64,000 bases of DNA, taken from positions 620,001 through 684,000 of the forward strand of contig NZ_CP017297.1 in NCBI RefSeq assembly GCF_001969445.1, in the 5' to 3' direction. The DNA is from Brachybacterium sp. P6-10-X1 (GTDB lineage: Bacteria > Actinomycetota > Actinomycetes > Actinomycetales > Dermabacteraceae). Of the stretch, positions 1 to 64,000 are shown one piece after another (position 1 is the first letter of the stretch; every line of letters starts with the position of its first letter). The notes under the pieces are model-generated. The model made no database searches. It was not told the origin of the DNA and saw only the letters and a program-made list of their open reading frames with translations. Both the position numbers and the translations under genes were made by a program.

Positions 1-1051
1 TGGTGCGGTCGTGGAACCAGGCGACGTGCGGGTCGCGGTCGCTGAGGAAGGTTGCGACCCAGCGCTGCCCCGATACGTCCGAGGACAAGGAGCCGAGGAC
101 TCCGTCGGACAGCTCGGCGAGCACGGCGTGGACCTCGGCGAATTCCGGGTCGACGATCTCGATGCGCGGACGGGGACCGGTGAAGCGGGCGGCGAGGATC
201 GCTCCGGTGCGGCGGTCGGTGAACAGCGTCGGCGGCAGCACACCCGGGGCCAGCACGCTGAGGATGTCGAGGTTCCAGCCCTCCACCCCAGCGAGCACGC
301 TCACCTCTGCACTCTCGCGTTCAATCCGCACCAGCTGCAGGTCATCGCCGTCTAGATAGCTGCCGAGTACGAGCCCGGTGCCGTCCGGTGTTGATTGCTG
401 GATCTCCACCCCCATCGGATGGTCCGCGCCCGAGATCAGGATCAGCTCACGGAGCTCCCCGGTGACGGGGTCGATCGCCGAGAACTCGGTGTCTCCGTCC
501 TCCGTGACTCGGGCGAGGAATGCAGCCTCTCCGTTACCGTCCAGAAGCAGGTTCTGCGCCGGCTCTGACTGCTCGTGATGGAGGGTGCTCTCACCGGTGG
601 AGACATCGATCAAGTAGGTGTCCAGGAAGGCGGGCCGACGATTCATGGTCGCGAGCACGCACCCTGGCCGGGAGCGCAGCATCTCCGCTGCGAACACCCG
701 CGATCCCGGCGGCATCGGTGTGAGGTCGACGGCCGGGGCGTCCGGGGAGTGCAGATCGACGCGGTACAGGTGCCAGTCCTCGTTACCGTCGGTGTCCTGG
801 AGGTACAGCAGCCAGGGCGGGTCCTCAGTGAAGAAGTAGGTCGAGATCCCGCGCCTGGCGTCATGGGTGATGCAGCGCGCGTCCTCGTGCTCCTCGTCGA
901 TTCCGCGCACCCAGATGTTGCGCCTCCCGTGGGCGGGGGCGAGGTAGGCGATCAAGGTGCCGTCCGGGGAGATCGTGGGGGAGGTGAAGGCGGGATCGGC
1001 AAAGAGCTCCTCGGCCTCGAGACGTCGCTTGGTCTTTATGGTGCTGTTCAC
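1..1051 (-). CDS. S9 prolyl-oligopeptidase-type peptidase, N-terminal part (runs off the window)
   Basis: Open frame on the minus strand from a GTG at 1051 that continues past position 1, so about 350 residues are visible. An AGGAGC ribosome-binding site lies about 8 nt upstream. The visible part has repeated blade-like segments typical of the beta-propeller of S9 family peptidases (TISPDGTLIAYLAP, DTDGNEDWHLYRVDL, QQSTPDGTGLVLGSY). The serine hydrolase domain would lie outside the window, so catalytic residues cannot be checked. Family knowledge: S9 enzymes cleave short peptides or act as acylaminoacyl-peptidases, usually in the cytoplasm. It is divergent from the MerR-type gene at 1190. A MerR-style promoter faces it, so it is probably that regulator's target. 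It could instead be a non-peptidase propeller hydrolase. Confidence 0.7.
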   Translation of the reverse strand, partial: MNSTIKTKRRLEAEELFADPAFTSPTISPDGTLIAYLAPAHGRRNIWVRGIDEEHEDARCITHDARRGISTYFFTEDPPWLLYLQDTDGNEDWHLYRVDLHSPDAPAVDLTPMPPGSRVFAAEMLRSRPGCVLATMNRRPAFLDTYLIDVSTGESTLHHEQSEPAQNLLLDGNGEAAFLARVTEDGDTEFSAIDPVTGELRELILISGADHPMGVEIQQSTPDGTGLVLGSYLDGDDLQLVRIERESAEVSVLAGVEGWNLDILSVLAPGVLPPTLFTDRRTGAILAARFTGPRPRIEIVDPEFAEVHAVLAELSDGVLGSLSSDVSGQRWVATFLSDRDPHVAWFHDRT

Positions 1052-1096
1052 GAACAGTGCTCCTGAGGATCAGTGGTGAGTACGCCACTATCCGAA

Positions 1097-1120
1097 ACCG
1101 TGCCCTTGGGGCACAGTCAA
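1097..1120 (-). promoter_or_regulatory. MerR-type operator and promoter for the S9 peptidase gene
   Basis: ACCGTGCCC-TTG-GGGCACAGT (1097-1117) is an almost perfect 9-bp inverted repeat. On the minus strand TTGACT (1120-1115) could be a -35 box. A 19-bp spacer holding the dyad then leads to TCGGAT as a weak -10. A dyad inside an over-long 19-bp spacer is the hallmark of MerR-activated promoters. The regulator at 1190 is transcribed away from it. The -10 assignment is uncertain. Confidence 0.55.
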
Positions 1121-1189
1121 GAACGCGCTGTCGCTTCTCGTCCCGGTCGTCGATGATGGGTACATGCTGATCCCCCCGAGAGACCGCTG

Positions 1190-1930
1190 ATGGCCTGGAG
1201 CACGAGCCAGCTTGCCGACCTGGCAGGGACGACCGTGAAGACGTTGCGGCACTATCACGCAGTAGGGCTGCTCGAGGAGCCCGGACGAGCGACGAACGGA
1301 TACAAGCAGTACGGCACGCCCCACCTGGTGCGGCTACTGCAGATCAAGCGGCTGCGGGAGCTGGGGATGTCTCTCGCCGACATCGCGAAAGCTGGGGAGT
1401 CCGACGACAGCTACGCCGAAGTCCTGCGCGGGCTCGATACTCAGTTGGCCGACTCCATCTCACGACAGCAGGCCGTCCGCGCCGAGCTGGGCATTCTGCT
1501 GGCCCTCCGGACTGGGGTCGACGTTCCTGCCGGCTTCGAATCGGTGGCGGGGAGTCTCACGCCGGCGGACCGGGCGATGATGATGATTAGCACTGCGCTG
1601 TACGACGAGCAGGGCATTCGGGACCTGCGCCTCATCACGGCCGATCACCAGGAAGCGGACGAGGTGTTCAACTCCTTGGCAGCCGATGCGGACGGAGACA
1701 CCGTACGTGCCGTCGCCGCGAAGCTTGCACCGGTGCTGCGCACCATTCATGACCGCTACCCCAGCACGGTGAATGCACCCGTCGCAGCGGGGAACCGTGA
1801 GGGCGAATCGAGGCGGGCCCTTCGTCAGGCCGTGACCGACCTCTACAACCCTGCTCAGGTCGAGGTCCTTCGCCAGGCATACCGCCTTGCACTCCAGGAT
1901 GCCGAGCGGGCGGGCCCGACACCTGGCTGA
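1190..1930 (+). CDS. MerR family transcriptional regulator
   Basis: 246 residues starting with the winged-helix signature of MerR proteins (residues 1-70: TSQLADLAGTTVKTLRHYH, then YGTPHLVRLLQIKRLRELG). A coiled linker and a roughly 150-residue C-terminal domain with no metal-binding cysteine pattern follow, so it more likely senses an organic ligand than a metal. It is divergent from the S9 peptidase gene, and the dyad at 1097-1117 fits its operator. The C-terminal domain resembles those of actinobacterial MerR regulators of unknown ligand. Its job as activator of the peptidase gene is inferred from the promoter geometry. Confidence 0.85.
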   Translation: MAWSTSQLADLAGTTVKTLRHYHAVGLLEEPGRATNGYKQYGTPHLVRLLQIKRLRELGMSLADIAKAGESDDSYAEVLRGLDTQLADSISRQQAVRAELGILLALRTGVDVPAGFESVAGSLTPADRAMMMISTALYDEQGIRDLRLITADHQEADEVFNSLAADADGDTVRAVAAKLAPVLRTIHDRYPSTVNAPVAAGNREGESRRALRQAVTDLYNPAQVEVLRQAYRLALQDAERAGPTPG

Positions 1931-1986
1931 AGGCGGTCGTGACGCAGGCCGGGGCTGTTGATCCCCGCTTCCTGCGCCGGCCCACA

Positions 1987-3717
1987 TCACGCCCCGGAGT
2001 TCTTCGCGGCACGGGCGGCCGCGGCAGCACCGGTGAGTTCGGTGCCGTCCTCGGAGTAGACCCGATCGGATTCCGCCTTCGGCACGCGTCGTCCGTTCCA
2101 CGGGTCGTCGCCTGCGAGTTGGCCGGGGCTGTGGTCGAGGTCGTCCATGCCGGTGTGTTCGGCGACCTCGGCCCGGGTCGGCTCCGGGCGGGTGGTGCGG
2201 CGCAGCCGCGGGGACGCCTCGAGGCCGGCGGCGAACTGGTCGGGGGTGGCGAAGTAGCCCTTGAACACCCGCGATGGTTGGCCCTCGGTCTCGGACACCC
2301 CGACGCCCTTGGACACCCCCGCAGTGGTCGCCACGTTGGCGGGCACGTCGGCGACGGCGTCTGGGGCGGCGAACGCGTTGGCGCGCTGGTTGTCGGAGGC
2401 GTTGGGGCCCATCAGGAACCGGTTGCCGCAGGCGGCCTTCAGCGCCGTCGACACCCCGGTCTTGGTGTTGCCCAGCTGGGTGGAGACGAATACGTGCACG
2501 CCGACGAACCGCATCTCCAACGCGATCTTCTGGATGAAGGTGGCGATCATGTCCTTGTAGCCGTTGGTGGCCTCGGCCTCGATGCGCATCGGGTGGTCCT
2601 TCGGCAGTGCCTTGGGGACCCGCTCTTCGGTCATCAGCCCGGTGTACTCATCGGCGATCAGCACCAGCGGCCGGAAGGTGGGGTCGTCGGTGACGTTGAA
2701 CCAGTTGTTGATCCCGCGCTTCTTCAAGGCGGCGGCGCGGCGCTTGCCCTCGGCGTAGACCATCGAGCAGGTCGCGACCATCGCCTGGTAGGACTCACAG
2801 CCCCAGCCGCCGTCGCGGACGTACGGCTTGATCCATTCGAAGTCGACGCCCTTGTCCGGGGTGTCCACGATCGCGAGCTCGGCGCCGGCGTGGATCATCC
2901 AGTAGGCGAAGGCGTTGATGTTCACGGACTTGCCGGACATCGGCAGGCCCTGCAGCAGCGTGTGAGAGGCGCTGGTGAGGTCCAGGCAGTACTCCGGCCC
3001 CGTGTCCTGTCCGGGGCTGGCGAGGGACCGTCCCAGCGGGATCTTGGCCCAGGCGGTGTCGGCGGGGGAGGTGAACTCGGGGATGGCCCGCTCGAACGGG
3101 AACGGGATCAGCGCCTGGAATGTCGGCGGCTCGGCCGGGATGATCTCGGCGGCCAGCGTCTTGGGGTCGATGTCGACGTACCAGCCGGGTGCCCCGACGA
3201 CGCTCTCGGCGACCTCGGTGAGCTTGTCGTCGTGCTTGGAGGGCATGTACGTCTTGGGCAGCTCCAGCGAGTATCCGCCGTCGGGGCGGGCCGATGTCTG
3301 GACGAGCCAGGGCTTGACGGACAGGGCGTTGGCCACAGCCCCGCGGCAGCGGATCACGTCCTCGGAGATCTGTTCGAGCACGGCGTTGTTCAGGTGTGGT
3401 TCGAAGCGGGTCATGGTGTAGCCGGGGTGCTGGTTCTCCAGCCGCACCGCCTCCCGGTCCCCGTCGGAGGGCTTCGCCCCGGTGCGCAAGCTGGCGATCA
3501 GCCGGGTGGTGCCCCGCTCGGCGGCGACTTCGGTCACGGCCCGGCTGCGCTCGAGGGTGACCGTCTCGGTGTCGGGGTCGAACCCGACCACGCGGAACCC
3601 GGTGCCGGCGGCTTCGGAGATCTTCTTCTCGACCGCGGCGACGTGCGCGTCGTTGTGCGGGTCGAACCCGGGGACCTTGTGCCGGGTGCGCTGGACATGC
3701 GTCGAGGTCTCGCTCAC
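1987..3717 (-). CDS. FtsK/SpoIIIE-type DNA-translocating ATPase of the mobile element
   Basis: 576 residues. The GTG start at 3717 overlaps the stop of the upstream gene (GTGA), which fixes the start; the same frame stays open upstream but reads as a shadow of the neighbour. Walker A is GLPMSGKS at about residues 255-263 and Walker B is LVLIADEY near residue 350. A Q-loop-like FVSTQLGNTK follows, an arrangement seen in the FtsK/SpoIIIE/TraB motor family. No membrane segments were seen, so it is probably soluble or recruited by a partner. Family knowledge: such ATPases pump double-stranded DNA and can drive plasmid transfer in actinobacteria. It forms a two-gene operon with the unknown protein at 3714-4628. 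A second, much larger FtsK-like motor lies at 18177. Confidence 0.8.
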   Translation of the reverse strand: MSETSTHVQRTRHKVPGFDPHNDAHVAAVEKKISEAAGTGFRVVGFDPDTETVTLERSRAVTEVAAERGTTRLIASLRTGAKPSDGDREAVRLENQHPGYTMTRFEPHLNNAVLEQISEDVIRCRGAVANALSVKPWLVQTSARPDGGYSLELPKTYMPSKHDDKLTEVAESVVGAPGWYVDIDPKTLAAEIIPAEPPTFQALIPFPFERAIPEFTSPADTAWAKIPLGRSLASPGQDTGPEYCLDLTSASHTLLQGLPMSGKSVNINAFAYWMIHAGAELAIVDTPDKGVDFEWIKPYVRDGGWGCESYQAMVATCSMVYAEGKRRAAALKKRGINNWFNVTDDPTFRPLVLIADEYTGLMTEERVPKALPKDHPMRIEAEATNGYKDMIATFIQKIALEMRFVGVHVFVSTQLGNTKTGVSTALKAACGNRFLMGPNASDNQRANAFAAPDAVADVPANVATTAGVSKGVGVSETEGQPSRVFKGYFATPDQFAAGLEASPRLRRTTRPEPTRAEVAEHTGMDDLDHSPGQLAGDDPWNGRRVPKAESDRVYSEDGTELTGAAAAARAAKNSGA

Positions 3718-4628
3718 GCGTGTTCCTCCGTCGCATTCTCGTCGGGCTCGAAGCTGGCGATCACTTCGGACAGGACCGGCTCGTAGGCCAGCCACAGCCC
3801 CTGGGCGATCTCCGAGACCTGCGGGATGATCTCGGCGACCAGGCGGGCGCCGTCGGCTCCGGGACGATCGGCCTGGCGATGGAGGTGGGCCAGCAGTGCG
3901 GAGACCTCGTCCTGGGAGGTGAAGCGGGTGCGGGCCACGGCCAGCAGCGAGGAGACCGCACGGGCCGGGTCGGAGGTCCCCAGCGCGGACAGGTCGCCCT
4001 CGGTGACGAGTTCGCACAGGGCGACGGTGTCGATCGCGGACAGCGCCATGGAGGCCTTGTCGAAGCTTTCCACGAGTGCCAGGGCGGCGATGGAGGCCCA
4101 GTCGGAGTCCTCGTCGGCCTCGGGCACGGACACGCCCGACAGGTCGATGGCGTCGAGGTCTGCGTCGTCGGCGCCGGCCCACCACGCGGCGATGCGGTCC
4201 TGGGTCGCGGGATCGTCGGCGTCGAGGTCGTACAGGGCGAGCACGTCCAGCCATCCTCCGGATTCGACGTCGTACAGCCCCGAGCCCCACATCTCGAAGG
4301 CGATCCGCAGCGCCCAGGCGTCATCGCTCTCACACGTGGTGGCCCCGTCGCCGGTGTCGACGTCGAGTCGCTGACGCAGCGGTTCGGGCAGCCACATGAA
4401 CGGGTACCGCAGGGCGTCGGGTCTGACCCCGGGGGCTCCGCGCAGCGGTGCGCCGTCGAGGTAGCGCGGCAGCGGGAACGCCACGGCGGGGGAGGTGAGG
4501 ATCCGTTCGTCGTCCAGTCCGAGCATGTCGCGGGCCAGGCCGATCCGCAGCACCTGGGCCACGGTGCGTTCGGGAAGGGTCGGGCTCTCTCCGGGCTGGA
4601 GCAGGTAGCGGGCTCGTCGGGTGTGCAT
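3714..4628 (-). CDS. Conserved-looking protein of unknown function next to an FtsK-type ATPase
   Basis: 304 residues starting MHTRRARYLLQPGE. GGAGG lies about 7 nt before the ATG. I do not recognise a family. The protein is rich in acidic and alanine residues, with no membrane helix or signal peptide and no clear catalytic motif. It overlaps the downstream FtsK-type ATPase by 4 bp, so the two are translationally coupled and probably act together, for example as motor and adaptor. It lies just downstream of the AT-rich and repeat block at 4840-5464, so that block may hold its promoter. Confidence 0.65.
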   Translation of the reverse strand: MHTRRARYLLQPGESPTLPERTVAQVLRIGLARDMLGLDDERILTSPAVAFPLPRYLDGAPLRGAPGVRPDALRYPFMWLPEPLRQRLDVDTGDGATTCESDDAWALRIAFEMWGSGLYDVESGGWLDVLALYDLDADDPATQDRIAAWWAGADDADLDAIDLSGVSVPEADEDSDWASIAALALVESFDKASMALSAIDTVALCELVTEGDLSALGTSDPARAVSSLLAVARTRFTSQDEVSALLAHLHRQADRPGADGARLVAEIIPQVSEIAQGLWLAYEPVLSEVIASFEPDENATEEHA

Positions 4629-4839
4629 CGGGTCCTCCGGTGTTGAGCGGTCTCTTCACCGGGGACATATGCGAAGGAGGCCGACCCGGTCGCGGCTCGG
4701 GGCGTCCGTTCCGTGGTCCCACCCTGGGTGGGAGCATCGTCCGTGCAGGTCACGGCGGATTTCCGGTTCTTAGTCCCCACAGTCCCAACATGCTCCGCCC
4801 CCTGCTCCACCCATCGAACCTGCTGGTCAGAGCCCAGAT

Positions 4840-4930
4840 ACCCCCACTACATACATACATACCTATGACTCTCTAGATTAATAGATATATATATATGGGG
4901 GTACCCCCACATGTATGTATCTCCACTTCC
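4840..4930. other. AT-rich block with a GGGGGTACCCCC palindrome; candidate origin or transfer site
   Basis: In an otherwise GC-rich window this stretch holds TACATACATACATACC, a run of alternating AT (ATAGATATATATATAT, about 4881-4896) and the perfect 12-bp palindrome GGGGGTACCCCC at 4897-4908. ATGTATGTATC follows, complementary to the TACATACATAC on the left, so a large stem-loop is possible. The 192-bp tandem repeats start just downstream. An easily melted AT block beside direct repeats is the classic layout of a plasmid replication origin or an oriT. No gene is visible between 4629 and 5579. Confidence 0.45.
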
Positions 4931-4945
4931 CCTATATGTGTACTG

Positions 4946-5464
4946 TGCACCGTCGGGATGTACGGAATGAGGGTATGCGGGCTCTGACCGGCGACGATGA
5001 ACCCTCATCCGCGTCGGGGTGGGGTGGGAGCAGGGTGGGAACGCGCTCTGACCTGCACCGATGATGTTGGGACCGCAAGCAGTCGTCGCCACGGCCCGCC
5101 GGAGAAATCAATATCAACGCCCCACACGTATGCACACGCACCGTACGGGATGTACGGAATGGCGGTATATGGGGTCTGACCAGCGACGATGAAGCCTCAT
5201 CCGCGTCGGGATGTGGTGGGAGCAGGGTGGGAACGCGCTCTGACCTGCACCGATGTTGTTGGGACCGCAAGCAGTCGTCGCCACGGCCCGCCGGAGAAAT
5301 CAATATCAACGCCCCACACGTATGCACACGCACCGTACGGGATGCACGGAATGAGGGTATATGGGGTCTGACCAGCGACGATGAAGCCTCATCCGCGTCG
5401 GGATGGGGTGGGAGCAGGGTGGGAACCCGTCGTGACCTGCACCGATGATGTTGGGACCGCAAGC
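4946..5464. repeat. 192-bp tandem repeats (about 2.7 copies) upstream of dnaE
   Basis: Near-identical units start at 4980, 5172 and 5364, exactly 192 bp apart. A partial unit tail lies at 4946-4979, and the last copy is cut off at about 5464, just before dnaE. Each unit carries TCTGACC(G/A)GCGACGATGAA, a GGTGGGAGCAGGGTGGGAA block, an ATCAATATCAAC segment and CACCGTACGGGAT. Each holds a short open frame of 60 codons (starts 4997, 5189, 5381) that I take as a by-product of the repeat. The units could be large iterons or partition/transfer sites. They are too long and too uniform, with no spacers, to be CRISPR. Confidence 0.85.
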
Positions 5465-5579
5465 GTGAGGAAGAGCGTTGACAGCATGGCGACGGCCACA
5501 GCCAGCCCGTGTCCCGCGAGAGCGATCCTCCGCCCACTGTCTCGCCGTGCACGGTCACCTCTGGCGGAAAGGGGTCTTG

Positions 5580-8500
5580 GTGAGCAGCGCTAGGTTCGTC
5601 CACCTCCACACCCACTCGGAGTACTCCGACTTCGACGGCCTGTCCTCGGTGCGGCGTCTGGTCGACGCGGCGTCGGCGGACGATCAAGGGGCGGTTGCGA
5701 TCACCGATCACGGGCGGCTGGCCTCCCTGGCCGCGCTGCGGACCGCCTGCGAGAAGGTCGGGGACGTCAAGCCGATCCCCGGCATCGAGGCGTACATCGT
5801 GGTGGCCGGGACCCGGCACGAGCCGGGCACCATCGAGGTCGCCGCCGACTCCGACGATCTCGACGCCGAGGGCTCCGCCTCCCACGGGACCCAGGCGCGG
5901 ACCAAGACGAAGAAGTACGAGCACCTGACGATCCTGGCCCGCACCCGCCAGGGCCTGGTGAACCTGATCGAGATGTCCAACGTCTCCCAGGAGACCAAGT
6001 CCGGCACGCACCCGCTGATCGACTACGAGCTGCTGGCCCGCTACGGCGAAGGGCTGATCGTGCTGACCGGCTGCATCGGGGGACCGGTGGCCGGGCCCCT
6101 GTCACGCATCACCGGCGAGGACCCCGAGGCCGACGCCGCCGAGCGGGCCCGCGCCCAGTCCAACCTCGAGGCGCTGATCAACGCGGTCGGCCGCGAGAAC
6201 GTGTACGTCGAGCTCGCCGACCACGGACAGGCCGCCCAGGAATGCGCGCTGGCGGGCCTGTACGAGATCGCCGAGCGCAACGATCTGCCGGCAGTGGTCG
6301 CCAACGATTCCCACTACGTCGCCGAAGACGAGCAGACCGTGCATGAGGCCCATATGGCGCTGGGGCAGAAGCGCACCGTGACCAGCGAGAACCGTTACCG
6401 GTTCGCCGGAGAGGGCCAGTTCTTCCGCACCGGCGCCCAGATGCGCGCCCTCCGCCCCGACGACCCGCGGTGGCAGGCCGGCTGCGACGAAACGGTGGCC
6501 ATCGCCGAGCGGATCGAGGACGATCTGTTCCCCGAACCGAGGCTGCGGGTGCCGTCCTTCCCGATCCCCGCCGAGTACCGGCGCCGCTACGAGGCCGGGG
6601 ACGTGAAGCACTACCCGGTGCCGTCTGTCGCCGCCGAGGGCACGAGGGCGCTCACGTTCTCCTATTTCATGCACCGCGTCCATGCCGGCGCCACGACGCG
6701 GTGGGGCGAGGCTCTGCCGGATGAGCACGCCGCGCGGATCAAGTTCGAGCTGTCGGTCATCTGCCGCCTCGGGGTGATGGACTACTTCCTGCTGGTCGCG
6801 GACCTGATTGCCTGGGCCCGCTCCGACTGGACCGCCGGGGACTGGATCGCCCGCCACGACACCGGCGAGGTGCCCGAGCAGCGCGAGCGCAAGCAGCCGA
6901 TCAGCGTCGGCCCGGGGCGCGGCTCCGCCCCCGGATCCGCCATTTCCTACGCCTTTCAGATCGTCGGCGTGGACCCGATCGAGGGCGGGCTGCTGTTCGA
7001 GCGGTTCCTGGACCTCGAGCGCACCGAGATGCCCGACATCGACGTCGACTTCGAGCGGGAACGGCGCGAGGAGGTGATCGAGTACCTCTCGGTCCGCTAC
7101 GGCCACGACAACGTGTGCCAGCTGGGCATGCACGGCACCAACAAGACCAAGCGCGCCCTCGACTCCGCCGGACGCTACCTCGAGATCCCCGTGACCGCCG
7201 TGGCCGAGGTGAAAAAGTCCCTGCCCGCCGACAGCGAGAACCTCTCGCTGCTGCTGGATCCCGACCCGCCCGACACGGCGTCGATGAGCGCCAAGGATGC
7301 CGCCGCGGCGCTCGAACGGCACGCCTCCGGCCAGGCCCTGCGCGACCACGTCGACTCGGCCGACGAGCAGATCCAGCAGATGGTCCGGTACGCGGCCGTG
7401 CTCGAAGGCGTGGTCGTCTCTCCCGGCAAGCATCCCTGCGGCGTCGTCGTCGCCGACCAGAACCTGATGCCGCTGGTGCCGATGCGGCTGGACAAGGGCG
7501 AATGGGTCACCGAATGGGACGGAGGGGCGATCGCCGACTTCGGGCTGTTGAAGATGGACGTGCTGGGACTGCGCAACCTCGACATCGCCCAAGCCGCCCA
7601 CGACAACGCCCTCGCCGAGCACGGCGACGAGGTCGACTTCGACCTGACGACCCTGCGCCTGGACGGGCCGCGCGCCGAGGCGACCTGGGAGCTGCTGGGC
7701 CGCGGCGATTCCACCGGCGTGTTCCAGCTGGAATCCGAGGGGATGCGGGAACTGCTGACCACCGCCCGGCCGCGCACGCTCGATGACCTGGCCGCGCTGA
7801 TCGCCGCCTACCGGCCCGGGCCGATGAGCGCCGGGATGCACACCGATTGGGCCCAGCGCGCCGGCGGCCACGCACCCGTCTCCTACGACGCGCTCACGAA
7901 CGATCCCGCCGAGCAGGAGGTCATCGCCTCGGTGCTGGACCCCTCCCAGGGCGTGATCCTGTTCCAGGAGCAGATGATGCGCCTGGGCAAGATCGTCGGG
8001 AAGTTCGACGCCGCACGCGCCAACAACCTCCGCCGGGCGATCTCGAAGAAGAAGCAGGAGCTGATCGACTCGCTGCGGGCCGACTTCATCACCGGAGCCC
8101 AGAGAGAGGGCGTCGGCGAGGACGGCGTCACGCCCATCCCCGCATTCTCGAAGGCCACTGCGGAGCGACTGTGGACCGCGTTCGAGGGGTCGGGTAGTTA
8201 CGCTTTCAATAAGTGCATTCGGGCCTGTACCGAGCTGCGTACCGCGAACCGGACGTGGACGGTGGGGGAGCTGTACGAGAAGATCCACGGCACCGGCCAC
8301 TACGACAGGTGGGTGTGCGCCTGCGGCAAGGATAAAGCCCCTGGTCGGCGAGTCTGCACCACCTGCGAGTCGTGGGTAAAGAAGTTCCATCGCGACGCAC
8401 CTTCCGATAAGGCGAATCGGGGCGGGTTCAGAGTGCTTGCGTACGACTTCACCGACGGCCGCATTCGCCCCAAGCGCGTCAGGGACGTCCACTTCAACGG

Positions 8501-10751
8501 GGCCCGCGAAATCCTCGAGATCTCCACGGACTCGGGGCGCAAGATCGGGGTGACTGCAAACCACCGGCTCATGGGCGCCGACCGCGCCTGGATCGAGGCG
8601 GGGATGCTCAAGGTCGGCGATGAGCTGACCATGCACGGTGGCTTCGAACAGCAGCACTTCTCCGAGTTCCGGACAACGACAGGGTCACGGCGTGCTGGCG
8701 GGCAGGTCTACGCACCGGGAGCCGACAACGCCGGTTACGTCGATGGCGGCTTCGCCCGCCTGAAGGCCTGGACCACGGCCACCGCCGCGACGGCGACCTG
8801 CGAGCGTCCAGGTGAGCACCAGGGACGCCTCGAACGGGCGCACCTGGACGGGAACCGGACGCACAATGATCCGTCGAACCTCGAGTGGATGTGCGTGCGA
8901 CACCACAAGATGCACGACTACCGTCACAACGGGCGCAAGCGACAGTGGGGCGTCGGGCACGCGGCGGTCGTCGAGACGATCACCGCGATCCGCGTCCTAC
9001 CGCCGGAGCCGGTCTACGACCTCGAGATGGACGATGCCGGGCACAACTTCATCGCCGACGGGTTCGTCTCCCACAACTCCCACACCACGGCGTACGGGGT
9101 GATCGCCTACCAGACCGCCTACCTGAAGGCGAACTGGCCGGCCGAGTTCGGGGCCGCCGTGCTGCGGTTCACCGACTCCGGCACCGACAAGGCGCACCTG
9201 CGGGTGGCGACCATCCGATCGCTGCGCGGTGAGGGCATCGAGGTGATGGCCCCGGACATCAACACCTCCGACGAGCACACCGTCGCCCGGTCAGGGAAGG
9301 TGTGGCTCGGGCTGGGCGAGATCAAGGGCGTCGGGTCGATCGCCTCCGAGATCGTCGCCGAGCGCACCCGGTCCGGTGCCTATTCGTCGATGGCCGATGT
9401 CGCCACCCGCGTTCACGTGCCCGCCACCGGTGAGGGCGGCAAGCGCAAGTCGGTCACCAGTGCCCAGCTGTCGGCGCTGGCGCAGGCCGGGGCGTTCGAT
9501 TCCTTCGGCGGGTTCCGGCTCGGGCATGTGATCGCCTCCCGCGCCGTGGCCAAGGATCCGGACGTGCGGGTCCCGGACATGGAGTACTCGGTCCTGGAGA
9601 AGGCGGCACGGCAACGCGGGGCGATCCTGGCCGTGACCGGTACCCACCCCACCAAGGCGCTGTCGCGGCAGATCGCCGCCTTGTACCAGCGGGGCCCGGA
9701 CGATGACGCCGCCGCGAAGCCGCCGCGGGGCCTGCACAATCTGCCCGGCGAGGACGGGGCGCGGGTCCATACCGGCGGGGTCGTCTCTGCGTTCACGGAA
9801 CGGCTGACCCGCAAGGGCACGTGGATGGTCACGCTGGAGCTGGAGAACTCCCACTCCTCGATCGGCTGCGTCGGGTTCGCCGATGTCCACGCCGACCTCA
9901 AGGAGATCGGGATGCCGGGGCCCGGTGATCTGGTCGAGATCCACGGGCGGGTGCGGCTGCGCGAGGTGGAGCGCGAGGTGGTCGACGAGACCACGGGTGA
10001 GACCAGTACCGAGACGTCTGTCGAGCATTCGATCTTCCTGTCCGGCCTGGAGTACATGGATGTCGATGACCCGGACCGGGACGCCGATGGGGACCCGGAG
10101 CTGGCCGTGGGGCGGATGCTCGCCGACGGCATCGCGGCTCCTGCGTCGCCTCCAAGCCGTCCCGGGGGAGCGGAGACCGACAGCAGCCCCGACCGCACTG
10201 GCGGGCTGGGGGAGGAGGAGCTCGAACCACTCACCTCCCCGTCCGGCGGCACCGGCGGAAAGGCACCGCAGCCTCCCGGCCGCCCACATGCCGTCACCTC
10301 CCCCGAGCGCGGGCGTGCCACAGCGACCGCTCACGCGCCCTCGGCAGGGGGCGACGGTGTCGAGGTCGCCGACCTGGCCGAGGTGGCCTCCAGCACGCCG
10401 TGGGCACGCCTGGCCACGATGCTGGCCGACGCCACCGGCGAGGAGTTCGAACTGGCGGCCCCGCGCCCCGCGAAGCTTGCCTCTGGAGGGGTCGGCTCCG
10501 TCATGCGGCTGGAGACCGCACACGGCGGCGTGAAGTCACCCCCGACGCTGCGGGGGCGCCTGGCCGATCTAGCCGCCGCCGGACGCCTGCCGGTGCTGAT
10601 CTCCACCCCGAGACTGCGCTGTGTCGTCATCGACCCCCGCACCTGGCGCGACCAACTGCAGGCGATGACAGATGCGATCCATTCCGGCGCCATCGACCCG
10701 GCCACGACCAGCATCGATGCCCCAGCGGCGTCGCCTGCCCGCGCGAGCTGA
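5580..10751 (+). CDS. dnaE: DNA polymerase III alpha subunit with intein
   Basis: 1723-residue precursor (1435 after intein removal). The GTG at 5580 is preceded by GAAAGGGG and gives an N-terminus beginning directly with the PHP domain (FVHLHTHSEYS). PHP metal ligands look intact: HLHTH, AITDHG, TGCIGG and NDSHY. Polymerase aspartates are in PDIDVDF and the third in LKMDVLGL. An intein occupies residues 879-1166. The tail has an OB-fold-like segment, then an unusual low-complexity linker and about 130 extra residues. Role: template-directed DNA synthesis, probably with intrinsic PHP proofreading. Its place between candidate origin repeats and ssb suggests replication or post-transfer second-strand synthesis of the element. 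The PHP motifs look like DnaE1 rather than ImuC/DnaE2. Confidence 0.93.
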   Translation: MSSARFVHLHTHSEYSDFDGLSSVRRLVDAASADDQGAVAITDHGRLASLAALRTACEKVGDVKPIPGIEAYIVVAGTRHEPGTIEVAADSDDLDAEGSASHGTQARTKTKKYEHLTILARTRQGLVNLIEMSNVSQETKSGTHPLIDYELLARYGEGLIVLTGCIGGPVAGPLSRITGEDPEADAAERARAQSNLEALINAVGRENVYVELADHGQAAQECALAGLYEIAERNDLPAVVANDSHYVAEDEQTVHEAHMALGQKRTVTSENRYRFAGEGQFFRTGAQMRALRPDDPRWQAGCDETVAIAERIEDDLFPEPRLRVPSFPIPAEYRRRYEAGDVKHYPVPSVAAEGTRALTFSYFMHRVHAGATTRWGEALPDEHAARIKFELSVICRLGVMDYFLLVADLIAWARSDWTAGDWIARHDTGEVPEQRERKQPISVGPGRGSAPGSAISYAFQIVGVDPIEGGLLFERFLDLERTEMPDIDVDFERERREEVIEYLSVRYGHDNVCQLGMHGTNKTKRALDSAGRYLEIPVTAVAEVKKSLPADSENLSLLLDPDPPDTASMSAKDAAAALERHASGQALRDHVDSADEQIQQMVRYAAVLEGVVVSPGKHPCGVVVADQNLMPLVPMRLDKGEWVTEWDGGAIADFGLLKMDVLGLRNLDIAQAAHDNALAEHGDEVDFDLTTLRLDGPRAEATWELLGRGDSTGVFQLESEGMRELLTTARPRTLDDLAALIAAYRPGPMSAGMHTDWAQRAGGHAPVSYDALTNDPAEQEVIASVLDPSQGVILFQEQMMRLGKIVGKFDAARANNLRRAISKKKQELIDSLRADFITGAQREGVGEDGVTPIPAFSKATAERLWTAFEGSGSYAFNKCIRACTELRTANRTWTVGELYEKIHGTGHYDRWVCACGKDKAPGRRVCTTCESWVKKFHRDAPSDKANRGGFRVLAYDFTDGRIRPKRVRDVHFNGAREILEISTDSGRKIGVTANHRLMGADRAWIEAGMLKVGDELTMHGGFEQQHFSEFRTTTGSRRAGGQVYAPGADNAGYVDGGFARLKAWTTATAATATCERPGEHQGRLERAHLDGNRTHNDPSNLEWMCVRHHKMHDYRHNGRKRQWGVGHAAVVETITAIRVLPPEPVYDLEMDDAGHNFIADGFVSHNSHTTAYGVIAYQTAYLKANWPAEFGAAVLRFTDSGTDKAHLRVATIRSLRGEGIEVMAPDINTSDEHTVARSGKVWLGLGEIKGVGSIASEIVAERTRSGAYSSMADVATRVHVPATGEGGKRKSVTSAQLSALAQAGAFDSFGGFRLGHVIASRAVAKDPDVRVPDMEYSVLEKAARQRGAILAVTGTHPTKALSRQIAALYQRGPDDDAAAKPPRGLHNLPGEDGARVHTGGVVSAFTERLTRKGTWMVTLELENSHSSIGCVGFADVHADLKEIGMPGPGDLVEIHGRVRLREVEREVVDETTGETSTETSVEHSIFLSGLEYMDVDDPDRDADGDPELAVGRMLADGIAAPASPPSRPGGAETDSSPDRTGGLGEEELEPLTSPSGGTGGKAPQPPGRPHAVTSPERGRATATAHAPSAGGDGVEVADLAEVASSTPWARLATMLADATGEEFELAAPRPAKLASGGVGSVMRLETAHGGVKSPPTLRGRLADLAAAGRLPVLISTPRLRCVVIDPRTWRDQLQAMTDAIHSGAIDPATTSIDAPAASPARAS
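8214..9077 (+). other. Intein in DnaE with HNH homing endonuclease and zinc-ribbon-like insert
   Basis: 288 residues between extein FNK and SHTTAYG, the highly conserved DnaE insertion point. It begins with Cys (TGC at 8214). The block B motif is GVTANHRL (Thr-x-x-His). It ends in VYDLEMDDAGHNFIADGFVSHN (position split here: the last two residues, His-Asn, are the splicing end) followed by Ser+1. Near the N-end is a CAC-(n)-CTTC cysteine set (Cys-x-Cys, Cys-x-x-Cys) that could bind zinc. The centre has RAHLDGN...NLEWMCVRHHKMHD, an HNH endonuclease signature rather than the common LAGLIDADG type. All splicing residues look intact, so active protein splicing is expected. Confidence 0.9.
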
Positions 10752-10880
10752 CCGCTCCTGTCCCACGACAGGGCAGCCCCGCCCACTTGTCGGGTACGCG
10801 GGAGATGCCCGCCGCGGCCACCGGGCCGCTGCCATGTGGCAGAGCAGATGCGATGTCACGGATACGAAAGAGGAGTTCAC

Positions 10881-11351
10881 ATGGCTTCGGACAACAGCAT
10901 CACGTTCGTCGGGCAGCTCACTGCCGACCCTGAGCTGCGGCACACCAAGAAGAAGATCGCGGTCGCGTCGTTCACCATCGCCCGCAACGATCGGTTCTTC
11001 GACAAGGAGTCCGAGGAGTGGGTGGACGGCGATCCGACGTTCCTGCGCTGCTCGCTGTGGCGGGAGTATGGCGAGAACTTCGCCGAGTCGGTCGGCAAGG
11101 GCGACCGCGTGTTCGTCACTGGCAAGCTCCAGCAGAACGAGTTCACCGACAAGGAGGGCAACGAGCGCATCACCCTCGAGCTGAACGTCGAGGAGGCCGG
11201 ACCGGCGCTGCGGTTCGCCACCGCCGAGGTGACCCGCCGCAAGGGCAACGGCAACAAGTCCGGTGCCTCCAAGCCGAAGGCCAAGGCCAGCGCCTCCGCC
11301 AAGGCGGACTCCGGCGACGACGACTCGGGTGACGACGACTTCGACTTCTGA
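10881..11351 (+). CDS. ssb: Single-stranded DNA-binding protein
   Basis: 156 residues. The ATG at 10881 follows AAAGAGGAG; longer in-frame starts upstream have no such site. Residues 1-110 form the OB-fold (ITFVGQLTADPELRHTK, FLRCSLWREYGENFAESVGKGDRVFVTGKL). A Lys/Ala-rich linker follows, then the acidic tip DDDSGDDDFDF that in SSB proteins recruits partner enzymes. It coats single-stranded DNA during replication or conjugative transfer. It lies 130 bp behind dnaE on the same strand and is probably co-transcribed with it. As a mobile-element copy it likely protects the incoming strand. Confidence 0.93.
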   Translation: MASDNSITFVGQLTADPELRHTKKKIAVASFTIARNDRFFDKESEEWVDGDPTFLRCSLWREYGENFAESVGKGDRVFVTGKLQQNEFTDKEGNERITLELNVEEAGPALRFATAEVTRRKGNGNKSGASKPKAKASASAKADSGDDDSGDDDFDF

Positions 11352-11452
11352 CCCACCCGGTCCCGCGTCCGGCCGTCGGTGCCCCGCCCTACACACCATT
11401 GGGGAGCACCGGCGGCCGCACCTGTTCGACACCACCGAAAGGAGACCCCGGC

Positions 11453-11689
11453 GTGGAGGGTCGACGACGCGCACTGCGACTGGATCGCACCGGCTGGGTG
11501 ACCGCCTGGTGGCTGTTGACCTCTCGGGCCGCCATCAACCTGGCCGTGGCGGCCGTTCTGGTTGTTCTCGTGGCCGGGCTGGTCTGGACCAAGCCCTGGC
11601 AGGCGCTGATCGAGGAGCGCGTGGTACGTCCCCGTACCTGTCGTGGTCACCGTCGACGCCGGCCAGGACAGCATGGCCCCCAGCGATGA
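11453..11689 (+). CDS. Small single-pass membrane protein of unknown function
   Basis: 78 residues from a GTG at 11453 with GAAAGGAG 8 nt upstream. One membrane helix is clear (about residues 24-46, AAINLAVAAVLVVLVAGLVW). The N-terminus is basic and the C-terminal tail is Arg-rich, which suggests a membrane peptide with cytoplasmic positive ends. No family is recognised. It sits between ssb and the membrane-anchored HNH protein, all on the plus strand with short gaps, so it may be part of the same transcription unit. Confidence 0.6.
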   Translation: MEGRRRALRLDRTGWVTAWWLLTSRAAINLAVAAVLVVLVAGLVWTKPWQALIEERVVRPRTCRGHRRRRPGQHGPQR

Positions 11690-11743
11690 CTGGGGAGGGG
11701 CGCCCCGGCCCACTCAGGCACCTGACCAGGTCTCGGAGAAACA

Positions 11744-12202
11744 ATGAACCCCGAACAGCTTCTGTCATCGATCCAAGCCGTTATCGGCCTGCTCCTGGAT
11801 CACCCCTGGATCCTGCTGTCGATCGCCGTAGTCACGCTGGTAGCCCTCGGACTCGCCTCACCCGTCGGCGGAGCAACCGAGATCCGCGACCCGCGACGCA
11901 CATTCACGGCCGCGGAGCGGCGAGAGGCGTTTGAACGGGCGGGCCTGCGCTGCGAGCACAAGCCCCTGCTCTGGCATCGCTGCACGAACACCCCCACCCA
12001 GGGCGACCACATCTACCCCTGGTCCAGAGGCGGGCGCACGGCCATGAGCAACCAGCAGGCCCTGTGCCCTTTCCACAACTCCCGCAAATCGGGCTCGGTG
12101 CCGACCCGGATGTACATCTTGCGGCTGCAACTGCGCCGTCGCCGCTACTTCCCAGGCGACGTCTCCCCGCGGGTCGAATGGCGCTTCAGCGCTGCGGGAT
12201 GA
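11744..12202 (+). CDS. Membrane-anchored HNH endonuclease-like protein
   Basis: 152 residues. A membrane helix (about residues 22-40) is followed by a soluble HNH domain: Cys70 and Cys80 as half of a zinc site, Asp88-His89 (GDHIYPWSRGG), Asn103 and Cys108-x-x-His111-Asn112. This order is the standard HNH layout with a structural zinc. It would cut or nick DNA near the membrane. Location behind ssb suggests a role in processing element DNA or attacking competing DNA. An HNH domain tethered by an N-terminal helix is uncommon. The ATG is 14 nt after GGTCTCGGAG, and the start is reasonable. Confidence 0.75.
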   Translation: MNPEQLLSSIQAVIGLLLDHPWILLSIAVVTLVALGLASPVGGATEIRDPRRTFTAAERREAFERAGLRCEHKPLLWHRCTNTPTQGDHIYPWSRGGRTAMSNQQALCPFHNSRKSGSVPTRMYILRLQLRRRRYFPGDVSPRVEWRFSAAG

Positions 12203-12252
12203 GCAAGGAGGAAGTACCACGGCATGGATACAGAGACGGTCGTCTCCGCTGC

Positions 12253-13761
12253 TCAGCGCAATCGTGGCTGGTGTGCGAACCTCGTGGGTCGCCAGGCCTC
12301 TCGATGCACGTTGGGATCGACCTGGCGTTGGCCGAGGGGGTCCGGGACCTCGCCGTGAGGCTCCACATGTGGTCGGTTCTCCCCGGCATCGGCCATTCGG
12401 TCGATGAGTCTTTGTCGGAGGTGCCCGGTCACGTCCCTGTGCGAGGCCTGCCCGACGAGATTATGCAGTTCGTAGGGGTCGTGGTGTAGGTCGTACAGGG
12501 CGGTCTCCACGTAGTGGTCGCTCGAAGCTTGCTCCCAGGGGTCGGCGTCGGGAGCAGTGACGTAATACTTCCAGCGATGGGTCCGGAGGGCACGTCCTAC
12601 CTCGGTCTCGCTGACCTGGATGAAGGCCTCCGCAGGCCAATCGGCGGCCGCTTCCCCGTCGGGATCGATCACTAGTGGCATCAGGGAGCGCCCCTGCATC
12701 GCGGTCGGCACCTCGAGTCCTGCGGCGTCGAGCAGGGTCGGTGGCAGGTCTATCGTGCTCACAGGTCGATCAATGCGACGACCTCCGCTGAGACCGGGGC
12801 CGGTCATGGCGAGAGGGACCCTGATCGAGGCGTCGTGGCAGGAGCGCTTGTACTCGGCGTTGCGGGTCTTGAAATGGCATCCGTGGTCCGAGGTGAACGC
12901 GATGATGGTGTTCTCCAAGAGTCCGGTGCTGCGCAGGGCATCGAGTAGACGCCCGAGGCCCTCGTCGACCCGCCGGATCTGCCCGAAGTAGCCTCCGATA
13001 TGACGGTGGACCGTGGCGCCCTCGCCGGAGGCCAAGGCAGCCAGGTCCGGGGGTAGCCACCGGCCCTGATAGTGCTCGGCGTATCCAGTCGGTGCTGGAA
13101 AGGCGTCGATCTCGTTCTGGTGATGTGGCTCGATGACCGAGCAGAATAGGAAGAATGGTGCCCGTTGTTTGTCGGGCTCGTCTGGCCCGCCTGGGCCAGT
13201 TGTCGTGATGTCGACGCTCTGTGAGGGGTCCGTGTGGTCGGCGACGAACCGTATCGCTGCATCGAACAGTGCGTCGGACCGGTAGCCGGGCAGGCTGACG
13301 GGTTCGTCGTCGTCATCGAACATGATTGTTCGGTACGCGTCCGAGGTGAACTCAAGCGCGTCGGATCCGAGCCATGACTGGTAACCCCCACGTTGGCCGG
13401 TCGGCACCGGCTCTTGGCCTGCCAGATGCCATTTTCCGATGTAGCCGGTCTTGTACCCCGCAGCACCGAAATAATCGGCGAGGGTTCGCGAAGTCTTAGG
13501 TAACGGAACAGCGTTGCGGAAGCATCCGGTACGCGTGCCGTACTGCCCTGTCTGAATGGCCGCGCGAGCAGGTCCGCACACGGGATGTGGCGTGACCGCG
13601 TGGACGGCATGCGTCCCTGTCCGGGCAAGCTGGTCGAAGTTCGGGGTCAGGTCCAGCGGGTTACCGTGCACCCCGGTACTGTCCCAGCGTTGCTGATCGG
13701 TGAAGATGACGATCACGTTCGGTCGGTTGGAACTGTTGATAGGCAAGAAATCCTCTTTCAT
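12253..13761 (-). CDS. Type I (formylglycine) sulfatase
   Basis: 502 residues from an ATG at 13761 that overlaps the stop of the MFS gene (ATGA). The start NVIVIFTDQQRWDS gives the metal-binding Asp22. The sulfatase signature Cys62-Gly-Pro-Ala-Arg66 is present, with Cys62 as the residue converted to formylglycine. GKWHLAG and TSDHG follow as expected. No signal peptide is seen, so it acts in the cytoplasm, probably on a sulfate ester brought in by the linked transporter. It needs a formylglycine-generating enzyme, which is not in the window. Base composition looks less GC-rich than the flanking transfer genes, which suggests a separate acquisition. A phosphonate or phosphodiester hydrolase of the same superfamily is an alternative. 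Confidence 0.88.
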   Translation of the reverse strand: MKEDFLPINSSNRPNVIVIFTDQQRWDSTGVHGNPLDLTPNFDQLARTGTHAVHAVTPHPVCGPARAAIQTGQYGTRTGCFRNAVPLPKTSRTLADYFGAAGYKTGYIGKWHLAGQEPVPTGQRGGYQSWLGSDALEFTSDAYRTIMFDDDDEPVSLPGYRSDALFDAAIRFVADHTDPSQSVDITTTGPGGPDEPDKQRAPFFLFCSVIEPHHQNEIDAFPAPTGYAEHYQGRWLPPDLAALASGEGATVHRHIGGYFGQIRRVDEGLGRLLDALRSTGLLENTIIAFTSDHGCHFKTRNAEYKRSCHDASIRVPLAMTGPGLSGGRRIDRPVSTIDLPPTLLDAAGLEVPTAMQGRSLMPLVIDPDGEAAADWPAEAFIQVSETEVGRALRTHRWKYYVTAPDADPWEQASSDHYVETALYDLHHDPYELHNLVGQASHRDVTGHLRQRLIDRMADAGENRPHVEPHGEVPDPLGQRQVDPNVHREAWRPTRFAHQPRLR

Positions 13762-15029
13762 GTGACGGGATCGGCTTCGACGTCCTCCGTACGGAATTCG
13801 TTCCGGCTGTGCTTGCGGAACACCACGTAGGGGATAACGGTTCCGATCAGAACTGCGGCGGTGAGGAAAATGAACAGGGCGCGGGGGCCGGTCTCGAGGA
13901 TCAGCGGGGTCACGAAGCCGAGTGCGGCCACGCACAGTTTGGAGATGCCGACGATGATGCCCTGCGCCGTGGTGCGGAGTAGCGTCGGGAATGATTCCTG
14001 CGCCCAAACTTTCTGGATGGGTTCGAACGCGAATGCTGCCATGAGCTGCATCATCAGGAGTTGGAAGACCAATGTGGTCAGCCCCACGCCGAAGATGGCC
14101 GGGACGGCGAAGCCGACCGTCCCGCCGATGGCGCCCGCCGCGAACCAGTTCATCCTGTGCTTCCCGTCGACCACCTTCATGAACACTAGGATCAGCGCGG
14201 CGCCGAGCAGTCCCGTTCCGATGCTGAGTGCAGAGTAGGCCGATACGGAGGCTCCGCCGACGTTGACGAACATGTAGGCCCCGAACTGGCCGTTGCTGTT
14301 GCCGGCGAAGCTCGTCAGCACGTTGAAAATCAACAGTGCGAGGAAGGGCACGAGGTAGGGCTTGCTGAATAGGACCCGCAGGCGCGCCTTGGCCTGGCTG
14401 GTGTGGTCCTGTTGAGTCTCCGCGCTCTGATGGGCCTGCTTCCACTGCTCAGACTCCGGGATGCCCAGACGGAACACGAACACGATCAGTGCAACCACGC
14501 CGACGTGGCCGAACATGATCTGACCGCCGAGGCGTCCGAGGTCTCCGACGATGACCCCAAACCCGTTGCTTGCCAGAATACCCGCGGTCCACAGGATCTG
14601 GGAGAAGCTGATGAGCCGACCACGGTTCTCGTTGCCTGCGGCTTCCGCGATGGTGGCAAGCGACACCGGCAGGTCTGCTCCGGTTCCGATACCCACCAGG
14701 ATGATTCCGAACGCGAGCGCTTCGAACGTGGGTGCAAGCACGAGAGCTGCGGAGCCGATGACAACCACGACCATCGTCACGATGAACACCCGTTTGCGCC
14801 CGAACCGGTCGCCCAGTCGTCCTCCGGTGAACGACCCGAGGGCGATGCAGAGCGTGAGCATCGCCGACAAGGTGCCGATCTGCCCGGGGGTGAGACCGAG
14901 GGCTTCCTGGTAGATGACCAGTGCGGTCGCTGACGAAACGATCGCTGCAGCGTCGATATAGGAGGCCATTCCGTTGACCAGGGCGATCCACCACATACTT
15001 CTGGAGTGTTCGGTATTACTGGTGGTCAC
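13758..15029 (-). CDS. MFS transporter coupled to the sulfatase
   Basis: 423 residues from the GTG at 15029, chosen because AGGAGG lies 8 nt upstream; a longer frame upstream has no membrane-protein character. It has 12 predicted helices and the MFS motif A between helices 2 and 3 (GGRLGDRFGRKR). Helix 1 starts MWWIALVNGMASYIDAAAIV, similar to sugar and aromatic-acid symporters. It overlaps the sulfatase by 4 bp, so import of a sulfated compound followed by desulfation is the simplest reading. The 279 bp upstream (15030-15308) hold no gene I can support and presumably carry the promoter. Confidence 0.85.
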   Translation of the reverse strand: MTTSNTEHSRSMWWIALVNGMASYIDAAAIVSSATALVIYQEALGLTPGQIGTLSAMLTLCIALGSFTGGRLGDRFGRKRVFIVTMVVVVIGSAALVLAPTFEALAFGIILVGIGTGADLPVSLATIAEAAGNENRGRLISFSQILWTAGILASNGFGVIVGDLGRLGGQIMFGHVGVVALIVFVFRLGIPESEQWKQAHQSAETQQDHTSQAKARLRVLFSKPYLVPFLALLIFNVLTSFAGNSNGQFGAYMFVNVGGASVSAYSALSIGTGLLGAALILVFMKVVDGKHRMNWFAAGAIGGTVGFAVPAIFGVGLTTLVFQLLMMQLMAAFAFEPIQKVWAQESFPTLLRTTAQGIIVGISKLCVAALGFVTPLILETGPRALFIFLTAAVLIGTVIPYVVFRKHSRNEFRTEDVEADPVT

Positions 15030-15308
15030 GACGAATACCTCCTCATCGAGCGTCGGATCCAGCGTCCATGCAAGCTCTGCCTTGCAAAACATCCATGGCC
15101 GCGTACAACGACCTGGACCTCGTTCCCGGGCTTCCTGTCGTGGCCCCAGTAATGCGAGTCCAACGCGGTCCGCTCTCGCCGTGAGGGGCTCGGACCAACG
15201 CAAGGTCTGAATCGTTCCAATCATGCTAGGAGTGGCTCATCGCGGAGTCAAAGGCAGGGGTAGTGACGCAGTTGAGGGCAACGACGGTAGCGGCCTCGAT
15301 CTGCTCGC

Positions 15309-16295
15309 TCACGTGGCCTTCATCTTTGAAGTCTCCCTCACGGACTGGACGACGAACTGCCCGTCCTCGTCGCGGGTGATGGTGACGTTCAGGGCCCAGG
15401 ACCCGGTGTTGGTGGGGTCGTAGGGGTCGACCCAGGTGCCGTGATACCCGATCTGGATCGGCCCGCCGCTTCCTGGTTCGGTGGTGTAGAACTGCGAGGT
15501 GATCTCGCTTTTCATCCCGTAGCGTCCGCTGCGTGACATCGGCGCCTTCACGTCGGTCGGCTCGACCATCAACGCGTCCAGGCGCTCCTGGCGCTCCTGG
15601 TCACTCTCTTCGGGGTTGACGGTGAGGACCTGGGTGATGACGTTCTCGCGGGTGGTGCGCAGCAGATCGCCACGCTGGGCCGGGGTGATCGGGGCGACCA
15701 GTTCTGCGGCGGGTCCGGGGTCTTCCTCGTCGCCGAGCATGGTCGGGGACCACACGAAGGAGTGGACGTTGTAGTCGAGATCCTTCTCGGGCAGGTTGGG
15801 TCGGGCGACGACGATCGAGTAGGCCTGGACGTCGCCGCCGCGGTAGGTGCCGTGGATGGTGAACGCGTGGGTCTCGTAGCTGTCGTCGGTGCTCTGGTCG
15901 ACGTGCTCGATGCGCGGGTCGGTGATCTCCTCGACCAGGGAGGTGTCCACCCCGTCCAGGGAGGCGTGGAAGGTGGGGTCCGAAATGTCCTCGATGTCGC
16001 CCGGGTAGGTGGTCGCGAAGGCGAGGGCGACCTGTTCGGGGTCGGTGTAGTCGCCGGTTGCCTCGATCTGGTCGGCATCGTCGGTGGCGGAGGACCCCTC
16101 GCCCTCGTTGGGGTCACCTCCGGCGTCGGCGGGTTCCTTCTCGCCGCCGTCGGAGGGCATCACCGCGGTCCCGGGGCTGTCTGCGTCCTCGTCGCCGGGT
16201 TCATGGCCGACAACGGCCCAGACCACCGCCGCCAGCAGGGCGAGGCCGATCACGGCGATGACGATGATGGTGGTGCGCCGCACGGCGGCAGACAT
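15309..16295 (-). CDS. Single-pass membrane protein of the transfer operon, TcpC/VirB8-like by position
   Basis: 328 residues; the ATG is preceded by GAGGAGGGCCC. One membrane helix (about residues 8-28) is followed by a 60-residue acidic linker and an extracellular domain of about 240 residues. It is the last gene of the minus-strand set 23093-15309, 9 bp behind the wall hydrolase. In Gram-positive conjugation systems this topology and position belong to TcpC/TraM-like scaffold proteins with NTF2-like domains. I see no diagnostic motif, so the function is inferred from topology and context only. Confidence 0.6.
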   Translation of the reverse strand: MSAAVRRTTIIVIAVIGLALLAAVVWAVVGHEPGDEDADSPGTAVMPSDGGEKEPADAGGDPNEGEGSSATDDADQIEATGDYTDPEQVALAFATTYPGDIEDISDPTFHASLDGVDTSLVEEITDPRIEHVDQSTDDSYETHAFTIHGTYRGGDVQAYSIVVARPNLPEKDLDYNVHSFVWSPTMLGDEEDPGPAAELVAPITPAQRGDLLRTTRENVITQVLTVNPEESDQERQERLDALMVEPTDVKAPMSRSGRYGMKSEITSQFYTTEPGSGGPIQIGYHGTWVDPYDPTNTGSWALNVTITRDEDGQFVVQSVRETSKMKAT

Positions 16296-16304
16296 GGGCC
16301 CTCC

Positions 16305-18125
16305 TCATCCTTGGTAGGTGTCGATGTTGCGGTCGCGGTTCAGGCCGGAGGGGATGAACTCGATGTGCCAAAACTCCTCATCGTGGATGTACATGCCGTG
16401 CTTCAGCCCCAGCTCACGGATCTGCTTCCACCGCTCGAGCTGCGCCCCGGTACCCGGGTAGGAGCAAGCGTTCTCCGGGGTCTGCGTGGTGCCGCAGTTG
16501 TGCCGCGAATAGGAGGCCGGGAATCCGCCGATGTCGAAGGCCATGCCGAACTCGTGGTTGGACCAGCCGGGCCGCGCCGCACCGCCGGGCGAGCTCGCAT
16601 ACAGCGACTCCTGCTTGGCGTGGGAACGATAGGTGGAGGTGAAGGACAGGTCGATGCCAGCCTGTTTCGCCTCGTTCCAGAACGCCATGAACGCGGGGGC
16701 GATGGTGGCGTTCATGATGATCGGGTCGCCGCCGGTGTCGCTGGTCCCGTCGAGGGAGCACAGGCGCACTTGGACGCCGGTGCCCCTGTAATAGGCGTTG
16801 GTGGTGCCGTGGTCGCTGGTGCCGTCGGGGCAGGACAGGGACGCCGACGGCTTCGTCAGCGCAGCGATGTTCACGCAGCCCTCCGTGCCGCTGGGGCATT
16901 CGGCGACCTGCCCGGCCTGCCCGCTGGGGGCGATGGAGGATCCTCCGCAGTCAGCGCCGCTCGATGCTCCAGTGGCTGAGGCGACGTCCTCGGGGGTCAT
17001 TGTGGCCGAGGGCGTATCCGTCCCGGTCTGTGCCTGGGTGCCGCCGGCATCGGGCACGGGCGATCCGGCGAACTTCTCGTAGAACGCTTCTGCGTTCGCG
17101 ATCCGCTCGGACAGGGCGACCACCCCGGCGCGCTCGTACTTGGACTCGAACGATTCGGTAGCCTCGGCCACGGTGGTCGTGGCGGCCAGATGGTCTCCGG
17201 CTGCCTTCTCGGTTCCTTCCAGTTCGGAGATGATGTAGCGCAGCTGGAACAGCACCATGGTGTCGATGTCTTCTTGAGTCATCGATTCGGGCAGCTGGTC
17301 CATGCTCGGTGCGGCAACGTAGAACCGGTCACCGAGTTCAGCGATGACGGCGTCGCGGACCTTCGCGTGCCGGTCGGCGGTCCACTGCACCAGCCCCCAC
17401 CCGGAGCTGACGTTGGGGGTGCCGGCGCTACCTTCGGCGATGAACGGATTGAAACCGGACTCGCGCTGGATGTTGCCCATCACCCCGGCGGTCTGCTCCT
17501 CGGTGTACCCGGCGCCGCGCAGGTAGTTCCAGGCCTTCTCCTCGATGCCCGAGCCGACCACCTGATCGGGCCCGGCCGCGGGCGTCGAGGTCTCGGTGCA
17601 GGTCTGGGAGAAGACCGCGGTCTGGCCGGTGGCCGGGACGATCGCCCCGGCAATGATCGCGGAGACGCTGGCGACGATGATCACCTGCGTCACCAGTGCG
17701 CAGGCGGTGAGGGCGGCGACGGCGACCAGCACGTACCGGAAGGCTTTGGTCTGGGCCAGGGTGGTGACGGCGGACCCTGCCGCACCGGCGATGGGGGCGC
17801 CGACCCCGGTTCCGGCGACGGCCGCGGTGGTCAGTGCTCCGGCACCGGAGGCTGCGACGTCCTGGGTGCCGCCGACGATGTCCCCTTTGCGGGCTTTCTG
17901 CGCTCCCCGCACGGCGCTGACGGCCATGTCGGATCCGCTGGCCTTCTTGATACCGGCCTCGGCGCCTTTCTGGGCGAGGGCCCTGCCGGTGCTGGGGCCG
18001 TCGGTCCCGGGAGCTTCGTTCTGGCCGGATCCGAGGTCGCCGGAGCCGGGCCCATCCAGCCCCTCCTCATCAGGCATGGGAACATCCCCGGTGTCGCCAC
18101 CGGGGTGGGTGTGCTCATCGGCCAT
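16305..18125 (-). CDS. Bifunctional cell-wall hydrolase: phage-tail-type lysozyme plus M15/VanY carboxypeptidase
   Basis: 606 residues; GAGGAGGTG precedes the ATG. The cytoplasmic N-terminus is rich in Asp/Gly. Membrane helices lie at about residues 130-165. A lysozyme-like domain spans about 190-345 (EEKAWNYLRGAGYTEEQ, GNIQRESGFNP, GWGLVQW). The C-terminal M15 peptidase domain is at about 470-600 (TYRSHAKQESLY, WSNHEFGMAFDIG, EEFWHIEF), with zinc ligands His and Asp in SNHEFGMAFD and His in WHIEF. Role: local opening of peptidoglycan so the transfer machine can cross the wall, like VirB1/TcpG-type hydrolases. It sits between the FtsK-like motor and the TcpC-like protein, as expected for a conjugation operon. 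Confidence 0.85.
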   Translation of the reverse strand: MADEHTHPGGDTGDVPMPDEEGLDGPGSGDLGSGQNEAPGTDGPSTGRALAQKGAEAGIKKASGSDMAVSAVRGAQKARKGDIVGGTQDVAASGAGALTTAAVAGTGVGAPIAGAAGSAVTTLAQTKAFRYVLVAVAALTACALVTQVIIVASVSAIIAGAIVPATGQTAVFSQTCTETSTPAAGPDQVVGSGIEEKAWNYLRGAGYTEEQTAGVMGNIQRESGFNPFIAEGSAGTPNVSSGWGLVQWTADRHAKVRDAVIAELGDRFYVAAPSMDQLPESMTQEDIDTMVLFQLRYIISELEGTEKAAGDHLAATTTVAEATESFESKYERAGVVALSERIANAEAFYEKFAGSPVPDAGGTQAQTGTDTPSATMTPEDVASATGASSGADCGGSSIAPSGQAGQVAECPSGTEGCVNIAALTKPSASLSCPDGTSDHGTTNAYYRGTGVQVRLCSLDGTSDTGGDPIIMNATIAPAFMAFWNEAKQAGIDLSFTSTYRSHAKQESLYASSPGGAARPGWSNHEFGMAFDIGGFPASYSRHNCGTTQTPENACSYPGTGAQLERWKQIRELGLKHGMYIHDEEFWHIEFIPSGLNRDRNIDTYQG

Positions 18126-18176
18126 GGGGCACCTCCTCGCTGCGCCCCAGTGGGCGGGACAGTCGCGGGGCTGCGG

Positions 18177-21100
18177 TCAGAGGCCGCCGCGCACCATCGG
18201 CGGAGCCTGGAACCCGAAGTCGAACCCGTCCTCGTCCCCATCCGGGTCGGCCTCGAGCGCAGCCGGGTCCCCGTCGTCTGCCTGGTCCGGGTGGTCGTCC
18301 GTGACCGTGACATCCTGCTCGTCGGTCGAGGTCTCCGGCTCACCGTCACCCGTGCCGTCGTCAGTGTCCGTGCCTGCCTCACCCGGCTCGGCGGGCGGCT
18401 CGGGGACGTACAGCTGCGCCCCGGACTCATCGGTGATGTCTGTGATCAGCTCGCGGTAGGAGGCGCCGACCTCCGATTCGGCATCCAGCCCATGGACGTC
18501 AGCCACCACCTCGGCAACCTCCCCCCCAGCCAGGACCTCGCCCAGCGCCTCGATCAGCTCCCACGAGGTCTCGCCCAGGTCGGACAGGACGAGACGGCCC
18601 GTCGGCGTAGCGTCCGCCGCCGAGGCGGCCTCGAGTTCCTGCGCAGCCGAGGAAGTGGCCGGCGCACCGTCGGGTTCGGTGTCGCGGCTGATCCCCTCGT
18701 CCAGCTCGGGTTGCGGGGTCGGTTCGTCATCGGCGAGCAGTGTTCCGAGGTCGACCTCGCCCAGGTCCAGGTCGAGGTCCTCGACGACCGGGGCCGCCTC
18801 GACGGTCTCTTCGACGACGTCGACGAAGTCCTCCAGCGGCGCGACCTCGTAGCGCGGATCGGTCGGGTCGAGTACCCGCTGGGGTGGCACCGTCTCGGCG
18901 CCGGACTCGGTGAGCGCCTCGCGCAGCGTTTCGTTGTCCTCGTACCAGGCCTGCATCAGCATCGGGTGGGGAGCATTCAGCGGCTCGAACAGGCCCCGGC
19001 CGATGCGGGGCTCGGCGATCGGGTCGGCCTCCATGGGGTTGCGGAACGCGCTCATCCGATCGCCCTGGGTCATGTTGCCCAACGCCATCCGCGCCAGGTT
19101 CACCTTGAGGTCGGACCCCCCGGGCACCTTGTCCAGTGTCGATGAGGTGAGCTTCTGGGTGCCCAGGATCAGGTGGATGCCGACGAACCGGGCCTCCCGG
19201 GCGAGCTTGCCGACCATGCTGCCGACGATCGCGCGGGCATTGTTCTCCGCCTCGACCTCCAGCCGGGCGTGGTCAGCGGCCGGGTCCTCCGACTTCGGCG
19301 GCACCGAGGATTTGCCGATCAGGGAGGTGAACTCGTCGATCACCACCACGATCCGCGGCGGCCGCTCCTGCTCGGGCAGCTTCCCGATCTTGACCTCGCC
19401 GTGCCGTCCGAGCAGGGTCTTGCGGCGTTCTAGCTCCCCGTAGAGAGCTTTGAGGGTGGAGGCGGCCTGGTACACGTCGGCGGCGAATGGCGCGATCGCC
19501 CACTCCTTCGCGAACAGGAAGTCGTACCCGCCCTTGGTGGGATCGATGATCGCCACATCGCAGCCGGCCCGGATCAGACCATGCAGCTGCGTGGAGATCG
19601 CGGCGGACTTGCCGCTGCCCGTGCTGCCGACGATCAGCAGGTGCGGGTTCTCTTCGAGGTCGAAGATCATCTGCTCACCGAGGGCGTTCACGCCGAACGG
19701 GACCGTGCTGTCGGTGATGTCGTCGAAGGGGATGCCGATATTCTCGGGCAGGGGGTCGTGCTCGGAGGTGAACAGCCGCACCGAGGATGCGCCGTGCTTG
19801 CGCACGTCCAGGAGCTCCACACCCAGGTTGGAGCGGAGCTTCTCGCGGTTGCCGCGGACCTTCGCCGCATCCACACCCGGCGGCAGGTCGAAGTCGAGGA
19901 CCTCCACCTGGTCGTTGGACTTGAGCCGCTCGAGTTTCGTCAGGGTCGGGACGGCGCCGGAGGTGTTGGTGATGGTCGAATCGACGAACGCCTGGTCGAA
20001 GTCGACACGGCGGACCTCCACGTCCGCGCCGCGCCGCAGCCGCGCCCCGTCACCGGGGTCGCCGATGAACAGCCTCACCTGGCCGTCGGCGGCGGACTGG
20101 ATCCGCATCCAGGGGCAGGCCAGTTGGGAGCGGATCGCGTCGGCCTTCTTGCGCACATCCACCAGCGTGGTGCCGCCGTGCAGGCGGATCGTGACCTTCC
20201 AGGCATGCTTCGAGGAGGCCGGGACGGTCAGCGGCTCGGCCTCGACAATCTCCGGCTTCGGCAGCTTGACCGCGGCGGCCCGGAACGCGGAGTTGACCAG
20301 ATGGGCGAGCACCCACGCCGGTCCGCTGGTCGCCACCGGAGCCGGGCTGTCCTCGGGGGTAACGTCCTGCGGAGTGGTGGGGACCGGCTGGGTCGACCAG
20401 CGCACGACGAACAGGTGCGGATGCCGGGAACCCTGCCCTTCCTTCTCAGCGGGCCAGCCGACGAGCGAGACCATCTGCGCGGCCGTGATCGAGGTGCGCA
20501 TCCCCTTCTCGAAATCCTTGCCCTTGGGATCGATGTAGGTCTCCCCGGCATCGAGCCCCGTCTTGGTGGCGAACAACTGCTCATGCAGCACCAACGGTTC
20601 GCGGGAGAAGCGCTGCGGCAGTTCGGCGTCGCGGGTGATCTCGAACCGGGTCGTCGGCGCCTGCGCACCCTGGGGCAGGGCCTGCTCCCACCGCTGCTCC
20701 CACTCGATCTCGCCCTGCACGTTACGGACCTTGACCAGATCGAGCCCGGACTCATCGGTGTACCGGGCGTCCTCGGACAGGGGGTCTCCGAACAGGATGT
20801 AGCCGTCGCGGCGTTCGACGACGGCATCGACCTCGACGCTCTCGGTGTCGATGACGGCGGAGGCCTCAGCCGCGATCGACGCGTGCTCGGCCTGGACCGA
20901 CCCCCACGGGGGTGTGGGGATCCCGGGCATCGCCCAGGTCGTGTGCCAGATCGCCAGCGGCGAGTCCTCCGGCGTCACGAATCCGGGTGCCGGGACGCCG
21001 CGCAACCACCGCCACACCGCCACCAGCGGCGAGGGGCGCGGCACGTCCACGGGCTCCTCGAGGCTGGCCTCCAGCTCCTGGATCTGCTCCGCGTCCGCGT

Positions 21101-22388
21101 CCTCGGAGAGCCCCTCGATCCGGGCCCGGACACGCTGCTCCCGTTTCGCGGTCAGACCGGGCAGTCGCGGGTCGACCTTCGCCGGCAAGTCGGCCACCTG
21201 GGTCGCCTCGAGAAGCACCATCCGGTTGACGCCGACCGCGTCCAGGGCGCGGGCCATCGCCGCCTCGAGCGCGAGATCGCGGGAGACCGTATCGAGGTCG
21301 GGGTCCAGCAGGTTCGGAAACGACCCCTCGGGCCACTGCACGATCCGCGCCCGCAACTGATGCGCGGTCCCGGCCACCGGCTCCCCGGCAGCGTCGAGGT
21401 TCGGGCTGGCCAGCACGTCGATACGGGTCGAGGGATCCCCGTAGGCAGCCGAGAGCAGTTCGGCCCGGTCCTGGAGCCCGGCGGCCATCAGCTTCGGCGG
21501 CGCATCGACGACATCGATGATCGCCCCGCACGGCGCCACGGTCCGCTCCACGATGCGCGGCGTGCCCTCCTTGGCGGCGAACACCTCGGCGAACCGCGGC
21601 TCCCAGTCGGCCTCGGCCTGCTTCACCCGCCGCCACCGGGCCAGCCCGATCCGCGACAGGGAAGCGCCGAGCGCAAGGTTCAGGCCAAGCACGGTCCCGG
21701 CGGCCATGCCGACCCGGCGCCAGGAGCCCTCGTCCTGGCCCAGCTGCTCCAGTCCCCACCCGGCAGCCCAGGCCCCGGCGACCGCCACCAGCGGGGCGAT
21801 GAGCAGAGCCGGACGTGCGGGGGAGGACCACAGCTTCCGCAGCGAGGCGACGGAGACGGTGACGTCCGGGCGGGACGCGAACCGCTGCAGCAGGGTGGAC
21901 GCGGCCGTCAGCACGTGGTGGACCAGCACTCCGGAGCTGACTGCGACCCACCCCGGCATCTCGATCACCGGCGCATCCCACCCCACCACGGACCCGGCCG
22001 CACCGAGCACCATGGTCGGCACCTGCCCGGACAGCGGCAGCGACGCCACCAACGCCCCCACCGCCAGGGAGACGAAGAACGCCTTGCGCGGCGGGAACCC
22101 CGGCCACACGAACCTCCATCCCCACAGGTTCGCCAGCAACAGGGCATTACGGATGTCCAGCCAGATCCGGTGCTGGAACACCAGCAGCTCTTCACGGGAG
22201 TTGTCCGGAGTGCCCTTCGGCCCGGTCAGCACCGGTGCCGGATGACACGACGCCGTTGCCAGCACACCGGCGACGGCCACCCACCCCGCGGGCAGGCCGA
22301 AGACCATCGCAGCAACCGTGGCCACCGCCGTCGCCACCAGCAGGGCGCCGGTGAAGTTCGCGGAGGGCTTGTCGTACTTCTGAACCAT
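18177..22388 (-). CDS. Large FtsK/SpoIIIE (TcpA/EccC-like) membrane ATPase of the transfer system
   Basis: 1403 residues. About four to six hydrophobic segments lie in the first 260 residues. A long middle region follows, then the motor domain with Walker A GSTGSGKS near residue 925, Walker B IVVVIDEF near residue 1014, and LGTQKLTSS behind it. The C-terminal 200 residues are acidic and disordered-looking. It is far larger than plasmid TraB proteins (about 700 residues) and in layout recalls TcpA-type conjugation ATPases and type VII EccC, though only one ATPase domain is obvious. It probably drives DNA through the envelope with the hydrolase and scaffold encoded next to it. It is the third gene of the minus-strand operon. 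Confidence 0.85.
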   Translation of the reverse strand: MVQKYDKPSANFTGALLVATAVATVAAMVFGLPAGWVAVAGVLATASCHPAPVLTGPKGTPDNSREELLVFQHRIWLDIRNALLLANLWGWRFVWPGFPPRKAFFVSLAVGALVASLPLSGQVPTMVLGAAGSVVGWDAPVIEMPGWVAVSSGVLVHHVLTAASTLLQRFASRPDVTVSVASLRKLWSSPARPALLIAPLVAVAGAWAAGWGLEQLGQDEGSWRRVGMAAGTVLGLNLALGASLSRIGLARWRRVKQAEADWEPRFAEVFAAKEGTPRIVERTVAPCGAIIDVVDAPPKLMAAGLQDRAELLSAAYGDPSTRIDVLASPNLDAAGEPVAGTAHQLRARIVQWPEGSFPNLLDPDLDTVSRDLALEAAMARALDAVGVNRMVLLEATQVADLPAKVDPRLPGLTAKREQRVRARIEGLSEDADAEQIQELEASLEEPVDVPRPSPLVAVWRWLRGVPAPGFVTPEDSPLAIWHTTWAMPGIPTPPWGSVQAEHASIAAEASAVIDTESVEVDAVVERRDGYILFGDPLSEDARYTDESGLDLVKVRNVQGEIEWEQRWEQALPQGAQAPTTRFEITRDAELPQRFSREPLVLHEQLFATKTGLDAGETYIDPKGKDFEKGMRTSITAAQMVSLVGWPAEKEGQGSRHPHLFVVRWSTQPVPTTPQDVTPEDSPAPVATSGPAWVLAHLVNSAFRAAAVKLPKPEIVEAEPLTVPASSKHAWKVTIRLHGGTTLVDVRKKADAIRSQLACPWMRIQSAADGQVRLFIGDPGDGARLRRGADVEVRRVDFDQAFVDSTITNTSGAVPTLTKLERLKSNDQVEVLDFDLPPGVDAAKVRGNREKLRSNLGVELLDVRKHGASSVRLFTSEHDPLPENIGIPFDDITDSTVPFGVNALGEQMIFDLEENPHLLIVGSTGSGKSAAISTQLHGLIRAGCDVAIIDPTKGGYDFLFAKEWAIAPFAADVYQAASTLKALYGELERRKTLLGRHGEVKIGKLPEQERPPRIVVVIDEFTSLIGKSSVPPKSEDPAADHARLEVEAENNARAIVGSMVGKLAREARFVGIHLILGTQKLTSSTLDKVPGGSDLKVNLARMALGNMTQGDRMSAFRNPMEADPIAEPRIGRGLFEPLNAPHPMLMQAWYEDNETLREALTESGAETVPPQRVLDPTDPRYEVAPLEDFVDVVEETVEAAPVVEDLDLDLGEVDLGTLLADDEPTPQPELDEGISRDTEPDGAPATSSAAQELEAASAADATPTGRLVLSDLGETSWELIEALGEVLAGGEVAEVVADVHGLDAESEVGASYRELITDITDESGAQLYVPEPPAEPGEAGTDTDDGTGDGEPETSTDEQDVTVTDDHPDQADDGDPAALEADPDGDEDGFDFGFQAPPMVRGGL

Positions 22389-22404
22389 CCAGGGTCAGTC
22401 CTTG

Positions 22405-22956
22405 TCAGCTCGAGCGCAGCAGCGGGTACAGGGCGGCGGTGAGGTCCGGGTCGGTGGGCTCATCCGGCACCCGGGATCGGATCCGCCGGAGCAGTGCCTG
22501 CGCGCGGATCGCGTCAGCTCCGGGAATGTGCAAGAAGGTGACAGACAGCCACCCGTCACGGGAGGCTTCGACCGACACCACGGGCCGTCTGACCAGGGCG
22601 CGCGGGATATGCGCGGCGATGCGCTGCTGGATCATCGCCATCGTGGCCCGGTCAGCGTGCTCGACCTTCGACAGCCAGCGGAACGAGGTCCCATCCAGCG
22701 TCCAGTAGAAGCCCGGCCGCCACCGTTTCGCGTCGATGATCAGGGCGACCGTGCCGCCGGTGACGATGTGGTCGATGTTCGCCTTGACCCCGCGGGCGGG
22801 GACATCCAGGTCGTGCCACACGTCCCGCTGCGACTCGACCGTGATCCGATCCAGCACCCGGCCCGTGGACTCCTCGCCGGCGCGACCGGTCTTCGCGGCA
22901 TCGGTACCGAGGTCCTCGACGGACCCGCCGGCGATGCCGTAGACGGTGCCGCTCAC
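22405..22956 (-). CDS. NERD-domain (nuclease-related) protein
   Basis: 183 residues from a GTG at 22956 that overlaps the stop of the small membrane gene upstream (GTGA). Residues 25-85 match the NERD pattern: GRAGEESTGRVL, then the ANIDHIVTGG and ALIIDAKRW blocks carrying the Asp and Asp-x-Lys of a PD-(D/E)xK-like nuclease fold. No membrane helix. NERD proteins are DNA-related enzymes of poorly known role, often on plasmids. Here it lies directly before the large FtsK-like motor, so a role in handling transferred DNA is plausible. Confidence 0.75.
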   Translation of the reverse strand: MSGTVYGIAGGSVEDLGTDAAKTGRAGEESTGRVLDRITVESQRDVWHDLDVPARGVKANIDHIVTGGTVALIIDAKRWRPGFYWTLDGTSFRWLSKVEHADRATMAMIQQRIAAHIPRALVRRPVVSVEASRDGWLSVTFLHIPGADAIRAQALLRRIRSRVPDEPTDPDLTAALYPLLRSS

Positions 22957-23093
22957 CAGATGATCCCGACCAGGATCGACCCGCCGACCAACACCAGCAG
23001 CACGAACAGGGCGATCTTCACCCCCGTGCCGCTCAGCGCCTCAGCGAGGTCTTCGGAGTCTTTCTCGAACCGTGGTCCGCGCCCCAGCCCCAT
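22953..23093 (-). CDS. 46-residue membrane protein, first gene of the transfer operon
   Basis: Starts with ATG at 23093 behind GAGAGG and ends in a TGA that overlaps the GTG of the NERD gene. Sequence: soluble MGLGRGPRFEKDSEDLAEAL, then one membrane helix (about residues 25-46, VKIALFVLLVLVGGSILVG). The coupling overlap, good start signal and hydrophobic tail argue that it is real despite its size. No family is recognised. It may help assemble the membrane motor. Confidence 0.6.
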   Translation of the reverse strand: MGLGRGPRFEKDSEDLAEALSGTGVKIALFVLLVLVGGSILVGIIW

Positions 23094-23178
23094 CGTGTCC
23101 ACCTCTCATCGGGTACGTCGTCACGTCGATGAGTGGGCGGGGAGTTGCCGTCGTAGGACAAGGAGAGAAAAACCTAGA

Positions 23179-23198
23179 GATCCTTCTATGTTCGTCAA
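23179..23198. repeat. Left copy of a 20-bp direct repeat bounding the copper cargo
   Basis: GATCCTTCTATGTTCGTCAA occurs here and again, in the same orientation, at 35734-35753, and nowhere else that I saw. The segment between (12.5 kb) is copper and metal cargo, while transfer genes end just to the left. The repeat contains ATG TTC GTC AA, which resembles the first codons (Met-Phe-Val-Lys) of IS1634-like transposases, so both copies may be stubs of one IS end. The alternative is an attachment core of a recombinase. The 256 bp from 23094 to 23349 hold no gene I can support. Confidence 0.6.
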
Positions 23199-23349
23199 GA
23201 CCGAACCCGCACACCGTCCAGCAGTACCCCGACGTCGACGCAGCATCGAGCCTTCCCGCCGGCCGATTTCGAGCTGGGTCGCGATCGCGTCCCCGATCCA
23301 CCAGTGGTGGCGCGGCGTTCGCCTACTTCGACATCGGGAACGATGGTCT

Positions 23350-24864
23350 TCAGGAGGCGTAGTCGATGCCGGTCATCATGCCGACCTCCTGGTGGTACGT
23401 GTTGTGGCAGTGCGCTGCCCAGCGGCCTGGATTGTCTGCATCGAAGTCGAGGGCGAACGATTCCATGGGCGCCAACATCAGGGTGTCCTTCCGAAGTCCC
23501 GACGGCAGGGCGAAGGTGTGGCCGTGGATGTGCAGGGGGTGGCTCATCATCGTCTGGTTGGTCGCGATGATTCGTACCCGCTGTCCCTCGCGGATGCTGA
23601 GCGGAGTGTTCTGCCCGTAGGGCGCTCCGTTGATGGCCCACTGGTACGGCCGCATCGAGCCTTGGAATGCGAGCTCGAGCTCGGTGTCGACGGCGCGGTC
23701 CTCGAGTCGTGCGGTCTCGGCCGGTTCCAGGGTGGATCCGATGAGGACCTCCCCGTCGAGTTCCGGTACCTGGACGTCCGGAGCGGGCACATCCCCGGCA
23801 CCAGTTTTCAGCACCGCGAGTCCCTGGCCGCCGCTGGTCTTCCCGACGGGCCGGGCCACCAGGGGGAACGTGCCGTCCTTCACGGTGACCACCACGTCGT
23901 ATCGTTCGCCCATGCCGAGGTAGAGCGCCTTGGCGGTGACTGGCTCGACGGGGAACCCGTCCGAGTGGGTGACGGAAAGATCGTGGTCTCCGAGCGCGAG
24001 GGCGAAGATGGTGTCGGCGGAGGCGTTGATCAGGCGGATGCGCACGCGCTGGCCGGGCTTCGCCTCGAAGATCTCCGGTGCTTCGGGAACCCGTCCGTTG
24101 AGGAGGAAGTGGGGGTAGGCCACGTCACCGGCGTCACCCCAAGGCTTCTCGCCCATCGGCATACCGCCGTGGTCCATGCTCCCGGCCTCACCGTCGGCGG
24201 GTTCGTCGCTCATGGGCATGCCGCCGTGGTCCATACCGCCGCCATCCGAGGGCCCGGCGCTGGTCAGCGCGGCCAGGATCTCATCGGGGGTCTGCCCGGT
24301 TCCATCGATCCAGTCATCGAGGGTCACGATCCATTCCGCGTCGTAGTCTCCGGGTTCGTCGGGGTCGTCGATGATCAGCGGGGCGTAGAGCCCGCGGTCG
24401 AGCTGCAGGCCGACGTGGGAGTGGAGGAAGTAGGTGCCGGGGTCGGGGGCGACGAATTCGTAGGTGAAGGAGGTATCCGGTTCGACCGGGTCCTGGGTCA
24501 TCCCGGGCACCCCGTCGGCGGCGTTATGCAGTCGGATGCCGTGCCAGTGGATCGTGGAGGTCTCGGGCAGGCGGTTCTCGAGCGTGATGCGCAGCAGGTC
24601 GCCTGCGGTGGCGCGGATCAGCGGCCCGGGGAGGCTCTCCCCGTACGCCCAGGTCGGTAGGGTCTTCCCTCCCAGATCCACAGTCGTCCCAGCCGCGGTG
24701 AGGGTCTGGGTGACGACGTTCTGACCGGCGTTCGGAGTCAGTGCAGGAGGCGGGGCGAAGCCTCCAACTTGGGTCGGAGCGGTGCGGTCGCCGCATGCCG
24801 CGAGCGTGAGCGCTGCCGCGCCGAGGCCTCCGGTGAACATGGTGCGGCGGGAGATGCTCTTCAC
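23350..24864 (-). CDS. Multicopper oxidase, Tat-exported lipoprotein (copper resistance)
   Basis: 504 residues from a GTG. N-terminus SRRTMFTGGLGAAALTLAAC combines a twin-arginine motif with a lipobox Cys. Copper motifs appear in order: HWHG (type 2/3), HSH, HPLHIHGH and HCHNTYHQEVGM, with Met as axial ligand of the type 1 site. A Met/His loop (MDHGGMPMSDE and MDHGGMPMGE) at about residues 205-235 probably binds extra copper, as in CueO. It would oxidise Cu(I) to less toxic Cu(II) outside the membrane. Together with the SHOCT protein upstream it forms a minus-strand operon divergent from a two-component system that likely controls it. Confidence 0.92.
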   Translation of the reverse strand: MKSISRRTMFTGGLGAAALTLAACGDRTAPTQVGGFAPPPALTPNAGQNVVTQTLTAAGTTVDLGGKTLPTWAYGESLPGPLIRATAGDLLRITLENRLPETSTIHWHGIRLHNAADGVPGMTQDPVEPDTSFTYEFVAPDPGTYFLHSHVGLQLDRGLYAPLIIDDPDEPGDYDAEWIVTLDDWIDGTGQTPDEILAALTSAGPSDGGGMDHGGMPMSDEPADGEAGSMDHGGMPMGEKPWGDAGDVAYPHFLLNGRVPEAPEIFEAKPGQRVRIRLINASADTIFALALGDHDLSVTHSDGFPVEPVTAKALYLGMGERYDVVVTVKDGTFPLVARPVGKTSGGQGLAVLKTGAGDVPAPDVQVPELDGEVLIGSTLEPAETARLEDRAVDTELELAFQGSMRPYQWAINGAPYGQNTPLSIREGQRVRIIATNQTMMSHPLHIHGHTFALPSGLRKDTLMLAPMESFALDFDADNPGRWAAHCHNTYHQEVGMMTGIDYAS

Positions 24865-24895
24865 AGGTGCAGTCCTTCAGGAGGGAGGGGTGGTG

Positions 24896-25132
24896 TCAGT
24901 GTCGAAAGGCGTCCAGGACCAGTTGTCGCCGTTGTTCGAACTCGTCGACCGAGATCTCTCCTCGAGCCAGACGCAGGGAGAGTTCTCCGATCGCCTCGTT
25001 CTCGTCCCGAGGGCGTCGAGGACGCCCGGGCAGCACAAGGCGTGACAGCAGCAGTGCCGAGGCCCAAAGGAGAACGAGGAGACCTGCGACCATCGTCCAC
25101 ATCAGCCACGACATTGCATCGGTCGGGATCAT
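24896..25132 (-). CDS. SHOCT-domain small membrane protein
   Basis: 78 residues: one N-terminal membrane helix (about 8-30, MWTMVAGLLVLLWASALLL), a basic linker, and a C-terminal SHOCT motif (ELSLRLARGEISVDEFEQRR). SHOCT proteins are common beside copper oxidases and efflux genes in actinobacteria; the biochemical role is unknown. It lies 31 bp ahead of the multicopper oxidase on the same strand and is presumably in its operon. Confidence 0.8.
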   Translation of the reverse strand: MIPTDAMSWLMWTMVAGLLVLLWASALLLSRLVLPGRPRRPRDENEAIGELSLRLARGEISVDEFEQRRQLVLDAFRH

Positions 25133-25224
25133 CGAGGGTCTCCTTGGTGAGTCGAGGTCCTACGCGACACGGTCCCCACTAGGCTCCCCCGGGACGGACG
25201 AAGTTCTCGTCGAGAGTTCCTCAA

Positions 25225-25239
25225 GATCTGGTCCAGATC
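25225..25239. promoter_or_regulatory. Inverted repeat in the divergent control region of the oxidase and two-component genes
   Basis: GATCTGG-T-CCAGATC is a perfect 7-bp dyad between the SHOCT/oxidase operon (minus) and the response regulator (plus). TTCCTCAAGATC just before it resembles CTCCTCAAGGTC at 29904-29914 upstream of the YdhK operon, so both may be boxes for the response regulator encoded next door. Inferred from position and shared bases only. Confidence 0.4.
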
Positions 25240-25297
25240 CTCCGTGAAACCTTCCACATCCCCTCGGTGTCCAGGATCGGAGACCAGACTGGAGCCC

Positions 25298-26011
25298 ATG
25301 AGCAGTGAAGCGGATCGAGCCGCAGCGATGGTTCTCGTCGTCGAGGACGAAACCGCACTGTCGGACGTGGTCCAGGCGTACCTGGCGAAGGCCGGCTACG
25401 CCACTTTGAGCGCGCGGAGCGGTCCGGAGGCGGTGGAGCTGGCCCGCACCATGGCGCCGGACGTGATCATCCTCGATCTCGGGTTGCCGGGACTCGACGG
25501 TCTGGAGGTGATGCGGAGGATCCGCGCGTTCTCCGACTGCTACGTGCTGATCACGACGGCGCGGACCGAGGAGGTAGATCGACTTGTCGGACTGTCGGTG
25601 GGCGCGGATGACTACCTCACCAAGCCGTTCAGCGTGCGTGAGCTCGTCGCCCGGGTCCAGGCCGTACTGCGCCGGCCTCGCGTCGAATCCGGGACTGTGT
25701 CTTCGATGACGGTGCGCACGTTCGGAGAGCTCGAGATCGACACGACCGCGCAGGAGGTGCGCCTCTCCGGCCGGGCGATCCCGCTAACCCCCACCGAGAG
25801 GGGGCTCCTGATGACGTTGGCGCACCGTCCCGGCCAGGCCTTCAGTCGCAGACAGCTGATGGAGGCCGTCTGGGGCGACAGCTGGATCGGAGATGACCAT
25901 CTCGTCGATGTGCACATCGCCAACCTCCGACGAAAGCTCGACGAGTCGGCGGAGTCCGCACGGTTCGTGGCCACGGTGCGCGGTATCGGATACCGGATGG
26001 GAAAGGGATGA
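25298..26011 (+). CDS. OmpR/PhoB-type response regulator (probable copper response)
   Basis: 237 residues from the ATG at 25298 (GGAG lies just upstream but close). The receiver domain spans residues 10-125, with acidic VEDE, phosphorylated Asp in IILDLGLPG, Thr in ITTAR and Lys in TKPF. The winged-helix DNA-binding domain is at 140-237 (LTPTERGLLMTLAHRPGQ, VDVHIANLRRKLD, GIGYRMG). The sensor kinase gene starts 4 bp after its stop. With copper genes on both sides, it is likely a CopR/CusR-like activator of the multicopper oxidase and the CueP/YdhK operon. The inducing signal is inferred. Confidence 0.9.
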   Translation: MSSEADRAAAMVLVVEDETALSDVVQAYLAKAGYATLSARSGPEAVELARTMAPDVIILDLGLPGLDGLEVMRRIRAFSDCYVLITTARTEEVDRLVGLSVGADDYLTKPFSVRELVARVQAVLRRPRVESGTVSSMTVRTFGELEIDTTAQEVRLSGRAIPLTPTERGLLMTLAHRPGQAFSRRQLMEAVWGDSWIGDDHLVDVHIANLRRKLDESAESARFVATVRGIGYRMGKG

Positions 26012-26015
26012 GCTC

Positions 26016-27155
26016 GTGACCGCCCGCAGTACTTCTCCTCGAACGGCTCGGCCCGGCACCAGCTTGGCCTCCCGGCTGATGATCGGACAGCTCATCGTGC
26101 TGCTGGCCGGGGCGCTCACCATCACGGTCCTGACAGTGATCATCGGGCCCGCAGTCTTCCACTACCACCTGCTCCAGACCGATCTCCCCGTGGGCAGTGC
26201 CGAGCTCGTCCATATCGAGCGCGCCTACCGTGATGCGCTCGCCCTCGCCCTCGGGGTCGGACTGGTGGTCGCCCTCCTGGCCGCGGGACTTGTCACCTGG
26301 AACCTGGCGCGACGACTCCGTCAGACGCTTCACGGCCTCACCACGGCTGTCGATGAACTGTCCCGTGGCCATTACTCCACGCGCGTGCCCTCCGTCGGGG
26401 CCGGGACCGAGCTGGACTCTCTGGCCGCCACGCTCAACGACATGGCTGCACGCCTGGATGCCGTCGAGGAGACGCGACGCCAACTGCTCTCCGATCTCGC
26501 CCATGAGCTGCGCACTCCCATCGCCACCCTCTCGGCACATCACGAGGCGATGGCCGATGGTGTCATCGAGCCGGAGGCGACCATGCCCATCCTCGCCGGC
26601 CAGACCGTGCGACTGTCACGGTTGGCCGACGACATCAGTGAGGTGTCCCGGGCCGAGGAGGGCCAGCTTCCGCTACAGCTGCACCCCCTCGCCGTCGATG
26701 ACCTGCTGGCATCAGCACTGAAGGAATGGGAGGAACGGTTCGAGACGGCGGGTGTGGCATTACGACGAGAAACGGCCCTGCCCGACTCCGTGGCGATCCA
26801 CGCGGACCCGGACCGCCTCGCCCAAGTCCTCGGGAACCTGCTGAGCAATGCTCTGCGGCACACTTCCCCCGGAGGCGCCGTCACGCTCTCGGCAACCACA
26901 CACGGCAGCACAGTGGAGATCGCGGTCGCGGATGACGGCGAAGGGTTCACCGCTGAGGACCGGTCTCGCCTGTTCGAACGCTTCTTCCGCGCCGACAGCT
27001 CACGCACCCGTGAGAACTCCGGCTCAGGCATCGGCCTGACGATCAGTCGCGCCCTCCTCGATGCGCACGGTGGGACCATGACCGCCGCCAGTGAGGGGCC
27101 GGGACGGGGAGCCACCTTCACCATCCGGTTGCCCCGCGCGATCGCTGACCGCTGA
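26016..27155 (+). CDS. Membrane sensor histidine kinase (partner of the response regulator)
   Basis: 379 residues from the GTG at 26016, directly after the regulator stop. Two membrane helices (about 22-46 and 75-97) flank a very short extracellular loop of some 28 residues, so the signal may be sensed in or near the membrane. HAMP follows (about 98-150). HisKA has the phosphorylated His in SDLAHELRTP, and the ATPase domain has NLLSNALRH, DDGEGF and GSGIGL. The short loop differs from CusS-type sensors with large periplasmic domains. Copper is inferred from the neighbours only. Confidence 0.9.
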   Translation: MTARSTSPRTARPGTSLASRLMIGQLIVLLAGALTITVLTVIIGPAVFHYHLLQTDLPVGSAELVHIERAYRDALALALGVGLVVALLAAGLVTWNLARRLRQTLHGLTTAVDELSRGHYSTRVPSVGAGTELDSLAATLNDMAARLDAVEETRRQLLSDLAHELRTPIATLSAHHEAMADGVIEPEATMPILAGQTVRLSRLADDISEVSRAEEGQLPLQLHPLAVDDLLASALKEWEERFETAGVALRRETALPDSVAIHADPDRLAQVLGNLLSNALRHTSPGGAVTLSATTHGSTVEIAVADDGEGFTAEDRSRLFERFFRADSSRTRENSGSGIGLTISRALLDAHGGTMTAASEGPGRGATFTIRLPRAIADR

Positions 27156-27183
27156 CACTGCCCCGCGCGGCGGGCTCAATCCC

Positions 27184-27951
27184 TCAGACGATCGTGGTGA
27201 AGTTGCCGATCCGCACCTGCAGCATAGCCATCCACTGCTCCCACACCCCGGAGACCAGCAGGAGTCCGATGGCGATGAGCACGGAGCCACCGACGATCTG
27301 GAGCGTGCGGCGATGCCGGGACAGCACCCTGGAGATGCCCAGGGCGCGCCGGAACACGAGGGCGAAGAGGATGAACGGGATCCCGAGCCCGATCGCATAG
27401 CCGAACGCGAGGAGAGCGCCGCGACTGGCGGACGCCTCCCCGAGGCTGAGCGCCGCGACCGCGGCGAACGTCGGACCGATGCACGGGGTCCAGGAGAAAC
27501 CGAACGTGATCCCGAGCAGCGGGGCACCGGCGAGCCCGGCATCGGGGCGCTTCCGGATCCTCTTCTCACCGGAGAGGCGGGGGAAGATTCCCACGAACAC
27601 CAGACCCATGAGGATGACCAGCACCCCGGAGATCCGATTGATCGCGCTCGTGTACTGGATCACCAAAGACCCGAGTGCACCGACGAACCCACCGATGACC
27701 AGGAACACCGCAGTGAAGCCCGCGACGAACAACACAGCACCGACGACCAGACGCCACGGGCGCTCCTCGGGGTCGCCGGTGCGACGCGGCCCGGCGTTCT
27801 GTCCGGTGAGCCCGGTGATGTATCCGAGGTAGCCGGGGACCACCGGGAGCACGCACGGCGAGAGGAACGCGACCAGACCGGCCACCATCGACAGGAGCAG
27901 GGCTGCGGCCACGGGTCCGCTCAGTACGGTGGTGGCGAACAGTTCGCGCAT
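27184..27951 (-). CDS. ccdA: Cytochrome c biogenesis-type thiol-disulfide transporter CcdA
   Basis: 255 residues, six predicted helices. The CcdA signature cysteines are in FLSPCVLPVVPGYLGYI (helix 1) and SWTPCIGPTF (helix 4). CcdA moves reducing equivalents from cytoplasmic thioredoxin across the membrane. Its start overlaps the stop of the TlpA-like gene by 1 bp, so the electron acceptor is very likely that lipoprotein. Last gene of the operon ydhK-cueP-tlpA-ccdA, converging on the kinase gene with 28 bp between. Here it probably keeps copper-binding cysteines reduced rather than maturing cytochromes. Confidence 0.9.
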   Translation of the reverse strand: MRELFATTVLSGPVAAALLLSMVAGLVAFLSPCVLPVVPGYLGYITGLTGQNAGPRRTGDPEERPWRLVVGAVLFVAGFTAVFLVIGGFVGALGSLVIQYTSAINRISGVLVILMGLVFVGIFPRLSGEKRIRKRPDAGLAGAPLLGITFGFSWTPCIGPTFAAVAALSLGEASASRGALLAFGYAIGLGIPFILFALVFRRALGISRVLSRHRRTLQIVGGSVLIAIGLLLVSGVWEQWMAMLQVRIGNFTTIV

Positions 27952-28637
27952 CAGGCGACCTCCGCCAACACGGTGTCCAGGAGACTCTCGAGAGTGCTCT
28001 GATCGGCCGCGCCCGCGATCCGCGCGGCGACTCGTCCCTCAGCATCCAGGATCAATGTCGTGGGGACGGCGTTGGGCGAGACGCTGCCGTCCATGGACGC
28101 GATCACCGCGCCGTCGGGGTCAGGGATCGAGGGATAGGTGATGCCGAAGGTCTCCTCGAACGCGGCGGCCGGCCCGGCCTCGTCGCGGGTGTTCACGCCC
28201 ACGAACCCCACTCCCAGGGCGCTGTACTCGGAGTGCGCGGCCTTCAGCGCCGGTGCTTCGACCCGGCATGGCGGACACGACGCGTACCAGACGTTGATCA
28301 GCAAGGGCGCACCGCGCAGGGCCGTGGAGTCGAAGTCGTCGCCGTCGTAGGTGGTTCCCTGGATCGCCAGAGGATCGGCGCGACCCTCCGGGGGGATCTC
28401 GACGATGACGCCATCGCCGGATACGTACCCGGCGTTCGCCTCACTCGCCGCCTCCGAGGAACCGCTGCATGCCGCAAGAAGGGGCGCAAGGACGAGCAGG
28501 CTCCCGCCCAGCCGCAGCGTGGCCCGTCGGCTCGGGCCGGGCCGGGTCCCGCTCCGCGCAGCGGGGTGGGCCATCGAGTGCCAGAAGGCGGGACGGGTGC
28601 TTCGTCCTCTCACGTCAGCTGGAGACTGGTCAGACAC
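27951..28637 (-). CDS. TlpA/ResA-type thioredoxin-like lipoprotein
   Basis: 228 residues from a GTG at 28637 with GGAGG 10 nt upstream; a second possible start at 28574 gives a more typical lipoprotein signal. RRATLRLGGSLLVLAPLLAAC is a signal with lipobox Cys. The mature part has the thioredoxin fold with active-site CPPC (NVWYASCPPCRVEAP) and cis-Pro in AVPTTL. It would be reduced by CcdA and in turn reduce a partner outside the membrane. Its gene overlaps cueP by 28 bp if the long start is used. In Salmonella, CueP and thiol oxidoreductases cooperate (family knowledge), which fits this order. Confidence 0.87.
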   Translation of the reverse strand: MSDQSPADVRGRSTRPAFWHSMAHPAARSGTRPGPSRRATLRLGGSLLVLAPLLAACSGSSEAASEANAGYVSGDGVIVEIPPEGRADPLAIQGTTYDGDDFDSTALRGAPLLINVWYASCPPCRVEAPALKAAHSEYSALGVGFVGVNTRDEAGPAAAFEETFGITYPSIPDPDGAVIASMDGSVSPNAVPTTLILDAEGRVAARIAGAADQSTLESLLDTVLAEVA

Positions 28638-29263
28638 GTCAGATCATCCTCCGCCTGGGTCGAGATGGACGCGGTCCCGGTGTAGTCCTCGAGGGTGCAC
28701 GTGAGCTCCGCGGTAATCCCGCGCGGCAGCCAGAGACCGACGAACCCGTTGTCGTGCGTGGTGCGAGTGCCCTCCTCGACGGTCTCGCCCGAGCCGCTGT
28801 CGACCATGCTCACTGTGATCTCGCGGCTGCGCAGCTCCCCACGGCACGTGGTCAGGCTGTGGAAGGCGCACTCGTGCGTGGACTCCACGAACGGGGCCAC
28901 CGACAGGTAGAACTGGTCCTCGGGGAGGGGCAGCTCGGCCTCGCGCCCTGCATCGTCTCGGAGTTGGACAGACGTCGCGGTGACGCTGGCGATCAGGTTC
29001 TGCGGTCGCTCAGCCACCGGGAGTGCTTCGAGCTGGTCGATGATCTCGTGCGGGTCGGCGTCTGCGAGACCATGCTCCTGGAGCAGCTTCTCGCCACCCG
29101 TGACCGAAGCGGTCTCAGATCCGTTGCTGCCGCAACCGGCGATCACGAGCGGGAGCAGGCCGGTACCGATCAAGAGCGATCGCCGGGGCAGTCGCACAGT
29201 GCGACGACGGGGACCACCCCTGGAGGAGGCGCGCGCACGTGGAGGGCTCGACGGGTTCGTCAT
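28610..29263 (-). CDS. cueP: CueP family extracytoplasmic copper-binding lipoprotein
   Basis: 217 residues from the ATG at 29263, which shares 1 bp with the stop of the YdhK gene. Signal and lipobox: RRSLLIGTGLLPLVIAGC. The body follows CueP closely: LPLPEDQFYLSVAPFVESTHECAFH split over residues 120-145, then SLTTCRGELRS, and NGFVGLWLPRGI. The conserved His-x-Cys and Cys positions bind Cu in the enterobacterial protein. It would buffer or hand on copper outside the membrane, supplying copper to superoxide dismutase in Salmonella. Operon with YdhK, TlpA and CcdA. Confidence 0.88.
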   Translation of the reverse strand: MTNPSSPPRARASSRGGPRRRTVRLPRRSLLIGTGLLPLVIAGCGSNGSETASVTGGEKLLQEHGLADADPHEIIDQLEALPVAERPQNLIASVTATSVQLRDDAGREAELPLPEDQFYLSVAPFVESTHECAFHSLTTCRGELRSREITVSMVDSGSGETVEEGTRTTHDNGFVGLWLPRGITAELTCTLEDYTGTASISTQAEDDLTCLTSLQLT

Positions 29264-29847
29264 CAGGCAGGCTCGATCTCGCTCTCGACGACCCACTTGT
29301 GGTTCGTCATCATCATCCCGTCCGCCTCGTAGTCGACCATGTACACGGTCTCGTCGGTGGCGCTGTCGATGGTGGCGTCAGCACCCTCCATGCCCGCCAT
29401 GTGATCGGCGGTGATGACCACCTCGGTGCCCTCCGCCAGCGGCGCCTCGCCCGGGTTCTCGAGCTCCTCGTGGACGACCCACTTGTGGTCGGTGACCGGC
29501 TCGCCGCCATCGGTCGGCGTGAAGCTGACCGAATACGTCGTGGTGTCGAAGGCGCCGGAGATCGTCGCAGTCGCGCCCTCCATGCCCTCCATGTGATCCG
29601 CCGTGAGCGTCACCTCCGTGCCGACGGGGAACTCGGGGTCCTCGGCAGGGGCGATCCCTTCGGGCGCTGGGCCGCCATCCATCGGGTGCTCCATGCCGCC
29701 GTGGCCGCCGCCATCGGACGCCTCCGACGCTTCTGACCCGCCCGATGTCTGACCGTCGTCAGACCCGTTGTCGGTGCATCCGGCAAACACAATCGCACCG
29801 GTGATGACGACAGCCGCAAGACGGCCGAAAGAACGACGAGAACGCAT
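29263..29847 (-). CDS. YdhK-like DUF1541 lipoprotein
   Basis: 194 residues; AGGAG lies 6 nt before the ATG. Signal ends in VFAGC lipobox. A Gly/His/Met stretch (GGGHGGMEHPMDGG) follows, then two DUF1541 repeats, each with (T/V)ADHM(E/A)GM(E/G)GA, a central VTDHKWVV/TNHKWVV and a Val-Tyr strand (about residues 70-130 and 135-190). DUF1541 proteins are surface lipoproteins often found with copper genes; the His-Met pairs suggest copper binding. First gene of the four-gene operon, behind the direct repeats at 29896. Confidence 0.85.
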   Translation of the reverse strand: MRSRRSFGRLAAVVITGAIVFAGCTDNGSDDGQTSGGSEASEASDGGGHGGMEHPMDGGPAPEGIAPAEDPEFPVGTEVTLTADHMEGMEGATATISGAFDTTTYSVSFTPTDGGEPVTDHKWVVHEELENPGEAPLAEGTEVVITADHMAGMEGADATIDSATDETVYMVDYEADGMMMTNHKWVVESEIEPA

Positions 29848-29895
29848 AATTTCTCCTAGTCAGAGGACACTTTGCGCCAGCCTACGACCCGCAGG

Positions 29896-29914
29896 TCAAG
29901 GTCTCCTCAAGGTC
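29896..29914. promoter_or_regulatory. Direct repeats in the YdhK/copper-storage divergent region (OmpR-type box)
   Basis: TCAAGGTC occurs at 29896-29903 and 29907-29914, 11 bp apart, the spacing expected for two OmpR-family subunits on one DNA face. CTCCTCAAGGTC resembles TTCCTCAAGATC near 25218. The site lies between the divergent YdhK operon (minus) and the copper-storage gene (plus), so one regulator could control both. Confidence 0.45.
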
Positions 29915-30069
29915 AGATCTTGGTTTCTTGACCGCAGCGTTGACCAGTCAGCCCGCACTGCCTCCGAACGCACGGTCTACCCAATTCCGTCGTTCGGGGC
30001 GCCCTGGCTAACCCTCGTAGGTACGGGGCGGTATCCGCCGGTCCTTTCGGAACGAGAAGGAGCAGGATC

Positions 30070-30480
30070 ATGACCCCTCACGTCGCCTCAATGCTTCAGA
30101 CCCACCCGAAAGACCTCGGCACCATCGACCAGCAGAAGCTCGCCGAAGGCATCGAGGCCTGCTTCGAGTGCGCCCAGACCTCCACCGCCTGCGCAGACGC
30201 CTGCTTGGCCGAGGACATGGTGGAGGAACTGACCCAGTGCATCCGCCTGAACCAGGACTGCGCCGACGTCTGCGCAGTAACCGGCCGGGTCCTATCCCGT
30301 CAGACGGGCAACAACGTCGCCCTCAACCGTGCCCTGCTCGAGGCGTGTCAGGCCGCGTGCCGTTCCTGCGCCGAGGAGTGCGCGAAGCACGCCGACATGC
30401 ACGAGCACTGCACGATCTGCGCCGACGCACGCCGTCGCTGCGAACAGGCCTGCGCCGAGCTGCTGGCCTCGATCGGCTGA
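30070..30480 (+). CDS. Cys-rich four-helix bundle copper storage protein (Csp/DUF326)
   Basis: 136 residues with 15 cysteines in CxxC and CxxxC spacing along helices (ACFECAQTSTACADAC, CIRLNQDCADVC, ACQAACRSCAEECAKH, HCTICADARRRCEQAC). AAGGAG precedes the ATG. Family knowledge: Csp proteins line a four-helix bundle with Cys to store many Cu(I) ions. No signal peptide, so this is a cytosolic Csp3-like type. Single-gene transcript closed by the hairpin at 30502. It probably soaks up copper that passes the export systems. Confidence 0.92.
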   Translation: MTPHVASMLQTHPKDLGTIDQQKLAEGIEACFECAQTSTACADACLAEDMVEELTQCIRLNQDCADVCAVTGRVLSRQTGNNVALNRALLEACQAACRSCAEECAKHADMHEHCTICADARRRCEQACAELLASIG

Positions 30481-30501
30481 CACCGCTACCTCTGCACGCA
30501 G

Positions 30502-30532
30502 AGGGAGCCCCGACCGGTGGTCGAGGCTCCCT
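30502..30532. terminator. Hairpin terminator after the copper-storage gene
   Basis: AGGGAGCC (30502-30509) pairs with GGCTCCCT (30525-30532), and CGACC/GGTCG extends the stem inside. TTGCGTTG follows, so the U-run is weak. It may serve both strands, since the NlpC/P60 gene converges from the right and ends 25 bp on. Confidence 0.7.
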
Positions 30533-30556
30533 TTGCGTTGGCGCTGTGGCGTGCGG

Positions 30557-31390
30557 TCAGCGGAAGGTGACGAAGGTGGGATTGCCCCAAATGGTCCGCT
30601 CGGTGACGGCACCCGGGGTGCGACCCGCGTCGATGACCGTGTCGCCACCGGCGTAGATCCCGAGGTGGCCGGGCCAGACCACGAGGTCGCCGGGCTGGGC
30701 CTGGGACTTCGGGATCGTGGTGCCGGCCGCGACCTGCTGTGACGAGGTGCGGGGCAGGTCCTTGCCGGCCTGCGCGTACGCGTAGGAGCTCAGACCCGAG
30801 CAGTCGAAGCTGACACCTGGCTTGGAGGTCCCCCACGAGTACGAGGCACCGATCTGGCTGCGCGCGGCGTCGACGATCGCCTGCCCGGAGCTGCTCGAGG
30901 AGGATGCGTGCGCAGGAACTGACGTGCCGCCACCGCCGATGCCGGGGGCAGACCCGTTGAGGGAGCCACGCGTCTCGGGGCCCACCACACCATCGACCTG
31001 CAGGCCGTTGGCCTGCTGGTAGTCCTTCACCGCGCTATGGGTGCGCGGGCCGAACTTCCCGTCGACCGCAAGTGAGGAGCCCTCGTCGTTCAATGCGGAC
31101 TGGAGCTGCTCGACCGAGGAGCCCTGCGAACCCCACCGCAGCTTCTCGGCCGCCAGCGCGGAGGTCGCGTGTGCAGGGGCCGGCGCCGCGGGCGCGGCAG
31201 ACTGTGCAGTAGTGGCAGGGGCGGCGGGCGACGCAGCCGGGGCGGCCTGCGCGGGGCCCGCGGCAAGTGCGGATCCGATGAGGACCGTGCCGAGGACAGC
31301 GGCTCCGCCGGTGCCCCGCAGCGCACGTCCTGCGGTCCCGGCAGGAGTGACTGGTCGGCCGATGGCGCGGTGGGTGTTGTTCTGGGCCAT
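30557..31390 (-). CDS. Secreted NlpC/P60 endopeptidase with peptidoglycan-binding domain
   Basis: 277 residues from the ATG at 31390 behind CGGAGAAG. Signal peptide ends near AAGPAQA-AP. Ala/Pro-rich linker, then a PG_binding_1 domain (about 95-150: VEQLQSALNDEG, GKFGPRTHSAVKDYQ, VVGPETRG). The NlpC/P60 domain has catalytic Cys in SFDCSGLSSY and His in WPGHLGIY. It cleaves stem peptides of the wall. A wall hydrolase inside copper cargo is unexpected. Two CsoR-like half-perfect dyads lie about 200 bp upstream and may make it copper-induced. Confidence 0.9.
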   Translation of the reverse strand: MAQNNTHRAIGRPVTPAGTAGRALRGTGGAAVLGTVLIGSALAAGPAQAAPAASPAAPATTAQSAAPAAPAPAHATSALAAEKLRWGSQGSSVEQLQSALNDEGSSLAVDGKFGPRTHSAVKDYQQANGLQVDGVVGPETRGSLNGSAPGIGGGGTSVPAHASSSSSSGQAIVDAARSQIGASYSWGTSKPGVSFDCSGLSSYAYAQAGKDLPRTSSQQVAAGTTIPKSQAQPGDLVVWPGHLGIYAGGDTVIDAGRTPGAVTERTIWGNPTFVTFR

Positions 31391-31592
31391 GGTTCTTCTC
31401 CGTAAGCTTCCCCCCTCAATGTGGGAGGGAGTCGATGACTGCGTTGATGCCACGTCGACAGCGGAACGAGGAACAAGGTGACGGCTCATGTCGGGGCAGC
31501 GAGATCAACCTACGGTCCTGAGCGGCCCAGCAGAACAGTGATGGGCGGCTTCGCCCGAGGATTTAACAGAGACTTGACGCCTTCTCCTCAAA

Positions 31593-31633
31593 TACCCCCC
31601 GAGGGTAAAGGTTCTCTTTACCCTGTAGGGGTA
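31593..31633. promoter_or_regulatory. Two imperfect CsoR-type dyads upstream of the NlpC/P60 gene
   Basis: TACCCC-CCG-AGGGTA (31593-31607) and TACCCT-GTA-GGGGTA (31619-31633) each differ by one base from the TACCCC-N3-GGGGTA dyads found perfectly at copZ and the YHS promoter. They lie between the end of the MFS gene and the NlpC/P60 start (gap 31391-31691, otherwise without a gene). Likely CsoR or related repressor sites acting on the minus-strand gene. Confidence 0.5.
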
Positions 31634-31691
31634 TGGGCTTGGGTGCTGACCCAGCTGGTGCTCAGGTTTTCGGGCGGCGAGGGAAGGGTGG

Positions 31692-32960
31692 TCATCGCTT
31701 TCGGTTGCCGTCCTGGTTGGCAGCAGCGGGAACCGATGATGAGTGCCTCGCGGGCGCTTGGGGTGGAGAACCCCACAGAAAATACGCGGCAACGGCACCG
31801 CATAGTGCGACCATAGCCAGGACCGCAGAGGCTCCCGCCAGCCCCGGAGTGGTGCCGAGAACACCGGCGAGAGGATAGGTGATCATGAAACAGGCGTGGG
31901 AGAGGGAGAACTGAGCGGCGAACACCGCGGGTCTCTGCGGGGTGGGGGAGTTGCGTCGGATGAGGCGTGAGGAGGAGGTGAGGATCGTCGAGTTCGCTGC
32001 GCCGAGCAGGAGCCAGACGCTGCCCAGCGCGATCCAGGCCCAGCCCGTGTGGGGGGCGAGGATGACTGCCGTTCCAGCTGCCAGGCCGAGGGGGACCACG
32101 ATCGTGCCGGTGAGCATGAGTCGCTGGTCGGTGATTCGTTCGAGGACTCGGGGGGCGAGCAGCGCGGTGACCATGGATCCTGCCCCGTAGGCGGCGAGCA
32201 ACAGGGCCATGTCGGATTGGTCTCTGCCGAGGTGTCCGCGCACGAGAACCACGGTGTTCACGATGACCATGGCGGTCGAGGTTGCGACCACGAGATTCAT
32301 CGCCAGGAGGCTGCGCAGCTCCCGGTGGCGCAGGAAGATCCGGGTGCCGAGGGTGAGGCGGGCGAGGAACGGCGCATGTGGCTGAGGGGCGATGGCCGGG
32401 AGGCGGGTGGTGGTGACCAAGAGCGCGGAGCCGAGGAAACCGACGACGGTGCCGAGGAACAGGTTGTGGTAGCTGGTGAGCGTCAGCAGAGCAGCCGCCA
32501 GGACTGGACTGAACACCGACTCCAGGTCATAGGCCAGGCGGGAGAGAGACAGTGCCCGGGTGTAGTCCCGCTCCTGGGGAAGGATCTCGGGGATCACGGC
32601 CTGAAAAGCCGGGGTGAAAGTCGCTGAGGCGGACTGCAGGAGGAAGATCAGCACGTAGATCTGCCAGGCCTCGGTGACGAAGGGCAGCATCACGGCGGTG
32701 CCGGCGCGGGTGAGATCGGCCGAAATCAGCAACGGCTTGCGCGGTACGCGCGCGGTGAGGGCAGCAATGACGGGCGAGACGCCCACGTAGGCGACCATCT
32801 TGATCGTCAGCGCGGTGCCGAGGACGACGCTGGCGTTCCCGCCCGCGATGTCGAAGGCGAGCAGCCCCAGCGCCACGGTGAGAAGCCCGGTGCCCACTAG
32901 CGCGATGACCTGGGCGCTGAACAGCTTTGCGTAGCTGGGGTGGCGAAGCACCTCGATCAT
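31692..32960 (-). CDS. MFS exporter with ArsR-type regulator
   Basis: 422 residues, 12 predicted helices, with FSAQVIALVGTGLLTVALGLLA opening helix 1 and TARVPRKPLLISADLTRA as the motif-A loop. Similar proteins are drug or metal exporters in actinobacteria; the substrate cannot be read from the sequence. Its start overlaps the ArsR gene by 4 bp (ATGA), so the pair is one operon. The C-terminus is short and basic. Confidence 0.8.
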   Translation of the reverse strand: MIEVLRHPSYAKLFSAQVIALVGTGLLTVALGLLAFDIAGGNASVVLGTALTIKMVAYVGVSPVIAALTARVPRKPLLISADLTRAGTAVMLPFVTEAWQIYVLIFLLQSASATFTPAFQAVIPEILPQERDYTRALSLSRLAYDLESVFSPVLAAALLTLTSYHNLFLGTVVGFLGSALLVTTTRLPAIAPQPHAPFLARLTLGTRIFLRHRELRSLLAMNLVVATSTAMVIVNTVVLVRGHLGRDQSDMALLLAAYGAGSMVTALLAPRVLERITDQRLMLTGTIVVPLGLAAGTAVILAPHTGWAWIALGSVWLLLGAANSTILTSSSRLIRRNSPTPQRPAVFAAQFSLSHACFMITYPLAGVLGTTPGLAGASAVLAMVALCGAVAAYFLWGSPPQAPARHSSSVPAAANQDGNRKR

Positions 32961-33301
32961 GACAAACGCTCTCGGGGTGTCGCTGTCGGAGCCCGATTGG
33001 TGGAGGCGTGAATCCGGTCGGCGAGCAACCTTTCATCAAGCGTTTCCGCCGCGGCAGCGTCCCGGTACCAGGTCTCCCCGTCGCGTCGGTGCGGCTCGAT
33101 GAGTCCGACGGCGGTCAACGCGTCCAGGTGCACTCGCAGGCACTGGTGTGCGAGGCCGAGCGGTTCGGCGAGGTCGCGGGGGAATGCTGGCGCCTCAGCG
33201 AGACAGAGATAGATCTGTGCCCGCTCCCGGTTCGGTTCCGTGAGGCCGGCTCGCGCGAGATCGTCCAGAGCGACGGGGGGACGTGACAGGTTCGTGTGCA
33301 T
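32957..33301 (-). CDS. ArsR-like winged-helix regulator of the MFS gene
   Basis: 114 residues. Helix-turn-helix region residues 30-75 (IYLCLAEAPAFPRDLAEPLGLAHQCLRVHLDALTAVGLIEPHR) with a wing around RRDGETWYRD. Cysteines are few (one near residue 33, one in HQCLR), and no classic metal site is seen, so an organic inducer or another metal site is possible. It is coupled to the MFS gene. Confidence concerns the family; the ligand is unknown. Confidence 0.75.
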   Translation of the reverse strand: MHTNLSRPPVALDDLARAGLTEPNRERAQIYLCLAEAPAFPRDLAEPLGLAHQCLRVHLDALTAVGLIEPHRRDGETWYRDAAAAETLDERLLADRIHASTNRAPTATPRERLS

Positions 33302-33316
33302 GAGGTCGACCTCTGC

Positions 33317-35230
33317 TCAGTTTCCGGGCCGCCGGGAGTCGTCGGTGCCCCCGGTGGGTGGTGGCCAGTGCTTGGTGCGCCCGGGGATGAGGCGGGCGGA
33401 GTTGAGGATGAATGCGGTCTCGCTGCCGACGTGGATGAAGGCCGCTGTGATCGGGCTGAGGAGCCCGGCCGCTGCCAGGGCGATGCCGATGAGGTCCACG
33501 GCGATCGTGCCGATGAAGTTGACCATCACGATGCGGCGGGCTCGACGGGCGACGCGGATCGTGTGTACGAGGTCGTCGAGGTCGGAGCTGATGAGGACGA
33601 CGTCCGCGCTGTCCTGGGCGATCTGTGTGCCGCTGCCCATGGCGATGCCGACGTTGGCGCGGGCGAGGGAGGGTGCGTCGTTTACGCGGTCGCCGATCAT
33701 CGCGAGTGTGCTTCCGGCTGCCTGCTCGGCGTCGATGGCGGCGAGCTTCTGATCGGGCAGGAGTCCGGCACGGACGTCGTCGATGCCGAGATCGGCGGCG
33801 ATGGCCCGGGCAACGTTCTCCTGATCGCCCGTGATCATCATGCTGCGGATTCCCTGGCGGTGCAGCTCAGAGATCGCGACTCGGGCCTCGGTGCGCACTG
33901 TGTCCGCGAGCAGGATCCTGCCTGCCCAGCGTTCGTCGATCGAGACATGGACCGAGGTGGTGATGCCCTCGTCGAGATCTGGGGGAGCGTCCGTCACGAG
34001 CGTGCGAGTGCCGGCCAGGATCCGATGGCTGTCGACGACGGCACGCACCCCCTGGCCGGGTAGGTACTCGAACTCGTAGGGCATCTCCAACGGAAGCCCG
34101 CGTTCCCGCGCGGCAGTTACCACGGCGCGCCCGAGCGGGTGCTCGGAGTAGGACTCCACGGTCGCGGTGAGCCGAAGGAGTTCATCGGGGTCGATCCCGG
34201 CGCGGGGGTGGATCGTCGTGACGCGTGGGGCGCCCTCGGTCAGAGTGCCGGTCTTGTCGAAGGCAATGGTGTCGACGGTGGAGAGGGTCTCGAGGTGGGC
34301 TCCATCCTTGACGAATGCCCCGGAGCGGGCGATCCGGGCGATCGCAGCGAGAGCCGCCAGAGGTGTTCCGGCCGCGATGCCGCACGCCCCGGCGACGACG
34401 ACTACGGAGATTGTCGCCGTGAGATCTCTGGTGATCAGGTAGGTCACGGCTGCGCCAGCCAGTGCGAGGTAGACGAGCCACGCGGCAAGACGGTCCGCGA
34501 GACGTTGCACAGGGGGCTCGGATTCTTGGGCCTCCCGTACGGCGTCGATGATCTGCCCGTAGGTCGACTCGGTCCCGACCTTCTCGGCGCGAATCTCGAC
34601 GGTTCCGACCTGGTTGACCGAACCGGAATAGACCGGGTCGCCCGTGGTGACGTCGACGGGGAGGGATTCTCCGGTGATGCGGGATTGATCAACGGTGGTC
34701 TGTCCCGCCACGACGGCCCCGTCGACCGGGACACGGCCGCCGGGAGCGACGAGGAGCACGTCCCCCGGGAGTGCCTCGGACAGGGGAGCCTCGATGATGT
34801 CGTCGCCGCTGCGGATGTGGACCGTTTGCGGGAGGAAGGCCATGAGGTCGGTTAGTGCGTCCTTGCCGCGGTCCAAGGAGAGGTCCTCAAGGATCTCCGC
34901 AGCCAGCACGAACGCCGTGATTACCAGAGCGGTGACCCATTCGCCGATTGCTGCGGCGGCGATGATTGCAATGAGCATGGATAGCTCCATGCTCATCCGA
35001 CGACGACGCATGTCTGCCCAGGCCTCGGACGCGATGGGCCAGCAGCCGATCACGAGACCGAGGACGGCGACTAGCGGGATGTCAGGCCATGGCCGCGTCA
35101 AGCCCGCGATGGTGGCGAGTGCGCACAGAGCGACCACGGCGGTCCGCAGGAGATCCTGTTTGTCGATCCGGCTCCACAATCTCTTTCGACCGGAGGACTG
35201 GGTGGTGGGGGTGGCGAGATCGGCGGTCAC
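33317..35230 (-). CDS. P1B-type metal-transporting ATPase with unusual metal motif
   Basis: 637 residues from a GTG overlapping the regulator stop (GTGA). No N-terminal metal-binding domain. Actuator motif TGES (about 188), phosphorylated Asp325 in DKTGT, HP motif SEHPLG, and GDRVNDAP at the hinge, where Arg replaces the usual second Gly. The membrane metal motif, normally CPC or SPC, reads GACGIAAGTP at 281-290: Cys283 is kept but Pro and the second Cys are missing. The substrate is therefore uncertain (Zn, Cd, Co or Ni rather than Cu). Coupling to a SmtB-like sensor supports a divalent metal. Confidence 0.87.
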   Translation of the reverse strand: MTADLATPTTQSSGRKRLWSRIDKQDLLRTAVVALCALATIAGLTRPWPDIPLVAVLGLVIGCWPIASEAWADMRRRRMSMELSMLIAIIAAAAIGEWVTALVITAFVLAAEILEDLSLDRGKDALTDLMAFLPQTVHIRSGDDIIEAPLSEALPGDVLLVAPGGRVPVDGAVVAGQTTVDQSRITGESLPVDVTTGDPVYSGSVNQVGTVEIRAEKVGTESTYGQIIDAVREAQESEPPVQRLADRLAAWLVYLALAGAAVTYLITRDLTATISVVVVAGACGIAAGTPLAALAAIARIARSGAFVKDGAHLETLSTVDTIAFDKTGTLTEGAPRVTTIHPRAGIDPDELLRLTATVESYSEHPLGRAVVTAARERGLPLEMPYEFEYLPGQGVRAVVDSHRILAGTRTLVTDAPPDLDEGITTSVHVSIDERWAGRILLADTVRTEARVAISELHRQGIRSMMITGDQENVARAIAADLGIDDVRAGLLPDQKLAAIDAEQAAGSTLAMIGDRVNDAPSLARANVGIAMGSGTQIAQDSADVVLISSDLDDLVHTIRVARRARRIVMVNFIGTIAVDLIGIALAAAGLLSPITAAFIHVGSETAFILNSARLIPGRTKHWPPPTGGTDDSRRPGN

Positions 35231-35622
35231 GCCCCGCCACCCGTATCGGTCGACGTGGCGGAGGGGTTTCCGGACGAGTTCAGATGATGCCGGGGCACGC
35301 CGTCAACCACGTGCTCTGCCTGGAACACCGCATGCGTGACCAGCGCGACGGCGTGTTCGTCGAGAAGGCTGTAGTAGACGCGAGTCCCGTCCTGACGCGT
35401 CTGGACCACCTTCGCCCAGCGCAGCTTCGCCAGATGCTGCGACACCGCCGTCGGGGACTTGTCGACCTGCTGGGCAAGATCGTTGACGGAGAGCTCCCCG
35501 GCGCGCAGGGCCAAGATGATGCGCACCCGCGTCGCATCGGACAGCAGCGTGAACACCTCCGCTGCCAAATCGACGAACTGACTCTCCACACCGAACGTGC
35601 ATGCGTGCGTATCTTCACTCAT
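35227..35622 (-). CDS. ArsR/SmtB family divalent-metal sensor
   Basis: 131 residues. HTH about 44-75 (VNDLAQQVDKSPTAVSQHLAKLR), wing QDGTRVYYSLLD. At the last helix, Asp88-x-His90 and His104 match three of the four alpha5 ligands of SmtB/CzrA; the fourth position is Gln101. N-terminal His6 and Cys8 could complete a site, as in NmtR-like sensors. It represses until metal binds, and operates the ATPase gene that overlaps its stop. A perfect 7-bp dyad at 35610-35631 covers its own start codon. Confidence 0.88.
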   Translation of the reverse strand: MSEDTHACTFGVESQFVDLAAEVFTLLSDATRVRIILALRAGELSVNDLAQQVDKSPTAVSQHLAKLRWAKVVQTRQDGTRVYYSLLDEHAVALVTHAVFQAEHVVDGVPRHHLNSSGNPSATSTDTGGGA

Positions 35623-35631
35623 ACGAAGATA
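35610..35631. promoter_or_regulatory. ArsR/SmtB operator over the regulator start codon
   Basis: TATCTTC-N8-GAAGATA is a perfect inverted repeat of 7 bp that spans the ATG at 35622. A site here would block both transcription and start of translation of the regulator and the ATPase, giving autoregulation. Confidence 0.6.
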
Positions 35632-35733
35632 GTAACGGTTGTCGGGCGTGGAGGGAACAGGTGAGGACGTTGCGCCAGCACCCTCCCAGGCTGGATCGCT
35701 ACAGCGTCGGAGCCCGCGCTACCGCGCGCCAGG

Positions 35734-35753
35734 GATCCTTCTATGTTCGTCAA
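35734..35753. repeat. Right copy of the 20-bp direct repeat
   Basis: Identical to 23179-23198 and in the same direction. It is preceded by AGG here and AGA on the left, and the sequences diverge right after it except for a shared CCG. Downstream the frame from ATG (Met-Phe-Val-Lys) ends within 13 codons. The DNA from here to 36596 is degenerate-looking, as expected at the edge of an insertion. Confidence 0.6.
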
Positions 35754-35829
35754 ACCGGGCTCATGGCTGGCTCAGTGGTGTTGAGGTTCCGGTAGATCTG
35801 GCGGGCGAGGAAGTGCTTCAAGCAGCGGC

Positions 35830-36102
35830 GTGCAGAACCAAGCATTACGCGTAATCGACGCCGTCAGCGACCGTCTTGGTGACCCCGACATTTCTCGGAT
35901 CCAGAGTGTCAACCGGCACATGGCTGTGCCCCATGTGGCCTCACCGCAGGAGGAGGCGGATGAGCATCGGAAGGAGCTCGTGAAGGATGCCGTGAATCTT
36001 GCCAAGGCCGCAAAGCACGACGTCAACCCGAGTCGATTGGAGGCCGGAGCAGCAGCCAACGCGGCGCTGAGTGTGGTCGGCATTTTCCGCGCTCCGCAAT
36101 AG
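35830..36102 (+). CDS. Possible small protein of unknown function
   Basis: 90 codons from a GTG (MQNQALRVIDAVSDRLGD...). Moderately charged, no membrane helix, no recognised family. No convincing ribosome-binding site. It lies in a 970-bp region between the metal ATPase operon and csoR that otherwise looks degenerate, so it may be the end of a lost gene. Confidence 0.3.
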   Translation: MQNQALRVIDAVSDRLGDPDISRIQSVNRHMAVPHVASPQEEADEHRKELVKDAVNLAKAAKHDVNPSRLEAGAAANAALSVVGIFRAPQ

Positions 36103-36103
36103 G

Positions 36104-36542
36104 TCATCTCATCAGGGATTGCCCGAGCGCCTCGTCCGGGCAGCCGTCCCAACGGTCGCTGAAGTCCTTCGCGATGGCCACGGCGGCCCAGCGGTCGTAG
36201 CTCTCAGACACCGAGCCATTCACTCGTCGGGCGACTGTCGCGAGGGCCGTCCAGAGGTAGTGGCAGACGGCCTCGAGGCGCCACAGCCGGCCTCGAGGCC
36301 CCACAGCGCCTGGAGGACGGCGGCGATGTGGTCGTGAGTGAGCTTCTCAGGGAGGGCACGGCGACGATCTCCTCGCCGACGTCCGTCAGCAGCTCGATGG
36401 TGAGAGGACGATGGCCGCAATCGGACCACTCGAGCCCGCAGCCGGCTTCACCTCGATGAACGTGATTGCGGCCCCGGTGGTCCAACAGCAAGACCGGCAC
36501 GTGTGCATGCTGCAAAGGGACGTGGCGGCTGGAGACCTGCAA
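36104..36542 (-). pseudogene. Frameshifted remnant of an unknown gene
   Basis: Three minus-strand frames join into one protein-like text. From 36542 comes VPVLLLDHRGRNHVHRG and PLTIELLTDVGEEIVAVP. After a shift comes EKLTHDHIAAVLQALWGLEA, and after another (with a short duplicated GGCCTCGAGG stretch) comes VCHYLWTALATVARRVN to the stop at 36104. The pieces look coding, but no family is recognised. Two frame changes imply it is dead. Confidence 0.4.
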
Positions 36543-36596
36543 CTACCGCGTACAGAACCGGCTCGTTGAGAGCCGCTCCGCGGGGTCGAGGAATAT

Positions 36597-36935
36597 TCAG
36601 GAGCGGACGAGTCGGGCGATGGCGTCCGACGCTTCCTTGATCTTCTCGTCGGCCGCGTCTCCGCCGTTCTGGGCGGCGTCTGCGACGCAGTGGGTGAGGT
36701 GGTCGTCGAGTAGGCCGAGCGCTACGCCTCGGAGCGCGCTGGTCAGAGCGCTGACCTGGGTCAAGATGTCGATGCAGTATTGCTCCTCGTCGACCATCCG
36801 GTGCAGGCCGCGGGCCTGGCCCTCGATGCGTTTGAGGCGGGCGAGGTAGCGGGCCTTGTCGGTGATGTAGCCGTGGCCAGCGTGCTGGTCGGCCTCGGGG
36901 GCCACGTCGGAGCGAGGGTCGAGTGCGTTGGTCAT
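36597..36935 (-). CDS. csoR: Copper-sensing repressor CsoR
   Basis: 112 residues; GGAG precedes the ATG. All-helical DUF156 protein with the Cu(I) site Cys54, His79 and Cys83 in YCIDILTQ and LLDDHLTHC, and the helix ARLKRIEGQARGLHRMV. The N-terminal 20 residues are extra. CsoR binds GC-rich dyads and releases them when it takes up Cu(I). Last gene of the minus-strand copZ-copA-csoR operon, so feedback is built in. Matching dyads lie at 39809-39858 and 41171-41187. Confidence 0.93.
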   Translation of the reverse strand: MTNALDPRSDVAPEADQHAGHGYITDKARYLARLKRIEGQARGLHRMVDEEQYCIDILTQVSALTSALRGVALGLLDDHLTHCVADAAQNGGDAADEKIKEASDAIARLVRS

Positions 36936-37024
36936 GTTGTTCTCCGTGTAATGGGGGTGGGACGGGCTCCGATGATGCCGCGTCCGGGGGAGGCTCGCGG
37001 CGTCACCCAGGCAGTTCCTTGAGG

Positions 37025-39346
37025 TCAGACCCCGGCTGGTCGCGTGGTGCGGGCACGCCGGGCGACTGGGGCTGGGGCAGAGTCGTGGGCGCGGCTCTTG
37101 AAGCCGCGGAGTCGCAGGCTGTTGCCGACCACGAAGACGCTGGAGAATGCCATTGCGGCGCCGGCCAGCATCGGGTTGAGCAGGCCGAGGGCGGCCAGCG
37201 GGATCGCGGCCGTGTTGTAGGCGAAGGCCCAGAACAGGTTCCCCTTGATCGTGCCGAGGGTCCGGCGGGAAAGGCGGATCGCGTCGGCCGCGCTGCGCAG
37301 GTCGCCACGCACCAGGGTGATGTCGGCGGCCTCGATCGCGACGTCGGTACCGGTGCCCATGGCCAGTCCGAGATCGGCCTGCGCGAGGGCCGCGGCGTCG
37401 TTGACACCGTCACCGACCATCGCGACGACCTTGCCCTCGGCCTGCAGGCGCGAGATCACGTCGATCTTGTCTTTCGGGAGGACCTCGGCGATGACCTGGT
37501 CAATGCCGACCTCTCCCGCGATGGACTCTGCGACCGCGCGGTTGTCGCCGGTGAGAAGCACCGGGGTCAGGCCGAGGCCCGTGAGTTGGGTGACCGCCTC
37601 GGCGCTGGTGGGCTTGACGGTGTCGGCGACCACCAGGATGCCCCGGGCGATGCCGTCCCAGCCGATGGCGACGACCGTCTTGCCCTGTTCCTCGGCCTCC
37701 GCCTTAGCGGCAGCGACCTCGGGGCTCAGGGCCATCTGCGTCTCGGCGAGGAGGCTCTCGCGGCCGACGACGACGGTACGTCCCTCGACGGTGCCGCGCA
37801 CGCCCTTGCCCTCGACGTTGGTGAAGTCCGACAGCGTCGGAAGTTCGCCGACGTCCTGCGTCGCGCCCTTGGCGATCGCCTGGGCGATCGGATGCTCGGA
37901 GGAGTCCTCGACGGCGCCGGCCAGTCGCAGCAACTCGGCGCGATCGGTGCCTTCATCGGTGACGACATCAGTGAGGGTCATCTTCCCGGTGGTGACGGTG
38001 CCGGTCTTGTCCAGCACCACGGTGTCGACCTTGCGGGTCGACTCCAGGACCTCCGGGCCCTTGATCAGGATGCCCAACTGAGCCCCGCGGCCGGTGCCGA
38101 CCAGCAGCGCGGTCGGGGTGGCCAGACCGAGGGCACAGGGGCAGGCGATGATCAGGACCGCGACGGCGGCGGTGAAGGCGGCTGTCAGGGGGAATCCGGC
38201 AGCGATCCAGACGCCGAGGGTGACCGCGGCGATCGCGATCACGATCGGCACGAAGATCCCGGAGACCCGGTCGGCCAGGCGCTGGACCTCGGCCTTGCCG
38301 GACTGGGCGTCCTCGACCATCTTGGCCATCTGCGCCAGTTGGGTGTCGGAGCCGATGCGCGTGGCGCGGACCACGAGCCGGCCCCCGGCGTTGACGGTGG
38401 CACCGGTGACGTTGTCGCCCGCGCCGACTTCGACCGGCATGGACTCACCGGTGAGCATCGAGGCGTCGACCGCCGAGCTGCCGTTGACGATGACTCCGTC
38501 GGTGGCGATCTTCTCGCCCGGCCGAACGATGAACTCGTCGCCTTCGCCCAACTCGGAAGTCGGGATCCGGCTCTCGACCCCGCCGCGGAGGACGGCGACG
38601 TCCTTCGCACCCAGGTCCAGCAGAGCGCGCAGCGCCGCGCCGGCCTGCCGCTTGGACCGCTTCTCGAAGTAGCGGCCCAAGAGGATGAACATCGTCACCC
38701 CGGCGGCGACCTCGAGATAGATGTTCGCGGCCCCGTCGGATGGCGAGACAGTCAGCTCGAACGGATGGGTCATGCCCGGCACGCCCGCCGTGCCGAAGAA
38801 CAGCGCGTACAGGGACCACAGGAACGCTGCCGAGGTGCCCATGGAGATCAGGGTGTCCATCGTGGCCGCGCCATGGCGCAGGTTGGTCCACGCTGCCTTG
38901 TGGAACGGCCAGGCTGCCCAGACGATGACCGGCGCGGCCAGAGCGAGCGAGGCCCACTGCCAGTAGGTGAACTGCAGCGCCGGGATCATCGCCATCGCGA
39001 TGACCGGGATCGAGAGCACCACCGAGCCGATCAAACGATGGCGTAGCGAGGTCAGTTCCGGGTCCTCCTGCTCGGCCCCGTCACCCTGGCCGCCGTCGGG
39101 CTTCTCTGGTTGCGGCAAGGCCGCGGTGTAGCCAGTCTTTTCGACCTCGGTGACCAGGTGGAACGGGTCGTAGCCGGCCGGTGCGGTGACGCGTGCCTTT
39201 TCGGTGGCGTAGTTTACGGTGGCGGTGACGCCATCGAGCTTGTTGAGTTTCCGCTCGATCCGGTTCGCGCACGAGGCGCAGGTCATGCCGCCGATCTCGA
39301 GCTCGTAATCACTGTCCAGCGGCTGCTGGGTCGGGGATGCAGACAT
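37025..39346 (-). CDS. copA: Copper-exporting P1B-1 ATPase
   Basis: 773 residues; GAAGGAAG before the ATG. One N-terminal HMA domain with GGMTCASC (Cys23, Cys26). Helices then [14 protein letters not shown] at about 402 (the Cu(I) motif), DKTGT, SEHPIA and [13 protein letters not shown] Met/His patch in the extracellular loop ([12 protein letters not shown]) is typical of Cu(I) release sites. It exports cytoplasmic Cu(I) using ATP, fed by CopZ encoded upstream. The gap to copZ (39347-39572) is larger than usual. The operon is under the two CsoR dyads at 39809-39858. Confidence 0.95.
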
Positions 39347-39572
39347 GTCGTTGACTTCCTTCTTCCAGGAACTACGGGGCGGGACGCGGGAAGCCTGCGC
39401 CGGGTCAGTGGCCCTCGTCGTCCTTCTCCGCGGCTGTGGTTCTGCCGCTGCGGTGAAGACGTGCTACTCCGCCGCCCAGGGGCGCAGACCTTCGCGTCGA
39501 CCTCGAAGCCCGAGCCTGCGAACTTAGTCACGAGCTCGCAGCCGCACAGAGCGAACCGGGGGCCCGCTTTGA
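39347..39572 (-). other. Gap between copZ and copA with a degenerate small reading frame
   Basis: Directly after the copZ stop the minus strand reads KAGPRFALCGCELVTKFAGS and continues to about 39480. In a second frame it then reads [11 protein letters not shown] and a stop at about 39413. The Cys-x-Cys start resembles small zinc-ribbon proteins, but no start codon is evident and one frame shift is needed. Probably a decayed small gene; no other feature seen. Confidence 0.25.
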
Positions 39573-39788
39573 TCAGGCGCGCTGCGCCGTGTAGCCGGCT
39601 TCGTCGACCGCGGCCAGCACGGCGGAGTCGTCGATCGGTTGAGCGGCTGTGATGACGAGCTTGCCCGTCTGCGCGCTGACGTCGATCTGGTCCACGCCAG
39701 CGATCTCGCCGACTTCCTCACGGACTGACATCTCGCAGTGCCCGCAGGTCATGCCGGTCACCTGGTATTCGTACTGGTTCTGATCCAA
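39573..39788 (-). CDS. copZ: Copper chaperone CopZ (HMA domain)
   Basis: 71 residues. The start is a TTG at 39788, supported by GGAGG 6 nt upstream. One heavy-metal-associated domain with GMTCGHC (Cys15, Cys18) and the usual beta-alpha-beta order. It carries Cu(I) to CopA. First gene of the operon, 60 bp downstream of a strong CsoR-controlled promoter. Confidence 0.93.
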   Translation of the reverse strand: MDQNQYEYQVTGMTCGHCEMSVREEVGEIAGVDQIDVSAQTGKLVITAAQPIDDSAVLAAVDEAGYTAQRA

Positions 39789-39808
39789 GGTGCGCCTCCA
39801 TTCGATAA

Positions 39809-39868
39809 ATACCCCGAGGGGGTATGTGGCTCGCCCACCGTTTTACCCCTTAGGGGTACTCGTGTCAA
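39809..39868 (-). promoter_or_regulatory. CsoR-controlled promoter of copZ-copA-csoR with two perfect dyads
   Basis: On the minus strand TTGACA (39868-39863), a 17-bp spacer and TAAAAC make a near-consensus promoter. The spacer and -10 are covered by TACCCC-TAA-GGGGTA (39858-39844). A second dyad ATACCCC-CTC-GGGGTAT (39825-39809) lies between promoter and copZ. Both match the known CsoR operator type, giving strong, copper-relieved repression. Confidence 0.82.
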
Positions 39869-41139
39869 GCGGTCTCCGGGCGCGGCGCAAAAATTTGGTC
39901 GGGCCCGGGGCCCCGGGGAGCCGTGGCGGATTGCTCCAAGCGCTCGTGTCGACCTATCTCGTCCTTGTGGCGGAGAGCGGCGAGGGCGGGGCCGATGCCG
40001 ACGACGCCGACGAGCCCCCCACGGTCGTCCAGAGCGCCGATCGTGAAGGCGTCCGTGGTCGGGTCCCCGCCGAGCAGGGTCTCGCTGATCGCAGTGCCCG
40101 GCTCGCCGAGGACGGTCAGGCGGGTGCCATAGGCGTCACTGGTGAAGGTGGGCAGGGTTTTGAACGCGCCGGGGTCGGTGACGCTCGCGTCCAGGTCGAA
40201 CAAAGCAGTGCGGGCGGCATGTCGGCCCTGTTCGGTGGCGAGTGCCCAATGCCCCCGGGGTGTCGGGCGACCGCCCGGGGTCTGGATGCGGGCAGCGTCG
40301 CCGGCGGCGTAGATGTCGGCTGCGCTGGGTACACGGAGCCGGTCATCGACGATGAGACTTCCCTCGGTGATGGGCAGGCCGCTGCCGGCAAGCCACTCCG
40401 TGGCGGGCGCTGTGCCATGCGCGACCACGGCGAGGTCGACGAAAAGCTCTTGCCCGTCCGTGAGTTGGAGCCGCAGGCTCCCGCCAGTGAGAGAAGCGTT
40501 GGCCAGGGTGGCATCGGGAACGAAGTGGACATGGCGACGGTGCTGCTCGGCGATCCAAGCGCCCACAGTCGGCCCCACGTGACGCTGCAGCGGAGTCTTC
40601 GAGCGGCTGATCACGGTGACGTCGACGTCGGCGGCCTGGAGGGCGCCGGCCGCCTCGAGCGCGATGACGCCGCCGCCCAGCACCGCGACCCGCCGGGGTC
40701 GATCTGCGGTTCCGGTCAGGATGGCGAGGCGACGTAGACGCTGCGCGTCGGCGGCGGTGTGTAGTGTCAGGAAGCGATCCCGTGTGGCCGGCTCCGCCAC
40801 CCCGGTCCACCGCCGCGGGGCAGCTCCGGTGGCGATGACCAGCGCAGCCCAAGACAAACTCTCCCCGCTGGCCAGGTCCAGGCGGCGAGCCGAGGGGGAC
40901 AGCGACATCGCGGGGTCGGCGAGGCGCCAGGTGACGCCGTCGGCACGCGCCTCCGGCAGGGCCACCGCGTCGACCTCGTACTGGCCTTTCAGCAGCCCCT
41001 TGCTGACGGTCGTGCGGTTGTAGGGCGGGCCCGGCTCGCCGGTGACGACCGTGATCGCCCCGTCCCAGCCCTGCGCCCGTAGCTCCCCCACAGCTGCCGC
41101 TCCCGCGGCTCCGCCGCCGACCACAACGATCTCGGTCAT
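39865..41139 (-). CDS. FAD/NAD(P)-dependent oxidoreductase of the ferredoxin-reductase type
   Basis: 424 residues from the ATG at 41139. FAD-binding VVVGGGAAGAAAVGELR at the start, PPYNRTTVSKGLL, NAD-binding VAVLGGGVIALEAAGAL near 155, and the second FAD motif DIYAAGDAARI near 288. This is the layout of putidaredoxin/rhodocoxin reductase-like enzymes, which pass NADH electrons to a small Fe-S protein. No ferredoxin gene is nearby. It is divergent from the YHS/complex-I-like operon across a CsoR dyad, so it may be its electron-input partner or a general copper-stress reductase. Its 3' end reaches into the copZ promoter. Confidence 0.85.
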   Translation of the reverse strand: MTEIVVVGGGAAGAAAVGELRAQGWDGAITVVTGEPGPPYNRTTVSKGLLKGQYEVDAVALPEARADGVTWRLADPAMSLSPSARRLDLASGESLSWAALVIATGAAPRRWTGVAEPATRDRFLTLHTAADAQRLRRLAILTGTADRPRRVAVLGGGVIALEAAGALQAADVDVTVISRSKTPLQRHVGPTVGAWIAEQHRRHVHFVPDATLANASLTGGSLRLQLTDGQELFVDLAVVAHGTAPATEWLAGSGLPITEGSLIVDDRLRVPSAADIYAAGDAARIQTPGGRPTPRGHWALATEQGRHAARTALFDLDASVTDPGAFKTLPTFTSDAYGTRLTVLGEPGTAISETLLGGDPTTDAFTIGALDDRGGLVGVVGIGPALAALRHKDEIGRHERLEQSATAPRGPGPDQIFAPRPETA

Positions 41140-41161
41140 CCGTCCCAAATCCCTTCAGCGC

Positions 41162-41190
41162 TTGCAATGGATACCCCGGCGGGGTATAGA
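41162..41190 (+). promoter_or_regulatory. CsoR-type dyad inside the promoter of the YHS/complex-I-like operon
   Basis: TTGCAA (41162-41167), 17-bp spacer and TATAGA (41185-41190) form a promoter toward the YHS gene. The spacer holds ATACCCC-GGC-GGGGTAT (41171-41187), a perfect 7-bp dyad of the same type as at copZ. It lies midway between the flavoprotein gene and the YHS gene, so it can control both. This is the direct sequence link between the complex-I-like cluster and copper. Confidence 0.75.
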
Positions 41191-41290
41191 TTGCACGGTA
41201 GCACCGCAGCAGCGGCGACCTACCGGCCACAACAAGGCCGGACACGGCGGCCGAGGCCGACCGCGACAACCGAGACACGAGGAGCAAGAC

Positions 41291-41536
41291 ATGGCTCACG
41301 AGCACAACCACGATCACGGACACGAGCACGCGCACGGCGGGCACAGCCACACTCCGGCGGCCGCGCCGGGTGAGGAGCTGGCGCAGTGCCCGGTGATGCC
41401 GGGCAGCATGGCGGTCAAGGCGGAGGCCGAGGCCGCTGGGCTGGTGCGCGAGTACGAGGGCACGACCTACTACCTCTGCTGCGACGCCTGCGCTCCGATG
41501 TTCGACGCGGATCCGGCGCAGTACGTCGGCGCCTGA
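41291..41536 (+). CDS. His-rich YHS-domain metal-binding protein
   Basis: 81 residues; AGGAG lies 7 nt before the ATG. The first 20 residues are nearly all His/Gly/Glu (HEHNHDHGHEHAHGGHSH), a metal-binding tail. A YHS domain follows (CPVMPGSMAV, TTYYLCCDACAPMFDADP) with Cys pairs. YHS domains occur in copper ATPases and chaperones. First gene behind the CsoR dyad, followed after 184 bp by the complex-I-like genes, for which it may be a copper-delivery factor. Confidence 0.85.
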   Translation: MAHEHNHDHGHEHAHGGHSHTPAAAPGEELAQCPVMPGSMAVKAEAEAAGLVREYEGTTYYLCCDACAPMFDADPAQYVGA

Positions 41537-41543
41537 CCACTAC

Positions 41544-41589
41544 TTCGCGCCCGCGTCCGGGTCGGGTTCGCGCCCGCGTCCGGGTCGGG
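41544..41589. repeat. 23-bp perfect tandem duplication
   Basis: TTCGCGCCCGCGTCCGGGTCGGG stands twice without spacer (units 41544-41566 and 41567-41589; first 20 bases shown as TTCGCGCCCGCGTCCGGGTC). It lies between the YHS gene and the nuoA-like gene and could form a GC-rich structure acting as an attenuator or transcript processing site. Function unknown. Confidence 0.8.
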
Positions 41590-41720
41590 CACCGCTCCAG
41601 CCGGCAACGAGGGTTGACGACGCCGTCGACTGATGGAAAGGGGACTTGCGGGAGGGTCAGCCATCCCGCCGGTAAGTGACAGACTTCATTGCCTCGACGA
41701 CTGCGTAGGGAGGGATCGCC

Positions 41721-42065
41721 GTGTATTCCGGGATCGTAGCGATGGCGCTGGTGGCGATGGCCGCTGTGCTGTTCCTCTACGCGCTCCATCGCGCCACCAG
41801 TGTGCGCGCCGATCCGCTGCGAGGCCTTCCTGCCCAGTCGGGCTGGATACCCGAAGAGCATGCTCTGTCGCGATTTCACGTGCGCTGGTATCTCGCCTCG
41901 ATCGTCTTCCTCGCGTTCGACGTCGAGATGCTGTTCATGTACCCGTGGGCAGTGGTGGTGGCAGAGGTAGGGATCTCTGCCGTCGTGGAGATGTTCTTGT
42001 TCCTCGGGGCGCTGTTCGTCGCCGTGGCGTGGGCCTGGCGGGAGGGAGCATTCCGATGGGTGTGA
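41721..42065 (+). CDS. nuoA: NuoA-like subunit of a complex-I-like membrane module
   Basis: 114 residues, three helices, GTG start behind AGGGAGG. The signature VRWYLASIVFLAFDVEMLFMYPWAV matches NuoA at helix 2 (positions about 58-80; given here in parts: VRWYLASIVFLAFDVE, MLFMYPWAV). The loop that in true NuoA carries the Cys-Gly motif near the quinone channel reads AQSGWIPEE, with Ser instead of Cys. First gene of the tight cluster 41721-49874 and 10 bp overlap with the next gene. NuoA normally connects the membrane arm to the redox arm, but no redox arm is encoded here. Confidence 0.85.
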   Translation: MYSGIVAMALVAMAAVLFLYALHRATSVRADPLRGLPAQSGWIPEEHALSRFHVRWYLASIVFLAFDVEMLFMYPWAVVVAEVGISAVVEMFLFLGALFVAVAWAWREGAFRWV

Positions 42066-43324
42066 CCAGGATCTTCGCCCGTCTGGCCGTCCGTGCCGCC
42101 CGGGTCCTCGTCGTCGAGGTCCCGGGCCAATGGCTCGCGCGCGTAGAGCTCGAACAGCAGATACTGCGCCGAGGTTGGCGTCAAGCGTGGACACCGGCAG
42201 ACGCGGACGTGCTCGCGGTGTGTGGCGTGCCCGGCCCCGAGCTCGCCGAGCTGGTGGACCGTCTCTGGGACCAGATGCCGGGCCCCCGGGTCCGCGCCGA
42301 CATTGATTCATCGGGAAGCGCAGGCTCTGCTCTCGAAGATGCCGCAACTCGACTTCTCGACACCCCGCACCACAGGACGGACGCCCGGGAGCGGGCGCAG
42401 AAGCCTCCGAGTCTCGAACCTCACCGCCAGATGGACAACGGTGACCACGAGGTAATGGACCACGGAGGTCACGGCCAGATTGACCACGAGGCGATGGGCC
42501 ACGGTGGCCACGGCCAGATTGACCACGAGGCGATGGGCCACGGTGGCCACGGCCAGATGGACCACGAGGCGATGGGCCACGGTGGCCACGGCCAGATGGA
42601 CCACGAGGCGATGGGCCACGGTGGCCATGGTGGGATGGACATGGCTCCGGAGGGAATTGCCTTGGCACAGGGCGGCGAGGATCGTGACGGTCTGGAGATG
42701 GATGTCCTGCATCTACCGCTCGGCCCGGCGCTTCCGTTCTGGCCGGCCGGTCTGGTGCTGCGCTGCTCGCTGCAGGGCGATGTCGTGGTCGAGGCCGCGG
42801 CGTCCGTCATCGACGGTCAGGACCACGAGACCGGAGCGCATGGCTCCCAGCCCGGCGGTGGCGCGACGACAGCCCCAGAAATGCGGTGTGACAGCGTGAT
42901 GGCACTGCTGGCGCTGGTCGGGGCCAGAGGTGCGGCGGCCAGTGCTCGCCAGGCTCGCGACGCTCTGTTGCGTGGTGATCGGCCTGCCGCCCGCGATGCC
43001 CTCGAGCGGGTCCACCGCACAGTCCGGAGATCCTGGTTGCTGCGCTGGTCTCTGCGAGGGGTGTTGTCGCTTGGTCAGTCCGATCTGGCGCGCCACGGTC
43101 TGCCGGAGGGGTATCAGGGGGATGCCTACGACCGACTGCTGTCGACGGTGGAACGAATCCGAGTCGAGATCGGTGGCGGGAGCACTGTGGCGGTGGAGGC
43201 CGTAGTGCCATTGGAGATCGTTCCGCACCTGGTGACGGGATCGGAGCTGGCCACTGTACGCCTGGCCGTGGCCAGTCTTGGTCTGGAGCCGTTTGCGACG
43301 GGCCAGGAGGTGAAGCATGCCTGA
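42056..43324 (+). CDS. Degenerate NuoB-like protein with His/Met tandem repeats
   Basis: 422 residues from an ATG at 42056. Residues 20-85 resemble NuoB (EQQILRRGWRQAW, ADADVLAVCGVPGPEL, DRLWDQMPGPRV), but none of the four cysteines that bind cluster N2 is present. Residues 125-195 are a repeat region of 13-residue units DHEAMGHGGHGQM, rich in His and Met. The C-terminal 210 residues are unknown (helical, Arg/Ala rich; VRRSWLLRWSLRGVLS). No membrane helix is seen. In the cluster it takes the place of NuoB-C-D, so it may cap the membrane module. The repeats suggest copper binding. Function is inference. Confidence 0.6.
   Translation: MGVTRIFARLAVRAARVLVVEVPGQWLARVELEQQILRRGWRQAWTPADADVLAVCGVPGPELAELVDRLWDQMPGPRVRADIDSSGSAGSALEDAATRLLDTPHHRTDARERAQKPPSLEPHRQMDNGDHEVMDHGGHGQIDHEAMGHGGHGQIDHEAMGHGGHGQMDHEAMGHGGHGQMDHEAMGHGGHGGMDMAPEGIALAQGGEDRDGLEMDVLHLPLGPALPFWPAGLVLRCSLQGDVVVEAAASVIDGQDHETGAHGSQPGGGATTAPEMRCDSVMALLALVGARGAAASARQARDALLRGDRPAARDALERVHRTVRRSWLLRWSLRGVLSLGQSDLARHGLPEGYQGDAYDRLLSTVERIRVEIGGGSTVAVEAVVPLEIVPHLVTGSELATVRLAVASLGLEPFATGQEVKHA
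42482..42637 (+). repeat. 39-bp in-frame tandem repeats coding for DHEAMGHGGHGQ(I/M)
   Basis: Four units of 39 bp (starts 42482, 42521, 42560, 42599), nearly identical at DNA level, the last diverging at its end; a degenerate unit precedes them. Each encodes 13 residues with four His and one or two Met. Such identity at the DNA level points to recent expansion, and copy number may vary between strains. Confidence 0.9.
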
Positions 43325-44249
43325 AGGCGTGGTGACCGTTCCTGCTGGGTGGGCCGTGCTGGCTGGGATCATACTTTGCGGTCTGGCCGTCTTCGCGGTG
43401 GCGCTGGAGGCGGTGCTGTCGGCCCGGGCGCTGGGCGCCGGCAGCGGGTGGATCGCTCCTCTGAGCGAGACTGCCCGGCTGCTGCGGCAGCGCCGACGCA
43501 CGACGGTGGCCGCGGACTCCCTGCTATGGCGGGTCGGTGGCACCGGGATGTTCGTGGGAGCGTTCTTGATGGTCGCCGTGATCCCGTTGGGGCGGTGGAC
43601 GGTGGCTGATCTCGATGTGGGCGTCGTGTGGTTCAACGTCGTCGATGTCATGGTCTGGGCCGCGGTGTGGCTGGTGGGGTGGGGTGCGAACTCGCGCTAC
43701 GGCCTGGTAGGGGGCTACCGGTTCCTCGCTCACGGCCTGGCCTACGAGCTGCCGCTGATGTTTGCTCTGGTCGCCCCGGCGATCGCGGCCAGCAGCCTCC
43801 GGGTCGGGGACGTGGTCGCCGCGCAGCAGGACCTGTGGTTCGTGGTGTGGATGCCGGTGGCGTTTGTCGTCTTCCTCATCGGCGTGATGGGTTTTTCCGT
43901 GTGGGGCCCGTTCGCACCGGCGCTGGCCGCAGACATCGCCGGTGGGGTGCTGGCCGAGGTCTCGGCGGTGGACCGTCTCCTCTTCCAAGCCGGCCGCTAC
44001 ATGTTCCTGGCCGCCGGGGCTGCTTTCTCGGTGCCGCTGTTCCTGGGTGGTGGCGCCGGGCCGTTGTTGCCGGGCTGGGCATGGGTGCTGGTCAAGGCTG
44101 TCGCGGTACTGGCCGTGCTGGTGTGGCTGCGCCGGAAGGTCCCCCTGTTGCGCCCGGACCGGTTCATGGAGGTCGGGTGGATGATCCTGCTTCCGGCGGC
44201 CTTGGTCCAGGACCTGGTCGTGTCACTCGTCGTGGTAGGGAAAGGCTGA
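43317..44249 (+). CDS. nuoH: NuoH-like subunit of the complex-I-like module
   Basis: 310 residues, about eight helices. GWGANSRYGLVGGYRFLAHG and AYELPLMFALVAPA match NuoH loop and helix 5. The quinone-site loop, normally RxGPNRxGP, reads RALGAGSGWIAPLSETARLL, and the acidic PFDLPEAE-x-ELV segment reads WGPFAPALAADIAGGVLAE, losing its glutamates. So the fold is kept but the quinone chamber looks altered. Starts 8 bp before the stop of the preceding gene. The gene symbol shows homology, not quinone reduction. Confidence 0.85.
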   Translation: MPEGVVTVPAGWAVLAGIILCGLAVFAVALEAVLSARALGAGSGWIAPLSETARLLRQRRRTTVAADSLLWRVGGTGMFVGAFLMVAVIPLGRWTVADLDVGVVWFNVVDVMVWAAVWLVGWGANSRYGLVGGYRFLAHGLAYELPLMFALVAPAIAASSLRVGDVVAAQQDLWFVVWMPVAFVVFLIGVMGFSVWGPFAPALAADIAGGVLAEVSAVDRLLFQAGRYMFLAAGAAFSVPLFLGGGAGPLLPGWAWVLVKAVAVLAVLVWLRRKVPLLRPDRFMEVGWMILLPAALVQDLVVSLVVVGKG

Positions 44250-44252
44250 ACC

Positions 44253-44816
44253 GTGCTGATCGCAATCGTGTTCTGGGTACTGGCCATAGTCGCTGTGACT
44301 GCGGGCGTGGCCGTGTTCGTGGTGGACTCCATGGCCCGGGCCACCTACGCGCTGGCACTGTCGTTCATCGCCGTGGGCGTGGTGATCCTCCTGCTGCAGC
44401 AGAGCTATCTCGGGCTCATCACGATCCTGATGATGGTGATGGAGATGGCCGTGATGGCCGTCTACATGGTGATGTTCATGGGCATGAACCCCGCGCTGAT
44501 GCCCATGGACATGACCCACGGGAAGAAGACGGCGATCGGCACCTCAGTCGGCGTTTTCGTGCTGTTGGCAGGCGGCGCCCTGCTCATTCCGTGGCCGCAA
44601 CGCCGCGGCGAGCCGCCCGAGAACCTGACGCATGCTCTCGGTCTCGAGATCATGGGCGAGAAGATGCTGGTCATGGCGGTGGTCGCTCCTGTCATGGTCG
44701 CAACCATCGTGGCCGGGGTGGTGCTGGCGGCCCATCGCACGCGCTACGACCGGTTCGGTGATGATCTGCGCCATCGTCCGGCCGACGACCCCCGATCGGA
44801 CGGTGTGGGCCAATGA
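44253..44816 (+). CDS. nuoJ: NuoJ-like subunit with a methionine-rich helix
   Basis: 187 residues, GTG start, about five helices. It aligns with NuoJ by position in the cluster and by the ALSFIAVGVVILLLQQSYLG helix 2-3 region. Residues 60-87 contain 12 methionines (MMVMEMAVMAVYMVMFMGMN and following PALMPMDM), unlike ordinary NuoJ, where this helix has a conserved Tyr and few Met. Met-rich helices in other proteins line Cu(I)/Ag(I) routes. Ends overlapping nuoK by 4 bp. Confidence 0.8.
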   Translation: MLIAIVFWVLAIVAVTAGVAVFVVDSMARATYALALSFIAVGVVILLLQQSYLGLITILMMVMEMAVMAVYMVMFMGMNPALMPMDMTHGKKTAIGTSVGVFVLLAGGALLIPWPQRRGEPPENLTHALGLEIMGEKMLVMAVVAPVMVATIVAGVVLAAHRTRYDRFGDDLRHRPADDPRSDGVGQ

Positions 44817-45115
44817 TTCTCGAAGCCGTACTGGTGGTGGCCGCCGCACTATTTGCGGTGGGCCTTTACGGCGCACTGTCCCAGCAAGTCGTCGTGATGG
44901 TGATGATGGGCCTGGAACTGATGATCAACGGGGTACTGCTGGCTGCCGCTGGATTCTGGTGGTTCCTCGCCCCTGACCCCTCCGGACAGGTCCTGCTGCT
45001 GGTGGTGCTGGCGGCCATGACAGTGGAGATGGCCATGGGCTTCGCCATCGCCACGCTGCTGCACCGCCGGCGCCAGACCGATATGACCGACATGGCCGAG
45101 GAGCTGTCTCAATGA
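44813..45115 (+). CDS. nuoK: NuoK-like subunit
   Basis: 100 residues, three helices. Both functional glutamates of NuoK are present, in MGLELMING (about residue 36) and TVEMAMG (about residue 69), so a proton path through this subunit may be intact. Length is as usual for NuoK. Overlaps its neighbours by 4 bp on both sides, so tight coupling with nuoJ and nuoL. Confidence 0.88.
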   Translation: MILEAVLVVAAALFAVGLYGALSQQVVVMVMMGLELMINGVLLAAAGFWWFLAPDPSGQVLLLVVLAAMTVEMAMGFAIATLLHRRRQTDMTDMAEELSQ

Positions 45116-46944
45116 CCGGGGCCCAGGCCGCACTCTTGGCCATGGTCATGCTTCCGGCCACCGTGGGCACCGTGCTTGCCTTCAGCCGGGCCCACCGCGC
45201 TGCGGCCCCGATCGCGGTCGGGGCCGCCGGACTCACCACCGTCCTGGCGTTCACTGCTGCGCTGGCGCGGCCGTCGCTGTCCTACCCGTTCATCGCCGGC
45301 GCCGACTTCGCCCTCGACGTCGACGCTCTCGCGGCGCTGACCGTGCCGATGATCGCCGCGGTGACCTTCCTGGTGCTGGTCTCCGCGGCAGGCAGCATCC
45401 GGGAGTCACAGGCTCGCTTCCACGGGTTGATGCTAATCTTCTCGGCGGCTGCCCTGGTGACCGCGACGGCCGCCAGCATCCCGGCGCTGCTGTTCGCGTG
45501 GGAGCTCATGGGGGCGACCTCCTACGCCCTGATCGGGTTCTGGTGGCGGGACTCCGACCGCGTCTCGGCGGGACTGACCGCCTTCATCACGACTCGTACC
45601 GCTGACCTGGGACTCTATGTCGCCGCTGGCGCCGCACTGGCCGGCGGGACGGGCATGGCCCTAGCCGACCTGCCGGCTGCGGAAGAATCGTGGCGGCACG
45701 TCGCGGCAGCCGGGATCCTGGTGGCGGCGCTGGGCAAGGCCGCGCAACTGCCCTTTTCCTTCTGGCTTTCTGGAGCGATGAAGGGCCCCAGCCCGGTGAG
45801 CGCGTTGCTGCACTCCGCCGCGATGGTCGCTATGGGCGGGTACCTGCTGTTGCGAGTGGAGCCGCTGCTGGCCTCGACCGGGTGGGCCGGGCCGGTGACC
45901 GCCTGGATCGGTGTGCTGACAGCGGTGCTGATGGGAGTCGTGGCGCTGGCGCAGCGCGAGTTCAAGCAGCTACTGGCCGCCTCCACGGTCGCTCAACTGG
46001 GTTTCGTGGTGCTCGCCGCCGGCGTGGGCGCCGTCAGCAGCGGCGCCGCCCATCTGGTGGCGCACGCCTCGGTCAAAGCCCTGCTCTTCCTGGCCGTCGG
46101 GGCGTGGCTGACGGCACTGGGCACTGAGGACCTCACGGAGCTGCGGGGGGCGGCCCGTCGGTGGCGAATGGTAGGTGTGGCCACCACCGTGGCGGCGCTG
46201 GCCTTGGCCGGGATCGCTCCGCTGTCCCTGTGGGCGACCAAGGACGCCGTGCTCACTGCCGCGCTCGAGTCCACCCCATGGCTCTACGCTGCGGGGCTGA
46301 TAGCTGCTGCCTTGTCGGCGGCCTATGCCGGCAAGGCCCTGTGGGCGATCTGGCGCCGCGGCGACCGCAAGGGCATCCGAGCCGGCGGTACTGGCGAAGT
46401 AGGAGCTCTGGAACAGATCCCGCTGGCTGTGCTCGCCGTCGGCGCGGCCGTGCTCGGAGTGCTCGCCCTGCCCCCGCTCAGTGGCATACTCGCCGACGCC
46501 CTGGGCGGGCACGGCAAGGTCTCGGCACCTGCACTGATCGTCTCGGCAGGGAGTGCGGTGGCCGTGCTGTTGCTGATGCTGCGGCTGCGCGCCCCCGAGC
46601 CGAGATGGGCTCTCGGCTGGCTGGGACTGGAGGCCGCCGCACACGCCGTCGTCCTCCGCCCCTCCCTGGCCCTGGCACACGCCCTGGCGCGGTTCGACGA
46701 CCACGTCCTGGATCGAGCGGTGACGACCCTGGCAGGGGCGGTCCCCGTGCTGGCGCGGGCCGTCGCCCGTGTCGACGACGCCGGGGTGGACCGGGGCGTC
46801 GAAGCCATTGCTGGCCAGGTGCGCCGACTCGGGCAGCTGGCCCGGGCCCCACAGACCGGGGCCATCCACCAGTACTTCCTCCAGACCGTCGCGGTGCTCG
46901 CCACCGGTGCCGTGATCTGGGCCGTCTACGCCGTGATGGGATGA
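45112..46944 (+). CDS. nuoL: NuoL-like antiporter-type subunit
   Basis: 610 residues, usual NuoL length. Key channel residues are kept: Glu in LLFAWELMGATSYALIGFWW (helix 5) and Lys in GKAAQLPFSFWLSGAMKGP (helix 7), with His in SALLHSAAMV. The C-terminus keeps the amphipathic stretch and last helix (about 575-610), the lateral rod of NuoL. It would conduct protons or sodium ions, driven by or driving movement of the module. It overlaps nuoM by 4 bp. Confidence 0.92.
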   Translation: MTGAQAALLAMVMLPATVGTVLAFSRAHRAAAPIAVGAAGLTTVLAFTAALARPSLSYPFIAGADFALDVDALAALTVPMIAAVTFLVLVSAAGSIRESQARFHGLMLIFSAAALVTATAASIPALLFAWELMGATSYALIGFWWRDSDRVSAGLTAFITTRTADLGLYVAAGAALAGGTGMALADLPAAEESWRHVAAAGILVAALGKAAQLPFSFWLSGAMKGPSPVSALLHSAAMVAMGGYLLLRVEPLLASTGWAGPVTAWIGVLTAVLMGVVALAQREFKQLLAASTVAQLGFVVLAAGVGAVSSGAAHLVAHASVKALLFLAVGAWLTALGTEDLTELRGAARRWRMVGVATTVAALALAGIAPLSLWATKDAVLTAALESTPWLYAAGLIAAALSAAYAGKALWAIWRRGDRKGIRAGGTGEVGALEQIPLAVLAVGAAVLGVLALPPLSGILADALGGHGKVSAPALIVSAGSAVAVLLLMLRLRAPEPRWALGWLGLEAAAHAVVLRPSLALAHALARFDDHVLDRAVTTLAGAVPVLARAVARVDDAGVDRGVEAIAGQVRRLGQLARAPQTGAIHQYFLQTVAVLATGAVIWAVYAVMG

Positions 46945-48437
46945 GCATGCTGAGTCTGATCATCTTCCTGCCCTTGGCGATCGCCGCCGTCCTCGCGGTG
47001 GTGCCAGCGATACCTCCCGCGGCCGCCCGCTGGACGTGGCTCGCCGTGAGCGCCGTGGAGCTGGTGCTCGTCGGAGTGCTCTGGGCCGGTTTCGAGGAGC
47101 CGGGCCCGAACAGGTTGGCGTACGAGGTGCAGGTGCCGTGGATCCCCGGCGTCAACAGCAGCTATCACGTCGGCGTGGACGGACTGTCATTACCTCTGCT
47201 GGCCATGACCGCAGTCATCTTCCTGGCGTGCGCCGTCTACGCCCTGCGGAACTCCGAACGTCCCCGCGAGCAGGCGGCACTTTTCCTGTTCCTGCAGGGT
47301 GTGAGTTTCGGAGTGTTCCTCGCCGCCGACCTCATCTTGTTCTTCGTGTTCTTCGATCTCTCCATCGTGGGCATGTACTTCGTGATCGCAGTGTGGGGCC
47401 ACGGCAACGCGGCTCGTTCGGCTCTGAAGTTCTTCCTTTACACGTTCCTGGGCTCCCTCGCGCTGCTGTTGGGCTTCATCGGGCTCTTCGTGGCCTCGGA
47501 ACCGCATACCTTCGACATCCCCGAGCTCGTCGCGGCCACCCCACTGAAGGACAGTCCACTGGCCGGCGGGCTGGTACTGGCGGCGATCGTGGTGGGCCTG
47601 GCTGTGAAGACACCCACTGTTCCCTTCCACACCTGGCTGCCCCCGGCTCACACCGACGCCCCGGCCACCGGCTCGGCGGTCCTGGCAGCCGTGCTGCTGA
47701 AGATGGGCACCTACGGGTTCGTGCGCATCGCCATGCCGATCCTGCCAGAGGCATGGAAGGCCTGGGCCTGGGTGATCATCGTGATCGGAATCGTCTCGGT
47801 GCTGTACGGAGCATTCGTGGCACTGGCACAGACCAACCTCAAACGCATGATCGCCTACACCTCCGTAAATCACATGGGCTACATCATCTTGGCCCTGGGC
47901 GTCGTCGGCCTCGTCGTTGACGACACTGCCCAGGCCCGTTCCGTGGCAGTCACGGGCGCCGTCGTCCAGATGGTTAGTCATGGGCTGATCACTGCCGCGC
48001 TCTTCCTCCTGGCCGGGGTGATGCAAGCCAGGGCCGGCACCTACGACATGGGCTCCTACGGCGGCCTGGCTGCCCCCGCGCCGCGCTACGCGGCACTGTT
48101 CGCAGTCGGGGCGTTCGCCTCCCTGGGCCTGCCCGGACTGTCCGGGTTCATCGCCGAGTTCCAGATCTTCGCCGGCAGCATCGCGGTCGCCCCCGTCACC
48201 GCCATCGCTCTGCTGGGCATCCTGGTCACCGCCGCCTTATTCCTGCGGGCGCTGCAGCGGGTGTTCACCGGCTCCACGGCGGGCCGGTCGCCCGGGTTTG
48301 CGGACCTGCACGCCCGGGAGCTGTGGTCGATCGCTTCGCTGCTGGCCCTGTCGCTGCTGATCGGGGTGCTGCCCCAGACATTGCTCGAGGTGATCGAGCC
48401 GGCCTCGGCCGCCCTCGTCGGCCTGATCGGGAGGTAA
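46941..48437 (+). CDS. nuoM: NuoM-like antiporter-type subunit
   Basis: 498 residues from the ATG at 46941, sharing ATGA with nuoL. Helix 7 motif GLAVKTPTVPFHTWLPPAHTDAP keeps the channel Lys (shown in parts: AVKTPTVPFHTWLP, PAHTDAP) and YTSVNHMGY keeps the next site. At helix 5, where NuoM has Glu (FFxEMxLxPMYF), this protein has Asp: FFVFFDLSIVGMYF. That is a conservative change at a site essential in E. coli. About 14 helices. Confidence 0.92.
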   Translation: MSMLSLIIFLPLAIAAVLAVVPAIPPAAARWTWLAVSAVELVLVGVLWAGFEEPGPNRLAYEVQVPWIPGVNSSYHVGVDGLSLPLLAMTAVIFLACAVYALRNSERPREQAALFLFLQGVSFGVFLAADLILFFVFFDLSIVGMYFVIAVWGHGNAARSALKFFLYTFLGSLALLLGFIGLFVASEPHTFDIPELVAATPLKDSPLAGGLVLAAIVVGLAVKTPTVPFHTWLPPAHTDAPATGSAVLAAVLLKMGTYGFVRIAMPILPEAWKAWAWVIIVIGIVSVLYGAFVALAQTNLKRMIAYTSVNHMGYIILALGVVGLVVDDTAQARSVAVTGAVVQMVSHGLITAALFLLAGVMQARAGTYDMGSYGGLAAPAPRYAALFAVGAFASLGLPGLSGFIAEFQIFAGSIAVAPVTAIALLGILVTAALFLRALQRVFTGSTAGRSPGFADLHARELWSIASLLALSLLIGVLPQTLLEVIEPASAALVGLIGR

Positions 48438-48440
48438 CCG

Positions 48441-49874
48441 GTGGAGGACTCGATGCAGATGCGACCCATCTTGCTGCTGCCGGAGATCATCATGTTCGCC
48501 GGCGGGCTCGTCGTCCTGATGGGCGGATCCTTCCTGCCCCGGAACCGGCAGTGGATCGCCCGCGCCGTGGCCGCCGTGACCCTGCTGGGGGCCGCGACCG
48601 TGGCCGCCCTCGCCATGGCCGGGCCGGCGCAGGCCGCGTTCTCCGGCACTTTCGCCGTGGACACCGCCACCGGCGCCGCCCGGGTGATCGCCGCCGTGAC
48701 GACCTTGTTGGTCCTGGGTGTGGCGTCCGGGGAGATCGCCGGTTCCCGCCGGGAGTCCGACACCTATGCGCTGCTGCTCTTCGCCACCACCGGCGTAATG
48801 GTACTGGCCGGGGCCACCGACTTGCTCGTGCTCATCGTTGGAATCCTGCTCGCCAGCATTCCCTTGTACGGGATCGTGGGGCTCACCGGCGGCCGCTCCG
48901 GGGCCGAAGCCGCCATGAAGACCTACTTCATGGGGGCCCTGTCTGGGATCCTGCTCATGCTCGGGGTCACCGTCCTCTACGCCTTGGCCGGTGGCACCGA
49001 CTATGCACGGCTCGCAGACGAGCTCCCCAACGCCCCGGCCGGGGCCGCGGGCGTTGGCGTGCTGTGCGTGCTCGCCGGGCTGCTTTTCAAAGCCGGGGGA
49101 GTGCCACTGCACTTCTGGGTGCCCGACGCCGCGCAAGGCACGGGAGTCACCGCCGCCACATTCCTCACCACGGTGCCCAAGATCGGAGCACTGGTGGCCG
49201 TGTACCGGATCGTGACTACGGCCGCTGCCGGAGACGGTTCCTGGCTGCTCGTGGCAGCGCTGCTCGCCACGGCATCCATGTTCCTCGGCAATCTCGCCGC
49301 CTACTGGCAACGTGATCCCCGCCGACTGCTGGGGTGGTCGACAGTGGCCCAGGTCGGGTACCTGCTCGTGCCCGTGGCCGCCGCCGGGCGCAGCGACCTC
49401 GCCCTGCCCTCGATGCTGTTCTACCTGGCGGCCTACGCCCTCACCAACGTAGCTGCATTCGCAGTCACCGCTGCGCTACCCGAGTACCGGGACCTGACCG
49501 CCTACCGGGGCCTAGCTCGCGCCCGCCCCGGGCTCGCACTGGCGTTGCTGATTGCGCTGTTAGGACTCGTGGGCACTCCGCCGCTGGCCGTGTTCGTCGG
49601 CAAACTCACCACTGCCACCGCCGCCTGGGACGGCGGGCACGGCTGGCTCGCCCTGCTGGTGATGCTCAACAGCGTGCTGAGCCTCTTCTACTACCTGCGC
49701 TGGTTCGGCCCCGTCTTCGCCCGCCCGACCGAGGACTCTCCAAGCTTTCCCCGCCCAGGTGGGACGGCTGCCTGGGCGGCGACGACCGCCGGTATCGCCG
49801 CGACCGCGAGCCTGGCACTCGGAATCCTCGCCGGTGTTCTCTGGGCAGTCCTGGAAGGGCCCTTGTTGCTCTAG
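48441..49874 (+). CDS. nuoN: NuoN-like antiporter-type subunit
   Basis: 477 residues from GTG at 48441 behind GGGAGG; an ATG at 48453 is possible. FKAGGVPLHFWVPDAAQG keeps the helix 7 Lys. At helix 5 the NuoN Glu (GIELISLPLF in E. coli) is replaced: GILLASIPLYGI. So of the three antiporter-like subunits NuoL keeps the helix 5 Glu, NuoM has Asp and NuoN has none. It ends the cluster. The 282 bp after it (49875-50156) carry no gene or clear hairpin that I can support. Confidence 0.9.
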   Translation: MEDSMQMRPILLLPEIIMFAGGLVVLMGGSFLPRNRQWIARAVAAVTLLGAATVAALAMAGPAQAAFSGTFAVDTATGAARVIAAVTTLLVLGVASGEIAGSRRESDTYALLLFATTGVMVLAGATDLLVLIVGILLASIPLYGIVGLTGGRSGAEAAMKTYFMGALSGILLMLGVTVLYALAGGTDYARLADELPNAPAGAAGVGVLCVLAGLLFKAGGVPLHFWVPDAAQGTGVTAATFLTTVPKIGALVAVYRIVTTAAAGDGSWLLVAALLATASMFLGNLAAYWQRDPRRLLGWSTVAQVGYLLVPVAAAGRSDLALPSMLFYLAAYALTNVAAFAVTAALPEYRDLTAYRGLARARPGLALALLIALLGLVGTPPLAVFVGKLTTATAAWDGGHGWLALLVMLNSVLSLFYYLRWFGPVFARPTEDSPSFPRPGGTAAWAATTAGIAATASLALGILAGVLWAVLEGPLLL

Positions 49875-50156
49875 GGACGATTCATATTGCGGATTGCCGC
49901 TGTGATCGGTCAGGACCTGGGTCGCGCCGTGGATTCGGCCCCTCACGAAACAGGCGTTGCCGTGGGAGCGGCCCGGCTCCTTCGTCATCTCAAGCGCGCA
50001 AAGGAATGGAGGCACTCGGAGTCCCCCGGGGTCAGGACGGCGTGCACTGACGGAAGGTCGTCGGAAACGCCTGCTGGGTCCGCAGATCGGGCAGATCCGC
50101 GCTGCTGCGGTAATTGGACGAGGTCGTCGTGATCGTCGCGACAGGGGCGTTCAGTC

Positions 50157-51560
50157 TCACGCCGCTGACTCCCGGTGCGTGCGGTCCAGGCGGATCATGT
50201 GTCTCCACTTGCGTCCGGCGACCGACTGGGTGAACCCCGGACCTGTCATTCGATCCGGCACGCGCGGGCTCGACAGGACTTCGATGTCGCTGGCGCTGGC
50301 TTGATCCACCAGGTATTGGTCGGTGCGCGGCACGGTCCCGGTGCGGAGCCAGTGCGGGGTCGCGGCGAGCAGGCGGGCGTTCGTCGCGATCGTCTCGCCG
50401 GCGGCTGTGGTGCCTTCGCGGTAGGGCATCTCGCCGGGATCGAGCAGCCGCATCTGTCGCCACCCTTCGTCGCGCCCGTGCCCTCGGGCGAGGAATGACG
50501 CGGTCAGGTCGAGGAAACCTGCGGTGGCTTCGTGGGGTGCCGGGAACCAGGTGGGCCAGGGAACCATGCCGATGCGGTCGGCAGTGCGGTTCAGTGCCGT
50601 GCCGGGGTAGTCGCGGACGGCTTCGCGGATCGCAGCCTGGATTTCGGCGGTTGTGGTGTTCTTCGCCGCCGCGCTGGTGGCCTGCGACGGGGTCGACGCG
50701 TCCACGACGAGCACGACCAAGGGCAGCTCGTAGGTGGGGTGGCGCTGCAGGATCTGGGCCCACTTGGCGACCTTGCCGCGGAATCCTCTCCCGACCGAGG
50801 CGGTGGTCTCGACCGCGATCACCAACCCGTCGCGCCGGACGATACCGGCATCCGGCTTGCGGCCCAGGTCCGCCTGGGCAGCTTCGATCCCGGCCGCGGC
50901 CAGCAGCGCCGGCAGGGCCATCTGCTTCTCTCCGAGCACGGTGGCGACGTCGCAGTACTCCGCGACTCGCAGCGCGAGTTCGGTGGTGAGCACGTTGTGG
51001 CGGTCGAAGCGGTGCTCGGCGTCCCAACCCTGCCCGCCGGTGACCGCGACATGTTCGGCGAACGTGAGGGACTTGCGGTATCGGGCGTAGGCGTCGATCT
51101 GGTCGCCGACGGCCCACATGCTCATCCGGTCCCGGGCGGGGGCGAGACGATTCATGCCCGCCGACACGTGCCCGTGAGCGAGCAGGCCGGCGGAGAAGGG
51201 TGCCGACAGCGACTTGGGGTAGGTGCGCGCCATGACGGCGGAGCCGGTGATGGCCGCCAGCTGTTCACGAGTGATGGTCCGCCACGAGGCCACCGCGCCG
51301 AGGGCGCCGAGGATGGAGGGGCGGTGACGGTTGGTGCGCATCTGCGCCAGCGCATCGGCGGGGTCGGTGACGAAGCTGGCCGGGACGCCCGACCACCGCT
51401 TCTGCTCCGGGGTGGCGCGGCGGTGCTGGGAGGCGCTGACCCAACCGTCGGAGATGCCGGTGGCGAACATGCCGCCCCAGTACGGGTCGGCCCTATCGGT
51501 GGCGCGGAACGCACCGGTCGGGTTGCGGGAGGGAAGCTCGTCGAGGGCTCTGCTGGTCAT
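50157..51560 (-). CDS. Possible relaxase / replication-relaxation family protein
   Basis: 467 residues from the ATG at 51560, 5 bp after the TraG-like stop. An N-terminal wHTH-like segment (TITREQLAAITGSAVMARTY) is followed by HNVLTTELALRVAEYC. Then comes a core with KPDAGIVRRDGLVIAVE, TTASVGRGFRGKVAKWAQIL and ELPLVVLVVD, which looks like a PD-(D/E)xK nuclease-type fold (Asp, Glu, Lys). This pattern resembles the Replic_Relax proteins of actinobacterial plasmids. Function would be nicking or initiating at the origin or oriT. No classic relaxase Tyr/His triad is seen, so the assignment is tentative. Confidence 0.5.
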   Translation of the reverse strand: MTSRALDELPSRNPTGAFRATDRADPYWGGMFATGISDGWVSASQHRRATPEQKRWSGVPASFVTDPADALAQMRTNRHRPSILGALGAVASWRTITREQLAAITGSAVMARTYPKSLSAPFSAGLLAHGHVSAGMNRLAPARDRMSMWAVGDQIDAYARYRKSLTFAEHVAVTGGQGWDAEHRFDRHNVLTTELALRVAEYCDVATVLGEKQMALPALLAAAGIEAAQADLGRKPDAGIVRRDGLVIAVETTASVGRGFRGKVAKWAQILQRHPTYELPLVVLVVDASTPSQATSAAAKNTTTAEIQAAIREAVRDYPGTALNRTADRIGMVPWPTWFPAPHEATAGFLDLTASFLARGHGRDEGWRQMRLLDPGEMPYREGTTAAGETIATNARLLAATPHWLRTGTVPRTDQYLVDQASASDIEVLSSPRVPDRMTGPGFTQSVAGRKWRHMIRLDRTHRESAA

Positions 51561-51565
51561 GGTGG

Positions 51566-54109
51566 TCAGTCCTCCTGGCTGGGCGGGTAGACGGTGTCGC
51601 GGAACGCGTCGCGGTCGTCCTCGAAGGGGTGGATCGTGGCGGTGAAGACGTTCATCCGCTGCTGATCGAGGACGGTGCGCACGAGCGTCATGTAGCGGGG
51701 GAGGTCCATCACTTCCTTGGGGTGGACGACCTCGAACCCCTCGGTCGCTCCGCCGGTGAAGTCCTTGGCGATCTGCGAAGCGACATCGGAGTTCTCCTGC
51801 GCGTAGGAGATCACCGTCGACAGCGAGAACGTGGTGCGCCGGACCGCCTCGGGCAACTGCTCGGGCTCCTGAGTGGCAAAGATCGGGATCACTCCGAACG
51901 CGCGGCCTTGCATGCGGGTCCACTCGATGACATCGGGGGAGTTCTTGGCGACGCGGGAGAGCTCGTCGGAGATGATCGCGACGTAGCGCCCCTGGTTTTC
52001 CCATCCGGCGCAGACGTCTTGGATCGCCTCCCGCAGCGAGTACAACAGCATGCCGGACAGCGCGTCACCGACCGCGGCGGGCAGGCGGACGTTGTCGGCG
52101 CTGGCACCGGTGCGTCTCGAGGTGGCACCGGAGTTGATGACGATCCGCAGATGGCGGGCCAGGATCTGTTCGAAGGAGGCGACGCGGCCGTCGGTGCGCC
52201 ACCAGTGCGGGGCGAGCATCAGCACCTCCACCTTCGACGAGGGGGCCTTTTGCAATCCGGCGCGGGCGGCGGGCTTCACGGCCGGGCCGTACAGTTCCGA
52301 CAGTCCGCCGACGGCGATCTCGATCGCCTCTCGATCGCCGTCGATGCGGTTCGCCTTCACGTCGGCGAGGTGGCGGCGGATGGTCTCGGCCAGGTGGATG
52401 CCGAACTCGTCGCCGTAGCCGCCCAGCAGTACGTGCGCGATCGACATCGGGGTCGACAGCGGTGCCGGCGTCGGCGCATCCGGGTGCGTGGCGATCGCAT
52501 CGGTCAGCACCGACGTGGGGACGCCGAGCGCGGTAGTGAACACGCCGCGCAGTGTCTTGGCAGAGGCGGCGCCGATGGAGTCATCGCCCCAGTGGTAGAT
52601 CATCGTGTCGACGAACTTCGCGGCCCGGTCGGTGACCGTGGTGCCGGCGGAGAACATGTCGATGCGCGCCCCGTCGGGGTCGGCGAGGTCGAACACGTGC
52701 ACCTTCCGGGTCCCGAGCGTTCTCGCCCAGGCCTGGTACTCGGCGGCGTCGGTTCCGGACTTCGACTCGAACGCGATGACCGCCCCCTGGGTGCCGAGCA
52801 TCGACTGGGACTGCTCGACCGTCTCGGCCTCCTCACGGGGCAGGGGCTGTTGGTCCATCATCAAGAACGCGAACAGCGACCGAAGCAGGTACGACTTGCC
52901 CGAGCGGGGTTTGCCGAACACGGCGATTCCCGCCCACAGGTCCCGCGCCGACAGCCGCACCATCTGACCGAGCGCATCGACCCCGATCACCGGTCCGATG
53001 CGTCGCAGCAGCGTGGCGGGCGCGTGCCGGTCACCGGTCTCCGAAGTGCCGGAGGCGGACCCCGACGCGGGGGCGAGCACCCCGACCGGCAGGAGCGCAC
53101 CGAGCTTGAACGATCCGCGATCCAGCGGGTAGTCCCCTGGGCTCGCAGCGGTCTTTTTCGCCCCGGACGGGGTAAAGTCGCCGGCGGACTCGGCGCGGCC
53201 GAGATCATTGCCCTGCGTCGGTTGCCGCGTGCGCAGCGCCCAGCGCCGGCGGGGGAGTGGGAACCGGCCGTCACGGAAGCGCCGCTGGTACCGCCTGCCG
53301 CACGCGATGTAGGCCAGCATTGTCAACAGCGGGAGCACCAATGTGGCCATCACAGCCGTGCCGATCGTGGTGGTGATCTCCGGCGGGACGACGTCGCCGA
53401 TCGCAGGCGCGGCCAGGCGCGCACCGACGCCCGCGACGAGCAGCGCCACAGCAGCGACGAGATGCTGGGCGATCACCCAGGGCCGAGGGAAGGACACGGT
53501 GCGGGTCTCGAGGTCGAAGCCGTGCATGTCCCCGGCCACCTGACGCAGCAGCGAATCCACACTGGCGCCCGACGTGGACGCCGCGGCGACGTGCGCGATC
53601 ACGCCGTTCGGTTCCAGCGAGTGGTGGGTGCCGCCGACGATCCGGCCCTTGATCCACCGGTCCCAGGCCCGGTCCTCGTGGCGGGTCAGGCTCCGGTGCG
53701 GGGCGCGCATCGTGATCGCCACCCAAGAGCCGACCGGCATGTCCGCCAGCGACGCCGCCATCGAGAACGGATCCTTGCCCGTCTGCGTCGTCGAAGTGCG
53801 GGTACCGCGGGGTCGGAAGAACAGATGCCTCATCGACGGCGCCGCGCCCAGGTCGGGAAGTTCGTCGGCGTAAGCGAGTTTGCCGGTGACCGCATGAGCC
53901 GCCGACAACGCTGCCTTGTTCATGTTGTCCGTGTCCGGAGTGACGAGGTAGTTCTCCAGTCCCTCGTCGGTCATCACGGCCAGGAAAGTGGCGGCGGTGC
54001 GGGGGCCCAGCGACGACGCGAACGACCGCATCCGAGTCGCGACGAGCTCGGGACTGTTCTGCCCGCCGGATGCTCGCGTCACCCGGCGGAGCACTGTACG
54101 AGTACTCAT
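51566..54109 (-). CDS. TraG/VirD4-type coupling ATPase of the transfer system
   Basis: 847 residues from ATG 54109 (a GTG 6 bp upstream is possible; neither has a strong ribosome site). Two helices at about 205-265, a Pro/Ser linker, then the motor domain: Walker A FGKPRSGKSYLL near 401, Walker B VAIISDEL near 710, and FATQEPEQLPEAVRR as the Q-loop. Such proteins bring the relaxosome to the channel. Together with the gene after it and the operon 23093-15309, it makes a conjugation system. Interrupted from that operon by 27 kb of cargo. Confidence 0.82.
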   Translation of the reverse strand: MSTRTVLRRVTRASGGQNSPELVATRMRSFASSLGPRTAATFLAVMTDEGLENYLVTPDTDNMNKAALSAAHAVTGKLAYADELPDLGAAPSMRHLFFRPRGTRTSTTQTGKDPFSMAASLADMPVGSWVAITMRAPHRSLTRHEDRAWDRWIKGRIVGGTHHSLEPNGVIAHVAAASTSGASVDSLLRQVAGDMHGFDLETRTVSFPRPWVIAQHLVAAVALLVAGVGARLAAPAIGDVVPPEITTTIGTAVMATLVLPLLTMLAYIACGRRYQRRFRDGRFPLPRRRWALRTRQPTQGNDLGRAESAGDFTPSGAKKTAASPGDYPLDRGSFKLGALLPVGVLAPASGSASGTSETGDRHAPATLLRRIGPVIGVDALGQMVRLSARDLWAGIAVFGKPRSGKSYLLRSLFAFLMMDQQPLPREEAETVEQSQSMLGTQGAVIAFESKSGTDAAEYQAWARTLGTRKVHVFDLADPDGARIDMFSAGTTVTDRAAKFVDTMIYHWGDDSIGAASAKTLRGVFTTALGVPTSVLTDAIATHPDAPTPAPLSTPMSIAHVLLGGYGDEFGIHLAETIRRHLADVKANRIDGDREAIEIAVGGLSELYGPAVKPAARAGLQKAPSSKVEVLMLAPHWWRTDGRVASFEQILARHLRIVINSGATSRRTGASADNVRLPAAVGDALSGMLLYSLREAIQDVCAGWENQGRYVAIISDELSRVAKNSPDVIEWTRMQGRAFGVIPIFATQEPEQLPEAVRRTTFSLSTVISYAQENSDVASQIAKDFTGGATEGFEVVHPKEVMDLPRYMTLVRTVLDQQRMNVFTATIHPFEDDRDAFRDTVYPPSQED

Positions 54110-54314
54110 GCCCACCCATATGCGAAGGAGCGGATTTCTTCCTACGCTCGGTGGAATCCCTGGCGATAGCGCTCACGGTTCGCGGCGGTCGACGCTCGAA
54201 CTCGCCGACCCGGTGGGCTGCAGGTGTGATGCTCCGTTACGGAAGCCGCATGAAGGGCGCAACTCAAGACGAAGCAGCAGGATCTTCGGACGTGAGCCAT
54301 GCTTACATGTGTGC

Positions 54315-54560
54315 ATGGCACACAAGTATTTCCAGAACCTCGGGTCGAAGATCGGCGGGGATCGGCGCGACCAGCGCGTGGCCATCCGCGAGGCGGGATT
54401 CGCTGACGAGTCGGAGGCTGCAACGTGGGGTCGTAGCGTGGTCGGCGACGCCGGAGCGTCCGCCACTAGAATGGAGAACATCAAGACCCTACGTCGAGCG
54501 CGGCCTGATCTGACTCTCTCAACGGCGACCTACATCGCGAACCACATACACCTTCACTGA
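54315..54560 (+). CDS. Small protein of unknown function
   Basis: 81 residues (MAHKYFQNLGSKIGGDRRDQ..., ending TATYIANHIHLH). Charged, with a helix around KTLRRARPDLTLSTATYIAN. No clear ribosome-binding site and no family known to me. Divergent from the TraG-like gene. Confidence 0.4.
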   Translation: MAHKYFQNLGSKIGGDRRDQRVAIREAGFADESEAATWGRSVVGDAGASATRMENIKTLRRARPDLTLSTATYIANHIHLH

Positions 54561-56085
54561 GTTTCTTCGGAGCCTGCCCACGACACGCTTAACGGGGTGT
54601 CTCACGGAACGAACTGCGTGTCTCAAATTCTGGACCGCAGCTCACCTCAATGAACACCGACACCAAGCGCCTCGGCATCCCCGCCCTGTACGCGCTGTGT
54701 CCACGATGCGGCTTCGCCGCGGGAATCGTGGTGCGTCCAGTCGTATGACCTCGTCTTCGTATCGACCCCTGCGCTTATTGGCTCCGCCGCTGTGGTGGTC
54801 GATTCTGCGTCTTGTGTGAGGTCATCCGATCCGGCGGGGAATGCTCAGGCAGAGCCTTCGCACCGGGCTGCGCCCGGATCCCGCGTCGAGGGCGTCCCGT
54901 TCACGCTTCGCGTGACCGTTGCGCTGCGCCACGGTCCGTTTCTCGCGCTCCGCGCTCGAACCGGTGGGCGTACCTCTGGACGCTCCGCGTGAACGACCCG
55001 CCGCTCCGCGATGCGTACCGCAGGCGGCACGCAGGCGCTGCGCGCCACGCACCGCGCAGCGGTGCAACAGATTCCGACAAACGAGACCATCCATGACCCT
55101 CCGGGACGCAGACGAGACGAGGACGCCGAGGGGCGCGAACGCCTCGTACCCCGTGAAGTGGGCGGGACCGAACACCTCGTGCGACGAACACGAGACGCCC
55201 CATCACTGCCTGCATCGACATCGCCCCGGGAACATGTGGACGTGGGGATGTAAGTCAGAATCGTCGATCCGAGGAGCCAGTGCTACGAGGATGTGGGGAC
55301 CCGGGAATCCGCACCGATGCGATACGGGGAGCGTGCACGATCAGCGCTGCGCGCGCCAAGACAGGCCAAGACAGCGAGACGCGAAGCGCTGCGAAACACA
55401 TAGTGCGAGTAGTCGGCGTAGCCCGATGCGAAGTGCGGAGCACGAGCAGACGCCGTGACGAGGACGCCGTGAGAACGAGGAAATCCACACCGGTGACGTA
55501 AACGCACCGCCGAGACGTGATGGCACCGGGGGAGGGGACGCGTCGCGAGAACGCGTCCAGGTAGCGACGTGGTTGCGTCACGAAGAGCACCGCCCAGTTG
55601 GCGCAATGGGTGCGTCACGAGCACACCGCACCGACACCGACACGACAACGAACCGATCAGCAGGGGCGCAGCCCCACGGCGCGAAGCGCCGCCGGGAGCG
55701 AACCGACCGGACCGGACAGAGAGCACCAAGGAAGGACGAGCCCCCAGGCGAGGACGACTACGGGGCGAATCGGCCGGGGAGGGAAGCGTGAGCGACCCCC
55801 CTCCTATCGCGAACTCGATGGCATGCAGCAGTCCTGCTCGTTTTATCCGCTGCCTTGCCTCATCTCGCCGCTGGGGTCAGCGCGGCCGGTCTGCGGATAG
55901 CGGCTCCCGTGGCTGTCGCCCATGCCCGGACGCCTCGCTGGTGCTCGGCGGGATCGGGACGCCTGTCGGCGACTGGTGCGGTGCGGCCGGTCGGGTGGCG
56001 GGGTCGTCCCGCGGGACGTGGAGTGCGCCCACTTCCTTGTCGACTACTTCAAGAGTGCACGGCTGATGCGAGGGAGGCGCACGAG
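54561..56085. other. 1.5-kb apparently non-coding region with repetitive motifs
   Basis: No frame here has convincing coding character. GTGTCTCA occurs twice near 54598 and 54620. A 32-codon ORF at 54650-54748 contains CPRCGFAAG. From about 54880 the DNA is full of short mirror and inverted GC motifs (CGCTCCGCG, GCGAAGCGC, GCGCAGCGG). GACGAGGACGCCG recurs at about 55117 and 55456. The plus strand is purine-rich between 55300 and 55780. It may hold oriT, a partition site or structured RNA. Confidence 0.5.
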
Positions 56086-56328
56086 ATGACCACGCGCTTG
56101 ACGATCACGACGGAGTTCACCACCGGGAAGACCGAGAAGCTCTCTCACGAGTGGCTGGGTTGGGAGCTGGACGCGGCAGCGTCGGTGATGCGCGCACAGC
56201 ATCACGTGGACGGTGGCGGGATCGTCTACGACCTCCCACTGAGTGCAAGGCATCGAGAGGCCGGCATCGTCCGTGTCACCCACGAGTGGACCGAGCTCGA
56301 CCGTACCGTCGCGGGGGCTGAGTCGTGA
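56086..56328 (+). CDS. Small protein of unknown function, first of a gene pair
   Basis: 80 residues from an ATG with AGGGAGG 9 nt upstream, a strong start. Sequence begins MTTRLTITTEFTTGKTEKLS and contains WLGWELDAAASVMRAQH. Mainly beta strand with one helix; no motif known. Overlaps the next gene by 4 bp (GTGA), so the two are made together. Confidence 0.65.
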   Translation: MTTRLTITTEFTTGKTEKLSHEWLGWELDAAASVMRAQHHVDGGGIVYDLPLSARHREAGIVRVTHEWTELDRTVAGAES

Positions 56329-56654
56329 CCGCCCTCAGCCTCGAGCAGGAGGCGCCGGTCCTCGCCACCGGGGTGGTCACGATGCCGCGCCTGTCTGGTG
56401 CACGGTCTACGGCACGGCGACTCGCCACGGGCGGTCCGATCGATGCGGCGCTGATCGACTGCTCGTCGATGCAAGGGTCGTCTCTGTCGATGGCGCAGGA
56501 GCTGATCGTTCAGCTGGTCGATGTGCGTGGCGCCCGGTGGATCCAGTTGATCGGACCGACCCCGTTCTGGGCCGACCGAGTTCGTACGCTGATGCAGCGG
56601 CGCGGCATGGCCGGATCGTTGAGCGTGGTGCCGCGCGCGAGCTCTGCGAGCTGA
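56325..56654 (+). CDS. Small protein of unknown function, possibly STAS-like
   Basis: 109 residues from the GTG at 56325. A central DAALIDCSSMQGSSLSMAQE followed by GARWIQLIGPTPFWADRV has the strand-Asp-Ser-helix rhythm of STAS-type domains, but the match is loose. It pairs with the preceding gene through a 4-bp overlap. The IS remnant begins about 60 bp downstream, so the pair may mark the old edge of the backbone. Confidence 0.5.
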   Translation: MTALSLEQEAPVLATGVVTMPRLSGARSTARRLATGGPIDAALIDCSSMQGSSLSMAQELIVQLVDVRGARWIQLIGPTPFWADRVRTLMQRRGMAGSLSVVPRASSAS

Positions 56655-56715
56655 CGTCGTACGGGCGACCTCGAAGATGGGCCGCAACAACTAGGCCGTG
56701 TTGCTAAGCACCTCT

Positions 56716-57259
56716 GGCTGGCTCGAACTACAAGAAGTTCGGGCCGGAGCCGTCTGACCACGCGATCAGATGCCCGCGCGAGCTGACGAAGACGCATCTG
56801 GTCTGTGACGGGCGCGGCCGGGGGCTGGCGTTCGTCCTCACCCCGGGGCAGGCGGCTGATGCGAGCATGCTTGTCCCCACCCTGGAGCAGATCCGCGTGC
56901 CCGGGCCGGTCGGCCGGCCGCGGACCCGTCCAGACCGGGTGCTCGCGGACAAGGGCTACCCCTCGAAAGCGAATCGGGCCTGGTTACGCGCGCACGGCAT
57001 CGCCGCGACGATCCCCGAACGCAACGATCAGATCGCCCACCGCCGGACCAGGCCGGGCCGACCGATCGATTTCGGGGGGCAGCAACGGGCCCGGTATCGC
57101 GGCCGCGACCTCGTGGAGCGGTGCTTAAACCGTCTCAGGCAGTGGCGCGGGATCGCGCTGCGCTCCGACAAGAGCGCCGGCTGTTACCACGCCGGACTGT
57201 GCCTGGCCGCCACCCTCCACTGGCTCGCCACCGGTGAGCGCAGCGCGGTTCAGACGTAA
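56716..57259 (+). pseudogene. 5'-truncated IS5-family transposase
   Basis: The frame starting near GSNYKKFGPEPSDHAI reads on through LTKTHLVCDGRGRGLAFVLT and DRVLADKGYPSKANRAWLR (with the DDE Asp in VLADKGY). The last catalytic segment is ERCLNRLRQWRGIALRSDK (Glu in VERCLNRL), and the stop is at 57257. The first third of the transposase is missing. Its end overlaps the 3' end of merR by 10 bp, so the mercury genes were probably captured with or beside this IS. Confidence 0.8.
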
Positions 57260-57639
57260 CGGCAGACCTGGTCGGGGCCGCAGGTGTCGGGGTGGAGGGT
57301 GGTGGCCTCGTCACGGAGGGAGGTGAGGGTGTCGCGCAGTGCGGTCAGGCTGCGCAGCTGGTGCTCGATGTCCACCAGGCGTTTGTCGAGCAGATCGCGG
57401 ACGTGGCCGCAGGGGGCCTGTCCGCCGTCGCGGATCTCCAGCACCTGCTGGATCTGGGCCAGGGTGAGTCCGGCGGCCTGGCCGCGGCGGACGAAGTCCA
57501 GCCGGTCGAGCACGGTCGGTTCGTAGTCCCGGTACCCGGCGGCCGTCCGGTTCGGGGCGGGCAGCAAGCCCTGCGCTTCATAGAACCGCAGTGTCTTGGT
57601 GCTGGTGCCCGCGGCGGAGGCGAGTTCACCGATCCTCAT
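57250..57639 (-). CDS. merR: Mercury-responsive regulator MerR
   Basis: 129 residues. DNA-binding domain 1-70 (MRIGELASAAGTSTKTLRFYE). Cysteines at 77 (APCGHV), 120 and 126 (HPDTCGPDQVC) match the three Hg(II) ligands of MerR. It represses and, with Hg(II), activates the divergent merA promoter at 57676-57707. ATG start. 3' end touches the IS remnant. Confidence 0.87.
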   Translation of the reverse strand: MRIGELASAAGTSTKTLRFYEAQGLLPAPNRTAAGYRDYEPTVLDRLDFVRRGQAAGLTLAQIQQVLEIRDGGQAPCGHVRDLLDKRLVDIEHQLRSLTALRDTLTSLRDEATTLHPDTCGPDQVCRYV

Positions 57640-57675
57640 GACAGCCCTCTTCCCGGGGTCCCCGAAGGGGTGGAC

Positions 57676-57707
57676 TTGACCTTCCCCTGCACTGGAAGGT
57701 CCATTCT
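57676..57707 (+). promoter_or_regulatory. MerR-controlled merA promoter
   Basis: TTGACC (57676-57681) and CATTCT (57702-57707) are 20 bp apart, or 19 bp if the -10 is read one base earlier. The dyad ACCTTCC-N8-GGAAGGT (57679-57700) fills the spacer. Over-long spacer plus central dyad is the MerR activation design. Confidence 0.78.
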
Positions 57708-57749
57708 GGCCTCAGTGGAGTAGTTCGACAAGTTATGGGGGGAGCGCTC

Positions 57750-59180
57750 GTGGGCCAGAAGGTAGACCTGGCAGTGATCGGCTCCGGGGGTGCGGCGTTC
57801 TCCGCCGCGATCCGGGCCCGGAACCTGGGCAAGTCGGTGGTGATGATCGAGCGCAGCACGGTCGGCGGGACCTGCGTGAATATCGGCTGCGTGCCGTCCA
57901 AAGCGCTGCTCGCCGCCGCCGAGGCTCGGCACGTCGCCGCCGACGCGACCGGCCGGTTCCCCGGTATTGCCGCCGGGGCCGGCCCGGTGGACATGCCGGC
58001 CCTGATCCAGGCCAAGCAATCGCTGGTGGAGGGCCTGCGGTCGGACAAGTACGTCGATCTCGCCGCCTCCTACGACTGGCCGATCCGGAAGGGTGTGGCC
58101 TCCTTCACCGGCTCCCCGGAGGCCCCGGTGCTGCGGGTCACCGGCCCGGACGGGAACGCCGAGGTGATCGAGGCGAAGCATTACCTGGTCGCCACCGGAG
58201 CCCACCCCTGGATCCCGAACCTCCCAGGGCTGGAGCAGGTCGACTACCTGACCTCGACCACCGCGATGGAGCTCACCGAGGTCCCCGAGTCCCTGTTGGT
58301 CCTCGGTGGCGGGTACGTCGCCTTGGAGCTGGCCCAGCTCTTCGCCCGGCTCGGCTCGACAGTGACCATGCTGGTCCGCTCCCGACTGGCCTCCGCCGAG
58401 GAGCCCGAGGTCGACCCGGTGCTGGCATCGGTCTTCGCCGACGAGGGCATCACGGTGCTCCGCCATGCCCAGCTCGCCACGATCAGCCAGGACGAGGCGA
58501 CCGGTGAGGTGACCGTCACTGCGACCGTCGAAGGCCGGACCGGCCAGTTCCGCGCCCAGCGGGTGCTGGTGGCACTGGGCCGACGTCCGGTCACCGACTC
58601 CCTGAACCTGGAGACGGTCCAGGTCCAGACCGGTCCCAGCGGCGAGATCATCGTCGACGATTCACTGGCCACCGGCAATCCGCGGATCTGGGCCGCCGGG
58701 GACGTCACCGGGCACCCGGAGTTCGTCTACGTCGCCGCCCACCACGGGGCGATAGCTATCGACAACGCCTTCACCGGGGCGGGACGGACGGTCAACTACG
58801 CCCACCTGCCCCGGGTAACGTTCACCAGTCCCGCCATTGGCGCGGTCGGGATGACCGAGACAGAGGCCCTGGCGGCCGGCTACCGCTGCAACTGCCGCGT
58901 GCTGCCGCTGGACTACGTGCCCCGCGCCCTGGTCAACCGGGACACCCGCGGATTCATCAAGGTCGTCATCGACGACGAAACCGGCCGCATCCTCGGCATC
59001 ACTGCCCTCGCCAAGGACGCCGGCGAACTCGCCGCCGCCGGCGTCTTCCTCCTCGAGGGACACCAGACCTATCAGGACGTCGCCGCCATGTGGGCGCCCT
59101 ACCTGACCATGACCGAAGGCATCAAACTTGCCTGCCAGTCCTTCACCACCGACCCCTCCCAGCTGTCCTGCTGCGCCTGA
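57750..59180 (+). CDS. merA: Mercuric reductase
   Basis: 476 residues from GTG 57750, chosen because GGGGGGAG lies 5-6 nt upstream (an ATG at 57735 is within that site). FAD motif AVIGSGGAAFSAAI, active-site GGTCVNIGCVPSK (Cys42, Cys47), NAD motif LLVLGGGYVALELA, and a C-terminal Cys-Cys pair (SCCA) that takes Hg(II) from the surface to the active site. It reduces Hg(II) to volatile Hg(0) with NADPH. The N-terminal HMA domain of many MerA proteins is absent. No merT/P or merB is present in the window. Confidence 0.93.
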   Translation: MGQKVDLAVIGSGGAAFSAAIRARNLGKSVVMIERSTVGGTCVNIGCVPSKALLAAAEARHVAADATGRFPGIAAGAGPVDMPALIQAKQSLVEGLRSDKYVDLAASYDWPIRKGVASFTGSPEAPVLRVTGPDGNAEVIEAKHYLVATGAHPWIPNLPGLEQVDYLTSTTAMELTEVPESLLVLGGGYVALELAQLFARLGSTVTMLVRSRLASAEEPEVDPVLASVFADEGITVLRHAQLATISQDEATGEVTVTATVEGRTGQFRAQRVLVALGRRPVTDSLNLETVQVQTGPSGEIIVDDSLATGNPRIWAAGDVTGHPEFVYVAAHHGAIAIDNAFTGAGRTVNYAHLPRVTFTSPAIGAVGMTETEALAAGYRCNCRVLPLDYVPRALVNRDTRGFIKVVIDDETGRILGITALAKDAGELAAAGVFLLEGHQTYQDVAAMWAPYLTMTEGIKLACQSFTTDPSQLSCCA

Positions 59181-59292
59181 TCCGGCCACGCGATAGTCAC
59201 CGCTGCCTTTAGCTACACGGCCTAGTGCACAGGCGAACGATGCCGCCCCCGGCAGCCAGGGAATTGTGGCGCTGAGTTTCTCCGCGCGTCAG

Positions 59293-59952
59293 TCAGTGGG
59301 GCGTTGTGGATGCAGGAAGAGTTTCGGTCAGTAGGTGGCGGACGCGGGCGTCGATCTCGTCGCGGACTTCGCGTGCTTGCTCGAGTGTGCTGTCTGCTGG
59401 GTCGCGGAGGTCCCAGTCCTCATAGCGTTTGCCGGGGTAGATGGGGCAGGCGTCTCCGCAGCCCATGGTGATGACGACGTCGGCTGCGCGGACGACATCA
59501 TCGGTGAGAGGCTTGGGGAATGCGGAGGCAAGGTCGATCCCGATTTCTCGCATGACGTCCACGGCCCGCGGGTGTAATGCGTCGCTGGGTGTGGAGCCGG
59601 CGGAGCGGACGTGCACTCGACCGGCCGCGTGGTGATCCAGGAGTGCGGCGGCCATCTGTGAGCGGCCTGCGTTCTGGACGCACACCAGCAGCACTTCGGG
59701 GACGTCGTGGGGGGCGGCGCCCTTGGCTTGTGCGAGGGCGGTCAATCGGTCTCGGGCGAAGCGCTCGGTGAGCGAGGGCAGGTGCGAAGTGATCTTCGGG
59801 GTGCGAGCCAGAGCGGTGTAGGACTCGAAGACGTACCGGGCGACCGTCTCGGCAGCGAACACTCCGGTGAAGCGGCGGGAGAGGTCCTCGGCGATGCTGT
59901 GGAGGACGTGCTCGGCGCTCAGGAGCGAAGGGGTTTCACGCTGCGATGCCAT
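59293..59952 (-). CDS. arsC: Arsenate reductase, LMW phosphatase type, with N-terminal helical domain
   Basis: 219 residues. Residues 1-80 form a three-helix extension (SAEHVLHSIAEDLSRRF, RYVFESYTALAR). The catalytic loop is Cys91-VQNAGR-S, followed by HSAGST-like RSAGSTPS and ITMGCGDACPIYPG with the further Cys pair. The extension and three cysteines match the Corynebacterium ArsC1' type, which uses thioredoxin (family knowledge). Reduces arsenate to arsenite for export by Acr3. Directly downstream of a second, shorter copy. Confidence 0.88.
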   Translation of the reverse strand: MASQRETPSLLSAEHVLHSIAEDLSRRFTGVFAAETVARYVFESYTALARTPKITSHLPSLTERFARDRLTALAQAKGAAPHDVPEVLLVCVQNAGRSQMAAALLDHHAAGRVHVRSAGSTPSDALHPRAVDVMREIGIDLASAFPKPLTDDVVRAADVVITMGCGDACPIYPGKRYEDWDLRDPADSTLEQAREVRDEIDARVRHLLTETLPASTTPH

Positions 59953-59960
59953 CTCGATCC

Positions 59961-60392
59961 TCAGTTCTTAGCCGAGGTGGTCGAGGTGCCCTGCGGCAGG
60001 AGGCTGGCGATGAGCTCCTCGACGCGGGCGCGGATCTCATCGCGGACGGGGCGGACCTCCGCGACGCCCTTCCCGGCCGGGTCTGCGAGCTTCCAGTCCT
60101 CGTACCGCTTGCCGGGGTAGATCGGGCAGGCGTCCCCGCAGCCCATGGTGATGACCACGTCGGAGGCATGGACGGATTCGGGGGTGAGGATCTTCGGGGA
60201 CTGGTGGGAGATGTCGATGCCGACCTCCGCCATCGCCGCCACTGCAGCGGGGTTGATCGAGTCGGCGGGCGCGGAACCGGCGGAACGCACCTCGATGCGG
60301 TCGCCGGCGATGTCACGCAGCCATCCTGCCGCCATCTGCGAGCGGCCGGCGTTGTGGACACAGACGAACAGGACACTGGGACATGCGGTCAT
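59961..60392 (-). CDS. arsC: Arsenate reductase, LMW phosphatase type (short form)
   Basis: 143 residues from ATG 60392 behind TTGGAG. Catalytic Cys11 in CVHNAGRS, then RSAGSAPADS and ITMGCGDACPIYPGKRYEDW, very similar to the catalytic part of the neighbouring longer copy, so an old duplication. Thioredoxin-type by its extra cysteines. Lies between arsR (upstream, 27 bp) and the long arsC, all on the minus strand. Confidence 0.9.
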   Translation of the reverse strand: MTACPSVLFVCVHNAGRSQMAAGWLRDIAGDRIEVRSAGSAPADSINPAAVAAMAEVGIDISHQSPKILTPESVHASDVVITMGCGDACPIYPGKRYEDWKLADPAGKGVAEVRPVRDEIRARVEELIASLLPQGTSTTSAKN

Positions 60393-60419
60393 GAGGATCT
60401 CCAAACAGGCAGCAGGGAA

Positions 60420-60785
60420 TCAGGCGATATCGAGGAAAGCGCGGAGCTCGGCGAAGGCCGACGGGACGACGGAGTAGTGAGCCCAGCGACCCTTCTGCTC
60501 GCGCGTGAGCAGGCCGGCGTCGACGAGCTTCTTCATGTGGTGGCTGACGGTCGGCTGACCGATCCCGAGCGGTTCGGTGAGGTCGCACGCACAGACCGAA
60601 TCGCAGCCCTGGGCCGCGACATGGGAGAGGAGCCGGAGGCGGGTGGGGTCGGATAGGGCCTTCAGCAGGGTGGCGAGTCTCTCCGCGTCAATGCTGTTGA
60701 CCGGTCCGGACGACAGCGTGCAGCACCCCTCGGTCTCGCGGCCCGCGTCGAGTCCGGCAGAAGCGATCTCAGTTGTCGTGGACAT
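60420..60785 (-). CDS. arsR: Arsenic-responsive repressor ArsR
   Basis: 121 residues. HTH about 65-95 (CDLTEPLGIGQPTVSHHMKKL). Cysteines at 61, 65 and 67 (CDSVCAC) by the recognition region and a Cys21-Cys22 pair at the N-terminus provide As(III) ligands, similar in idea to Corynebacterium ArsR with its N-terminal pair. It is divergent from acr3 across two 18-bp tandem repeats and heads the minus-strand arsR-arsC-arsC set, so it controls both directions. Confidence 0.9.
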   Translation of the reverse strand: MSTTTEIASAGLDAGRETEGCCTLSSGPVNSIDAERLATLLKALSDPTRLRLLSHVAAQGCDSVCACDLTEPLGIGQPTVSHHMKKLVDAGLLTREQKGRWAHYSVVPSAFAELRAFLDIA

Positions 60786-60796
60786 GCCCTCACCTT

Positions 60797-60832
60797 ACAT
60801 TGACAGTCATCGATACATTGACAGTCATCGAT
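60797..60832. promoter_or_regulatory. Tandem ArsR boxes between arsR and acr3
   Basis: ACATTGACAGTCATCGAT is repeated twice head to tail (60797-60814 and 60815-60832), with TTGACA inside each copy as a possible -35 for acr3 and ATCGAT as a palindromic core. A further ATCGATATCCGTCGAT follows at about 60851. The arrangement fits two ArsR dimers side by side. Confidence 0.65.
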
Positions 60833-60884
60833 GTACAGCATAGCGTTCGCATCGATATCCGTCGATGGAAGGTCCCGAACACTG

Positions 60885-61976
60885 ATGAGTACGACCACCA
60901 AGGACGTGGACCAGCCACGCGTGATGAAGGAGATGTCCTTCCTGGACCGCTGGCTACCGGTGTGGATCCTGGCCGCGATGGTCGTAGGGCTCCTGCTGGG
61001 ACGGTTCATCCCTGGCCTCAGCACGGCTCTGGAGGCAGTGAAAATCGGGTCCGTCTCCCTGCCCATCGCGATCGGGCTGCTGGTGATGATGTATCCGGTC
61101 CTCGCGAAGGTCCGCTACGACGAGACTCGCCGCATCGGCGCGGACAAGCGTCTGCTGATCTCATCGCTGGTGCTGAACTGGATCATCGGCCCGGCCCTGA
61201 TGTTCGCCTTGGCATGGATCTTCCTGGCCGATCTGCCGGAGTACCGTACCGGGTTGATCATCGTCGGGCTCGCGCGTTGCATCGCCATGGTGCTGATCTG
61301 GAACGATCTCGCCTGCGGGGATCGGGAGGCTGCGGCGGTCCTGGTCGCGATCAACTCTGTCTTCCAGGTGATCGCCTTCGGTGCCCTGGGCTGGTTCTAC
61401 CTCCAGGCGCTCCCCTCGTGGCTGGGGCTGCCGACCACCTCGGCCGAGTTCTCGATCGGCGCGATCGTCCTCAGCGTGCTGATCTTCCTCGGCATCCCCC
61501 TGGTCGCAGGGTTCCTCACCCGCGTGATCGGGGAGCGCGTCAAGGGCCGCACCTGGTACGAGGAGCGGTTCCTCCCGAAGATCGGCCCGTGGGCGCTGTA
61601 CGGGCTGCTGTTCACCATCGTGCTGCTGTTCTCCCTCCAGGGCGACGCGATCCTCTCCGCCCCGGGGGACGTGGCCCGCATCGCCCTGCCGCTGCTGGTC
61701 TACTTCGTGGTCATGTTCCTCGGCGCATTCCTGCTCGGACGGGCGATTGGGTTGAACTACGCGAAGTCCACGACCGTCGCCTTCACCGCCTCGGGCAACA
61801 ACTTCGAGCTCGCGATCGCCGTCGCGATCGGCACCTTCGGCGTGACCTCCGGTCAAGCCCTTGCGGGTGTCGTCGGTCCGCTGATCGAGGTCCCCGTCCT
61901 CGTGGCCCTCGTATACGTCGCCCTCGCGATGGGGCGGCGACTGTTCCCGGGCGACTCCACCGTCCCCACCCGATGA
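60885..61976 (+). CDS. acr3: Arsenite efflux permease Acr3
   Basis: 363 residues from ATG 60885, ten predicted helices. Motifs VMMYPVLAKVRYDE, GLARCIAMVLIWNDLACGD (with the conserved Cys), and TVAFTASGNNFELAIAVAIG with its Asn-Glu pair are those of Acr3. It expels As(III) using the proton motive force. Starts an operon with the mycothiol-type arsC, whose ATG overlaps its stop. Confidence 0.95.
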   Translation: MSTTTKDVDQPRVMKEMSFLDRWLPVWILAAMVVGLLLGRFIPGLSTALEAVKIGSVSLPIAIGLLVMMYPVLAKVRYDETRRIGADKRLLISSLVLNWIIGPALMFALAWIFLADLPEYRTGLIIVGLARCIAMVLIWNDLACGDREAAAVLVAINSVFQVIAFGALGWFYLQALPSWLGLPTTSAEFSIGAIVLSVLIFLGIPLVAGFLTRVIGERVKGRTWYEERFLPKIGPWALYGLLFTIVLLFSLQGDAILSAPGDVARIALPLLVYFVVMFLGAFLLGRAIGLNYAKSTTVAFTASGNNFELAIAVAIGTFGVTSGQALAGVVGPLIEVPVLVALVYVALAMGRRLFPGDSTVPTR

Positions 61977-62428
61977 CCCAGCAGAAGGATGACCTCGCGA
62001 TGTCCACGAAGCGCCCCGCAGTCCTGTTCGTGTGCGTGAAGAACGGCGGCAAGTCCCAGATGGCCGCGGCCCTCATGCGCCATCACGCCGGAGATGCCGT
62101 CGAAGTTCACTCCGCCGGCACCCGCCCCGGCAGCGCGATCAATGCCCAGTCGGCGGAGTCGATCGCCGAGGTCGGTGCGGACATGTCCTCCGCTGTTCCG
62201 CAGCTGGTGACTCCGGAGCTGCTGCGCGGCGTCGATCAGGTGGTCGTCATCGGCGGTGAAGCTGTCATCGAGCCCGTCGAGGGCGTGACCGCTCTGGTAA
62301 CCACCTGGCACACCGATGAACCCTCGAAGCGCGGCATCGACGGGATGGAACGCATGCGCCTGGTGCGCGATGACATCGACGGCCACGTCCGCGCGCTCCT
62401 GACCGACCTCACCCAGTCCCCGAACTGA
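61973..62428 (+). CDS. arsC: Arsenate-mycothiol transferase-type ArsC
   Basis: 151 residues (or 142 from ATG 62000). The loop is Cys21-VKNGGK-S, with Lys in place of the usual Arg, and the GCGDACP segment is replaced by IGGEAVIEP, so only the nucleophilic Cys remains. This matches the Corynebacterium ArsC1/ArsC2 group that attaches mycothiol to arsenate, later reduced by mycoredoxin (family knowledge). GMERMRLVRDDIDGHVRALL at the end also fits. It overlaps acr3 by 4 bp. Suggests a mycothiol-making host. Confidence 0.88.
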   Translation: MTQQKDDLAMSTKRPAVLFVCVKNGGKSQMAAALMRHHAGDAVEVHSAGTRPGSAINAQSAESIAEVGADMSSAVPQLVTPELLRGVDQVVVIGGEAVIEPVEGVTALVTTWHTDEPSKRGIDGMERMRLVRDDIDGHVRALLTDLTQSPN

Positions 62429-62450
62429 CCAACTACACCTAGGAGATCCC

Positions 62451-63791
62451 ATGCTCACCACCTCCACCACCTCGCATCCCGTGGTCATCATCGGTGCCGG
62501 ACCCATCGGTCTGGCCGCCGCCGCCCACCTCTACGAGCCCGACCTGCCCTTCATCGTTCTTGAGTCCGGGCCCGCAGCCGGAGCGGCGATCACCGGCTGG
62601 GGGCACACCCGGCTGTTCTCGCCGTGGCAGTACAACCTCGATTCTGCCGCTCAGCGCCTCCTCGAAGCCAGCGGCTGGACCGCCCCCGACGCCGATGCTC
62701 TGCCGACCGGGCACGAACTGCGTGAGCAGTACCTCGAGCCCCTCGCTCAGCTTCCTCAGCTCGCTGAGTCGATCCGCTATGACGCACGTGTCACCGCTGT
62801 CTCCCGTGCCGGCGTCGACAAGACCCGCACCGCACGCCGAGAGGAGACCCCCTTCCTCGTCCGGATCGAGACCAGCGACGGGCACAGCGAAGACGTCCTC
62901 GCCTCTGCTGTCATCGATGCGTCCGGCACCTGGTCCACTCCCAACCCGCTGGGCCAGGCCGGGCTCCTCGCGCCCGGTGAACGACAGGCCCTCGCCGCGG
63001 GTCGCATCACGCCGCCGCTGCCAGACGTGCAGGGCCGTGATCGCGAGCGCGTCGTCGGCAAGCGCGTCATGGTGACGGGTGCGGGCCACTCGGCCGCCAA
63101 CACCCTGCTGGACCTCGCAGAACTGGACGCTGCCACCACGATCATCTGGGCCGTCCGCACCGCTGACCTCACCCGCGTCTACGGCGGCGGTGAGCAGGAC
63201 GAGCTCGCAGCGCGCGGGGCACTCGGCTCCCGGCTGCGCAAGCTGGTCGACTCCGGACGCATCGAAGTCCTCACCTCGTTCACCATCACCCGCTTCAGCC
63301 TCGAGGACTCGTTGACCGTTCACGCTGTGACCCCGGACGGGGAGCGAGAGGTGAGTGTCGGTGTGCTGGTGCCGGCCACCGGGTTCCGTCCCGAGCTCGG
63401 CATGCTCTCCGAGCTCCGCTTGAACCTGGACCCGGCCGTCGAGGCACCCGCTCAGCTGGGACCGCTCATCGACCCCGAGTTCCACTCCTGCGGATCCGTC
63501 GAGCCCCACGGTGAGCGCGTCCTCTCCCACCCGGAGAAGAACTTCTACATCGTCGGCATGAAGAGCTACGGCCGCGCCCCCACCTTCCTCATGGCCACCG
63601 GCTACGAACAGGTCCGCTCCATTGCGGCAGCCCTTGCCGGCGATCGTGAAGCAGCAGACGCCGTCCACCTCGAACTGCCCGAGACCGGCGTGTGCACCAC
63701 CGACCTCGGCGGCAGCTGCGACGCCCCCGCGCCAGCTGTCGACGCCTGCTGTAGCAGCCCGCAACTGATCGAGCTTTCTGTCGGGCGATGA
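62451..63791 (+). CDS. ArsO-like FAD-dependent oxidoreductase of the ars operon
   Basis: 446 residues; TAGGAG before the ATG. FAD motif VVIIGAGPIGLAAAAHL, NAD(P) motif VMVTGAGHSAANTL, and flavin mono-oxygenase-like LFSPWQYNLD. The C-terminal 30 residues carry five cysteines (VCTT, GSCDAP, DACCSS), a possible As(III)-binding tail. ArsO-type flavoproteins are common in actinobacterial ars operons; a role in organoarsenical or thiol redox chemistry is proposed but not settled. Last gene of the acr3 operon; the remaining 209 bp of the window hold no clear gene. Confidence 0.85.
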   Translation: MLTTSTTSHPVVIIGAGPIGLAAAAHLYEPDLPFIVLESGPAAGAAITGWGHTRLFSPWQYNLDSAAQRLLEASGWTAPDADALPTGHELREQYLEPLAQLPQLAESIRYDARVTAVSRAGVDKTRTARREETPFLVRIETSDGHSEDVLASAVIDASGTWSTPNPLGQAGLLAPGERQALAAGRITPPLPDVQGRDRERVVGKRVMVTGAGHSAANTLLDLAELDAATTIIWAVRTADLTRVYGGGEQDELAARGALGSRLRKLVDSGRIEVLTSFTITRFSLEDSLTVHAVTPDGEREVSVGVLVPATGFRPELGMLSELRLNLDPAVEAPAQLGPLIDPEFHSCGSVEPHGERVLSHPEKNFYIVGMKSYGRAPTFLMATGYEQVRSIAAALAGDREAADAVHLELPETGVCTTDLGGSCDAPAPAVDACCSSPQLIELSVGR

Positions 63792-64000
63792 CTCACCAGC
63801 CGAACGGCGATTGCCGATCGTCCCGCTGACCGCCGGTCCTGTTCCGCCCCCGGCCGCGTCGACCAGGCCTGAACCCGCCGTGGCTTCGCCAGGTAGGCAG
63901 CGGGGCCCTTCGGGCTGTGCGTCGCAGATATCGGTGACGCCGAATACCAGAGCACTTCGGACGGGTTCCTTCCTGGATCAACCGATCATGATTGGTGACC

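Follow-up and report, generated by a model that had tools for sequence, protein, structure and literature searches.

A copper-associated relative of the complex I membrane arm as a candidate Cu(I) export machine

Introduction

What work might the membrane arm of respiratory complex I perform when it lies in a copper island, apart from its redox partners? The question is posed by a 64,000-nucleotide stretch of the Brachybacterium sp. P6-10-X1 genome (contig NZ_CP017297.1, positions 620,001 to 684,000; hereafter the window, whose own numbering is used throughout), in which an initial annotation, made from the letters alone, saw an ion-coupled copper-stress machine derived from complex I that was perhaps undescribed. 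The last point did not survive: a seven-gene "partial NDH-1" operon, nuoAHJKLMN, is in print for Salinispora, Streptomyces and Kocuria and, in the accessible parts of the papers, is classed from strain comparisons as an adaptation to marine or osmotic conditions that pumps protons or sodium (PMC3314556, PMC4018334, PMC6002675, PMC6676996). Those parts do not link the operon to copper, to a NuoB-NuoD fusion or to methionines, and our literature search, mostly at the level of listings, found no link of the gene set to copper. The module in the window has the same seven genes in one operon, and the published carrier Kocuria marina SO9-6 is among the loci compared here (L084); the Salinispora sequence lies outside this comparison.

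Results

Membrane subunits of complex I without a redox module

Eight tightly packed genes, all on the plus strand, occupy positions 41,721-49,874 in the order nuoA, a nuoB-like gene (the B slot), nuoH, nuoJ, nuoK, nuoL, nuoM and nuoN. Pfam and NCBIfam models recover all seven membrane subunits of complex I, as initially annotated: NuoA (41,721-42,065; 114 aa; PF00507, E = 6.8e-23), NuoH (43,317-44,249; 310 aa; PF00146, E = 2.1e-45), NuoJ (44,253-44,816; 187 aa; PF00499), NuoK (44,813-45,115; PF00420), NuoL (45,112-46,944; 610 aa; PF00361, with the NuoL model spanning residues 8-597 at a score below that model's cut-off), NuoM (46,941-48,437; 498 aa; TIGR01972, 473 bits, above its cut-off) and NuoN (48,441-49,874; 477 aa). 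A search near the operon for a sigma-70-like promoter found none.

Genome-wide partner searches covered NuoH, NuoD and NuoF. The source genome yielded a single NuoH match, i.e. no second copy, and no match to NuoD or NuoF anywhere; NuoF, the mark of the NADH module, was likewise unmatched in three further module-bearing genomes (G010, G015 and G070). Canonical NuoB, NuoCD, NuoE or NuoF was found in none of the 104 module stretches fetched, in searches that, like those for the full gene set, used single references from the window and E. coli and could be escaped by distant partners. One NuoCD match did occur among the loci collected with a NuoJ profile (L194); there tblastn found no match with E. 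coli NuoCD by itself but did with a Rubrobacter B-slot protein, and the NuoCD match is probably the locus's own B-slot protein. The initial annotation, which saw no redox partners, missed a NuoD-like domain hidden within the B slot. Of 11 module genomes, six match NuoD and seven match NuoF outside the module, which led us to reject the module as a plain replacement of complex I; the genomes with NuoF may also lend the module a borrowed NADH module.

Quinone-site residues are lost and most channel residues kept

Alignment (E. coli numbers throughout) bears out the initial impression that NuoH has lost its quinone loop, since GPNR is gone, but the acidic segment has been lost only in part: E216 and E218 are missing, E220 has become aspartate and E228 is retained. 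The quinone histidine of HPxxHG is absent from the NuoD-like part of the B-slot protein as well, so that neither of these hallmarks of the complex I quinone site is present. NuoA lacks a cysteine at the ND3-loop position, as had been pointed out, but this is not diagnostic because E. coli NuoA also lacks it; D79 and E81 are kept.

The channel residues of NuoK (E36, E72) and NuoL (E144, K229, H254, H338, K342, K399) are kept, in agreement with what had been read by eye. Elsewhere in the antiporter-like subunits the picture is more mixed. NuoN keeps K217, K247 and K395, with E133 replaced by leucine and H305 by glutamine in the window, and both positions are altered in 15/15 module rows compared; NuoL K169 is replaced in 15/15 rows, and NuoM E144 is aspartate in 12/15. 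With these substitutions, some of the channels may conduct differently from those of complex I.

The B slot as a NuoB-NuoD fusion

The B-slot gene (42,056-43,324, plus strand; 422 aa from the ATG at 42,056, the protein analyses having used the start at 42,059) has no Pfam match and matches the NCBIfam NuoB model weakly, at 19 bits. A profile search against PDB returned NuoB (E = 4.4e-10) and NuoD (E = 0.0036), along with hydrogenase subunits, and PF00346 was matched in three distant members. The AF2 model (pLDDT 80.6) retrieved complex-I-family entries as all 50 of the Foldseek matches listed, the best at E = 3e-3 and none at or below 0.001, with TM-scores to the query of 0.18-0.34. Between the NuoB-like N-terminal and NuoD-like C-terminal domains lies a disordered linker rich in His, Met and Asp (42,440-42,667, residues 128-203 from the start at 42,059; pLDDT <50). 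On these profile matches, the protein is a NuoB-NuoD fusion built around a metal-binding stretch, which in other members is either a comparable linker or a heavy-metal-binding (HMBD) segment. Among 73 B-slot proteins, 67 have a clear linker boundary, and their linkers contain on average 15.8% His, 8.2% Met and 0.0% Cys; some members, from Roseivivax and Acuticoccus, have a short linker with little His.

At what we take to be the four Fe-S cysteine positions of E. coli NuoB, those of cluster N2, no B-slot cysteine was matched in the five members aligned, which agrees with the earlier reading of a NuoB-like protein stripped of its Fe-S cysteines. Other cysteines do occur, C55 in the NuoB-like part being the sole nearly invariant one among 53 proteins. 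No NiFe-binding Cys pairs were seen in the NuoD-like part of the same number of aligned members, which separates the module from group 4 hydrogenases. The peripheral arm has not simply been lost: a NuoB-NuoD scaffold persists, with a metal-binding stretch in its middle.

A methionine array in NuoJ, NuoK and NuoA

The NuoJ of the module carries eleven methionines (M27, 60, 61, 65, 68, 72, 76, 78, 85, 87 and 138), all of which, together with H89, are present in 100/100 module rows (93 distinct), whereas each methionine occurs in 0/19 ordinary NuoJ proteins, a set drawn from actinobacteria and E. coli only. Apart from M27 and M138, they fall in residues 60-89 (codons at 44,430-44,519, plus strand), comprising a methionine stripe in TM3 and a Met/His loop. 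The motif MMxxEMxxMxxxMxxxM was found in 101/104 module loci and 20/20 NuoJ-profile loci, against 0/42 controls, and the NuoJ methionines remain invariant across phyla, at identities down to 32-36%. NuoK and NuoA have gained methionines beside their key glutamates: NuoK M29, M69 and M73 are present in all of 100 module rows versus 0/20 ordinary ones (the window adding M29, M31, M69, M73 and M75), and NuoA M70 and M73 in all of 98 versus 0/21, H53 being a further module-specific residue of NuoA.

Compositional drift was considered as a cause of the methionines and rejected, because overall methionine content in module NuoL, NuoM and NuoN is lower than in their ordinary counterparts; conserved methionine positions gained there number three in NuoL, three in NuoM and none in NuoN. 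The strict conservation supplies Cu(I)-type ligands of the kind expected of a Cu(I) transporter, and the NuoJ methionines probably sit along the membrane in TM3, a placement taken from a weak model (pLDDT 60; helix 53-76). Since that model is poor, helix faces were judged from sequence; a periodicity test on the seven invariant TM3 methionines was marginal (0.057). M61, M65, M68, M72 and M76 share one face, a subset picked after inspection. The initial annotation had overlooked this array, as it had the NuoD-like domain and His-rich linker of the B slot.

Copper genes and operators in the window

An exact CsoR-type operator, ATACCCCGGCGGGGTAT, lies at 41,171-41,187, 550 bp before nuoA; it is a perfect ATACCCC-N3-GGGGTAT, which we take to be the CsoR-type consensus. 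One small gene stands between the two, encoding a His-rich YHS-domain protein (41,291-41,536, plus strand; PF04945, E = 7.9e-9). A second exact operator (39,809-39,825) is found upstream of copZ. On the minus strand follow genes for a CsoR-family repressor (36,597-36,935; PF02583, E = 2.2e-29), a CopA-type P1B ATPase (37,025-39,346; PF00122 and PF00403) with the diagnostic motif that presumably marks the copper type, a CopZ/HMA copper chaperone (39,573-39,788; PF00403, E = 5e-13) and a pyridine-nucleotide-disulphide oxidoreductase (39,865-41,148; PF07992, E = 2.2e-45), the last divergent from the YHS and nuo side. The operator beside copA and copZ, on which the initial annotation had built, is thus in place. 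Further into the island are a multicopper oxidase (23,350-24,864, minus strand), a two-component pair (25,244-27,155, plus), CueP (28,610-29,296, minus) and a DUF326 protein (30,070-30,480, plus), with DsbD_TM, redoxin and DUF1541 proteins within 23,350-30,480.

A widespread, mobile gene set that recurs near copper genes

Copies of the operon occur on plasmids as well as chromosomes, in many Actinomycetota and in some Pseudomonadota, and the gene set is both widespread and moving horizontally. The full A, H, J, K, L, M, N complement was found at 72/80 named genome loci, 13/14 plasmid loci, 9/10 relatives and 20/20 NuoJ-profile loci (the latter being 20 of 36 strong profile matches), sets that overlap slightly (L038 = L067 and L039 = L063 between relatives and named loci; L178 = L099 and L184 = L049 in the profile set). 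Of the eight named loci that lack part of the set, seven come from stretches of less than 14.3 kb.

The predicted recurrence of the set near copper genes was borne out by copper markers in 51/80 named loci, compared with 0/20 random stretches (fixed positions in five genomes) and 0/20 ordinary complex I stretches, although marker references came from the window and module plasmids, so that plasmid counts are partly circular and the named set, which includes some close relatives of a reference plasmid, less so. Stretches had a median of 21.1 kb for named loci (5.6-21.6), 28.5 kb for plasmids and 20 kb for controls (one 14.2). Filtering of the markers gave 45/80, and restricting the count to loci whose stretch reaches 8 kb or more upstream gave 41/56; 29/80 named loci, both Lysobacter included, and 6/20 profile loci had no marker in the stretch. 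Of ten stretches taken from other parts of the module plasmids, three also had a marker; mobile elements frequently carry copper genes. Marker-free clustering of neighbours ranked CPC P-type ATPases first (25/94 loci), multicopper oxidases second (22) and DUF305 proteins fourth (14), all absent from 40 controls; several families resemble wrong-frame ORFs, probably including the third-ranked one. CsoR-type sites (≤2 mismatches, within 700 bp of nuoA) were present in a minority of module loci (15/78 named, 2/14 plasmid) and in 0/9 relatives, 0/20 ordinary nuoA loci and 0/4000 pieces from 20 random stretches.

In the NuoM tree, a check proposed at the outset, module rows fall on one side of a branch with an SH-aLRT of 99, a quick reconstruction from 39 hand-picked module loci and the window that carries a long-branch warning. 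Pairwise identities of the subunits correlate at 0.75-0.94 (76 loci; kinship uncorrected).

Discussion

The module has the seven membrane subunits of complex I together with most of its antiporter-channel residues, and differs from it in having no NuoF in the source genome, lost Fe-S and quinone residues, a fused NuoB-NuoD and the NuoJ/NuoK/NuoA methionine array. Mrp antiporters and group 4 hydrogenases have common antiporter-like and NuoH/B/D-like ancestry with it. Module NuoL, NuoM and NuoN nevertheless fit the models of those subunits better than Mrp models, NuoH and a NuoB/D-like protein are present, and, as far as MrpA/D-type subunits go, an Mrp set is not what the operon encodes. In DabA/DabB CO2 uptake, a NuoL-like subunit probably supplies proton-motive force for work other than redox chemistry; that system pairs one antiporter-like subunit with a zinc enzyme, whereas the module has the entire membrane arm plus a metal-binding fusion. 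Methionine rows carry Cu(I) across the membrane in the CusA relay and the Ctr1 MxxxM filter, in folds unrelated to the module and with no complex I parts.

The link of the module to copper is well supported, as is the wider notion of an ion-coupled copper-stress machine derived from complex I: an operon without nearby redox partners, copper neighbours, operators, the fusion, the methionines and mostly kept channels speak for it, and what had to be given up were the simple loss of the peripheral arm and the claim to be undescribed. We lean, by a modest degree, towards a Cu(I) export machine that evolved from the complex I membrane arm and is driven by the proton motive force; we infer that the subunits form a single complex, that the ion is Cu(I), that it moves outward and that its movement is coupled to proton influx. 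The His/Met/Asp-rich (or HMBD) linker of the fusion, which would occupy the site of the Fe-S/quinone module of complex I, would collect cytosolic Cu(I) and pass it to the methionine stripe in NuoJ TM3 and the following loop. In NuoK and NuoA, helper methionines would lie beside the essential glutamates. Cu(I) would then be moved out, the work coming from protons entering via NuoL, NuoM, NuoN and NuoK. Complex I without its redox chemistry would in effect be an nH+/Cu(I) antiporter. Whether this makes a new class of the complex I superfamily, a pmf-driven metal pump in which Cu(I) on a NuoJ/K/A methionine ladder replaces quinone chemistry, we consider evenly balanced.

If true, this would be a class of bacterial copper exporter apart from P1B ATPases and RND pumps, carried on mobile DNA of Actinomycetota and Pseudomonadota; mobile resistance islands would gain a copper-detoxification system, and the marine or osmotic reading of a common gene set would be overturned. 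How complex I couples quinone chemistry to distant proton channels is a long-standing open question, and a natural machine with the channels and coupling axis but a metal site would permit coupling to be studied free of redox chemistry.

Among other explanations, the kept antiporter residues, the metal-binding stretch on the soluble part and the copper context would also suit a copper-gated monovalent cation/proton antiporter, in which linker and methionines sense Cu(I) and switch H+/Na+/K+ exchange to protect pH or ion balance under copper stress, copper itself staying unmoved. A sensor needs one site, however, and eleven invariant NuoJ methionines with those of NuoK and NuoA resemble a path more than a switch, which makes gating unlikely. 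Still less probable is a pmf-driven importer or loader supplying multicopper oxidases or cytochrome oxidase: the array fits inward movement equally and multicopper oxidases are the second commonest neighbours, but window neighbours are mostly of detoxification type (CopA, CsoR, CopZ, CueP, DUF326) and CPC P-type ATPases lead elsewhere. The published sodium/proton pump for marine or osmotic adaptation, which four papers advance from strain comparisons, seems to us very improbable, for it leaves the metal-binding fusion and methionines unexplained, plasmid hosts come from soil, sputum and sediment besides seawater, two listed carriers were isolated from a copper mineral and a copper-rich mine fluid (PMC6002675, PMC6676996), and the accessible parts of the papers contain no functional test of the operon (PMC3314556, PMC4018334, PMC6002675, PMC6676996). 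A Cu(I):quinone oxidoreductase, or another ion pump still powered by redox chemistry in which copper has replaced the Fe-S clusters, could draw on the NuoB-NuoD scaffold that persists where the quinone module once was, and yet is more doubtful again, the NuoH GPNR loop, NuoD HPxxHG histidine and NuoB cluster cysteines all being gone. Least credible by far is a decaying or hitch-hiking remnant, since full gene sets at most loci and methionines invariant across phyla at such low identities require selection, even though damaged copies do occur: a truncated plasmid copy (L055), an IS insertion (L054) and a NuoH in two pieces (G015).

Organisation of the complex I-like operon

The eight genes at 41721-49874 on the plus strand overlap or abut one another, and Pfam and NCBIfam matched all seven of the products initially annotated as NuoA, H, J, K, L, M and N. 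Across the host genome (4.39 Mb in a single contig, C1, with the window at 620001-684000), the only NuoH match was the module's own nuoH. The reported lack of redox partners extends genome-wide for the two families searched at that scale, NuoD and NuoF. Of the genus, 37 further genomes were searched: G010 and G015 carried a module-like NuoH, and the other 35 had no NuoH match. G010 shares an identical NuoJ with the Brachybacterium squillarum locus L067; in G015 the NuoH match (C1:334185-336460) is split into two pieces ~1.3 kb apart, as if interrupted.

The second gene encodes a protein without a Pfam match, here called the B-slot protein. A profile from an alignment of 18 relatives matched PDB NuoB in its N-terminal part (E = 4e-10) and, weakly, PDB NuoD in its C-terminal part (E = 0.0036), and direct matches to PF00346, the NuoD family, came from three of seven relatives scanned, those of Rubrobacter (4e-17), Paracoccus (1.7e-14) and Halomonas (2.7e-7). 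Between the halves lie heavy-metal-binding (HMBD) domains, two in Rubrobacter and three in Paracoccus, or, in the actinobacterial type, a stretch rich in Gly, His, Asp, Glu and Met; linkers averaged 94 residues, with 15.8% His, 8.2% Met and 0.0% Cys (67 linkers from 73 proteins). AlphaFold2 (53 sequences; pLDDT 80.6, pTM 0.76) placed a disordered linker (residues 128-203) between two domains predicted to be well folded. The 50 Foldseek matches listed of 560 (E ≤10) were all complex-I-family entries, with a best E-value of only 3e-3; judged by their chain letters, some of them named in the PDB profile search, they are the small (NuoB) or 49-kDa (NuoD) subunit. The loss of Fe-S cysteines was confirmed, as all four E. 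coli NuoB cluster cysteines were unmatched in 5/5 members aligned; so was the NuoD HPxxHG histidine.

Conserved methionines and channel residues

Scanning genomes with the alignment of B-slot proteins returned at least 228 related stretches, the best 80 of which were taken as named loci. NuoJ methionines 27, 60, 61, 65, 68, 72, 76, 78, 85, 87 and 138, together with His89, were present in all 100 module rows (93 distinct), and each of these methionines was absent from all 19 ordinary NuoJ sequences compared (E. coli and actinobacterial loci). Methionine occupied 11 of the 25 invariant columns in a 12-sequence alignment reaching down to Rubrobacter (36% identity to the window) and Paracoccus (32%). 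The motif MMxxEMxxMxxxMxxxM was found in 101/104 module loci (the named ones being the best 80 of at least 228) and 20/20 profile-set loci, compared with 0/42 control stretches; the three negative loci (L055, L095 and L128) had no NuoJ match. Methionines 61, 65, 68, 72 and 76 lie on the same face of the helix, the periodicity of all seven tested in TM3 being marginal; TM3 presumably ends on the cytosolic side, from general topology and the positive-inside rule. Module NuoK adds M29, M31, M69 and M73, and in most rows M75, about the retained E36 and E72, NuoA adds H53, M70 and M73 adjoining D79/E81 of E. coli, and NuoL and NuoM each add three conserved methionine positions. Composition drift as their source is opposed by the lower overall methionine content in module than in ordinary NuoL (1.9 vs 4.0%), NuoM (2.4 vs 3.2%) and NuoN (2.1 vs 2.7%).

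Functionally important residues of NuoL, M, N and H were compared in 15 module rows. The channel residues thought to be kept in NuoK and NuoL largely are: NuoK E36/E72 stand, as do NuoL E144, K229, H254, H338, K342 and K399 (15/15), but NuoL K169 is replaced in every row. NuoM keeps K234, K265, H322, H348 and E407 in all rows, with E144 changed to Asp in 12; NuoN keeps K247 and K395 throughout and K217 in 14, with E133 and H305 replaced in all 15. NuoH has lost the GPNR loop, as described, together with E216 and E218, but keeps E228; E241 is Arg in 15/15.

Copper genes around the module

The window island encodes the regulators CsoR and ArsR, a two-component pair, CopA and another P-type ATPase, CopZ, a multicopper oxidase, CueP, and DUF1541, DUF326 and YHS proteins. 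CueP, DUF1541 and DUF326 form one copper cluster (28610-30480), and DUF326 proteins adjoin the module at other loci too. The second P-type ATPase directly adjoins the ArsR-type regulator, the two lying within 33317-35622, and probably serves another metal. A search for the same set near copper genes elsewhere, proposed in the initial annotation, found a copper marker in 51/80 named loci (best 80 of at least 228), 10/14 plasmid loci, 8/10 relatives and 14/20 profile-set loci. Like-for-like counts were 0/20 in random and 0/20 in ordinary complex I stretches; elsewhere on module plasmids, 3/10 stretches had one. Neighbour clustering run without chosen markers (94 loci, including the best 80 of at least 228, versus 40 controls) ranked CPC P-type ATPases first (25/94), multicopper oxidases second (22), DUF305 fourth (14) and the DUF326 protein fifth (12), all 0/40 in controls; a wrong-frame ORF probably accounts for the family ranked third.

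The suspected CsoR-type operator is present as an exact site 550 bp from nuoA, ahead of the YHS gene. Allowing two mismatches, such sites lay at most 700 bp from nuoA in 15/78 named loci (from the best 80 of at least 228), 2/14 plasmid and 0/9 relative loci, with none at 20 ordinary nuoA genes or in 4000 pieces from random stretches.

Proposed function and earlier interpretations

With the redox arm absent, the machine has to be powered by an ion gradient. Protons are suggested as the driving ion by the antiporter subunits, Cu(I) (or Ag(I)) as the cargo by the methionines and metal-binding linker, and outward transport by the neighbouring exporters and oxidases. Taken together, these three lines make a PMF-driven Cu(I) exporter our best reading, held with modest confidence. 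A copper-gated antiporter and a role in copper import or loading are rivals to it, as are salt adaptation and a residual redox role.

The set is not undescribed, as had been thought possible: the seven genes are already in print, in PMC3314556 and later papers. In PMC3314556, Penn and Jensen (2012) interpreted the set as a marine adaptation, under the name of a second partial NDH-1 operon; PMC4018334 and PMC6002675 followed them, and the word 'copper' occurs zero times in the available text of PMC3314556 and PMC4018334. PMC6676996 widened the marine reading to osmoadaptation, offering osmotic stress as the reason for one carrier from copper-rich mine fluid. A link between the set and copper was not found in the literature searched, a scope outside which lay most subscription journals and bioRxiv.

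Distribution and spread

Apart from two Lysobacter and one record that had no class, the best 80 of at least 228 stretches were from Actinomycetes. Plasmid matches carried actinobacterial names (Rhodococcus, Gordonia, Mycobacterium, Arthrobacter, Pseudarthrobacter, Curtobacterium, Pseudonocardia, Ornithinimicrobium and Rubrobacter among others) and also included Halomonas, Paracoccus, Sulfitobacter, Acuticoccus and Roseivivax. Against 396 Actinomycetota genomes, the NuoJ profile split cleanly into 35 genomes at ≥169 bits and remaining matches (E 1e-10) at ≤79 bits. Subunit pairwise identities correlated at 0.75-0.94 (76 loci). In the NuoM tree suggested at the outset, the 40 module rows of 60 were split from the rest by a branch with an SH-aLRT of 99, and the rows nearest the window span several families, Lysobacter included, a sign of horizontal transfer.

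Gene order was read in 14 plasmid records. An IS3 transposase separates the B-slot gene from nuoH on Pseudarthrobacter plasmid pA (L054, 14581-15743), and only A, B and fragments are left on Rhodococcus pRB29 (L055). The module is immediately preceded on the Paracoccus (L036) and Sulfitobacter (L050) plasmids by genes for a sigma factor and a DUF6629 protein, plus an additional antiporter-like gene; on the Halomonas KO116 plasmid (L048), the ergothioneine genes egtB and egtD directly follow nuoN (20457-22729). Five of the 20 ordinary NuoH controls (L157, L159, L160, L161, whose stretch is only 14.2 kb, and L163) had no NuoCD, NuoE or NuoF match nearby; these represent a second kind of nuo cluster, and four of the five branch apart in the NuoM tree.

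Other features of the window

Long ORFs occupy both strands at 50000-56000, six of which were scanned and had no Pfam match. A mobile-element-like stretch (5478-22956) encodes a DNA polymerase III alpha-type protein with an intein (5478-10751), a phage-tail-lysozyme/VanY protein (16305-18125), an FtsK/HerA-type ATPase (18177-22388), SSB and a NERD protein. An integrated conjugative element may carry the copper island.
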